DNA of 32,434 nt from IMG/VR virus record IMGVR_UViG_3300047274_000137, positions 1 through 32,434 of that record; one strand, given 5' to 3'. The notes under the pieces were generated by a model. It was not told where the DNA came from. It worked only from the letters and a program-made list of their open reading frames with translations, and did no database searches. Positions 1-32,434 of this stretch are shown piece by piece (position 1 is the stretch's first letter; each line of letters opens with the position of its first letter). Both the position numbers and the translations under genes were made by a program. The DNA comes from a virus.

Positions 1-127
1 GGGGGGGGCAAGTGATGTTGCCAACGCCAACGGTTAGTGACACATTCACTAGCAATCTAAAATCTTCTCAGCAAAAAGAAGGTTCGATGCACTCGGTCAC
101 GCTGCCGCAAGCAGTTGAGCGACTAAT
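1..127. repeat. Direct terminal repeat, left copy (assembly closure)
   Basis: Bases 1-127 are identical to 32308-32434. The length of 127 equals a common largest k-mer in short-read assemblers, so this is most simply the overlap left when a circular graph is written as a line, not a biological repeat. The reading frame ending at 182 continues without break from the right end, which supports closure. A real short terminal redundancy cannot be excluded from sequence alone. Confidence 0.95.
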
Positions 128-182
128 TCCGCGTGACAACCTTGAGGTAAAATTAGAAGTGGATGGGCCGAAAACCAACTAA
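3..182 (+). CDS. C-terminal end of split cytosine methyltransferase subunit (wraps from right edge)
   Basis: This is the last 59 codons of the gene that begins near 31320. Across the circular junction the frame passes through the G8 tract (Thr-Arg-Gly-Gly-Gln) and then an LPTP-Thr-Val-Ser-Asp motif at about 18-38, ending at TAA 180-182. Motifs of this LPTP kind recur in the C-terminal part of phage m5C methyltransferase proteins; another copy lies in the same protein at about 31758. The segment follows motif X of the methyltransferase (GNGVVPQQ, near 32230), so it is an appended module and not part of the catalytic core. The function of the module is unknown. Taken alone it would look like a start-less open frame, and it is only interpretable after joining the ends. 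Confidence 0.85.
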   Translation, partial: GGQVMLPTPTVSDTFTSNLKSSQQKEGSMHSVTLPQAVERLIPRDNLEVKLEVDGPKTN

Positions 183-196
183 CGACCCACCCACAA

Positions 197-255
197 CCGA
201 TAATCCGAGTATCGGCAAGTCCAGTTTACTGGCTACTGCCGAAGAATAGGCAGTA
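197..255. promoter_or_regulatory. Three consecutive inverted repeats upstream of the replication initiator
   Basis: Three perfect hairpin-forming repeats lie back to back: CCGATA/TATCGG (197-202, 210-215), CCAGT/ACTGG with a two-base centre (221-232), and TACTGCC/GGCAGTA (234-240, 249-255). The last ends three bases before the ATG at 259, where a Shine-Dalgarno site would be, and no good one is visible. They could be operators, a structured 5' leader that limits translation, or part of the replication origin. A TTTACT box at 225-230 could be a -10 element. Confidence 0.5.
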
Positions 256-258
256 AAA

Positions 259-930
259 ATGAGCATTGAAGCCGTATCGCTCGTGCTAAACCACTCAAAA
301 GCGCAAGGCCGCGCAAAACTAGTCCTAATCGGCATCGCCAACCATATGGGCGATCAAGGCGCATGGCCGTCAATCAGCACCCTAGCCAAATACGCTAATG
401 CCTCCGAACGAAGCGTAAAACGCGACATTCAAGAGCTAATAGACCTTGGTGAACTAGAGGTGCAATTACAGGCCGCCCCGGTCAATTCGCAATACAAAAC
501 TAACCTTTATTGGATTTTGGTTGAACCGGCAGGGGTGACAACTCAGGTAAGCAGGGGTGACAACCTGGGTAATTCAGGGGTGACACCTGTTGGCACGCAA
601 ACCATCATTAAGAACCATCAAGAACCAAATAAGAGAGCGTCACGAATTCCTGAAGATTTTCAGGTGACTGATTCGATGCGCGAATGGGCTTTGAAAGAAG
701 CCCTGGCGATTGACGTTGATGTGCAGACGGCTAACTTTATTGACTATTGGCAGTCGAAGTCTGGGAACGCTACAAAGTTGGATTGGGTTGCGACGTGGCG
801 TACGTGGATGCGAAACGCTAGGCCGCCTATTGTGCCTAAATCTGGTGGGCGTGGTTATGATCGGGAAAAGGAAAACGCGGAACGCCGCGCTCGTCTACTA
901 GCAGAAATGGAAGCAAATGAACAAGCTTGA
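259..930 (+). CDS. Replication initiator, winged-helix protein (phage O-like)
   Basis: The product has 223 residues. Residues about 18-70 form a winged helix: Leu-Ile-Gly-Ile-Ala-Asn-His, then WPSISTLAKYANASERSVKR, as in the helix-turn-helix of phage replication proteins. Residues about 140-190 hold the FxxYWxSKxG...DWxxTWRxWMRNA block common to phage initiators of the O/DnaT/DnaD type. Between them, a low-complexity linker is encoded by three iteron-like DNA repeats (530-589), the arrangement seen where an initiator gene carries its own origin. It is the first gene of the early operon and overlaps the next by 14 bases. It probably binds the origin and recruits the host helicase, since the phage encodes no helicase or polymerase that I can see. 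The family call is strong; the exact biochemical role is inferred. Confidence 0.8.
   Translation: MSIEAVSLVLNHSKAQGRAKLVLIGIANHMGDQGAWPSISTLAKYANASERSVKRDIQELIDLGELEVQLQAAPVNSQYKTNLYWILVEPAGVTTQVSRGDNLGNSGVTPVGTQTIIKNHQEPNKRASRIPEDFQVTDSMREWALKEALAIDVDVQTANFIDYWQSKSGNATKLDWVATWRTWMRNARPPIVPKSGGRGYDREKENAERRARLLAEMEANEQA
530..589. repeat. Three iteron-like direct repeats inside the initiator gene (candidate origin)
   Basis: The 13-base unit CAGGGGTGACAAC starts at 530 and 552, and a variant CAGGGGTGACACC starts at 575. Spacing is 22 and 23 bases, about two helical turns, so the sites would lie on one face of the DNA. The repeats encode the linker of the initiator. Lambdoid phages carry iterons in the middle of the O gene, so this is a candidate replication origin. 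Confidence 0.6.
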
Positions 931-1363
931 GGTAAACCAACTGCTGGAATACGCACAGAACTTCGACAACCGGAAGATTACTGACGGGATGCTAACGGCT
1001 TGGGCTGAAGTGTTATCGGGTGTACCGTTTGAGATTGCCCGTGAATCGGTTGTGAAAGCGTTTCAGGCTGACGATGTGAAGTGGCTAGAACCTAAACACG
1101 TGTTCAGGTATGCGCGCCCGGCTATGGATCGTGCCAAAGCGTTAGCGCAGTCAGAAGCCGAAGCTGAAGAATCACGCCGCAACAAGGAAGCGTCAACACC
1201 GCCGCCGCTATGCAACCACGGTAAACGCCTCGTAGACTGTGGGCCATGCTGTAAATGGTTCGCTAAGAATCACGAAACACACCCCGTCACCGATATTCGT
1301 ATGTGCCAAAAATGTTTAGATGTGATGCGAAACAAAAAAATTCCTGTCACTAACCGCCCATAG
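917..1363 (+). CDS. Replisome-associated protein with cysteine-rich tail (possible helicase loader)
   Basis: The product has 148 residues. Residues 1-75 are helical (LLEYAQNFDNR..., AWAEVLSGVPFEIARESVV) and resemble a domain often found directly after the initiator in actinophages and in helicase-loader-like proteins: repeated helices ending in a 'WLEPKHVFRYAR' turn. After a charged stretch rich in Ala, Glu and Arg comes a cysteine cluster (CNHGK...CGPCC...CQKC) that could bind zinc. The ATG at 917 overlaps the initiator by 14 bases, with GGAAG upstream, so the two are translationally coupled. By position it may load the host helicase; the similarity is weak and this role is inferred. Confidence 0.65.
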   Translation: MNKLEVNQLLEYAQNFDNRKITDGMLTAWAEVLSGVPFEIARESVVKAFQADDVKWLEPKHVFRYARPAMDRAKALAQSEAEAEESRRNKEASTPPPLCNHGKRLVDCGPCCKWFAKNHETHPVTDIRMCQKCLDVMRNKKIPVTNRP

Positions 1364-1373
1364 GCTAGATGAT

Positions 1374-1631
1374 GTGCAAAAGATTATTTGTGAACGATGC
1401 GGCTACGTCTGGTATCAGCAGCGCGCACGTGAAATCTATTGCCAGTCGTGCCGGGCTAAACCAGCTAAAACGATCCGTGACGGATTTATTACCCCGTGTT
1501 TGCCGTGGCATGGCCCATTTGATGAACTTGACCGGCCTATCAACGGTAATGCTTTGTTTTATCCTGGTGTTCGTATGTGCCGTAATAGTGATTGTGTAGA
1601 ACCGACTCATATTGTCGGTGCAGAAAGGTAG
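1374..1631 (+). CDS. Small zinc-finger protein, paralogue of the protein at 5146
   Basis: The product has 85 residues. Two knuckles, CERCG near the N terminus and YCQSC about 17 residues later, should form a four-cysteine zinc site. The C-terminal part reads PG-Val-Arg-Met-C...DCVEPTHIVG, and the protein at 5146 has the matching PG-Leu-Arg-Thr-C...DCVVKAHIVG, so the two are clear paralogues inside one genome. The GTG at 1374 is the first usable start and no strong ribosome site is visible, so the start is uncertain. I recognise no named family. Nucleic-acid binding is a reasonable guess for a small phage zinc finger in the early operon. Confidence 0.7.
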   Translation: MQKIICERCGYVWYQQRAREIYCQSCRAKPAKTIRDGFITPCLPWHGPFDELDRPINGNALFYPGVRMCRNSDCVEPTHIVGAER

Positions 1632-1640
1632 AGTACGTGT

Positions 1641-1991
1641 ATGGCTATTATCGTTGAATTTACGGGTTATGTTCAGGAAACTAAGGTTTTCTCGTGGGGT
1701 GTTATCGCTAAGGTGACACACAACCAGGTTAAGAAGGGTGCTGACGGCAACTGGGAAACGGTCGGCTATGACCGCTTTGATGTAATCCTGCCGGATGGTG
1801 TGACTGTTCAGGCTAAGGATCGTGTAACGGTTGTTGGTCGTTTGAAGTCGAAGGAGTTTGACCGCAAGGATGGCAGCAAGGGTATGAGCCTTGAAGTCAA
1901 GGGTCTAAAGGTTGAGCTGGCTTCTAACACACGTAGCGAAACTCAGGCGTACAACATGGAACGCGCCGCAGATGTTGAACTGCCATTCTGA
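1641..1991 (+). CDS. ssb: Single-stranded DNA-binding-like protein
   Basis: The product has 116 residues. Strand-rich sequence with VTVVGRLKSKEF and 'DRFDVILPDG' fits an OB fold, although the usual full SSB signature is diverged. The last residues, ADVELPF, copy the acidic D-D-x-PF tip by which bacterial SSB recruits partner enzymes (helicases, RecO, primase, exonuclease I); the terminal Pro-Phe is intact. It would coat single strands during replication and recombination and bring host proteins to them. The RusA resolvase overlaps its 3' end, and this pairing is common in phage early operons. Confidence rests mainly on the C-terminal tip and on context. Confidence 0.7.
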   Translation: MAIIVEFTGYVQETKVFSWGVIAKVTHNQVKKGADGNWETVGYDRFDVILPDGVTVQAKDRVTVVGRLKSKEFDRKDGSKGMSLEVKGLKVELASNTRSETQAYNMERAADVELPF

Positions 1992-2406
1992 TCTAACTTT
2001 TTTTGTTGGCGGCACGCCTATCCCACAAGGGTCTAAAAGGGCTTTTGTTCGGGGTGGGCGTGTTTCGCTTGTGGAGGCTAACCCTAAACTGCCTGTGTGG
2101 CGTACGGCCGTGAAGTTGGCGTGTCAACAGGCGATGTTGGATGTTCAAGCGTCACCTGGTCAAGATGTGCCGTTTGTGGTTGAGCTTGATTTTGTGTTGC
2201 CGCGCCCTAAAACGGTGAAGCGTGCTGTGCCGTCGGTGAAACCTGACGTAGACAAACTGATTCGCGCCGTATTGGATTCTGTAACTCACGCCGGGTTTTG
2301 GACTGGTGATGAACTGGTGGTGGAAGTGACGGCTAAGAAACGGTATGCGCCTACCGAATACGATGTGGGTGCGTGGATCAGGTTGCGACACGCCGAAAAC
2401 AAATAG
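1972..2406 (+). CDS. rusA: RusA-family Holliday junction resolvase
   Basis: From ATG 1972 the product is 144 residues, near the usual RusA length. The diagnostic block KPDVDKLIRAVLDSVTHAG, followed by FWTGDELVVEV and KKRY, carries the conserved acidic residues that bind metal in RusA (D-x-D-K-L...L-D-x...D-D region; here the last pair is GDE). 'PIPQGSKRAF' near the start is also typical. It cleaves four-way junctions and so clears recombination or replication intermediates before packaging. The frame is open farther upstream, but a longer start would sit deep inside the SSB gene; ATG 1972 gives a 20-base overlap. It is the last gene before the promoter at 2412. Confidence 0.85.
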   Translation: MLNCHSDLTFFVGGTPIPQGSKRAFVRGGRVSLVEANPKLPVWRTAVKLACQQAMLDVQASPGQDVPFVVELDFVLPRPKTVKRAVPSVKPDVDKLIRAVLDSVTHAGFWTGDELVVEVTAKKRYAPTEYDVGAWIRLRHAENK

Positions 2407-2411
2407 TTGCA

Positions 2412-2443
2412 TTGACTTGACCTTTTGTGTCACTATAGACACA
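2412..2443 (+). promoter_or_regulatory. Promoter with palindromic operator-like site
   Basis: A -35 TTGACT (2412-2417) and a -10 TATAGA (2434-2439) are 16 bases apart. The -10 lies inside an inverted repeat, TGTGTC (2426-2431) and GACACA (2438-2443) around ACTATA, so a dimeric regulator bound here would block polymerase. A start of transcription near 2446 would give a leader of about 30 bases before ATG 2476. The TGTGTCA half-site recurs at the promoters near 14253 and 15649. Confidence 0.6.
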
Positions 2444-2475
2444 TACCAGCAAACGACTGGTCAAAGGGAAAGGGA

Positions 2476-2658
2476 ATGAAGATGCGTGACTTCTTCAAAG
2501 TTGTAGCGTTTTTCGCAGTCCTATTCGGTGTCATGTGTCTGCCTGATCTGGCAGTCAAGTATCTGCCTGAATGGGTTTTGTTTGTAATGATGGCCGGCAC
2601 GTTTACCGGGCTTATCGCTGCGTTGGTTTGGGTGGTGAAGCAGATTGCTCAGGACTAA
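2476..2658 (+). CDS. Small membrane protein with two predicted transmembrane helices
   Basis: From ATG 2476 the product is 60 residues. This start follows a strong AAAGGGAAAGGG ribosome site; a longer reading from 2425 would begin within the promoter. Two hydrophobic stretches are visible, FFKVVAFFAVLFGVMCL and WVLFVMMAGTFTGLIAALVW, joined by a short loop with PEW, and a charged C terminus. It is the first gene behind the 2412 promoter. It could be an early membrane-acting protein, for example superinfection exclusion or inhibition of a host membrane process. It is unlikely to be the main holin, because the lysis cluster is at 27.3-28.3 kb. Function unknown. Confidence 0.7.
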   Translation: MKMRDFFKVVAFFAVLFGVMCLPDLAVKYLPEWVLFVMMAGTFTGLIAALVWVVKQIAQD

Positions 2659-2857
2659 ACGGCAGGAAACTGAACGCCTGGTGGCGGCTGCTCGTGAACG
2701 CAAGTCGGAGTACATGAAGGTTATTGCTTCGGGTAAGACGGCCACGATTATTTCGGCGGCTCACGCCTACCACGATGCGTTTGACGATTTGAAAGCGCAC
2801 ACGCGTTGGTCGTTGTCTAAGTTGTTTGATGTTGTGAACGAGGGGGCTGATTTCTAA
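2645..2857 (+). CDS. Hypothetical helical protein
   Basis: The product has 70 residues, rich in Arg, Lys and Ala, and mostly helical: RQETERLVAAARERKSEY, then TIISAAHAYHDAFDDLK and WSLSKLFDVV. The TTG at 2645 overlaps the preceding gene by 14 bases, and the stop shares one base with the next ATG (TAATG), so it sits in a tightly coupled operon. I do not recognise a family. The basic first helix might bind nucleic acid. A shorter start at ATG 2714 is possible. Confidence 0.55.
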   Translation: MLRTKRQETERLVAAARERKSEYMKVIASGKTATIISAAHAYHDAFDDLKAHTRWSLSKLFDVVNEGADF

Positions 2858-3165
2858 TGGGTTGGTTTAAGGCTAGGGCGCGTAAGAGCGATCCGGTTAC
2901 GTCGGTTGAAGCTGCTGCTTCGGTGAAGAACATAACTGCTACGCAGGAGCGTGTGCTTTTTATTTTGTCTACGTTTGGCCCGGCGAATGATGAAGCGATT
3001 TTGGCTGAGTGGAACATGATGGGGCTGCCTGTTATTTCTGCTTCGGGGTTGCGTTCGCGTCGTAAAGAGCTGGTTTATGTTGGGCTGGTTGAGGATTCTG
3101 GGGCGCGTATCAAGATGGCTTCTGGCCGTAATTCAATTGTTTGGCAAGTAAAGAAAGGCAAGTAA
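2857..3165 (+). CDS. Winged-helix DNA-binding protein
   Basis: The product has 102 residues. After a basic N terminus (KARARKSDPVTSVEAA) come a helix with 'TATQERVLFILSTFGP', a second element 'DEAILAEWNMMGL', and a likely recognition helix 'SASGLRSRRKELVYVGLVED', ending with a wing 'GRNSIVWQV'. This order is common in small actinophage helix-turn-helix proteins. It could regulate early transcription or assist replication. The ATG overlaps the upstream stop by one base. It is too small and too generic to be called a lysogeny repressor, and nothing else here points to lysogeny. Confidence 0.7.
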   Translation: MGWFKARARKSDPVTSVEAAASVKNITATQERVLFILSTFGPANDEAILAEWNMMGLPVISASGLRSRRKELVYVGLVEDSGARIKMASGRNSIVWQVKKGK

Positions 3166-3345
3166 ATGAGTAATACACCTATTTGGGATGAAACCAGCAC
3201 AAACCTGCTACTGCTACAAAAGTCTGCTTATGAGCGTGGCCGTATCGAAACCCGGTTGGCTATTGCCGACAAGCTGAAGGCTGCCACTAAGAAGCCGCCT
3301 GTTTATATTGTCAAACTGATCAAGGAACTAGAGTCAAATGCCTAG
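3166..3345 (+). CDS. Short helical protein of a repeated small-protein family
   Basis: The product has 59 residues, from ATG 3166 to TAG 3343-3345. Its centre reads AYERGRIETRLAIADKLKAA, which has the (Y/F)xxGRxxxRxxI pattern also seen, loosely, in the products at 3338, 5688 and 6295. Such short helical proteins are common in actinophage early regions and have no assigned role. The start directly follows the stop of the winged-helix gene, and the stop overlaps the next gene by eight bases. This favours a real coding gene over a spacer. Confidence 0.6.
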   Translation: MSNTPIWDETSTNLLLLQKSAYERGRIETRLAIADKLKAATKKPPVYIVKLIKELESNA

Positions 3346-3532
3346 CCAGGATGTTGAGAAGTGGGCGGAACAAACCGAAAAGCTGGTCGTTGACGCTTTC
3401 CATCGTGGTATCGCGCTCGGCCGTCAAATGGCTGAACTGCGCCCAAAGGTTGTTATTGACGAACTGAAGGCGCAACTACCGGCAGAAAACCACGTGTTCC
3501 TAGACACGATACTGAAAAGGTTACAGGCATGA
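3338..3532 (+). CDS. Short helical protein (AFHRGIALGRQ type)
   Basis: The product has 64 residues and is almost fully helical. The segment AFHRGIALGRQMAEL resembles YERGR in the preceding gene and FRAGSAFERDR in the gene at 5688, suggesting distant paralogy. The C terminus (HVFLDTILKRLQA) is a second amphipathic helix. It overlaps both neighbours by a few bases. No function is recognised. Confidence 0.55.
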   Translation: MPSQDVEKWAEQTEKLVVDAFHRGIALGRQMAELRPKVVIDELKAQLPAENHVFLDTILKRLQA

Positions 3533-3714
3533 CACCGGGCGAGGGTACACGCAACTTTTACCGTCAGCAAGGCTACCTACAGGCCGTGACCGTAACCACG
3601 TCACTTATTGAGTCGCGGCAATGCTTCGATTTCAAAACTAAAGGCAACTGTGATCACGGTGGCTGTTGGGCGTTGTATGAGTTGGCAAAAACTCTTGTCA
3701 AGGGAACTAACTAG
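3529..3714 (+). CDS. Hypothetical protein with Cys/His cluster and LVKGTN tail
   Basis: The product has 61 residues. A tyrosine-rich start (NFYRQQGYLQ) is followed by a possible metal site, CFDFKTKGNCDHGGC, and an ending KTLVKGTN. That ending parallels ALIKGET, ELIKGEN and ELIKGAN in the products at 5688, 5936 and 6295, and the 'NCDH' pair is shared with the product at 6295. It probably belongs to the same small-protein group. The ATG overlaps the upstream stop (ATGA). Function unknown. Confidence 0.55.
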   Translation: MTPGEGTRNFYRQQGYLQAVTVTTSLIESRQCFDFKTKGNCDHGGCWALYELAKTLVKGTN

Positions 3715-3723
3715 GCTGGACTT

Positions 3724-3969
3724 ATGGGATTTTTTGACGGCCTTACTATGCCACAACCTGCTAAACGTGACTGCTACCTGCTAACGAAAGCTAACCAGCT
3801 CGGTCTATCTGACGCAGACAAGAAACAATTGTTTGCGTTGGCTGACGATCTTGCGTGGTCGGCTTCTGCTTTGTGTGACGCTTTGAACCAGCGTGGTTTT
3901 GTTATTTCGCGTGGCGTTATTGACCGTCACCGTAAGCACGCTTGCCCGTGTTTCGATAAGGCGGCCTAA
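3724..3969 (+). CDS. Putative helix-turn-helix protein paired with the phosphoesterase
   Basis: The product has 81 residues. The first half is helical (LTKANQLGLSDADKKQLFALADDLAW). The second half, ALCDALNQRGFVISRGVIDRH followed by RKHACPC, has the spacing of a helix-turn-helix whose last helix is basic and ends in a CPC motif. This short protein is often found directly before the metallophosphoesterase in actinophages; here the two genes share one base (TAATG). It may be a DNA-binding adapter for the enzyme or a separate regulator. The DNA-binding call is from pattern only. Confidence 0.6.
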   Translation: MGFFDGLTMPQPAKRDCYLLTKANQLGLSDADKKQLFALADDLAWSASALCDALNQRGFVISRGVIDRHRKHACPCFDKAA

Positions 3970-5126
3970 TGTTTGACAATATGTTGCCTCCTGCCCCGAA
4001 GGTTGAACCGCCGAAGGGTTGGCGGCCAGCCGTTGAGTTGGATGGTGACGAGGGTTGGGCGGTCACGCCAGGTATTCCGGCAGACGATAAACCCGATTTC
4101 GACGCGTTCCTGCTTGATGCTGGGTTTGACCCGGCTGAGGTTGAGATTGTGGGTACGCCACGTACTTCGCGTTGGCAACGTTATGACGGGTCGTGGCTCA
4201 CCTCGTATCGTTTCAACTTCCGTAAGCTCGGTACGGTCGTTGACCTGCCAGCGTTGCTGCAAGAAGTAAAGAAAACAAAGAAACCTAACCCTAAACCGGT
4301 CGTATCGGATAAGGCTTTGGTTGTGTTGGTTGCTGACTTGCAGATTGGTAAGGGCGATCATCGTGGCGGCACTAAGGAACTGGTTGAGCGTGTGTATGCG
4401 GCGTTTGACCGTGTAGAGGCACAGGTGAAGTCTGGCCGCTATGAGCAGGTGATTGTTGCTGATATGGGTGATGTGGTTGAGTCGTTTACTAATAAGGCGG
4501 ATCAGCAGCAGACTTTCACTAATGACCTTTCGATTATGCAGCAGGTTGATTTGGCTACTAGCTTGCTGTGGGATTTGTTGAAGCGTGTTACGCGCCTGTG
4601 TGACAACGTGACCTATGCGACGATTGCCAGTAATCATTGTCAGTTTCGGTTGCAGAAACAAACGGTGGGCCGCCCTGGCGTAGACGATTGGGGTGTGGTT
4701 ATAGCCCAACAGTTGGCACGTCTGACGCGTGAAGTAGGGTTGCCGGTTCGTGTGCTTGTACCTGAACCACATGACGAGTCGCTAGCGTTTGACGTGTTCG
4801 GTGACGGCTTCCATGTTCTCGGCTTGTGGCATGGACACCAAAGCGGCCGACCTGATCAAGTGCCTGAATGGTGGCGTAAACAGGCTTTCGGGCAGCAACC
4901 TGTAGCCGGGGCAACTATTGGGCTTACAGGTCACTTTCATCACTTGCGTGTACAGGAACTAGGGCAAGCCCCGAACGGTGGTTCGCGCTGGTGGATTCAA
5001 GCCCCAACCCTAGACAACGGTTCTAACTGGTGGCGGTTGAACGCTGGCGAGGATTCAACACCTGGTTTAGCGGTATTTGAATTGGAGCGCGGAAAACACT
5101 ACGCTGGAACAGTATTCAAGCTGTAG
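3969..5126 (+). CDS. Metallophosphoesterase (calcineurin-like)
   Basis: The product has 385 residues. Motifs appear in family order: VADLQIGKGD (121-130, with Asp123 and Gln125 where many members have D-x-H), ADMGDVVES (164-172), the NH of ASNHCQFR (220-227), GLWHGH (285-290) and LTGHFHH (319-325). Together they make the two-metal site of phosphodiesterases and phosphatases. The first 110 residues are a separate, less conserved domain. Phages carry relatives of Mre11/SbcD-type and cyclic-nucleotide-type enzymes, and the substrate here cannot be read. The SNHC in place of the usual GNHD is a variation to note. The gene lies in the early operon after the helix-turn-helix partner, which suggests a role in DNA processing. 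Confidence 0.85.
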   Translation: MFDNMLPPAPKVEPPKGWRPAVELDGDEGWAVTPGIPADDKPDFDAFLLDAGFDPAEVEIVGTPRTSRWQRYDGSWLTSYRFNFRKLGTVVDLPALLQEVKKTKKPNPKPVVSDKALVVLVADLQIGKGDHRGGTKELVERVYAAFDRVEAQVKSGRYEQVIVADMGDVVESFTNKADQQQTFTNDLSIMQQVDLATSLLWDLLKRVTRLCDNVTYATIASNHCQFRLQKQTVGRPGVDDWGVVIAQQLARLTREVGLPVRVLVPEPHDESLAFDVFGDGFHVLGLWHGHQSGRPDQVPEWWRKQAFGQQPVAGATIGLTGHFHHLRVQELGQAPNGGSRWWIQAPTLDNGSNWWRLNAGEDSTPGLAVFELERGKHYAGTVFKL

Positions 5127-5145
5127 CCAGCAAGAAAGGGAAAAA

Positions 5146-5688
5146 TTGAAGGCTATAACCTGCGATCGTTGTGGTATCCAATTTGAAGTTAGCGACGATG
5201 CCTATACGCAACGCTTAACGCGTGGCGTTACTAATCCTGACTGGTGTTCGGATTGTCGCGGCTATAACCCGTCTACTGGTTGCCGTGGCTGGTCTGGTGA
5301 TGTTGACGATAACTTTATGCCGTTGAAGAATGGCAAACCTTATTTGCCGGGTTTGCGTACTTGTGGTCGTGTTGATTGTGTTGTGAAAGCCCATATTGTT
5401 GGGCAGATTCCTGATCGGCTACCTGTTGGGGTGCGTGGTTGTAGCGTTGAGGGTTGCGAACGGCCTCATAATGCGCGCGGTAAGTGCATGATGCATTACA
5501 GGCAGGATCACCGTACAGGCTTTCTTCAGCGTCGCGATGCGGCGATTAGTGAGGCTTTACAGTTTTTTACGGATACGCCTACTAAGAATTATTGTGCTGT
5601 GCCGTTGTGTGGGCAAAAGTTTCACGCTAAAGGGTTGTGTTTTCAACATTACCGCGCTGCCGTGTCTGCTATTGAAAGGGTGGCTTAA
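5146..5688 (+). CDS. Multi-zinc-finger protein
   Basis: From TTG 5146 the product is 180 residues. This start follows AAAGGG at 5135-5140 and lies just after the phosphoesterase; a longer frame would overlap it. It has three parts. The first (CDRCG...WCSDC, then PG-Leu-Arg-Thr-C...DCVVKAHIVG) is paralogous to the protein at 1374. Two copies of a second finger follow, C-x4-C-x7-G-x-C-x2-HYR: CSVEGC...GKCMMHYR and CAVPLC...GLCFQHYR. The same finger occurs twice in the product at 6497. Such knuckles usually bind zinc and nucleic acid; a regulatory or RNA-binding role is a guess. The last codon overlaps the next ATG. Confidence 0.75.
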   Translation: MKAITCDRCGIQFEVSDDAYTQRLTRGVTNPDWCSDCRGYNPSTGCRGWSGDVDDNFMPLKNGKPYLPGLRTCGRVDCVVKAHIVGQIPDRLPVGVRGCSVEGCERPHNARGKCMMHYRQDHRTGFLQRRDAAISEALQFFTDTPTKNYCAVPLCGQKFHAKGLCFQHYRAAVSAIERVA

Positions 5689-5933
5689 TGCCTGATTGTA
5701 CGATGTGCCTGGATTGTTTCGGGCATGATAATGACACGGAGTATACGGCTGGGTTTCGTGCCGGGTCAGCTTTTGAGCGTGACCGCATTATCAAAGAACT
5801 TGAGGCAAACGAACACATTTGGCGTGAGCGTGTGGTGCTAGTAGCCCTCAAAGCACTTATCAAGGGAGAAACAAAACCGTTTATTACTGCTGCTCAAGTA
5901 GAGCAAATGGCTGATGAATTGTTGGAGGAATAG
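5688..5933 (+). CDS. Small protein of the ERxRIIKxLE family
   Basis: The product has 81 residues. An N-terminal CTMCLDC may bind metal. The core FRAGSAFERDRIIKELEANE matches LREQERIIKLLEVND in the product at 6295, and both are followed after a short gap by (A/E)LIKG. The C-terminal helix (AAQVEQMADELLEE) is acidic. It lies two bases from the next gene, in an operon of similar small genes. No function is known to me for this actinophage family. Confidence 0.6.
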   Translation: MPDCTMCLDCFGHDNDTEYTAGFRAGSAFERDRIIKELEANEHIWRERVVLVALKALIKGETKPFITAAQVEQMADELLEE

Positions 5934-5935
5934 CA

Positions 5936-6298
5936 ATGAGTGACAGGGTTCACCAGTTAGCTGAGGTATGGCGAAAAATGATTTCAACAGACCATCACAA
6001 ACACAAAGACGGCTACTTTTTTATTAGTAAATCTTGGTCTTATGACCATTCCGCCAAATACCACGCCGAACATGACGCTTATATTGGTGAAGATTTGTTT
6101 GGGCCTTACAGGGATTCCTATGCTGAGGCCGAAGCAGACTTAATTGCACACATTATCAAGCAAATAAAAGAACAAGAACAATGGGCATTAGGTGTTATGT
6201 CAAGGCAGGAAGATGACCGTTGGTCTGAGCGTGAAGCCGAATGGATGTTAAAAGTAATTAGCGAAAACACCGAACTTATCAAGGGAGAGAACAATTGA
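5936..6298 (+). CDS. Hypothetical protein, Trp- and His-rich
   Basis: The product has 120 residues. The first half is rich in His, Lys and Tyr (DHHKHKDGYFFISKSWSYDH). The second half is helical, with AEADLIAHIIKQIKEQEQW and an ending ELIKGEN shared with the products at 5688 and 6295. The N-terminal half has no counterpart elsewhere in the window, so this may be a fusion of the small helical module to another domain. SD-like GGAGGAA stands shortly before the ATG. Function unknown. Confidence 0.6.
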   Translation: MSDRVHQLAEVWRKMISTDHHKHKDGYFFISKSWSYDHSAKYHAEHDAYIGEDLFGPYRDSYAEAEADLIAHIIKQIKEQEQWALGVMSRQEDDRWSEREAEWMLKVISENTELIKGENN

Positions 6299-6504
6299 CC
6301 GCGCTTGACTTCTACTACGAGAAACGTGACTGCCCTGAATGTGTCGGCTATCAAAAAAACTGTGACCACTTTTGGGCTGGTCATGTTGTCGGCCGAGAGG
6401 TTGGCAGGTTACGCGAACAGGAACGCATTATCAAACTGTTAGAAGTCAACGATCACTACAGCGTAGATTGGCTAATCGAACTTATTAAGGGTGCTAATGA
6501 GTAA
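6295..6504 (+). CDS. Small Cys-containing protein of the ERxRIIKxLE family
   Basis: The product has 69 residues. It has a CPEC knuckle and an NCDHFW segment that could together hold a metal ion, then GREVGRLREQERIIKLLEV and a C-terminal WLIELIKGANE. It is the closest relative of the product at 5688. The start is TTG, overlapping the upstream stop by four bases, after a GGGAGA ribosome site; the 3' end overlaps the next gene by eight bases. Confidence 0.6.
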   Translation: MTALDFYYEKRDCPECVGYQKNCDHFWAGHVVGREVGRLREQERIIKLLEVNDHYSVDWLIELIKGANE

Positions 6505-6874
6505 GCGACTCACCGCCTCGCCAGCAACCATAAACGAACTATTAGCGGTATCCCGCATGGTTGACCGCCGTAACCCACCCGAATACTGCGGCCTACCCAA
6601 ATGCGCCCGCACCCGTGTCGGCCGTAACCTATGCCGCGCACACTATCTACAGTTATGGCGGTGGGCTAAAGAAACCGGTACAGACCTAAACCGCGACTAT
6701 ACGTTTACTGATCTACGTGGCTTGGAACGACCAGCTAGAGGTAACGCGTTGCGGTCTGCCGAATTGAATTGTGTTGTGTGTGGGTTGCGCGTGTATGCGC
6801 GAGGTTTCTGCCAACACCACTACAACGCCTGGTACAAAACCGTGCTACGCGGCAAGAAAGAAAAAGAAAACTAA
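6497..6874 (+). CDS. Double zinc-knuckle protein
   Basis: From ATG 6497 the product is 125 residues; AAGGG at 6487-6491 supports this start over an upstream GTG. Two copies of the C-x(2-4)-C...G-x-C-x2-HY finger are present: CGLPKC...NLCRAHY near residue 30 and CVVCG...GFCQHHY near residue 95, with 'RGLERPARGNALR' between. The same finger occurs twice in the product at 5146, so the unit has been duplicated within and between genes. The base composition of the first half is A/C-rich on the coding strand, unlike upstream genes. Nucleic-acid binding is likely but not proven. Confidence 0.65.
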   Translation: MSKRLTASPATINELLAVSRMVDRRNPPEYCGLPKCARTRVGRNLCRAHYLQLWRWAKETGTDLNRDYTFTDLRGLERPARGNALRSAELNCVVCGLRVYARGFCQHHYNAWYKTVLRGKKEKEN

Positions 6875-7047
6875 TGCCAACCTATGACTTTCGCTGTAAC
6901 ACCTGTGACGCTACTGCTACGGTCGCTACACGCCTAACAGAAACCTTAACTAGCCCGGTGTGTGTGAAGTGTGCGTTAGAGATGGTTCGTGTCTTCGGTG
7001 TGGGTGCTGTGACGTTTAAAGGAAATGGTTGGGGTAAAGACAAGTGA
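6874..7047 (+). CDS. FmdB-like zinc-ribbon protein
   Basis: The product has 57 residues. It starts MPTYDFRCNTC and continues with CVKC and a final 'VTFKGNGWGKDK', the plan of FmdB-type zinc ribbons: MPTY-(E/D)-(Y/F)-x-C-x2-C, then C-x2-C, then F-x-G-x-G-(F/W). Cellular members are loosely called regulators and their action is poorly known. Phage copies are frequent in actinophages. The ATG overlaps the upstream stop by one base, and the stop overlaps the next GTG by three (GTGA). Confidence 0.75.
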   Translation: MPTYDFRCNTCDATATVATRLTETLTSPVCVKCALEMVRVFGVGAVTFKGNGWGKDK

Positions 7048-7214
7048 GGTTATGCGTCTGCCCTATCTGTGGCACAACAGCCAAAGCCACCTATCCGTAC
7101 ACCAGTTTCACCAGCCAACACCTACACCCGATACGCCGCTACCTCAAGGGCTTACGGTATGCCCGACACTATCAAGCATGGCTAACCGACTACTGGCAAA
7201 CAATAGACCGATAG
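7044..7214 (+). CDS. Short CxxC protein (hypothetical)
   Basis: The product has 56 residues, from GTG 7044 to TAG 7212-7214. It starts with MRLCVCPICG, a possible half zinc site, and continues as a basic, aromatic segment: YPYTSFTSQHLHPIRRYL and LRYARHYQAWLTDYW. The GTGA overlap with the FmdB-like gene and the sensible amino-acid make-up argue for a real gene over the competing frame from 7025. Function unknown. Confidence 0.5.
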   Translation: MRLCVCPICGTTAKATYPYTSFTSQHLHPIRRYLKGLRYARHYQAWLTDYWQTIDR

Positions 7215-7322
7215 CCCTCGCCAAACAGCTACACAGTCAGCAGGGACTTCACTAACCGGAACGCAACCAAACCAGGTCACTAACCAAACGGCTACAGCCA
7301 GCCTACAAGACGAAAGAAAACA

Positions 7323-7655
7323 ATGAAGTTTCGCCGACCCTGCCTAGACTGCGGCCAACTAGGCGAACCAGGCGAATCACGCTGCCCCACACACCAGCAA
7401 CGTATAGACGGCCTAAACGCATTACGACGCGAACAAATAAAGAAACAGTCAGGGCAATACTCAGGCGGCTACCAACGTCTAGCCCGAATAATCCGTGCCA
7501 CCGCACAAACCTGCCATTTGTGTGGTGAAGGGCCACGCTACGGCGATCCGTGGGAAGCCGACCACCTAAACCCCGGCACACCAGTCACTACACTCAGCGA
7601 CCTCGCACCAGCACACCGATCGTGCAACGGTGCTAGAGGCAACAAACCCCTATAG
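7323..7655 (+). CDS. HNH endonuclease
   Basis: The product has 110 residues. A small zinc motif lies at the N terminus (CLDCG...CPTH). The nuclease core is CHLCGEG...DPWEADHLNPG...LAPAHRSCNGARGNK: Asp-His, the central Asn/His pair and the final CNGARGN belong to the HNH fold, with two CxxC-like pairs to hold structural zinc. HNH proteins next to the terminase are known in many phages to take part in cos or packaging cleavage with it. The start lies behind an A-rich GAAAGAAAACA leader instead of a clear Shine-Dalgarno. It is separated from the next gene by a 139-base gap with a hairpin and a promoter. Confidence 0.85.
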   Translation: MKFRRPCLDCGQLGEPGESRCPTHQQRIDGLNALRREQIKKQSGQYSGGYQRLARIIRATAQTCHLCGEGPRYGDPWEADHLNPGTPVTTLSDLAPAHRSCNGARGNKPL

Positions 7656-7681
7656 ACCCCCCTCCCCTTGATGCGGGGGGT
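7656..7681 (+). terminator. GC-rich stem-loop after the HNH gene (possible terminator)
   Basis: ACCCCCC (7656-7662) pairs with GGGGGGT (7675-7681) around a 12-base loop, beginning directly after the HNH stop. There is no run of T after the stem, so if it ends transcription it does so weakly or by another route. It separates the early operon from the packaging operon. Confidence 0.35.
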
Positions 7682-7782
7682 GGGTGATTCACACAGCAGC
7701 ACAACGAAGAACACCCCGACCGCACTATTCCGCGCCTAAGCAAGCTTCCCAAACGATTCGGTCGCGCTCGAAGTTTGGCGTT

Positions 7783-7797
7783 TATACTGGTCGTATG
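7783..7797 (+). promoter_or_regulatory. Leaderless-type -10 box before the second HNH gene
   Basis: TATACT (7783-7788) ends six bases before the ATG at 7795, so transcription would begin at or next to the start codon. No Shine-Dalgarno is present. Leaderless mRNAs with a TANNNT box at this distance are frequent in actinobacteria. The -35 region is not convincing. Confidence 0.55.
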
Positions 7798-8463
7798 GAT
7801 TTGAAACGCAGATGCCAGTTATGTGGTTTGCCTTTGGAGCCGGTATTGCGACCAGGCCAACGGGGTGGTAAGCAACGGTCGTATTGTTCTGTGTCTTGTA
7901 GGCGCAAAGCTGATTGGCTACGTAGGCGTGTGCTGAAACCTATGCGCTCAGCCGTGTGTGTTTGGTGTTCTAGGTCTTTTGAAACTAACCGCGATTCGAC
8001 GCGTTTCTGTTCTACGGAATGTCGTAAGGCGGAAACGCTAAGGCATCTTGCCGATAAGTGGCGTGAGAATAATCCTCGCCCGGCTCAGTACGTTTATACC
8101 TGCGATTTTTGTAGTGGCGAGATTGTGCGCGATCGGCCGTTGGGTGGTTCACGCCGGTATCACGCTGATTGCGCGGTGGAGGCTAAACGCGCTCGGTATC
8201 GTAAAAAGACTGTGGCACGGCAGTCGGCTACGGTTCGGCCGTCGGGTGTTTCGTTGTTGGCTGTTGTTGAGCGTGATGGCTGGGCTTGTTGGCTATGTGG
8301 CGTTATGGTTGACCAGTCTGTGCCACGTACTAGCCGTATGGGGGCTACTGTGGATCACGTTGTGCCTTTATCTAAGGGTGGGTCTGACGAGCTTGAGAAT
8401 TTGCGTTTGGCACATTGGATTTGTAATAACAAGAAGTCGGATAGTTTGGTGACTAATGCCTAA
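7795..8463 (+). CDS. HNH endonuclease with N-terminal zinc fingers
   Basis: From ATG 7795 the product is 222 residues. Three cysteine-knuckle segments precede the nuclease: CQLCG...YCSVSC, CVWCSRSF...FCSTEC and CDFCSGE. The HNH core at about 165-215 reads ERDGWACWLCG, then TVDHVVPLSKGG, then NLRLAHWICNNKKSD: the Asp-His, Asn and final His/Asn of the fold are all there. The start is chosen because a TATACT box lies six bases ahead. It overlaps the small terminase gene by eight bases and opens the packaging operon. It may nick packaging sites or act as a homing-type nuclease; two HNH genes flanking one gap is unusual. Confidence 0.85.
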   Translation: MDLKRRCQLCGLPLEPVLRPGQRGGKQRSYCSVSCRRKADWLRRRVLKPMRSAVCVWCSRSFETNRDSTRFCSTECRKAETLRHLADKWRENNPRPAQYVYTCDFCSGEIVRDRPLGGSRRYHADCAVEAKRARYRKKTVARQSATVRPSGVSLLAVVERDGWACWLCGVMVDQSVPRTSRMGATVDHVVPLSKGGSDELENLRLAHWICNNKKSDSLVTNA

Positions 8464-8884
8464 TCCTGGTAAACCTGCTCACGTGAAGTCGTTGATTGGT
8501 GCGCGTGATGCTGTTACGCCAACGATTGTTACTGCTGCGCCTTTGGGTGATGTGCCTGAGCCTCCTCGCCGGTTGGAGGAGTCTGGGTTAGCGTTGTGGC
8601 GTGAGGCTTGGCAGCATGGCTGGCTATCGCGTGTTGCTGATATTACGGCGGTTTCGTTGTTGTGTGAGCGTTTGGATGAACGTGATTTGTTACGTGCTTA
8701 CGTTTTAGATAATCCTGACGCTTGGCGTGAGCGTGCTTCGCTGCGTAAGTTAGAGGAACAGATTGAGGCTTCTTTGAAATCGTTGTTGTTGAATCCCGCT
8801 GAACGTATTAGGGCTGGTGTGGCTGAGGCTAAGGCACAGTCTAAGTTGGAGCAGTTGCTAGCGGCTAAGGCTGATCGTGGCTAG
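8456..8884 (+). CDS. terS: Terminase small subunit (P27-like)
   Basis: The product has 142 residues, normal for the P27 family. It begins with a flexible basic segment (PNPGKPAHVKSLIGARD), then 'PEPPRRLEESGLALWREAW', a hallmark of P27-type small terminases, and helices ending in a coiled-coil-like segment rich in Glu, Ala and Lys (AERIRAGVAEAKAQSKLEQLL). It would bind the packaging site and present DNA to the large subunit. Its stop overlaps the large subunit start by eight bases, and it overlaps the HNH gene upstream. Confidence 0.85.
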   Translation: MPNPGKPAHVKSLIGARDAVTPTIVTAAPLGDVPEPPRRLEESGLALWREAWQHGWLSRVADITAVSLLCERLDERDLLRAYVLDNPDAWRERASLRKLEEQIEASLKSLLLNPAERIRAGVAEAKAQSKLEQLLAAKADRG

Positions 8885-10391
8885 TTGGCCTCCTGCCTGG
8901 TTGGTTTCTGCTGACCCGGCGGAAGTGGCGCAGGGTGATGGCGCGTATGCGTCTGCGTTTGCTGAGTTGTTTGGCACTATCGGTAAGGATGGTGTTGCTG
9001 GTCGTGCTGGTGAGCCGTTGGTGTTGCGTGATTGGCAGAAGTCGCTACTTGACCAGTTGTATGCGCGTGACGTGTCTGGCGGTTATCGGTTTCAGACGGC
9101 CCTTATTGGTATGCCGCGTAAGAATGGTAAGTCTGCGCTAACTTCGGCCGCTGTTGCTCTATATAAGTTGTTTGGCGAGGGCGTGCAGGGTGGCGAAGTG
9201 ATTGTGGCTGCTGCTGAAAAGGAACAGGCGCGTATTGTGTTTGGTGACGCGAAGCGCATGGTTGAGAGTAGTGAGCTGGCTGACCTTGCGACTATCTATA
9301 AAGATTCAATCTATGTGCCGTCTACGCAGTCGGTGTTGAAGGTTGTTTCTGCTGAAGCGTATTCGAAGGAAGGTGCGAACCCTCACGCGGTCATTCTTGA
9401 CGAGTTGCACGCACACCAGTCGCGCGATCTGTTTGACGTGTTCAGCCTTGCTATGGGAAACCGTGGCAAAATAGCGCAACTTATTGCTATTACTACGGCC
9501 GGTGTGAAAACCGATATTACGGGGCAGGACTCTATTGCCTACCAGTTGTATCAGTACGGGCAGCGTGTGGCCCGTGGCGAAATAGATGATCCGAATTTCT
9601 TTATGGCGTGGTGGGAGGCGGCGCAAGAGGCTGACCATAAAGACCCGGCGGCGTGGGCTATCGCTAATCCTGGCTTTAATGATCTTGTGGCTGAGGCGGA
9701 TTTTGTTTCGGCGGTTCGCCGTACGCCTGAAGCCGAGTTTCGTACTAAGCGTTTGAACCAATGGGTGAATACGCAAATGAGTTGGCTGCCTACTGGCACT
9801 TGGGAGGCTTTGGCTGTACCGCGTGACCTTGACCCCGAGGCCGAGTATGTTGTGGGCTTTGACGGGTCGTTTAGTGGCGATACGACGGTGTTGGTGGGTT
9901 GTTCTATTCCTAAGCCTGACGAGAAGCCGTACCTGTTTCTAATTCAGGCGTGGGAGCGGCCGCCTAGTGCCGATGATTCGTGGCGTGTTGAAATTCAAGA
10001 AGTTGAAGATGCTATTGCTAACTTTTGTGCCAGGTATCGGGTGCGTGAGGTTGTTTGTGACCCGTACCGCTGGCAAAGGTCTATGGAGGTACTAGCCGAT
10101 AAGGGTATCCCTATCGTGGAGTATCCGACCACTAGCGCGCGACGTATGGTGTCTGCTTGCGCGAAATTCTATGACGCGGTAACTGAACAACGGCTAGAAA
10201 CTGATGGTGACCCGTTGGTGACACGTCACTTTATGAACGCAGTAACGAAGTCCGATAATTTGGGCGTGCGTATTGTGAAAGAGAACCGTGCTTCTTCTCG
10301 CCGTATTGACGCTGCGGTTGCGGCCGTGGCGGCTTATGATAGGGCTAGCGGTAGACTTGAAACACAGGTTATTCCTGAATTCTTTTTCTAG
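8877..10391 (+). CDS. terL: Terminase large subunit
   Basis: The product has 504 residues, the normal length. Walker A is GMPRKNGKS (78-86), Walker B is AVILDE (171-176), and 'ITTAG' (205-209) is the coupling motif of this family. The nuclease half has GFDGSFSGDT (328-336, Asp329) and a late acidic site in RRIDAAVAAVAA (Asp478), the RNase H-like metal ligands. It cuts concatemers and pumps DNA into the prohead through the portal. The start is GTG 8877, coupled to the small subunit. The sequence is of the HK97/actinophage type; whether ends are cohesive or headful cannot be read, though contig circularity fits headful or circularised cos. Confidence 0.95.
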   Translation: MASWPPAWLVSADPAEVAQGDGAYASAFAELFGTIGKDGVAGRAGEPLVLRDWQKSLLDQLYARDVSGGYRFQTALIGMPRKNGKSALTSAAVALYKLFGEGVQGGEVIVAAAEKEQARIVFGDAKRMVESSELADLATIYKDSIYVPSTQSVLKVVSAEAYSKEGANPHAVILDELHAHQSRDLFDVFSLAMGNRGKIAQLIAITTAGVKTDITGQDSIAYQLYQYGQRVARGEIDDPNFFMAWWEAAQEADHKDPAAWAIANPGFNDLVAEADFVSAVRRTPEAEFRTKRLNQWVNTQMSWLPTGTWEALAVPRDLDPEAEYVVGFDGSFSGDTTVLVGCSIPKPDEKPYLFLIQAWERPPSADDSWRVEIQEVEDAIANFCARYRVREVVCDPYRWQRSMEVLADKGIPIVEYPTTSARRMVSACAKFYDAVTEQRLETDGDPLVTRHFMNAVTKSDNLGVRIVKENRASSRRIDAAVAAVAAYDRASGRLETQVIPEFFF

Positions 10392-10403
10392 GCAGGTTTA
10401 TTC

Positions 10404-11753
10404 GTGGGACTATTTGACTTCCTGAAGCGTGAGGAACGCGCTATTTCTTTTCAAACCCTGTGGGGTTCGGGCGCGGAGTTGGAGCTTGGTACTCAGTCTG
10501 GCACGCTAATCAACAAACAAACAGCGTTTGAGATTGTTGCCTTCTTCTCGGCCGTATCGCTGATCAGCGACACTATCAGTACCCTGCCTGTAGACGCGTT
10601 TATCCGTATTGACGGCAACCGTAAACCGTACCGCCCTAAGCCAGCTTGGATTGACCAGCCTGACGTAGATATTTTCACGCGTTCCGGCCACTATCAGCAG
10701 GTGCTAGTTTCGTTGCTGGTTTCAGGTAATGCTTATGTGCGTGTTTATCGTGACCGCGCTGGCGATGTTGTAAACCTAGTTTGTTTGAACCCTGACAAGG
10801 TTGAAGTAAAGCGGTCTGGTTTGGGCCGAAAGATGTTTGTGGTTTCGGGCGAGGAAAAGCCGCTGACCGCTGAAGAAGTCATGCATTTGACTGACTTGCT
10901 TGAGCCGGGTGCGTTGACTGGTGTTAGCCGTGTTGAGAAGCTGCGTGACGCGCTCGGTGTTGCGTCTGCGTTGCAGTCGTATGCTGCCCGTTTCTTTGGT
11001 CAGGGTGCGACTACTGCTGGCATTATTGAGTATCCTGGCAACCTAACCCCTGATCAGGCGAAGAATCTGCGTGAGGGTTTTGATTCGGCGCACCGTGGTT
11101 TCCGTAAGGCTCACCGTACTGGCATCCTTTCGGGCGGTGCTACCTATAAGCAGACAACGGTAAACCCTACTGAGTCGCAGGCGCTTGAGTCGCGCCGGTT
11201 CGCGGTTGAAGAGATTGCGCGTGTGTTCAACATTCCGCTTTCGATGATGGGTATTCCTGGTACGCAGTCGTATGCCAGCGTGGAACAAAACGCTATCCAG
11301 TTTGTAACACATACGCTGCGCCCGTACATTGAGAAGCTTGAGGCCGCCTATAGCCGTCTGCTGCCTAATACGGCGTTTATCAAATTCAACATTGACGGCC
11401 TGTTGCGTGGTGACTTTAACAGCCGTGTTACCGCTTACGCGTCTGCGTTGCAGACTGGTTGGATGAGCGTGAACGATATTCGCCGTATTGAAGACCTTAC
11501 GCCTGTTGACGGTGGCGATCAGTATCGTGTACCGCTAGCAAACGTGAACCTATCTGCAGCTGGTTTGGCTGAGGAGCAAAGCAAGGTTGAGATGGCTGGC
11601 CAGTTGATTAGAGCTGGCTTTGACCCTACTGACGTGCTAGCAAAGCTCGGGTTGCCTGAGATTATGCATGACGGCGGTGTGCCGGTCACGCTACAGTCTA
11701 TGGCTGTTATTGACCCTACTAACCCTGTTCAGCCGGGTCAGGCAGGGGCGTAA
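10404..11753 (+). CDS. Portal protein (HK97 family)
   Basis: The product has 449 residues. It starts MGLFDFLKREERA and has the family blocks: FSAVSLISDTISTLP (about 48-62), SGNAYVRVYRDRAG (107-120), 'MHLTDL', 'TGVSRVEKLRDAL' and 'IARVFNIPLSMMG', the last conserved in HK97 gp3-like portals. Twelve copies form the ring at one head vertex through which DNA enters and to which the tail joins. The C terminus (PTNPVQPGQAGA) is flexible. GTG start 12 bases after the terminase stop, within the packaging operon. Confidence 0.93.
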   Translation: MGLFDFLKREERAISFQTLWGSGAELELGTQSGTLINKQTAFEIVAFFSAVSLISDTISTLPVDAFIRIDGNRKPYRPKPAWIDQPDVDIFTRSGHYQQVLVSLLVSGNAYVRVYRDRAGDVVNLVCLNPDKVEVKRSGLGRKMFVVSGEEKPLTAEEVMHLTDLLEPGALTGVSRVEKLRDALGVASALQSYAARFFGQGATTAGIIEYPGNLTPDQAKNLREGFDSAHRGFRKAHRTGILSGGATYKQTTVNPTESQALESRRFAVEEIARVFNIPLSMMGIPGTQSYASVEQNAIQFVTHTLRPYIEKLEAAYSRLLPNTAFIKFNIDGLLRGDFNSRVTAYASALQTGWMSVNDIRRIEDLTPVDGGDQYRVPLANVNLSAAGLAEEQSKVEMAGQLIRAGFDPTDVLAKLGLPEIMHDGGVPVTLQSMAVIDPTNPVQPGQAGA

Positions 11754-11756
11754 CGC

Positions 11757-12464
11757 TTGGCTTTGTCACAAACTGTTTATTCGGTTGGTACGGCTACACA
11801 GACGGTTGTAGCACCTACTAACGATTTCGCTGAATATGTGTTGAAGAATATTCAACCGGCTAATTCTTCCGAGTATGCACGTGACGGCCATATTTATTTG
11901 TTGGCTGCTAAGTTTTCTGTGACTGCTGGGGCTGCAACGTCATTTAGCGTTATGACCGGCCCTTATGGGGCGCAACTAGATTTTTACGAAATTGTTTCTG
12001 ACGTTTCTTCTATTTACGCGCAACTAATTGAGGGTGCTACGGTCGTTACTACGGGTAGCCCTATCGCCGCCTACAACTTGAACCGTAATGTAAGCGACTC
12101 GCACGCCGCCGTACTTAAGGCAACTACAAGCGTTACGGGTGGCACGGTTATTTCTGCCGAACTTGCTACCGCAACTAACCAGGCTGGCGGTGCGATCAGC
12201 AGCAATAAGGTACACACTTTAGAAGCCAACACCGAATACGTTATGAAGTTTGAGAATGTGGGCAATCAGACCACTAACGTTTTCTTCCAGCTTGGGTTTA
12301 GTGAACAATACAACGGTTTTAATAGTGTCTGGTTGGGTACGCCTGACGCTTCGTTTGTGTTGCGTGCCGGGGAAGAATTGAAGTTGACGTTGCCACCTAA
12401 CGCGACGATTAACGCAACCGCAAAACACGACGGCTGCAAGTTGGCTGTTATTAGGCAGGAGTAG
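11757..12464 (+). CDS. Putative virion structural protein between portal and protease
   Basis: The product has 235 residues. It is rich in Thr, Ser, Ala and Val with few charged residues and appears to be all beta: 'AAKFSVTAGAATSFSV', 'TSVTGGTVISAELATATNQAGG', 'LEANTEYVMKFENVGNQTTN'. Proteins of this look in phages are usually head decoration or fibre components. The start is TTG 11757, three bases after the portal stop, and the next gene follows after two bases. Placement between portal and protease points to the head; a head-fibre or decoration role is inferred. Confidence 0.6.
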   Translation: MALSQTVYSVGTATQTVVAPTNDFAEYVLKNIQPANSSEYARDGHIYLLAAKFSVTAGAATSFSVMTGPYGAQLDFYEIVSDVSSIYAQLIEGATVVTTGSPIAAYNLNRNVSDSHAAVLKATTSVTGGTVISAELATATNQAGGAISSNKVHTLEANTEYVMKFENVGNQTTNVFFQLGFSEQYNGFNSVWLGTPDASFVLRAGEELKLTLPPNATINATAKHDGCKLAVIRQE

Positions 12465-12466
12465 AG

Positions 12467-14026
12467 ATGCCGTATTTCATTACTGATAAGGCCGCTGACT
12501 GTTCGGGTTGGGCTGTTGTTGACGATGCTGGCGAAGCGTACGGTTGTCACACCACTAAGCAGGATGCTATAGATCAGGCGGTGGCGATTAGCCTTAACGA
12601 TGATGAACCGTTTGAGGGTGAGCGTGCTGCGGTTGATTCGCTAGCGGTTGGCGATTATGTTTCATGGAATGTACTTGACCCTGAAATTTTGGCTGAGGTT
12701 ATTGCGGTTGAAGGCCAGTACGCTATCTTGCGTTTATACGATTACGAAGATGGCGTGTTTGAGCCGACCGATAAGCTCATGGTTCTCAACATTTTCAAAC
12801 TTGAAAAGGTGACGCGACCTGAAATGGTTGTGGAAGACGAAAAGTATGAGCCGTTGCCTGTAGTTGAGCCGGTCGTTGAACCTGTACTTGATCCTGTAGA
12901 CGATTCACGTGCTATCAACCAGGAAGCCCCTGCGTATATGCGTGCTGCTGCACGTCGCGGTCTGGAGTATTACGAGCAGGGTCTAGGCGGTGATGGTTTG
13001 GTGGAGCAGACTATTCGCGAAGCTCGTGAGATGGCTGACGGCCGAATTTCTGACGATAAGTGGGTGCGTATCGCTGCTTGGATTGCTAGACACCTAGACG
13101 ATTTGGATTCGCCTGACGCTAACCCTGAGTCTGACGGCTACCCTTCTGCTGGTGTTGTTGCTCACCTGCTTTGGGGTTCTGGGCCGTCTAAGCGTGCCGC
13201 TGAACGTACTTTAGCGTTTGCTGTAGGCGTGGTTGATAGAATTAGGGAAGAAGAAAGTAAGGCTATGACAACTACTACTGAAGCACGCGATAAGTGGCTT
13301 AGTGTCGCTTGGGCTATCAAGTCGCGCCTTGACGGTGGTGAAGCCCGTTCGGTTGGCGGTATTGAAACTCGCCGCAACCATATCACGCTAGAAGTGCGTG
13401 AGGGTTCTGACGGTATGACCTTTGAGGGTTATGCTGCCGTGTTTAATAGCCCTAGTGAGCCGTTGCCGTTTACTGAGGTTATTGCGCCGGGTGCGTTTAA
13501 ACGGTCGTTGCAGGGGCGGCATCGCATGATGCTGCTATGGAATCATGACGCTAGCCAGCCACTTGCTAGCAACCGTAACGGATCGCTACGCATGACTGAA
13601 GACGCGTACGGGCTAAAGGTTGAAGCAACGTTGCCTAACACGCAGTTGGGCCGCGATATTGCTGAGATGGTGCGTACTAATCTAATTGACGCTATGAGCT
13701 TTGGCTTCCAGGTGAAAAAGGATTCGTGGAGCGCAGACGGTTCGACCCGTACCCTTCACGAGGTGGCTATTCACGAAACGTCGCTAGTTTCGTTCCCTGC
13801 TTATGAGGGTACTGCCGGTAGCGTTTCGGTACGTTCGATTGACGCAGACGTGCTAGCCGACGGTCTACTGCGTTTGGAGTCGGGCGAGGAACTTTCAGCA
13901 GATCAGGCAGCAACCATTAAGGAAGTTGTTGACAAGCTGGCCGCTACCGAGGAAGTACAGGCAGTTGACGGTGACGTGCTAGCGTTGAAGAAGAAGAAAC
14001 TAGACCTACTTTTGAAGGGTATGTAA
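12467..14026 (+). CDS. Prohead protease (HK97 S78 family) with long N-terminal extension
   Basis: The product has 519 residues, more than twice the usual protease. The S78 protease lies at about 305-455: FEGYAAVFNSPSEPLPF, GAFKRSL, LLWNHD (His360), then MSFGF (Ser411) and a late 'HETSLVSFPAYEG'. Upstream are two more domains: residues 1-115, and 150-262, which has AYMRAAARRGLEYYEQGLGG and 'VAHLLWGSGPSKRAA', a block I recognise from other actinophage head proteins. A Pro-Val-Glu-rich linker (PVVEPVVEPVLDPVDD) joins them. Met267, at 13265 behind GTAAGG, could be an internal start giving the protease alone. The extension may serve as scaffold and be cut off. AGGAG before ATG 12467 supports the start. 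Confidence 0.9.
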   Translation: MPYFITDKAADCSGWAVVDDAGEAYGCHTTKQDAIDQAVAISLNDDEPFEGERAAVDSLAVGDYVSWNVLDPEILAEVIAVEGQYAILRLYDYEDGVFEPTDKLMVLNIFKLEKVTRPEMVVEDEKYEPLPVVEPVVEPVLDPVDDSRAINQEAPAYMRAAARRGLEYYEQGLGGDGLVEQTIREAREMADGRISDDKWVRIAAWIARHLDDLDSPDANPESDGYPSAGVVAHLLWGSGPSKRAAERTLAFAVGVVDRIREEESKAMTTTTEARDKWLSVAWAIKSRLDGGEARSVGGIETRRNHITLEVREGSDGMTFEGYAAVFNSPSEPLPFTEVIAPGAFKRSLQGRHRMMLLWNHDASQPLASNRNGSLRMTEDAYGLKVEATLPNTQLGRDIAEMVRTNLIDAMSFGFQVKKDSWSADGSTRTLHEVAIHETSLVSFPAYEGTAGSVSVRSIDADVLADGLLRLESGEELSADQAATIKEVVDKLAATEEVQAVDGDVLALKKKKLDLLLKGM

Positions 14027-14184
14027 TGGCTACTAAAGATGAGATTGCTACCGCGATTGCGGTTGTGACCGAGGTTGCTGGTGCGCCTGAGTCGGGTGCT
14101 ATTGCTGACCTGATCAAGTTGCTTAAGGATTCGGCTGACGCGCCCAAAGAAGTGCGTGTGATTGAGCCGAAAGAAAAACGCTAA
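14026..14184 (+). CDS. Small head-operon protein (hypothetical)
   Basis: The product has 52 residues, from ATG 14026, which overlaps the protease stop by one base. Two helices are visible (EIATAIAVVTEVAG and SGAIADLIKLLKDSAD) and a charged tail ending EPKEKR. It is the last gene before a strong terminator. Small proteins between protease and capsid can be scaffold or assembly factors; no match is evident. Confidence 0.6.
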   Translation: MATKDEIATAIAVVTEVAGAPESGAIADLIKLLKDSADAPKEVRVIEPKEKR

Positions 14185-14199
14185 TTCCCTAAGCGTTAG

Positions 14200-14240
14200 C
14201 CCGGCAGGTTTTTCCCCCTTTCCCCTGCCGGGTTTTTCTT
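14200..14240 (+). terminator. Rho-independent terminator before the capsid unit
   Basis: CCCGGCAGG (14200-14208) pairs perfectly with CCTGCCGGG (14224-14232) and is followed by TTTTTCTT. It ends the packaging/protease operon, so the capsid gene must rely largely on its own promoter just downstream. Confidence 0.9.
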
Positions 14241-14252
14241 TACCCGAAATCG

Positions 14253-14284
14253 TGTGTCACCACGCCTAGTAAAATTAGGGTATG
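14253..14284 (+). promoter_or_regulatory. Capsid-unit promoter, leaderless-type, with TGTGTCAC site
   Basis: TAAAAT (14270-14275) lies six bases before ATG 14282, so transcription should begin at that codon. TGTGTCAC at 14253-14260, in the -35/spacer zone, repeats the half-site found at the promoters at 2412 and 15630. Together with the terminator just upstream this makes the capsid a separate transcription unit. Confidence 0.55.
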
Positions 14285-14335
14285 GTTCGGCGTGTTCGCG
14301 GCCTGTATCTGTTCAGCGTGTTCGCGGCAGGATAA
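14282..14335 (+). CDS. Possible leaderless 17-residue leader peptide upstream of capsid
   Basis: An ATG six bases after the TAAAAT box opens a frame of 17 codons (MVRRVRGLYLFSVFAAG) ending TAA 14333-14335. The true capsid start is 30 bases further on. A leaderless mini-frame here could control capsid translation or simply mark the transcript start. Its coding sequence is largely made of two near-identical 17-base repeats (14286-14302 and 14312-14328). No known peptide matches. Confidence 0.35.
   Translation: MVRRVRGLYLFSVFAAG
14286..14328. repeat. Two 17-base direct repeats in the capsid leader
   Basis: TTCGGCGTGTTCGCGGC (14286-14302) and TTCAGCGTGTTCGCGGC (14312-14328) differ at one base and start 26 bases apart. 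They lie in the 5' leader of the capsid mRNA, where they could form alternative RNA pairings or bind a protein such as the capsid itself. Confidence 0.7.
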
Positions 14336-14364
14336 CTATTCAAAATCTATTTAAGGAAACTACT

Positions 14365-15540
14365 TTGTCTGAATTTGTAAAGATTCAGTCGGAGGCACGT
14401 GCAAACCTTATTGCTCAGATGCGTGACGTTATTGACACCGCTGAAGCAGAGAAGCGCGGCCTTACCGCTGAAGACACCCAGAAGATTGAGCGTATCGAAG
14501 CTGACATTGAGCAGCGCGACAACGCTATCGCTACCGCCCAGAAGGTTGCCGAGCGTGAGGCTCGTGCTGCTGAGGCTGCTGGTTCGTTCGTACCTGCTGC
14601 TGAGATGAAGACCGGGGACGCTGACCTGCTCCGCGCTATCGCTCGTGGCGAGGTTCGTGGTCACGAGTTTGCTCGTGAGTCGCGTGCCGCCCTCGTTCCT
14701 TCGTCGAACACCGTTGGCCAGTCGTTCTACGACCAGGTATTCGGTGTAGCACGTCTGATTGGCCCAATGCTGAACACCTCGGAGATCATTTCGACCGCTT
14801 CGGGCGAAACCCTCGTTCTGCCTACCACCACCGCCTATTCGACTGCTGCCGCTGTTTCGGCTGGTTCGGCTATCTCGGAAAGCAACCCGACCTTCAGCAG
14901 CCTTTCGCTGGGCGCTTTCAAGATCGGTGCGCTGGTTTCGATTTCGAACGAGCTTATTGCTGACGCTGGCTTCGACATTTCGGCCTACATTGCGCAGCAG
15001 CTTGGTGAGTCGCTTGGCTACCAGGCTAACTCGCTGCTGACTGTTGGTACTGGTACTGTTCAGCCAAACGGTATCGCTAACTCGGCTGGTTCGGTTGTAA
15101 CTGGTGGAACTGGCGTTTCGGGTGCGTTCACTTACGAGAACCTGATTGACCTTGTTTACGGCATCGCTGACGGCGCACGTGTTCTTCCTGGTCTGGGCTT
15201 CCAGATGAGCAAGACCGGTATTGCTACCGCTCGTAAGCTCAAGGATGGTGCAGGTAACTACATCTGGACTAACTCGGCCGTTGACGGTCAGCCTGGTTCG
15301 CTTCTTGGCTACAACGTTTACGAGAACCCTGCTGTTGCTGCTGTTGCTACTGGCGCAAAGTCGGTTCTGTTCGGCCACCTGCCATCGTACAAGGTTCGCC
15401 TTGCTGGTGGCCTTCAGGTCGCACAGTCGGCAGATTACGCTTTCGACACCGACGTAACCACCTTCCGCGGTACTCTCCGCCTCGACGGTGGCCTAACCCA
15501 CGCAACCCACGTGGGCTACTTTAAGGGAGCTGCTAGCTAA
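14365..15540 (+). CDS. Major capsid protein (HK97 fold)
   Basis: From TTG 14365 the product is 391 residues; AAGGA (14353-14357) sits seven bases upstream, and earlier in-frame starts would fall in the promoter. The first ~100 residues are helical and charged (SEARANLIAQMRDVIDTAEA, 'KIERIEADIEQRDNAIA'), like the delta/scaffold domain that the protease removes in HK97. The mature part has the family signs: 'TSEIISTASGETLVLPT', 'SLGAFKIGALVSISNELI' (the A-domain/E-loop region), 'IAQQLGESLGYQANSLLTVGTG', and a C-terminal 'YAFDTDVTTFRGTLRLDGGLTH'. The codons are strongly C-ending (ttc, acc, cgc) compared with neighbours, as expected for the most expressed gene. Confidence 0.95.
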   Translation: MSEFVKIQSEARANLIAQMRDVIDTAEAEKRGLTAEDTQKIERIEADIEQRDNAIATAQKVAEREARAAEAAGSFVPAAEMKTGDADLLRAIARGEVRGHEFARESRAALVPSSNTVGQSFYDQVFGVARLIGPMLNTSEIISTASGETLVLPTTTAYSTAAAVSAGSAISESNPTFSSLSLGAFKIGALVSISNELIADAGFDISAYIAQQLGESLGYQANSLLTVGTGTVQPNGIANSAGSVVTGGTGVSGAFTYENLIDLVYGIADGARVLPGLGFQMSKTGIATARKLKDGAGNYIWTNSAVDGQPGSLLGYNVYENPAVAAVATGAKSVLFGHLPSYKVRLAGGLQVAQSADYAFDTDVTTFRGTLRLDGGLTHATHVGYFKGAAS

Positions 15541-15554
15541 CCCTTAGCAAGACC

Positions 15555-15597
15555 GGAAACCCCTCGGAGTGCGTAGGCTTCGGGGGGTTTCCTCTTT
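15555..15597 (+). terminator. Rho-independent terminator after capsid
   Basis: GGAAACCCC (15555-15563) pairs with GGGGTTTCC (15584-15592), followed by TCTTT. It closes the capsid transcription unit and isolates it from the next promoter at 15630. Confidence 0.85.
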
Positions 15598-15629
15598 CTG
15601 CGACACGCCAAAAAAGTTTTGTAAAAGTG

Positions 15630-15667
15630 TTGACGTGATCCGCGAAAGTGTGTCATAATAAATACAC
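15630..15667 (+). promoter_or_regulatory. TTGACG/CATAAT promoter with GTGT...ACAC operator-like site
   Basis: -35 TTGACG (15630-15635) and -10 CATAAT (15654-15659) are 18 bases apart. The -10 lies between GTGT (15650-15653) and ACAC (15664-15667), and TGTGTCA (15649-15655) repeats the half-site of the 2412 promoter. It drives the 44-residue gene at 15702. Confidence 0.65.
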
Positions 15668-15701
15668 GGCAAGGGAAAAGCCGGGAAAGAAAAGGGAAAA
15701 A

Positions 15702-15836
15702 ATGTTCTTCAAGACCGAAACTGTTTTCAAGGTTCTAGCAACTCAGGCAGCTGCTGAAAAGTATGTGGCACGCTGGTTCGCTAACGGTGGCGTTCGTATC
15801 GAAGCCATCAACGGAAAGTTTTTCGTAGTGGCATAA
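15702..15836 (+). CDS. 44-residue protein in its own promoter-terminator unit
   Basis: From ATG 15702 the product is 44 residues, MFFKTETVF...GGVRIEAINGKFFVVA: a short helix (AAAEKYVARWFA) followed by two beta strands (VRIEAI, KFFVVA). A perfect AAAGGGAAAA ribosome site precedes it, a TTGACG promoter lies 67 bases upstream, and a strong terminator begins 32 bases downstream. This monocistronic layout, between capsid and the glycosyltransferases, suggests high and separate expression, typical of a host-directed or accessory gene. I do not recognise it. Longer frames from 15648 begin inside the promoter and are rejected. Confidence 0.7.
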   Translation: MFFKTETVFKVLATQAAAEKYVARWFANGGVRIEAINGKFFVVA

Positions 15837-15867
15837 GGCTTACCCTTTCCCCCTTTTTGGGTGAGGC

Positions 15868-15904
15868 AAAAACCCCGGCACAAACCCCCTGTGTCGGGGT
15901 TTTC
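15868..15904 (+). terminator. Rho-independent terminator after the 44-residue gene
   Basis: AAAACCCCGGCACA pairs with TGTGTCGGGGTTTT around a short C-rich loop, giving a long stem with an A-tract before and a T-tract after. The following TATCGT promoter box starts four bases later, so the terminator doubles as upstream insulation for the glycosyltransferase operon. Confidence 0.88.
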
Positions 15905-15907
15905 TGC

Positions 15908-15922
15908 TATCGTGAAACCATG
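15908..15922 (+). promoter_or_regulatory. Leaderless-type -10 box before the glycosyltransferase operon
   Basis: TATCGT (15908-15913) ends exactly six bases before ATG 15920. There is no Shine-Dalgarno because the upstream DNA is the terminator stem. The spacing equals that at 7783, 14270 and 18166. Confidence 0.5.
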
Positions 15923-17110
15923 AAACCTACGCTAAACGGTATTTTCACGGTCTGGTCTAATTCGCCTGGTTCGCCTACCGGCTATGGTGAGCAAGCGAAA
16001 CTTCTTGTTGATCGTCTAGCGCGTGACGCTAAAGGTGTTGCCGCTATCTCTAACTATGGGCTTGAAGGCAACGTTGGGGAATACAAAACCCCGTATGGTG
16101 TTGTGCCGCATTATCCGCGTGGCCTTGACCCTTATTCGCAGGATGTTGGCCCTATGCATCATGCCCACTTCGTTAGCCAACACAAGAAAACCCCTAACGC
16201 CATGATTGGCCTTTATGATTCGTGGGTTATCAAGGGTTCAGCTTGGGATAAGTTGAATTTGGGTTGGTGGACTCCACTAGACCATATTTCGTTACCGCCG
16301 TTGGTAGAAAAGTTTTTGCGCCGTAAGAATGTGACCCCTATCGCTATGGCGAAGCATGGCGTTGAGCAAATGAACGCTAAGGGTATTGAGTGTGAGTATG
16401 TGCCTCACGGCATTGACACCAAGATTTTCAAACCGACTATGGATATTCAGGGCATGAATATTCGCGACTATATGGGTACGAAAGATAATTTCGTGGTGGG
16501 TATGGTTGCCGCGAATAAGGCTTCGGGATTGTTGCACCGTAAGGCGTTTAGCGAAAATATTTTGGCGTTTAGTATTTTCTGGAAGAAGCACCCGGAAGCG
16601 CGCCTGTATTTGCACACCGATCCTTTGGGGTCGGCGCAGGGCTGGAATCTGTTGACGTTGATTGAGTCGCTGGGTATCCCTAAAGATGTGGTTTTGTTTC
16701 CGCCGTTTGTTGACTACAAGTATGGGATTGCTCAGCAGGATTTGGCTGCGTTCTATTCGGGTATTGACGTGCTGTTAGCGGCCGGTTATGGCGAGGGTTT
16801 TGGTGTGCCTACGGTTGAAGCTCAGGCGTGTGGTACGCGTGTTATTGGCTCTTCGTGGGCGGCTACTAAGGATTTGGTTGCTGATGATGGTTGGCTGGTT
16901 GAGGGGCAACCTACGTGGGATGCTGGGCAGAACGCTTGGTGGTCTACGCCGCTTGTGCCGTCTATTGTGTCGGCGTTAGAGGAGGCGTTTGCTGTGGGTA
17001 TTTCGCGTTCTAAGGTGGCGCAGGATTTTGCGGCTGGCTTTGATGCTGACCTGGTGTGGGAACGTGACTGGCTGCCTGTGTTGGGCCGTCTGCTTGAGAA
17101 GTCCAAGTGA
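15920..17110 (+). CDS. Glycosyltransferase, GT4-like (GT-B fold)
   Basis: From ATG 15920 the product is 396 residues. The N-terminal Rossmann half begins with 'FTVWSNSPGSPTGYGEQAKLLVDRLA', typical of GT4 acceptor domains. The C-terminal donor half has 'LAAGYGEGFGVPTVEAQACGTRVIGS', the E-G-F-G-x-P-x-x-E-A-x-A-C-G signature in which the glutamates bind the nucleotide sugar. It moves a sugar from a nucleotide donor to an unknown acceptor. Its position right after the capsid, in one operon with a GT2 enzyme and a cytidylyltransferase, suggests decoration of virion protein or of the host wall polymer. Its stop overlaps the GT2 start (GTGA). Confidence 0.85.
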   Translation: MKPTLNGIFTVWSNSPGSPTGYGEQAKLLVDRLARDAKGVAAISNYGLEGNVGEYKTPYGVVPHYPRGLDPYSQDVGPMHHAHFVSQHKKTPNAMIGLYDSWVIKGSAWDKLNLGWWTPLDHISLPPLVEKFLRRKNVTPIAMAKHGVEQMNAKGIECEYVPHGIDTKIFKPTMDIQGMNIRDYMGTKDNFVVGMVAANKASGLLHRKAFSENILAFSIFWKKHPEARLYLHTDPLGSAQGWNLLTLIESLGIPKDVVLFPPFVDYKYGIAQQDLAAFYSGIDVLLAAGYGEGFGVPTVEAQACGTRVIGSSWAATKDLVADDGWLVEGQPTWDAGQNAWWSTPLVPSIVSALEEAFAVGISRSKVAQDFAAGFDADLVWERDWLPVLGRLLEKSK

Positions 17111-17754
17111 TTCCCGTATTAGGGTTCGCTACCCTCACAAAGTTTGATTTGGCTGACCGCCTGTTAGCGTCTATAGATTATCCGGTGCAACACCTGGTTA
17201 TCGTGAATAACAGCGGTAAGAGAAGCTGGACTCCGACTAAACCTGATCTGGTTGAAAACCTTTGGCATATTGAAGTACCGTATGGCCTCGGTTTGGTTGG
17301 CGCATGGAATCTAATTATCAAGTCAACGCCGTACGCACCATATTGGGTTTTGGTGAATGACGATGCGTGGTTTGAGCCGGGTGCGTTAGCGACGATTGCG
17401 GCCGAGGTGGATACTGACGCACTCAATTTCCTAAAGTGTTCGCCTGAATGGTCTGCGCCGGTATTTGGGCAGGGCATGGTTGAAAAGGTGGGGTTGTATG
17501 ACGAACGTTTTTACCCTCTCTATTTTGACGATAACGACTTAGAGCGACGTGTTGAACGGGCTGACGTGCCTATTAAACGGTTGTCTGCGGTTGTTCACCA
17601 CAACAATTCAAGTACGTTGGCTAGTGGCTTCCAGGAGGCTAATAACCGTACGTATGTGGCAAACATGAACCTACATAATCAGAAGATAAACACGAATGAC
17701 TTTTCGCAGGGTGAATGGTCGTTGAAGATCAGGAGGGCTAACCGTTGGGACTAG
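17107..17754 (+). CDS. Glycosyltransferase, GT2-like (GT-A fold)
   Basis: The product has 215 residues. The N terminus (VLGFATLTKFDLADRLLASI) and LVIVNNSG match the nucleotide-sugar half of GT2 enzymes; WVLVNDDAWFEPGAL (80-94) contains the acidic metal motif (NDD, 84-86), and 'FYPLYFDDNDLERRVERA' is the usual acceptor-side D-D-x-D-(F/L)-x-x-R block. The GTG start overlaps the GT4 stop. With the GT4 and TagD-like enzymes it probably builds a short glycan. It lacks transmembrane helices, so it works in the cytoplasm, as expected for virion modification before lysis. Confidence 0.82.
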   Translation: MIPVLGFATLTKFDLADRLLASIDYPVQHLVIVNNSGKRSWTPTKPDLVENLWHIEVPYGLGLVGAWNLIIKSTPYAPYWVLVNDDAWFEPGALATIAAEVDTDALNFLKCSPEWSAPVFGQGMVEKVGLYDERFYPLYFDDNDLERRVERADVPIKRLSAVVHHNNSSTLASGFQEANNRTYVANMNLHNQKINTNDFSQGEWSLKIRRANRWD

Positions 17755-18173
17755 TTGTGTACACCGGTGGCACGTTTGACCTGTACCACGAGGGCCACGC
17801 TGCGTTTCTTGAACGATGCGCCCAATTCGGGCGGGTTTTTGTTTCGTTGAATACTGACGAATTTATTTCCTCCTATAAGGGGCGGCCGCCGGTCATGACG
17901 TATCGTGAACGCGAGGCCGTGTTGCGGTCGTGTCGTTGGGTTGCTGATGTTGTACCTAACCGGGGTGGCGCAGATTCGACGATTTCGATTGAGGATGTAG
18001 CTCCTGATTTGATTGTGGTTGGTTCGGATTGGGCGCGGCGCGACTATTACGCGCAGATGGGCTTTGACCAGGATTGGCTTGACGCGCGTGGTATTGGTTT
18101 AATGTATTTGCCGTATACGCAGGGGATCAGTACGACCGACATTAAAACGCGTATGCGCTTCGGGGTAAACTAG
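17745..18173 (+). CDS. Cytidylyltransferase, TagD-like (glycerol-3-phosphate type)
   Basis: The product has 142 residues, close to the ~130 of TagD. It carries GTFDLYHEGH (9-18), the H-x-G-H catalytic motif, 'KGRPPVMTYREREAVLRSCRWV' matching the TagD block KG...TYE-R..I, and GISTTDIKTR near the end, the I-S-T-T motif. Such enzymes make CDP-glycerol or a related CDP-activated alcohol from CTP. In bacteria this feeds teichoic acid synthesis; here it is co-transcribed with two glycosyltransferases, so the product may be an activated donor for the same modification. TTG start, overlapping the GT2 gene by 10 bases. Confidence 0.85.
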   Translation: MGLVVYTGGTFDLYHEGHAAFLERCAQFGRVFVSLNTDEFISSYKGRPPVMTYREREAVLRSCRWVADVVPNRGGADSTISIEDVAPDLIVVGSDWARRDYYAQMGFDQDWLDARGIGLMYLPYTQGISTTDIKTRMRFGVN

Positions 18174-18180
18174 AAGCATG
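18166..18180 (+). promoter_or_regulatory. Leaderless-type -10 box before the connector gene
   Basis: TAAACT (18166-18171) ends six bases before ATG 18178, inside the end of the cytidylyltransferase gene. It would restart transcription for the connector and tail operon. No Shine-Dalgarno is visible apart from AGAAG. Confidence 0.5.
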
Positions 18181-18777
18181 GCAATTACTAACGGTTACGC
18201 GACTCTTGCGGAAGTGAAAGCTGCGCTACGTATTGGCGATAGCGTTGACGATTCACTATTAGAGATGGCGATTGAATCAGCTAGCCGCCTGATTGACGGC
18301 TACACTAACCGTTCGTTCTATAACGCTGGTACTGCTACGCGTTATTTTGTGGCACAGTCTGACCTGTATTCGCCGCTTGATGATGCGGTCAGCATTAGCT
18401 CGGTTGAAACTTCTAGCAACCTTGACGGCACTTATGACGTGACGTGGGCTACGACCGATTACCAGACTGAGCCGCTGAATGGGATTGTTGACGGGCTTTC
18501 GTGGCCTATTAACGCGTTGCGTGCTATTGAAAACTATGTGTTCCCGGTTGCTTACGGTCAGGCTGGTGTAAAGGTTACTGGCGTTTGGGGTTGGTCGGCT
18601 GTACCTATCACGGTGAAACAGGCTTGTATCATTCAGGCTAGCCGTATCTTTAAACGCCTTGACTCGCCGCTAGGTGTTTTGTCTGCCCCTGATCTTGGTT
18701 TTATTCGTGTCGGGTCACGCCTTGACCCGGATGTGGCGCAACTGGTTGACCCATATAAAAAGGTGTTGATGGCGTAG
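18178..18777 (+). CDS. Head-tail connector (gp6-like adaptor)
   Basis: The product has 199 residues. The start, 'YATLAEVKAALRIGDSVDDSLLEMAIESASRLIDGYTNRSF', is the usual helical opening of HK97 gp6-like adaptors, followed by a beta domain and late helices ('VKQACIIQASRIFKRLDSPLG'). It would form a ring under the portal. Its place after the capsid, interrupted here by the sugar cassette, fits the standard HK97 order. The stop shares one base with the next GTG. Confidence 0.85.
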   Translation: MAITNGYATLAEVKAALRIGDSVDDSLLEMAIESASRLIDGYTNRSFYNAGTATRYFVAQSDLYSPLDDAVSISSVETSSNLDGTYDVTWATTDYQTEPLNGIVDGLSWPINALRAIENYVFPVAYGQAGVKVTGVWGWSAVPITVKQACIIQASRIFKRLDSPLGVLSAPDLGFIRVGSRLDPDVAQLVDPYKKVLMA

Positions 18778-19184
18778 TGGCTAGCATTACGGCTATTCGT
18801 ACTGGTATTGCCACTAACCTGGCTACCATTAGCGGTTTGCGTACTGCGTCTACGATTCCTGACAACGTTAATCCGCCGTACGCTATCGTGATCCCTAACG
18901 GCGTTGACTACCATAAGGCGTTTGCTAACGGGCTGAATACTTATACGTTTACGGTGACGGTTGTTGTCGGGCGTGTATCTGAGCGTACTGCTCAAAACCT
19001 TCTTGATTCGTATTGTTCCCCTACTGGGTCTGCCAGTATCAAGGGTGCGATAGAATCAGATAGGACACTTTCAGGCACAGCGTTTGATTGTGTTGTTACC
19101 GGCATGAGAAACTACGGCTCTACGGTGATTGGCGAAAATACCTATTTGGCTGCCGAATTTGATTTGGTTGTCCAAGCTAACTAA
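18777..19184 (+). CDS. Tail terminator/completion protein (putative)
   Basis: The product has 135 residues. A helical start (ITAIRTGIATNLATI) is followed by 'NPPYAIVIPNGVDYHKAFANGLNTYTFTVTVVVGRVSERTAQNLLDSY', the pattern of the tail-terminator family in actinophages: a short strand with Pro-Pro-Tyr-Ala and a beta sheet with a helix. It would cap the tail and join it to the connector. Located between connector and major tail protein, as expected. GTG start directly coupled to the connector stop. Confidence 0.75.
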   Translation: MASITAIRTGIATNLATISGLRTASTIPDNVNPPYAIVIPNGVDYHKAFANGLNTYTFTVTVVVGRVSERTAQNLLDSYCSPTGSASIKGAIESDRTLSGTAFDCVVTGMRNYGSTVIGENTYLAAEFDLVVQAN

Positions 19185-19196
19185 TAAGGAAAACAA

Positions 19197-19604
19197 ATGG
19201 CAAAGTATGTTGCTACTGATCACAAGATCACTATTAACGGAACTGACTTTTCTTCTTCGCTTCAGTCGGTAGACCTTACCGTTTCGGCTGACGAGGTTGA
19301 AACTACCGCGTTCGGTGGCGCATGGCGTACCCGTACTGCTGGTCTGAAGTCGGGTTCGGTCACTCTTAACTTCTTCCAGGACTTTGGCGCAAGCTCGGTT
19401 GACGCAACCCTTTCGGGCCTGTTCGGCTCGAACGCTACTGTTGTTGTCACCCCTACCAGCACCGCTGTTTCAAGCACTAACCCTTCGTGGTCGGGTGTGT
19501 TCCTGGTTTCGCAGTACCAGCCTTTTGCTGCTTCGGTTGGCGATATCGCTACCCTTAGCGTCACTTGGCCTTCGGCTGGCACTATCAGCCGCGCCACCGC
19601 CTAA
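19197..19604 (+). CDS. Major tail protein
   Basis: The product has 135 residues. It is strand-rich, with 'ITINGTDFSSSLQSVDLTVSADEVETTAFGG' at the start, a signature of siphovirus tail tube proteins, and 'GDIATLSVTWPSAGT' near the end. An AAGGAAAAC site stands before the ATG. Codons are C-ending and resemble those of the capsid, which fits high expression. Its hexamers would stack to form the tail tube, whose length is set by the tape measure at 21224. Confidence 0.88.
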   Translation: MAKYVATDHKITINGTDFSSSLQSVDLTVSADEVETTAFGGAWRTRTAGLKSGSVTLNFFQDFGASSVDATLSGLFGSNATVVVTPTSTAVSSTNPSWSGVFLVSQYQPFAASVGDIATLSVTWPSAGTISRATA

Positions 19605-19628
19605 ACAAAATAACAAGAAAGTAAACAA

Positions 19629-19877
19629 ATGAAGATCAGCCTACGCATTGACTTCGCCGACGGAAGCACGAAAGACGTGGTGTGTTCAGCACCGGATTTC
19701 GTTGCTTTTGAAGATCGTTTCAATCTGTCTATTACTCGTCTTGATAAAGAGATGAAGTTTACGCACCTGCTGTTTTTGGGTTGGACTGCTTCGCACCGCA
19801 TGAAGGCTACGGCCCTTGACTTTGAGTCGTGGGTTGACACCGTTGATTCTGTTGGTGCTACCGGTAGCCCAAAATAG
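19629..19877 (+). CDS. Tail assembly chaperone, short form (G-like)
   Basis: The product has 82 residues, ending TAG 19875-19877. It has a beta start (MKISLRIDFADGSTKDVV), then a helical part 'VAFEDRFNLSITRL', 'THLLFLGWTASHR', and is placed between the major tail protein and the tape measure, the position of lambda gpG. The end of the frame contains a slippery heptamer, so a fraction of ribosomes continue in the -1 frame. It works with the tape measure to start tube assembly and is not part of the virion. Confidence 0.85.
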   Translation: MKISLRIDFADGSTKDVVCSAPDFVAFEDRFNLSITRLDKEMKFTHLLFLGWTASHRMKATALDFESWVDTVDSVGATGSPK

Positions 19878-20026
19878 AGGGTCTGGGCGATAGTAGCCAT
19901 CATTGGTATATCGCCTGGTTAGCTTGTGAAACTGGTATTGCTCCTAGTGTGCTGTTGGCTGAGTCTGACCGTATGTTGTGGACTATGGGCCGGTATCTGA
20001 TTTCCAAGAATCAGCCAAATAGGTAA
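19629..20026 (+). CDS. Tail assembly chaperone, frameshifted form (G-T-like)
   Basis: Reading to Lys82 and shifting back one base at 19868-19874 adds 50 codons, from ATA 19874 to TAA 20024-20026, for a total of 132 residues. The added part (IEGLGDSSHHWYIAWLACET, then PSVLLAESDRMLWTMGRYLI) has the W...A...G-I-P-S-x-L-L-x-E...W pattern of T-like extensions in actinophages. It has no start codon of its own with a ribosome site, so it can only be made by frameshift. The true span is a join: 19629-19874 and 19874-20026. Confidence 0.85.
19868..19874 (+). other. Programmed -1 ribosomal frameshift site (CCCAAAA)
   Basis: In the zero frame the codons are CCA AAA after a C, so the heptamer is C CCA AAA, a canonical X XXY YYZ slippery site, and the zero-frame stop TAG follows at once. 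tRNAs can re-pair on CCC AAA after slipping back one base. No experimental signal is available, but position and downstream protein similarity agree. Confidence 0.85.
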
Positions 20027-20028
20027 GT

Positions 20029-20064
20029 GAAAACCCCCGGTCGTTTGACTCGGGGGTTTTCCTT
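20029..20064. terminator. Bidirectional terminator between tail chaperone and reverse gene
   Basis: AAACCCCCG (20031-20039) pairs with CGGGGGTTT (20051-20059), with an A-tract on one side and TTTTCCTTTT on the other. It can end both the forward tail transcript, which stops at 20026, and the reverse gene, which ends at 20073. Confidence 0.85.
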
Positions 20065-20072
20065 TTGCCGTG

Positions 20073-20474
20073 TTAGGCGGTGATTGTGTTGAAGCCGTTG
20101 AGCTTGAAGTTGCCGTGTGCGATGATCTGGAACATGGCGAGGTCAATAGCCTTTTGCACTTCGGCTTCGGTGCGGCTGGTGTGTGCCAAATAATATTCTG
20201 CCCAGTCGCTGTTTTGAATCATGTTGTAGGCGATACCGACTACTAGACGCTGCCAGGTTGGGTTTGCGTGTGGAATGTTGCCGTTTTCGATTGCATAGCA
20301 GACGGCTTCCATAGCGTATACGTCGGTGAGTGTGTCTGCTAGGTCGTAGTGGACTGATCCAATTTCTGCCCAGATACGCTTTTCGGGGTTGCTGGTGAAG
20401 TTGCTGTTTACGTATTCGGCAACAATTTCCTGATAGGTAATGTCTAGGTCTGACATTGAGGTGATGGTTGACAT
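20073..20474 (-). CDS. Reverse-strand accessory protein inside the tail module (unknown)
   Basis: The product has 133 residues. It is acidic and helical: 'MSDLDITYQEIVAEYVNSNF', 'HYDLADTLTDVYAMEAVCYAIENG', 'TWQRLVVGIAYNMIQNSDWAEYYLAHTSRTEAEVQKAIDLAMFQIIAHGNF'. The start has a good AAAAGGGAAACC site, its own promoter at 20512-20541 (minus), and a terminator at its 3' end. It lies opposite to every gene around it, between chaperone and tape measure, the pattern of an independently expressed accessory (moron-like) gene. I recognise no family; superinfection or host-takeover roles are only possibilities. No signal peptide or membrane segment. Confidence 0.8.
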   Translation of the reverse strand: MSTITSMSDLDITYQEIVAEYVNSNFTSNPEKRIWAEIGSVHYDLADTLTDVYAMEAVCYAIENGNIPHANPTWQRLVVGIAYNMIQNSDWAEYYLAHTSRTEAEVQKAIDLAMFQIIAHGNFKLNGFNTITA

Positions 20475-20511
20475 GGTTTCCCTTTTCTGCCGTTTTCCCT
20501 TCGGCTGTTTC

Positions 20512-20541
20512 AGTATGGCATAAACACGGTTGGCTAGTCAA
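20512..20541 (-). promoter_or_regulatory. Promoter of the reverse-strand gene
   Basis: On the minus strand, -35 TTGACT (20541-20536) and -10 CATACT (20517-20512) are 18 bases apart, with TGC before the -10 giving an extended form. Transcription would start near 20505, about 30 bases before the ATG. The AAAGGGAAA ribosome site matches those behind the other TTGAC-type promoters. Confidence 0.65.
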
Positions 20542-20569
20542 TTCTTTTTTTGGCGTGTTGCGTGGTTGG

Positions 20570-20585
20570 TAGACTTGTAGGCATG
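20570..20585 (+). promoter_or_regulatory. Leaderless-type -10 box before the second tail operon
   Basis: TAGACT (20570-20575) ends seven bases before ATG 20583. It restarts forward transcription after the reverse gene and the terminator. No Shine-Dalgarno is present. Confidence 0.5.
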
Positions 20586-21224
20586 GCCGGTTTGAATCTG
20601 ATTATCCCTAAGTTTTTGGGGTCGTTGGGTCGTGCTGGTGTAAGTGCTGGTGATTATTCGGTGGCGGATATCCGTAATTTGCAACGTGCGCTGAAGGCTA
20701 TTGACCCTAAGTTGCGTACTCAGTTGTTGCGTGAGGCGAAAGCCCCTGCGAAACCTGTGCAGTCTGCTATCAAGTCGGCTATTCCTGCGGTTGCTCCGTT
20801 GTCTGGTATGACGCAGGGGCGTTTGGCGTGGTCTGGTTCGGTTGACGCTAAGGGCCGTAGTCATAACCCTAAAGATGTGAAGATTCAGTTTCGTACGTCT
20901 TCTAGCGGTAAGAGCCTTACGACTAGCTTGGTGCGTGTTCGTGTGGCTAGCCCGGCGGTTGTTATGGCTGACATGGCTGGTAAGTCTGGTCGGTTTATTG
21001 ACGCTGGCTATAAGGGGTCTGGTCGTACACGTGAATATAACTGGAAGGGTGGCCGTCGTACGCACCGTTTGAACGGTCAGGGTAGTGCGATGATCCGTGG
21101 CATAGGTGGTTCGCCGTCGCGTTTTGTTTGGCCAGCTGCGGAACGTTCGATTCCTGCGGCTCGTGCTGCGGTTGATCAGGTACTTACTAAGTTTGCTCGT
21201 ATGGTTAATCAGAAAGGCCTCTAA
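20583..21224 (+). CDS. Tail component, gp10-like (putative)
   Basis: From ATG 20583 the product is 213 residues, basic and rich in Gly, Ser and Ala. 'DIRNLQRALKAIDPKLRTQLLREAKAPAKPVQSAIKSAIP' resembles the opening of HK97 gp10-like tail completion proteins, and the end 'WPAAERSIPAARAAVDQVLTKFARMV' has the matching C-terminal helix. Normally such a gene lies before the major tail gene; here it is after the chaperones, just before the tape measure, so the assignment is tentative. A minor tail protein is the alternative. The start follows a TAGACT box; the stop shares one base with the tape measure ATG. Confidence 0.6.
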   Translation: MAGLNLIIPKFLGSLGRAGVSAGDYSVADIRNLQRALKAIDPKLRTQLLREAKAPAKPVQSAIKSAIPAVAPLSGMTQGRLAWSGSVDAKGRSHNPKDVKIQFRTSSSGKSLTTSLVRVRVASPAVVMADMAGKSGRFIDAGYKGSGRTREYNWKGGRRTHRLNGQGSAMIRGIGGSPSRFVWPAAERSIPAARAAVDQVLTKFARMVNQKGL

Positions 21225-23686
21225 TGGCTGGCAGTATCCTTCTACCGATTAAAGCCCTATTTGATGATAAGGGGCTGAAAGATGCCCAAAAAGGCTTTGC
21301 TTCTATGGGCAAGGGGCTTAAGGCTACGTTGGCTACGGTCGGTGTCGGTCTAGGGCTAAATGCGATTGTTGACGGTTTCACTAACGCGGCTAAGGCGGCT
21401 GCTGAAGATAACAAGTCGCAGGAACTTCTTGCTGCTCAGATTCGTAATTCGACGAGCGCAACCATTGACCAAATTGCTGCTAGCAAAATGTTTGTGGATT
21501 CTTTGTCGCTACAGACTGGAATTGTTGACGATGAACTGCGCCCGGCTCTAACTAACCTGGTTCGCGCTACTGGTGATCTTGGTAAGGCGCAAACGCTGTT
21601 GGCGTTGTCTACTGATATTGCTGCTGGTACTGGCCGTGATTTGGGTACGGTTACTAATGCGGTTTCTAAGGCTGCTAATGGTAATCGTACGGCTCTTGAC
21701 AAGCTTGTGCCGTCGCTCAAAAAGTCTAGCGATTGGGCTGGTGCTGCCGCCCTACAGTTTAAGGGCATGGGCGAGGCTGCCGGTAATGCTAACCCGTTTG
21801 CTAAGTTGACTGTTATTTTTCAGCAGTTGCAGGAGCAGGTTGGCTATGCGCTGTTGCCTTACCTTCAGCAACTTACCGAATACCTGACTTCGACTGAGGG
21901 CCAACAGCAGCTTCAAGAGTTGGTTTCTGTTTTTGTGAATTTGGCTGTTGCTATTGCGAATGTGGTTTCGTGGCTGATACAGAACCATAGTTGGATCGGT
22001 GCGCTGGTTACGGCTATTGGTGTGGCGGTTGCGGCGTGGGGTGTCTATTCGGCGGCTATGGCTGTTATGACGTTTGCTACGGGTACGGCTACTGCTGCGG
22101 TTAACGCTTTGAAGTCTGCGCTGATTTCGACTGGTGTCGGTGCGGTGCTGGTTATTTTGGGTTCGGTTGTTTCGGGCATTATGAGTATTGGCTCGGCGGC
22201 TGATACTGCGACTGGTCAGGTTGCTGGTTTGGCTCAGGCTACTGCTGGTGTTGGTATCAACCAGGGCGATATTTACGGTAATAAGCCGTGGGTGACTAGT
22301 GCTGGCTTGGGAACGCTTACAAATGTGCAGACCAAACCGGGTACGACTACCGATTATTTCGATGCGAAAACTAACACTTGGTGGACTTACACCTATTTGG
22401 GTGGCGGCAAGTGGTCTAAGAAGAAGATTACTTTTGGCGGCGATATTTCTACTGCGCCTAAAACTCCTGCTGGTGAAACGGCTGCTGAAAAGGCGGCTAA
22501 GGCCGCTGCTGAACTAGCGAAGAAGAATAAAGAAGCGTACGCGAAGATTATTGCTAGCGAAAACGAAATTCGTGACGCGATGCTACAGTCCGCTATTGAC
22601 AGCCGTGCCGCGATTCTGTCTATGCGTGAAGATTTTGCTTCGGTGCTGGAGGATGTTAAGCCGTTGCCAAAGGCGGCCGCGGTTGTTGGCGAGTTTGAGC
22701 AGCAGGTTGTTGATTCTTTCCAGGCTATTGAGGATCAGATTGCTTCTTCGTTGGCTGACGGTACGTTGCTACAGGATGCGGCCGACAACCTGCGTAAGTA
22801 TGCTGCGGCTGAAAAGGCTACGTTGGCTGGTATTGCCCGGCAGCGTGACGTTATTGCTAAGAAGCTGGATATTGCTAAAACGATTAGCGCGGATGTGTTG
22901 TCGTTTGGCAACATTAACGACTTGCTGGATCAGCAGACTAATACGGTTACGGAAACGTTTACTCGTATGGTTGACGGTATTCAGGTTGCGACTACACGTA
23001 GTTTTGAGCAGGTCACTTCTGGCGGTCTAGTAGACAACTTCAAAAAGGTTATTGAGAAAACTAAGGCTTACGCTAAAAACCTTATTGAGTTGAAGCGTCT
23101 GGGTTTGAATGGGCAACTGTTTAAGCAGATTGTTGATGCTGGCGTGGATGCTGGTGGCGCAACTGCTCAGGCGATTGTTGCTGGTGGCGCGTCGCAGGTT
23201 ACTGAACTTAACGCGCTGTTTGGTGAACTAAACGATTTGGGCGGCAAGGTTGCGGCTGAGTCTACTGATGTTATGTATGCGGCTGGCGAAGATGTGATGA
23301 ACAGCTTTATTCAGTCGTTGCTTGATCAGGATGCTGCGCTTCAGGCAACCGCTATTACGTTGGCTGAGTCGTTTGCTAATGCTTTCCGTAATAAGTTGGT
23401 TAGCCTTGCGCCTCTAATGAAGTTGCCTATGGAAACGTCACAGATTGCTCTTAGTGACGCGTTGACGGGTTATGTGTCTGACGAGTTGGGTCGTTCGTTT
23501 ACTGGCCCTTACAACTATTACGGGCAGCAGATGGTTGGCGGCCTGGGTGCGAACTACAACATTACGATTAACGCTGGTGCGATTACTGAAAAGGCTTCGC
23601 TTCCTGGTTTGATTGTTGATGCTCTTGCTACTTACACACGTCAGTCTGGTTCGGGTGCTTTGAATAGGGTTCTAAATATCGCATGA
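21224..23686 (+). CDS. Tape measure protein
   Basis: The product has 820 residues, the longest in the window, rich in Ala, Gly, Leu and Lys. It begins 'SILLPIKALFDDKGLKDAQKGFASMGKGLKA', typical of tape measures, and has hydrophobic stretches around residues 242-320 (VNLAVAIANVVSWL, WIGALVTAIGVAVAAWGVY, VLVILGSVVSGIMSI) and long helical coiled-coil-like parts. It sets tail length; at about 0.15 nm per residue the tail would be near 120 nm. It may also form the channel for DNA entry. A Thr/Gly/Tyr-rich piece with Trp repeats (about 355-400) interrupts it and may be an inserted domain. Confidence 0.93.
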   Translation: MAGSILLPIKALFDDKGLKDAQKGFASMGKGLKATLATVGVGLGLNAIVDGFTNAAKAAAEDNKSQELLAAQIRNSTSATIDQIAASKMFVDSLSLQTGIVDDELRPALTNLVRATGDLGKAQTLLALSTDIAAGTGRDLGTVTNAVSKAANGNRTALDKLVPSLKKSSDWAGAAALQFKGMGEAAGNANPFAKLTVIFQQLQEQVGYALLPYLQQLTEYLTSTEGQQQLQELVSVFVNLAVAIANVVSWLIQNHSWIGALVTAIGVAVAAWGVYSAAMAVMTFATGTATAAVNALKSALISTGVGAVLVILGSVVSGIMSIGSAADTATGQVAGLAQATAGVGINQGDIYGNKPWVTSAGLGTLTNVQTKPGTTTDYFDAKTNTWWTYTYLGGGKWSKKKITFGGDISTAPKTPAGETAAEKAAKAAAELAKKNKEAYAKIIASENEIRDAMLQSAIDSRAAILSMREDFASVLEDVKPLPKAAAVVGEFEQQVVDSFQAIEDQIASSLADGTLLQDAADNLRKYAAAEKATLAGIARQRDVIAKKLDIAKTISADVLSFGNINDLLDQQTNTVTETFTRMVDGIQVATTRSFEQVTSGGLVDNFKKVIEKTKAYAKNLIELKRLGLNGQLFKQIVDAGVDAGGATAQAIVAGGASQVTELNALFGELNDLGGKVAAESTDVMYAAGEDVMNSFIQSLLDQDAALQATAITLAESFANAFRNKLVSLAPLMKLPMETSQIALSDALTGYVSDELGRSFTGPYNYYGQQMVGGLGANYNITINAGAITEKASLPGLIVDALATYTRQSGSGALNRVLNIA

Positions 23687-24906
23687 TTACAGAATTAGTT
23701 GAGATTGGTTTTGACCTTACCGCTAACAATAGCGGCCCGTTTCTGACGCTTGATGATCCTGTGGCTGGTCGGTTGGACGATCCTGACTGGACTTTGGGCG
23801 GCGAGATTTTTTATGACGTTACTGACCGGGTGCGTTCGTGGTCTAGTAATCGTGGTAAGTCGCGTGCGTTGGATGCGTTTAACGCCGGTAATGCGTCTAT
23901 TGTGTTAGACAATAACACGCGTGATTTTGACCCTACGTATGCGGCTAGCCCGTTTTATGGGCAGATTATTCCTAAACGCCAGATTCGTATTTCGTCTAAT
24001 GGTGTTGTGCAGTTTTATGGGTTGATTGACGATTGGAATTTGGATTATGCGCCTCAAGGGGATTCTACTGCTGGTGTTGTATGTAGTGATGGCTTTGCCC
24101 AGCTTGCTAACCAGACGTTAACGGGGGCTACGGCTACTAGCCAGCTTTCGGGTGCGCGCGTTAACGCAATTTTGGATAGTGCTGACGTGAATTGGCCTAG
24201 CGATAAGCGTGCGGTTGATTCGGGTGAGGTGCTTCTTGGGGCTGACCTTATTCCTGATAACGGTAATGCGCTCACTTATTTGCAGTTGGTTGAAGCGTCG
24301 GAGGGTGGCCGCCTGTTCATTAGTAAGGCTGGCAACCTTGTGTTCAAGGATCAGAATGGCGTTCAGCCTGACGGTTCTAGTATTGTGACGTTTGCTGATG
24401 ATGGTAGCGGCGTGAAATATACGGGTATGCAGGTCGTTTATGGGTCTGAGCTGCTGTATAACCAGGCTGTTGTTTCGCGTGTTGGTGGGTCTACTACGAC
24501 CGCTAATGATACGGATAGTCAACAGGCGTACGGTATCTACACAATCACGAAGACCGATCTGCTGATGGCTTCTGATGCTGACGTGGATGCGTTGGCTGTG
24601 TCGCTGGTCAAACAGTACAGCGAACCTGAGTTTCGTTTTGAGGCGTTGACGGTTGACCTGAACCAGATTACTGGCCCACAGCAGACGGCGGTTTTGGGGC
24701 TTGAAATTGGTGACGTTGCGCTGATCAAGTTTACGCCGAACAACATTAGCCCGGCTATTGAAAAGTATGTTGAGGTTTTGGGTGTTGCTCAATCGTCTGA
24801 CCCTAATCGGCGTACGGTGACTTTGAACTTTGGAACACTTGACTACATTTCGTTTATTTTGGATGACGTGGCCTTTGGTAAACTTGACTCAGCCACTCTT
24901 GGCTAA
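23683..24906 (+). CDS. Minor tail protein (distal tail/baseplate type)
   Basis: The product has 407 residues. Its opening, with WTLGGEIFYDVTDRVRSWSS and RALDAFNAGNASIVLDNNTRDFDPTY, is the usual beginning of actinophage distal-tail proteins that follow the tape measure. 'YGLIDDWNLDY' and 'VVCSDGFAQLANQ' follow the same plan. It would close the tube and hold the tail tip. The ATG overlaps the tape measure stop (ATGA). A combined Dit/Tal role cannot be excluded, since no separate Tal gene is seen. Confidence 0.85.
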   Translation: MITELVEIGFDLTANNSGPFLTLDDPVAGRLDDPDWTLGGEIFYDVTDRVRSWSSNRGKSRALDAFNAGNASIVLDNNTRDFDPTYAASPFYGQIIPKRQIRISSNGVVQFYGLIDDWNLDYAPQGDSTAGVVCSDGFAQLANQTLTGATATSQLSGARVNAILDSADVNWPSDKRAVDSGEVLLGADLIPDNGNALTYLQLVEASEGGRLFISKAGNLVFKDQNGVQPDGSSIVTFADDGSGVKYTGMQVVYGSELLYNQAVVSRVGGSTTTANDTDSQQAYGIYTITKTDLLMASDADVDALAVSLVKQYSEPEFRFEALTVDLNQITGPQQTAVLGLEIGDVALIKFTPNNISPAIEKYVEVLGVAQSSDPNRRTVTLNFGTLDYISFILDDVAFGKLDSATLG

Positions 24907-24922
24907 ATAAGGAGCTTTTGTT

Positions 24923-25459
24923 ATGGCTGGTTTGGGTCGTAAGGTTTGGACTGCCGGTGATGTGTTGTCGGCGGCTAACTTGAATGGTTATGTGGCTGAT
25001 CAGGTTGTGCAGGTTTATGCTGGTACGGCGGCGCGTGGCACGGTTTTGAATGGGTCTGCTACTGAGGGTATGGTTACTTACCTGAGTGACTATAACTTGC
25101 TAGATGTGTATACCGGCAGCACGACCACTATGGGTTTGAATTATCGTACGGTTACTAGCATGACTGCTACCGCGTATACGGCTACTGTGGCTGACGCTAA
25201 TAGCCTTATTTTTGCTAGTAATGCTTCGGCGCAGACGATTACTATTCCTGACGTGTTTGCTATCGGTCAGGGTTTTGAGGTTATTCGTGAGGGTGCTGGC
25301 ACGGTTATCCTGGCGGCTGGTACTGGTTCGACTTCGTGGGCTGGTGCTGGTACTGCTGGTACTGCGGTGACGTTTAAGGTTGATCAGCAGTATAACGGCG
25401 CGCAGGTTATTAAGACTGCTGCTAATTCGTATCGTGTGATTGGTAAGGTCACGGCTTAG
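24923..25459 (+). CDS. Tail tip / fibre-base protein
   Basis: The product has 178 residues. The opening KVWTAGDVLSAANLNGYVADQVV is a familiar start of actinophage tail appendage proteins, followed by 'GMVTYLSDYNLLDVYTGSTT' and a Thr/Ala-rich beta body. AAGGAG precedes the ATG. It probably anchors the fibre-like proteins encoded next. No catalytic motif is visible. Confidence 0.72.
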   Translation: MAGLGRKVWTAGDVLSAANLNGYVADQVVQVYAGTAARGTVLNGSATEGMVTYLSDYNLLDVYTGSTTTMGLNYRTVTSMTATAYTATVADANSLIFASNASAQTITIPDVFAIGQGFEVIREGAGTVILAAGTGSTSWAGAGTAGTAVTFKVDQQYNGAQVIKTAANSYRVIGKVTA

Positions 25460-25460
25460 T

Positions 25461-26039
25461 ATGCCTTTTAGTTTGGGCTTTTGGGCGGCCGCCGGGGCTG
25501 GCGGTGCTGCCGCTGGTACAGATATGGAACTAATTAGCACAACCTTGCTAACTGGTGATACTTCTAGCGTCACTTTCAGCTCTATCGTCGGCACTTACAA
25601 ACACCTACAAATTCGTATGGTTACGCGTACGAATGAGGGTAGCGCAACGTATAGCGATTCTGGCCTTATGGAATTTAACAGCGATACCACTAACGGCAAT
25701 TACGCTGGCCACTTCTTGACGAGTAGTGGTGGAACACCTAGCTCGGGTACAACAGCGTTCAAAATTGGCACACTTCGTAATTTAGCGACGGCCCTAAATA
25801 CAGGATCAGCTTTCGCGGCTCACATTATTGACATTCCAGACTATGCCGCCTCAACCAAATACAAAACTGGCCGCGTGCTATCTGGTATGCACAACAATAC
25901 ATATTCCTCTTACGGCAATAGTTTGACTTCTATTCTTTGGATGAATACCGCTGCTATCACTAGCGTTACGCTCAAGCCAAATAGCGGCGTTAGCTGGTCT
26001 GGCGGTAGCCGTTTCTCACTTTATGGAATTAAGGGTTAG
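25461..26039 (+). CDS. Tail-tip paralogue 1 (putative receptor-binding)
   Basis: From ATG 25461 the product is 192 residues. After a Gly/Ala-rich linker the domain begins 'MELISTTLLTGDTSSVTFSS', then IVGTYKHLQIRM, 'HIIDIPDYAASTKYKTG', 'WMNTAAITSVTLKPNSG' and ends 'FSLYGIKG'. The two following genes encode the same scheme. It is the only copy with the N-terminal linker and so may be the one joined to the tail. The beta-rich, Ser/Thr-rich make-up fits a fibre or receptor-binding domain. The mid and 3' part of the gene is more A/C-rich than the genes before it. Confidence 0.7.
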   Translation: MPFSLGFWAAAGAGGAAAGTDMELISTTLLTGDTSSVTFSSIVGTYKHLQIRMVTRTNEGSATYSDSGLMEFNSDTTNGNYAGHFLTSSGGTPSSGTTAFKIGTLRNLATALNTGSAFAAHIIDIPDYAASTKYKTGRVLSGMHNNTYSSYGNSLTSILWMNTAAITSVTLKPNSGVSWSGGSRFSLYGIKG

Positions 26040-26041
26040 AT

Positions 26042-26533
26042 ATGGCTTCAGCACTTACAGCCCTGGCAAATACGACACTTGCTTCTACTGCTGCTTCGGT
26101 CACTTTTTCAAGCATTAGCGGCGCGTACCGCGATTTGATATTGGTTGGCACTTTTACTTCTGCAACTACCGGCTATTTTGGCGTGCGTGTAAATAGCGAT
26201 TCTGGTGCGAACTACTATTGGGTGCAATTTAATGCTGACGGATCAACGGCAGCTGGTAGTCAGTCAACAGGAGCAAGCTCCTACGGTCTAAATAACCGTT
26301 CGACCACTTCGACTACTGATGCTATGACGTGTGTTGTCAATATCTTGGATTACACAGCAACAGATAAACATAAAAACGCGCTGGTGCGAATTGGTCGTGC
26401 TGGTGGCAGCACCGAATTTAGTATGGGCCGTTGGGCTAATACTGCTGCTATTACTTCGGTTCAGGTTTATGGGGTAAGCACGGCTAACCTCGCTGCTGGT
26501 TCTACGTTTGCACTTTATGGGGTGTCTGCCTAA
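26042..26533 (+). CDS. Tail-tip paralogue 2 (putative receptor-binding)
   Basis: The product has 163 residues, about the same domain as its neighbours: TTLASTAASVTFSSISGAYRDL near the start, 'VVNILDYTATDKHKNALVRIG' in the middle, 'NTAAITSVQVYGVS' and a final 'FALYGVSA'. Compared with paralogue 1 it lacks the N-terminal Gly/Ala linker. It lies two bases from paralogue 1 and overlaps paralogue 3 by one base. Its own variation, in the loop-rich middle, would be where host specificity could change. Confidence 0.7.
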   Translation: MASALTALANTTLASTAASVTFSSISGAYRDLILVGTFTSATTGYFGVRVNSDSGANYYWVQFNADGSTAAGSQSTGASSYGLNNRSTTSTTDAMTCVVNILDYTATDKHKNALVRIGRAGGSTEFSMGRWANTAAITSVQVYGVSTANLAAGSTFALYGVSA

Positions 26534-27057
26534 TGGCTATGACTTTGATTAGCACTACTACCGTTGGTGCAGGTGGCGCAGCAGTCATAGACCTTACCGC
26601 TATCCCGAATACTTATACTGATCTTGTTTTGATGCTATCCCTGCGTAGTAACACAGCGCGAGCTTCGTCGGGTGGTTACGCTACTGTGCGTTTTAATGGC
26701 TCTTCGTCAACATATGCTCGCCGTATTCTGCTTGGTGATGGTTCTTCATCTGCTTCGGCTACTGACGCTAACGCGACTGTTCTAGTCAATCCGTCAGACG
26801 CTACGGCTAACACGTTCAATAATGCCGTTATTACAATTCCAAACTATGCCGGTTCGACTGCTAAATCTTTTTCTGTTGATGCTGTTAACGAAAACAACGC
26901 AACTACGGCAGATATGCAACTAATGGCGCAGTCTTGGTCTGGTACTTCCGCTATCACGCAGATTACTCTTACGCCTGGAGCGGGTAGTTTTGTTCAATAT
27001 TCGGTCGCTAGCCTGTATGGAATTACTAAGGGTAGCGGCGGCGCAACCGTAAGCTAA
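26533..27057 (+). CDS. Tail-tip paralogue 3 (putative receptor-binding)
   Basis: The product has 174 residues. It opens 'MTLISTTTVGAGGAAVIDLTAIPNTYTDLVLML', the most regular copy of the domain, continues with RFNGSSSTYARRIL, 'ITIPNYAGSTAKSFS', 'TSAITQITLTPGAGSFVQYSVASLYGI' and ends in a short Gly/Ala/Thr tail. The ATG overlaps the stop of paralogue 2 (TAATG). Together the three are probably tail-tip proteins with duplicated receptor-binding domains. Confidence 0.7.
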   Translation: MAMTLISTTTVGAGGAAVIDLTAIPNTYTDLVLMLSLRSNTARASSGGYATVRFNGSSSTYARRILLGDGSSSASATDANATVLVNPSDATANTFNNAVITIPNYAGSTAKSFSVDAVNENNATTADMQLMAQSWSGTSAITQITLTPGAGSFVQYSVASLYGITKGSGGATVS

Positions 27058-27072
27058 CAAGAAAGAAAACAA

Positions 27073-27303
27073 ATGACTACACCTACAAAGATTGTCGTTG
27101 ACTGCACTACTGGCGAACAGCAGGTTATCGAACTGACCGCTGACGAAATCGCACAACTTGAGGCGGATCGTGTCGCTGCCGAGGCGGCCCGTGCCGAACA
27201 GGAAGCCGCAGACCAGGCTAAGGCGGCCGCTAAAGCATCTGCTGAAGCAAAGCTAGCCGGGCTAGGTCTAACCGTTGAAGAAGTCGCTGCGCTTCTAAAG
27301 TAA
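27073..27303 (+). CDS. Coiled-coil protein of the tail region
   Basis: The product has 76 residues. A short beta start (KIVVDCTTGEQQVIELTADE) is followed by a long Ala/Glu/Lys helix (QLEADRVAAEAARAEQEAADQAKAAAK) and 'AGLGLTVEEVAALLK'. Small proteins with this plan often sit after tail fibres in actinophages and may be a trimerising or chaperone component. It lies behind an A-rich leader GAAAGAAAACAA. Confidence 0.65.
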   Translation: MTTPTKIVVDCTTGEQQVIELTADEIAQLEADRVAAEAARAEQEAADQAKAAAKASAEAKLAGLGLTVEEVAALLK

Positions 27304-27349
27304 ACTAGTATTGCCGCTACGCACGGCGTGATTTAGAAAGAGTATCCCC

Positions 27350-27556
27350 GTGCCTGATAACGCTGACAAACTACTACTTCAGATTGTTGCTGACCTTGCC
27401 GAAATTAAAGCAACGGTTAAAAACTATGCTGACCTTGAGTTGCGTGTTCGTGATCTTGAAAAAGCCCGGTGGTCTAGTGCGTGGCTGACTGGTATTTTGT
27501 CGGCTGCTGTTTCGTCTGGTGTTGTTGCTTTGATTATGAAAGTGTTGGTGGCATAA
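27350..27556 (+). CDS. Holin-like protein (one membrane helix, XhlA type)
   Basis: The product has 68 residues. The first ~45 residues are amphipathic helix (LLLQIVADLAEIKATVKNYADLELRVRDLEKARW) and the rest one hydrophobic span (WLTGILSAAVSSGVVALIMKVLV). This layout, charged coil then one C-terminal membrane helix, is that of haemolysin XhlA-type and many phage holin partners. It directly precedes the endolysin (GTG one base after its stop). A TAAACT box at 27301 could drive the lysis genes, although the -35 is poor. Confidence 0.7.
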   Translation: MPDNADKLLLQIVADLAEIKATVKNYADLELRVRDLEKARWSSAWLTGILSAAVSSGVVALIMKVLVA

Positions 27557-27557
27557 A

Positions 27558-28055
27558 GTGGCTGAGTATTTTGACCCGTTTAAGGGTAATCGTGGTGACG
27601 AGCTGGGCAACATGGCTTCGTACCGTAAGCATCCTCACCGTGGTAGCGACTGGGGTGCAAAAAAGGCTATTGAGAATAAGCCGATTGTTGCTATTACTAC
27701 TGGCCGTGTCAAGAAGGTGTTTTGGTCTGACGTTCTCGGTCATTGTCTAGTACAGGGATCGGCTGACGGTTTCAACTGGTTGTATGCCCACCTTGCCGCT
27801 AAGCCTTCGTGGGAGGTTGGCAGTATGTTGGTTGGCGGCCAGCAGGTTGTAGGTAAGGTTGGTGGCGGTAAGAATACGCCTAGCGGTACTGCTTCGACCG
27901 GTGCACACCTACATATGGCTGGCTGTAAGGCTACTGACGGTGTTGATGTTCACCTTGTTGGCTATGAAAAGCTGGTGGATGTTCATAAGCATATTGACGC
28001 TAACCGCCCGAAAATTGTTGCGACTGGCGCGAACAGCGAGGGCGCACGTGGTTAA
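27558..28055 (+). CDS. Endolysin, M23-family metallopeptidase
   Basis: The product has 165 residues. It has the zinc ligands of LytM/M23 enzymes: His27 and Asp31 in HPHRGSDWG, and His119 in STGAHLHM (His117-x-His119), with YAHL (His78 region) between. It cuts peptide cross-bridges of the host wall. The short length, without a wall-binding repeat, suggests a single-domain enzyme. It is flanked by two membrane proteins that could be holins. No signal peptide is seen, so release depends on them. Confidence 0.88.
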   Translation: MAEYFDPFKGNRGDELGNMASYRKHPHRGSDWGAKKAIENKPIVAITTGRVKKVFWSDVLGHCLVQGSADGFNWLYAHLAAKPSWEVGSMLVGGQQVVGKVGGGKNTPSGTASTGAHLHMAGCKATDGVDVHLVGYEKLVDVHKHIDANRPKIVATGANSEGARG

Positions 28056-28329
28056 GATACGTAAGATTGCGCGTATCGTCGGTGAAATCGCGTGGCGTTC
28101 TTTTGGGTTGGGTCTTGTGGCTTTCCCTGGTGGTGCTGTGGCAGGTACTCTTATTCCTGGCGGTGACGCTATTAGCGGTGGCTGGATTGCGTTTGTCTCT
28201 ACTTTTGTCATTGTCTGCACGGTGCTTGGTATCGCTATTGCTACTACGGGCAAAGTTACTGAAACAGACATTAACACCGCGTTCTCGCAAGCGGTACAGA
28301 AGGCGATGGAAAAGGATAAGAAAAACTAG
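28048..28329 (+). CDS. Second holin-like membrane protein
   Basis: From GTG 28048 the product is 93 residues. A basic start (VKIRKIARIVGEIAWRSFG) is followed by two hydrophobic stretches (LGLVAFPGGAVAGTLIPGG and WIAFVSTFVIVCTVLGIAIA) and a charged C-terminal helix (DINTAFSQAVQKAMEKDKKN). This fits a holin with two membrane helices. The gene overlaps the endolysin by eight bases and shares the palindrome CTAG with the convergent WhiB stop. Either this or the 27350 protein is the main holin. Confidence 0.75.
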   Translation: MVKIRKIARIVGEIAWRSFGLGLVAFPGGAVAGTLIPGGDAISGGWIAFVSTFVIVCTVLGIAIATTGKVTETDINTAFSQAVQKAMEKDKKN

Positions 28330-28616
28330 CGGATAGGCCGCCGGTTTTTCAGTAGCTCTTTTCTTTCTTCTGGGGTTGTGCCAGCCCAGATCCCGTATTC
28401 TTCTCGTGCTTCTAGCGCATAGTCTAGGCACGCGGTTGCGAATGGGCAGTCTGCACAGACGCTTTTGGCTAGCATTTGTGTAATTTTTTGGGCGTATTCA
28501 AAGCCTTCCGCAAAAAACAATTCTGGGCGTGCTTCGCAGGGTGGTTTGTTTCCTGTTTCGCGAATTTGGTGGGATAGTGTCCGGTATTTCATGGCGGCAC
28601 GATCTGTAACGAACAT
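28326..28616 (-). CDS. whiB: WhiB-family [4Fe-4S] transcription factor
   Basis: The product has 96 residues. Four cysteines are at 27, 54, 57 and 63 (C-x26-C-x2-C-x5-C), followed by EEYGIWAGTTPEERKEL (73-89), the G-(I/V)-W-x-G turn that binds the sigma factor; a basic end (LKNRRPIR) would touch DNA. Such proteins exist only in actinobacteria and their phages, which fixes the host group. Phage copies can alter host transcription, or block host WhiB function. AAGGAGA precedes the ATG. It is transcribed opposite to the late genes and divergent from the recombination operon. Confidence 0.93.
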   Translation of the reverse strand: MFVTDRAAMKYRTLSHQIRETGNKPPCEARPELFFAEGFEYAQKITQMLAKSVCADCPFATACLDYALEAREEYGIWAGTTPEERKELLKNRRPIR

Positions 28617-28673
28617 GGTTCTCCTTTATTGTCGGTGCTGGTAGTTAGCCTAGACGAGTTGAAAGGATTTTGT
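28617..28673. promoter_or_regulatory. Divergent control region between WhiB and the exonuclease
   Basis: The 57 bases hold the ribosome sites of both genes (minus AAGGAGA, plus AAAGGA at 28662-28667) and TAGCCTA, which reads TAGGCTA on the other strand, so a -10-like TAGSCT box faces each direction. I cannot identify -35 boxes. WhiB could regulate its own region here. Confidence 0.4.
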
Positions 28674-29552
28674 ATGGACTTTTGGGATATTGAAAAAACT
28701 AGCGTGGCCAAGTTGTTGGGTGTGTTTGAGTCTGGCTCGGCGGAGTGGCACGCGGCTCGTGGCGGTCATGTGGTGACTGGTTCAACTATTGGCGCGGTGA
28801 TGGGCTGTAATCCTTGGGAGTCGGCTGTTACGCGCTTCTATAAGGCTGCAGGGCGTGTGTCTGACCATGTTGAACCGAATGTGTCTATGCGTATTGGGTC
28901 GTTGATTGAACAGCCGCTACTGGATTTGTTCCAGGAGCAGCATCCTGAACTTACCGTGTATAAAACAGGCACTTGGGTTAGCAAAGCGAACCCGGCGTTT
29001 CTGGCTAATCCTGACGCGATCTTTGTTGACGGTGACGGTGTGCCGGGCATTATTGAGGTGAAGTTTGCGCGGTCGTATTGGTCTGACGGTGTACCGCTTC
29101 ACTATCAACTTCAGTTGAACTGGTATTTGGGGTTGTTGGGGTTCACTAAGGGCCGGTTTGTGGCTTTGGCTGGTTCGACGTGGACTGACTTGCCGTACGA
29201 GTTTGACCAGTTTTTGTTTGATACGCAGGTGGCTGCTGCGGAAGACTTTTTGGAGCGGTTGGCTGAGGATCGTGCGCCTGACTGGGATGGGGCAGCAAAC
29301 ACGCTGGAAACCGTACGCAAGTTGAATCCTGACATTGACGGTAGCGAGGTTGAGCTTGGCCCGTTAGCGGCCGAATACTTGGATTTGTGCCGTCAACAGT
29401 CTGAGATTGAATACGACTTGAACACGACAAAGGCGGAAATGCTTGCGTGGATGGGGTCGGCTAAGTATGGTTTGTATTCGGGGCAGCGTATTGTTGCCCG
29501 TCAAAGCAGGTCTGGCGGTACGCCTTACCTGGTGAATGTAAAGGAAAAGTAA
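28674..29552 (+). CDS. YqaJ-like viral recombinase / exonuclease
   Basis: From ATG 28674 (AAAGGA upstream) the product is 292 residues. The opening 'SAEWHAARGGHVVTGSTIGAVMGCNPW' is characteristic of the YqaJ/lambda-exonuclease group, with a later GIIEVKFARS carrying the E-x-K of the PD-(D/E)XK nuclease. 'HYQLQLNWYLGLLGF' follows, again typical. It chews 5' ends so that the partner annealing protein at 29695 can recombine strands. The last part is helical. The next gene starts on its stop (TAATG). Confidence 0.88.
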   Translation: MDFWDIEKTSVAKLLGVFESGSAEWHAARGGHVVTGSTIGAVMGCNPWESAVTRFYKAAGRVSDHVEPNVSMRIGSLIEQPLLDLFQEQHPELTVYKTGTWVSKANPAFLANPDAIFVDGDGVPGIIEVKFARSYWSDGVPLHYQLQLNWYLGLLGFTKGRFVALAGSTWTDLPYEFDQFLFDTQVAAAEDFLERLAEDRAPDWDGAANTLETVRKLNPDIDGSEVELGPLAAEYLDLCRQQSEIEYDLNTTKAEMLAWMGSAKYGLYSGQRIVARQSRSGGTPYLVNVKEK

Positions 29553-29695
29553 TGGCTGATAAAGCACCGAACATTTATGAAGTGGTGACGCGTCATAATG
29601 AAGCAATCTTGTCGCTGATGGAGGCGGTCAAGGCGTTGACGGGGATTCTTGAGGAACTGGTTGACGATGTGGCGAAGTTGAAAGGTGAAAAGTAA
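29552..29695 (+). CDS. Small helical protein between exonuclease and annealase
   Basis: The product has 47 residues, ATG 29552 to TAA 29693-29695. It is a coiled-coil-like helix: VVTRHNEAILSLMEAVKALTG and LEELVDDVAKLKGEK. It shares overlaps with both neighbours (TAATG at each side), so it is part of the recombination operon and may be an accessory factor. No family is recognised. Confidence 0.65.
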   Translation: MADKAPNIYEVVTRHNEAILSLMEAVKALTGILEELVDDVAKLKGEK

Positions 29696-30207
29696 TGGCT
29701 AACTTTAATCTCGCGGATTACGAAACCGTAGAGCAGCGTCACGCACGCGCTATCGAAGCTCACCCCGATCTACGCTGCGTTATCGTAAACCACACGACAC
29801 CGGCAGACCGCGCTAACGGCGTTTGGGTTGTTGAAGCACGTGTTTATTTGAGCGATGCTGATCAGGCCGCTGACCTACCGAAAGCCGTTGACTGGGCTTT
29901 TGAGGTTGACGGTCAGGGTATGGCTAACAAAACTTCGGCTCTTGAGAACGCGGCTACGTCGGCTTTGGGTCGTGCGCTTCGTTGGGCTTTTGCTGGGTCT
30001 AAGGGTGCTAGCCGGGAAGAAATGGAAAAAGTTCAGCGCAACGTAACCCCTGTAAAGGTACGTGACTGGAACAGGGAACTTTCTGACCTGCTGTTTAATA
30101 AAGACGCTGACGGTATCCGTAAACTGTATGTGGCAGCCGTATCAGGCAAAGCTGATCCTGCCATGATTGAAAAGATTAAAGATGCCGGAATTAAAATCAC
30201 CAACTGA
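29695..30207 (+). CDS. Single-strand annealing recombinase-like protein (putative)
   Basis: The product has 170 residues. The block 'WAFEVDGQGMANKTSALENAATSALGRALRWAFAGS' matches the T-S-(A/F)-x-E-N-A-x-T-S-A-x-G-R-A-L signature seen in phage Erf-like and related single-strand annealing proteins. Placed two genes after a YqaJ-type exonuclease, it would pair complementary strands, forming a two-component recombination system with it. The C terminus (WNRELSDLLFNKDADGIRKLY) is helical. Which annealase class it belongs to is not clear from sequence alone. Confidence 0.72.
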   Translation: MANFNLADYETVEQRHARAIEAHPDLRCVIVNHTTPADRANGVWVVEARVYLSDADQAADLPKAVDWAFEVDGQGMANKTSALENAATSALGRALRWAFAGSKGASREEMEKVQRNVTPVKVRDWNRELSDLLFNKDADGIRKLYVAAVSGKADPAMIEKIKDAGIKITN

Positions 30208-30367
30208 ACGCGTTTTGTGGGCGGCCATCCAGGAGCAGTCTGAACTTATTTTGGAGTTGTGTGCTTGGGATGAAGATAAGTGGATGGTTAGCCGGGCTAT
30301 TGACTGGCGTGATGGTTTGATTAGGAAGCTTAATGGATGTGCTGACACCGGCGCAAGTGGTCGCTGA
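30182..30367 (+). CDS. Hypothetical helical protein
   Basis: The product has 61 residues from ATG 30182. It is helical and has several tryptophans (VLWAAIQEQSELILELCAWDEDKWMVSRAIDWRDGLI). It overlaps the annealase-like gene by 26 bases and the next gene by 35, which suggests compact coupled translation. A longer reading from 30167 has a poorer start. Function unknown. Confidence 0.5.
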   Translation: MPELKSPTERVLWAAIQEQSELILELCAWDEDKWMVSRAIDWRDGLIRKLNGCADTGASGR

Positions 30368-30671
30368 ACAGAATAGGTTGATGGCGGAGGCCCAGAAGGG
30401 TATTCAGGCTTTGTATAAGGCTGAGATTGCGGTGGCCGAAGCTGACTTGGCGTATGAACGTGAACTGGCTTTGTCGTTTGTGAATAGTGATGGGTCTGTG
30501 GCTGATCGTCAGGCGGTTGCTAAGTTGCAAGCTGGTGAGAAGAAGTTGGCTTTGGATTTTGCTAAGGCTGAGTTGAATCGTGTGAAGGCTAAACTGCGTG
30601 CTAATGATTCGGCGCAGGTTGCTGTTTCGGTTATTGCCCGTCAGGTTGAGAATGAGTTCCGTCGTGGATAA
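30333..30671 (+). CDS. Helical protein of the recombination region (unknown)
   Basis: The product has 112 residues, highly helical and rich in Ala, Glu, Lys and Arg: 'AEAQKGIQALYKAEIAVAEADLAYERELALSF', GSVADRQAVAKLQAG, 'ALDFAKAELNRVKAKLR'. Proteins with a VAEAD-x-AY opening and a VADR block are frequent near recombination genes of actinophages but have no assigned job. It may be a coiled-coil partner of the exonuclease or annealase. The ATG is in the 3' end of the preceding gene. Confidence 0.65.
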   Translation: MDVLTPAQVVAEQNRLMAEAQKGIQALYKAEIAVAEADLAYERELALSFVNSDGSVADRQAVAKLQAGEKKLALDFAKAELNRVKAKLRANDSAQVAVSVIARQVENEFRRG

Positions 30672-31002
30672 GAAAAGTTTGAAGAAGTTGTTTGCGCGTG
30701 ATGCTGGTTGCTGGCATTGTGGGGTCAATGATGAAACGCTTGTGCCGCACCATCGCTTGAATCGGGGTATGGGCGGTAGCCCTAGTCGTGACACGTTGGC
30801 TAACGTTATTTTGATTTGTAGCCGCTATAACGGTCAGGTTGAGGATTCTAGTTTTTGGGCTGATCGTGCTAGGTCGCATGGCCACAAGCTACGTATGGGC
30901 CAAGACCCGGCTAGCGTGCCGGTGTTTCATGTGCCTGAACAAACCTGGTATTTGTTAGACGATGCAGGGAATAAGCGACACGCTGAAACAGAATTGACTT
31001 GA
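30652..31002 (+). CDS. HNH endonuclease-like protein
   Basis: From ATG 30652 the product is 116 residues. A basic start (DKKSLKKLFARDAG) leads into CWHCG, then VPHHRLNRGMGG, then 'TLANVILICSRYNGQVED', in which HH, Asn and the late Asn fit an HNH nuclease. The C-terminal part (VPVFHVPEQTWYLLDDAG) is a small beta unit. Unlike the two HNH genes near terminase it is in the recombination region. It overlaps the preceding gene by 20 bases, and the -35 of the methyltransferase promoter is in its last codons. Confidence 0.78.
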   Translation: MSSVVDKKSLKKLFARDAGCWHCGVNDETLVPHHRLNRGMGGSPSRDTLANVILICSRYNGQVEDSSFWADRARSHGHKLRMGQDPASVPVFHVPEQTWYLLDDAGNKRHAETELT

Positions 31003-31042
31003 ACTAGTCGTTTCTGGTTTACTGGTTGCGGAAAGGGAAAAA
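30994..31042 (+). promoter_or_regulatory. Promoter and ribosome site of the methyltransferase
   Basis: -35 TTGACT (30994-30999) and -10 TTTACT (31018-31023) are 18 bases apart, with TGG before the -10. AAAGGG (31032-31037) lies before ATG 31043. The same AAAGGGAA ribosome site follows each of the four TTGAC promoters in this genome. Confidence 0.65.
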
Positions 31043-31624
31043 ATGACGCGTCTAAAAATAGGGTCGCTGTTTAGCGGCTATGGTGGCCTTGATCGGGCTG
31101 CCGAAAATGTGTTTGATGCCGATACTGTTTGGCATTGTGAATGGGATGATGCGCCGAGCAAGATTTTGGCGGCACGTTATCCGGGCGTACCAAATTACCG
31201 TGATGTTTCTAAAGTGGATTTCACGGCGTTAGAGCAAGTAGATATTTTGACTGGCGGTTTTCCTTGCCAGGATTTGAGTTTGGCTGGCAAAAGGGCTGGC
31301 TTGAAAGAGGGTACTAGAAGTGGACTTTGGAGCGAATTCGCGAGAGCAATTGACGAGCTACAACCCCGATTCGTTATTGCCGAGAACGTTAGAGGACTCC
31401 TCAGCGCAACAGCCCATAGCGATTTGGAATTCTGCCCGTGGTGTATGGGAGAAACTCATTCCGAACCTGCTTTGCGCGCACTTGGGGCTGTTCTCGGAAG
31501 TTTGGCCGACCTCGGGTATGATGCGCGATGGGTTGGTGTTCGGGCTGCCGATGCTGGCGCACCGCATAACCGGTTTAGGGTTTTCATCCTCGGTATCAGA
31601 CGAGAACCTGTTGAGGAGTCCTAA
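31043..31624 (+). CDS. Cytosine-5 DNA methyltransferase, catalytic N-terminal part (motifs I-VIII)
   Basis: The product has 193 residues. Motif I is SLFSGYGGLD (8-17), which binds S-adenosylmethionine; motif IV is GGFPCQDLS with the catalytic Cys75; motif VI is ENV (114-116); motif VIII is NRFRVFILG (176-184). The frame then stops at TAA 31622-31624. A complete m5C enzyme of this type continues with a target-recognition domain and motifs IX and X, and these are encoded by another frame that starts inside this gene (31320). So this is one half of a split enzyme, or the first part of a frameshifted one. It would methylate cytosine, probably to protect phage DNA against host restriction. Confidence 0.88.
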   Translation: MTRLKIGSLFSGYGGLDRAAENVFDADTVWHCEWDDAPSKILAARYPGVPNYRDVSKVDFTALEQVDILTGGFPCQDLSLAGKRAGLKEGTRSGLWSEFARAIDELQPRFVIAENVRGLLSATAHSDLEFCPWCMGETHSEPALRALGAVLGSLADLGYDARWVGVRAADAGAPHNRFRVFILGIRREPVEES

Positions 31625-32434
31625 AGCTTCTGAGGGTCAGGGCGGTGCGCTAGGTGAAGCTGAAGCGTTGAAGCGTGGTAATACTGTTGCTGTGCGTGAT
31701 CCAATTATGGATTTGGTTGCCGGGCAAGGCCTTAAGGTTTCGCGTGTTAGCGACAATTTGCTGCCTACGCCTGTTGTGAACGATATGGGTGCAGGTAAAA
31801 CCGTTGACGGTTGGGATGAATGGACTGCCAAAACTAAGGCTAAGCATCAAAACGGGAATGGTCATGGCCCTAGCCTAAATATTGAAATGCTACGGCTACA
31901 AGATCAGGCTGATATTCAACTGCTTATGACTCCTATGGCACAAGAAGGAATAAAAGCACCAGCCCAACAAACTAGCGAAGTCAAAGGTAAAACTGGTCAG
32001 GTATGGCTCTCTAACCAGGCTAAGGATATGGAACTGGCTTGGGGTAAGTTTGAGCCGGCTATACGCCGTTGGGAGGCTGTTCTCGGCCGCCCTGCCCCAG
32101 CCCCTACTAAACCTGATGGCAAGGATGGCGCACACCGTCTAAGCTCGGCGTTTACTGAATGGATGATGGGGCTGCCTGAGGGTTGGATTACTGGTGTCGG
32201 GTTGACTCGTAATGAAGAGTTAAAGGCTTGTGGTAATGGTGTTGTGCCTCAACAGGCTGAGTTGGCTTTGCGTATGCTGCTAGATGGCATAGATCTAGAA
32301 CCAACTAGGGGGGGGCAAGTGATGTTGCCAACGCCAACGGTTAGTGACACATTCACTAGCAATCTAAAATCTTCTCAGCAAAAAGAAGGTTCGATGCACT
32401 CGGTCACGCTGCCGCAAGCAGTTGAGCGACTAAT
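31320..32434 (+). CDS. Methyltransferase target-recognition/motif IX-X subunit, nested start, runs through the contig end
   Basis: The frame is open from 31305, and a GTG at 31320 follows AGAGGG (31306-31311). It overlaps the catalytic gene for 305 bases in the +1 frame and then goes on alone to the edge, continuing at 3-182 (389 residues in all). The first part has NSREQLTSYNPDSLLPRTLE and WPTSGMMRDGLVFGLPML, conserved in the phage 'SREW...PSSGMTR' group; then an LPTP motif at about 31758 with NDMGAGKT; then WEAVLGRPAPAPTKP, EWMMGLPEGW (motif IX) and GNGVVPQQ (motif X). The catalytic gene lacks IX and X, so the two products probably act together. The G8 tract (32308-32315) is inside this gene. 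Confidence 0.8.
   Translation, partial: MDFGANSREQLTSYNPDSLLPRTLEDSSAQQPIAIWNSARGVWEKLIPNLLCAHLGLFSEVWPTSGMMRDGLVFGLPMLAHRITGLGFSSSVSDENLLRSPKASEGQGGALGEAEALKRGNTVAVRDPIMDLVAGQGLKVSRVSDNLLPTPVVNDMGAGKTVDGWDEWTAKTKAKHQNGNGHGPSLNIEMLRLQDQADIQLLMTPMAQEGIKAPAQQTSEVKGKTGQVWLSNQAKDMELAWGKFEPAIRRWEAVLGRPAPAPTKPDGKDGAHRLSSAFTEWMMGLPEGWITGVGLTRNEELKACGNGVVPQQAELALRMLLDGIDLEPTRGGQVMLPTPTVSDTFTSNLKSSQQKEGSMHSVTLPQAVERL
32308..32434. repeat. Direct terminal repeat, right copy (assembly closure)
   Basis: Identical to bases 1-127. The junction falls in the methyltransferase subunit gene and the frame is kept across it, so the ends join. The G8 tract at 32308-32315 is the first part of the repeat, and homopolymer length differences among reads may be why the assembler opened the circle here. 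Confidence 0.95.

Follow-up and report, generated by a model that had tools for sequence, protein, structure and literature searches.

Two overlapping reading frames under purifying selection encode the probable halves of a split phage m5C methyltransferase

In this study we show that two reading frames written over the same bases of a phage cytosine methyltransferase locus are both protein-coding, and that both are under purifying selection across their overlap. The window that we analysed is a complete virus record of 32,434 bp (Table 1). Comparison with relatives shows that the methyltransferase motifs are divided between two chains, A and B, and that B has conserved start sites of its own. 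We think it likely, with a probability of about 0.84, that the locus encodes a two-chain m5C methyltransferase in which B is made as a separate polypeptide from its own start and pairs with A; the pairing and the activity are inferred.

Gene A matches the Pfam family DNA_methylase (PF00145, E 7.7e-39), TIGR00675 and, in the PDB, HhaI and HaeIII. It carries motifs I (FSGYGG), IV (GFPCQ, with PCQ), VI (ENVRG, with ENV) and VIII (HNRFRVF) and stops after the last of these. The frame of gene B, +1 relative to A, is open from 31305, after an in-frame TGA at 31302-31304, and its product contains a small beta domain, LPTP-type TRD-like modules and motifs IX and X. Residues 28-322 of B match phrog_1008, a DNA methyltransferase family (E 7e-54); a Pfam search with gene B returned no model, and a profile search of the PDB with it gave nothing meaningful. 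Taken as a C5-cytosine DNA methyltransferase, the locus thus has motifs I, IV, VI and VIII in one chain and IX and X also present. The first and last 127 bases of the window are identical (1-127 and 32308-32434), and we treated the record as circular; since the ends share this repeat, gene B is not truncated but reads across the seam to contig position 182. The repeat has a common assembler k-mer length and starts inside a G tract. A circular contig that was broken at that tract during assembly is more probable than a true terminal repeat. Directly 5' of gene A lies an HNH endonuclease gene (30598-31002; phrog_740 match).

Table 1. Features of the methyltransferase locus, in window coordinates
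Feature	Position	Strand	Details
Window, whole virus record IMGVR_UViG_3300047274_000137	1..32434	5' to 3'	32434 bp
Gene A, catalytic m5C chain	31043..31624	+	ATG 31043, TAA 31624; 193 aa
Gene B, recognition chain	31320..32434, on to contig position 182	+	GTG start; 389 aa in all
Shine-Dalgarno (SD) AAAGAGGG	31304..31311	+	8-nt spacer before GTG 31320
Dual-coded overlap of A and frame B (+1)	31320..31624	+	305 nt, partial overlap
Most strongly selected stretch, both frames	31403..31552	+	third-position constraint, dNN/dNS, pLDDT; codes B residues 28-78
Beta-domain pattern in B, WN..R..VW......LF...WP.SGMM.RDG..F.LP	31403..31552	+	
Motif IX in B (RLSSAFTEWMMGLPEGWIT; RLSSAFTEWMMGLPEGW)	32136..32192	+	sequence; columns nearly invariant in 76 relatives
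Motif X in B (GNGVVPQQAELAL)	32232..32270	+	sequence; columns nearly invariant in 76 relatives
G8 tract, probable slippage (phase-variation) tract, in frame here	32308..32315	+	copy at 1-8
Extra TRD-like module 3' of motif X (MLPTPTVSDTFTSNLKSSQQKEGSMHSVTLPQAV...)	32322..32434, then contig 128-182	+	

A DNA search with the whole region found no match among isolated phages, and relatives were therefore sought by protein. Viral contigs were scanned with A and B as queries, which yielded 160 loci; nearly all of these have B in frame +1 relative to A, with an overlap of about 200-320 nt. For the selection analysis we used 100 non-redundant family members aligned by A. It might be argued that the openness of the +1 frame is a mere by-product of the amino acids and codon usage of A, with B beginning only near the end of A, and some residues of B are indeed partly forced by conserved motifs of A (SGM from LGY, RTLE from ENVRG). 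Against this, no +1 stop was observed in A codons 123-185 of the 100 loci, while synonymous recoding of A leads to an expectation of 269 +/- 14. The same recoding would leave about 4 relatives with a stop-free overlap (100/100 observed), and for the window alone it gives a P of about 0.004. The +2 frame of the same codons and loci holds 311 stops. Elsewhere in A there is no excess of openness (300 +1 stops in codons 40-105, 316 expected), and three ordinary methyltransferases (L403-L405) are close to expectation with 3, 6 and 5 stops against 2.2, 3.9 and 3.6. A first set of monomeric controls (L327-L387) proved unsuitable because it also carries a +1 SGM stretch; in true monomeric controls, methyltransferases of Klebsiella, Enterococcus and SPbeta-like phages, +1 stops are at or above expectation. 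Hence we regard the by-product explanation as all but excluded.

The substitution pattern points to the same stretch. Differences at fourfold sites amount to 0.54-0.68 in codons 1-90, drop to 0.25-0.43 across codons 121-170 (31403-31552) and return to 0.59 over codons 171-180, and synonymous changes of A are roughly halved within the overlap. When single changes were classed by their effect in both frames, dNN/dNS for B was 0.242 in the overlap (0.184-0.313, bootstrap over loci) and 3.73 in control codons (2.65-5.35, likewise); in codons 93-113, upstream of most B starts, it was 7.2. As position and transition biases are uncorrected, the baseline for this ratio is the control value and not 1; the low value in the overlap relative to the control indicates that both proteins are selected there. 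For A itself an ANBN/ASBN of 0.106 within the overlap shows purifying selection too. Three residues of B, W43, G66 and G71, are invariant, and all of them lie within the dual-coded part. A weaker tail of selection extends past 31552 to about 31594. In the window's own subset of relatives, the 21 upstream codons (93-113) show no clear fall in third-position constraint, and their dNN/dNS is 1.35 against 5.3 in the control codons of the subset, resting on few changes. The loci are related by descent, so that Fisher tests and pair counts overstate significance.

The initial annotation, made from the sequence alone, had proposed that the catalytic gene and a second frame, +1 to it, code over the same bases, and had suggested frame-specific substitution rates in homologues as a check. 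The proposal held in the selection tests on 100 relatives, and the check found purifying selection in both frames. Its claim of selection in both frames over about 100 codons held only in part: selection in both frames is clear for about 50-65 codons, and support for the ~27 codons with which B begins at 31320 is weak and comes from the window's subset alone. An unconserved upstream part of B, combined with a single frame in close relatives, was named as refuting; this is not what we found, given the three invariant residues there.

An AlphaFold2 model of B, built with 76 relatives, predicts a small five-stranded beta domain at residues 31-80 (block means of pLDDT 80-92), with the same range of pLDDT for the dual-coded residues 30-78, and modelling this domain alone gave the same strands. 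The predicted domain coincides with the constrained DNA stretch; at residues 81-103 confidence is low, and the model turns disordered where the DNA constraint ends. A Foldseek search with the beta domain alone returned no significant PDB match, which leaves its fold relation unresolved. For the C-terminal part of B (243-330) the closest matches, though weak ones, are with the corresponding region of DNMT3 and DRM methyltransferases, as expected for motifs IX-X.

Across the family gene B begins at one of three alternative sites. Site (i) is an ATG that arises from the +1 reading of Glu-Asn-Val (GAA AAT GTN) in the ENV of motif VI, and the Asn codon is AAT in 89/100 loci compared with 104/217 (about half) elsewhere. 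Site (ii), a GTG or ATG within Leu-Ser-Ala, in most cases follows immediately on an in-frame stop; here the preceding Arg-Gly is written AGG GGN, a Shine-Dalgarno (SD) sequence, in 42/44 loci, compared with 4/50 in the ATG class (i). Site (iii) is a GTG in RSGLW with an SD, and this is the window's GTG 31320. All six loci that lack (i) and (ii), the window among them, have the site (iii) GTG and an open frame (3/94 of the others do as well), and all six have an SD match of 4-5 nt. In most relatives B starts 50-80 nt downstream of the position of GTG 31320. Fisher values on these counts ignore shared ancestry. The start originally proposed for B, GTG 31320 with its own SD, thus holds for the window's subset, while the family mostly starts further downstream.

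These starts bear on the possibility of a programmed +1 ribosomal frameshift near the end of A, which would yield one fused protein with motifs I-X and leave upstream B without a separate product. Two observations speak in its favour: some relatives (L064, Akhila) are fused in a single frame, and TAC CCC, at which a ribosome might slip by +1, occurs close to the end of A in many relatives. However, the end of A is variable without a conserved site, and the window has no CCC site. A fusion would leave the upstream +1 frame untranslated, yet selection on the B frame is found exactly there. The conserved start and SD codons of B likewise favour internal initiation over frameshifting, which we consider very unlikely. 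Given a metagenomic contig and the existence of fused relatives, one might also suspect that an error of sequencing or assembly introduced an indel into a gene that is normally fused. This is all but excluded, as about 100 non-redundant contigs share the same +1 overlap, and so do phage isolates that were sequenced independently. Two outcomes named beforehand as refuting, an indel joining the frames and a single frame in close relatives, do not hold in general: two frames are kept and fusions are rare. In the natural in-frame fusions, Akhila gp60 and L064, frame A continues into recognition modules and the beta domain is missing; it is thus possible that this domain is dispensable for catalysis.

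Among isolates, a tblastn search with B matched 573 phage records, 437 of them Mycobacterium phages, and the same layout was seen again in independently sequenced actinophages. Several of these list two 'DNA methylase' genes that are the same A/B pair as in the window (Chickaboom 41/42, Scottish 68/69, Darrell 83/82), but isolate annotations usually miss or shorten one gene of the pair. In Chickaboom B is annotated from 27783, yet its frame is open from 27492, and the annotated B of Scottish is truncated as well, in both cases cut so as to avoid the overlap; in Geodirt and Jinkies gene A is not annotated. We found no description of the actinophage overlap in the literature searched, and two papers that deal with phage methylase genes (PMC9957025, PMC11855218) are silent on it in the relevant passages.

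Naturally split m5C methyltransferases have been described before. In M.AquI the larger chain holds motifs I-VIII and the smaller one the distal variable region with motifs IX-X (PMC3404938), the same partition as between A and B here. In contrast to the window, no long dual-coded overlap is described for M.AquI in that paper, and the window's B has further features: additional recognition modules, a poly-G tract and a beta domain that shares its coding bases with motifs VI-VIII of A. M.EcoHK31I consists of two polypeptides that are both needed (PMC3404938, PMC3439449). Its small-subunit gene is nested in another frame of the large-subunit gene. The window shares with it subunit genes in overlapping, different frames, but not the partition, in which motif X is in the large chain and only IX in the small one: here A ends after motif VIII, X is in B, and the overlap is partial (305 nt). 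The locus thus resembles M.AquI in motif partition and M.EcoHK31I in overlapping coding.

We propose that chain A would supply AdoMet binding and the catalytic PCQ/ENV half, and that chain B, translated in the +1 frame from an internal start within gene A (here GTG 31320), would contribute motifs IX and X together with the recognition modules and the small beta domain. On this view, genes A and B overlap because motifs VI-VIII of A and the first domain of B are coded by the same bases. Both chains may fold together as one active enzyme in which B sets the specificity, and the phage may use this enzyme to shield its own DNA from host restriction; these steps are inferred, without expression, complex or methylation data. 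Alternatively, B could be a separate protein with another role, such as regulation or a second specificity, and A could work with or without it. In two relatives (L073, L079) motifs I-X are indeed all in frame A, and the +1 ORF holds only the beta domain and LPTP modules. The window's A, however, lacks motifs IX and X, which are found only in B, and we consider a separate role unlikely. The earlier suggestion of two co-encoded halves of one m5C enzyme is hence supported by the selection, the B starts and the divided motifs, with a single active enzyme remaining an inference.

A nested form of the same arrangement was found in about 80 Dcm-like phage enzymes (L168-L247). Their frame A codes for motifs I-VIII and X, and a +1 ORF that lies wholly inside it has SGM-type sequence and LPTP modules and, in many cases, motif IX as well; this is the M.EcoHK31I partition as given in PMC3404938, which L080/L081 show too. 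Among loci without motif IX in frame A, 31/31 scorable ones have no +1 stop before motif VIII (about 69 stops expected). In nested-type enzymes dNN/dNS falls from 2.7 to 0.26 along the gene. The nested type has already been noticed by annotators, since gp56 of Paenibacillus phage Shelly (NC_041909) is annotated both as DNA methyltransferase and as 'g55 internal gene'. Shelly differs from the window in that its gene is nested, within a gp55 of 345 aa, and in the N-terminal sequence of the +1 product.

Open +1 frames were noted in other methyltransferases too. In L073, L079 and L327-L382, with motifs I-X in frame A and some of them in Streptomyces chromosomes, the +1 frame is stop-free (22/22 loci with motif IX in frame A) and mostly has a WP.SGM-type motif. 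The m5C genes of Lactococcus, Streptococcus, Brochothrix and Coprococcus phages (L400, L401, L409, L410) have all motifs in one frame; their +1 frame is also open over a long stretch and has sequence in common (GM..G, DILE..VD.KYYLS), singly of low to moderate significance. A separate family, mostly from Proteobacterial genomes (L365, L384-L387), has a conserved +1 K.SMMTY..WV..LRRACLQRKKSA.R over the motif VII-VIII region.

The G8 tract is the only G/C run of seven or more in the window and sits between motif X and the extra TRD-like module. This module adjoins motif X in 28 loci, and in 25 of them a G6-G11 or (GA)n tract immediately precedes it (background 9%). The module shares the frame of B in 21 of the 28 loci, whereas it is shifted to +1 in 4 and to +2 in 3. 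Tract length shifts the frame between loci with matching flanks: L014 (G9) is in frame, L049 (G10) and L044 (G7) are not. Poly-G or (GA)n tracts at this place were seen in L014, L044, L049, L040, L092, L057, L064, L055 and L162. A phase-variable locus has a repeat in a coding frame whose length alters that frame, and this holds across relatives only, not within one population. We therefore consider it likely that the length of the G tract adds or drops one recognition module of B, with probably phase-variable specificity; switching itself was not observed. The module LPTPTVSDTFT..LKSSQQKEGSMHSV (32322-32434) is about 82-88% identical to one in the nested +1 proteins L080/L081/L082. This similarity to otherwise distant phage methyltransferases suggests that recognition modules are exchanged as units. 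By a narrow margin we also favour a bolder reading, in which phage m5C enzymes widely carry a recognition chain in the +1 frame over motifs VI-VIII, partial or nested and with movable starts, and in which poly-G or (GA)n tracts toggle an extra module in this actinophage lineage, making the specificity split, dual-coded and phase-variable.

In conclusion, our analysis adds evidence that both frames are selected, start sites that move between relatives, a broad spread of the arrangement over phages, and a module that is probably phase-variable. Few long same-strand overlaps in double-stranded DNA phages have been documented together with selection on both frames, and this one is found again across many phage lineages, where annotation rules that discourage overlaps suppress it. 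Owing to these rules many deposited genomes probably list a truncated subunit or miss one, which would account for phage methylases often looking incomplete. The locus provides a natural example of a domain that evolved on top of a catalytic core already in place. It also suggests that slippage in a homopolymer allows phages to vary the specificity of their methylation, the switching and the methylation being inferred.
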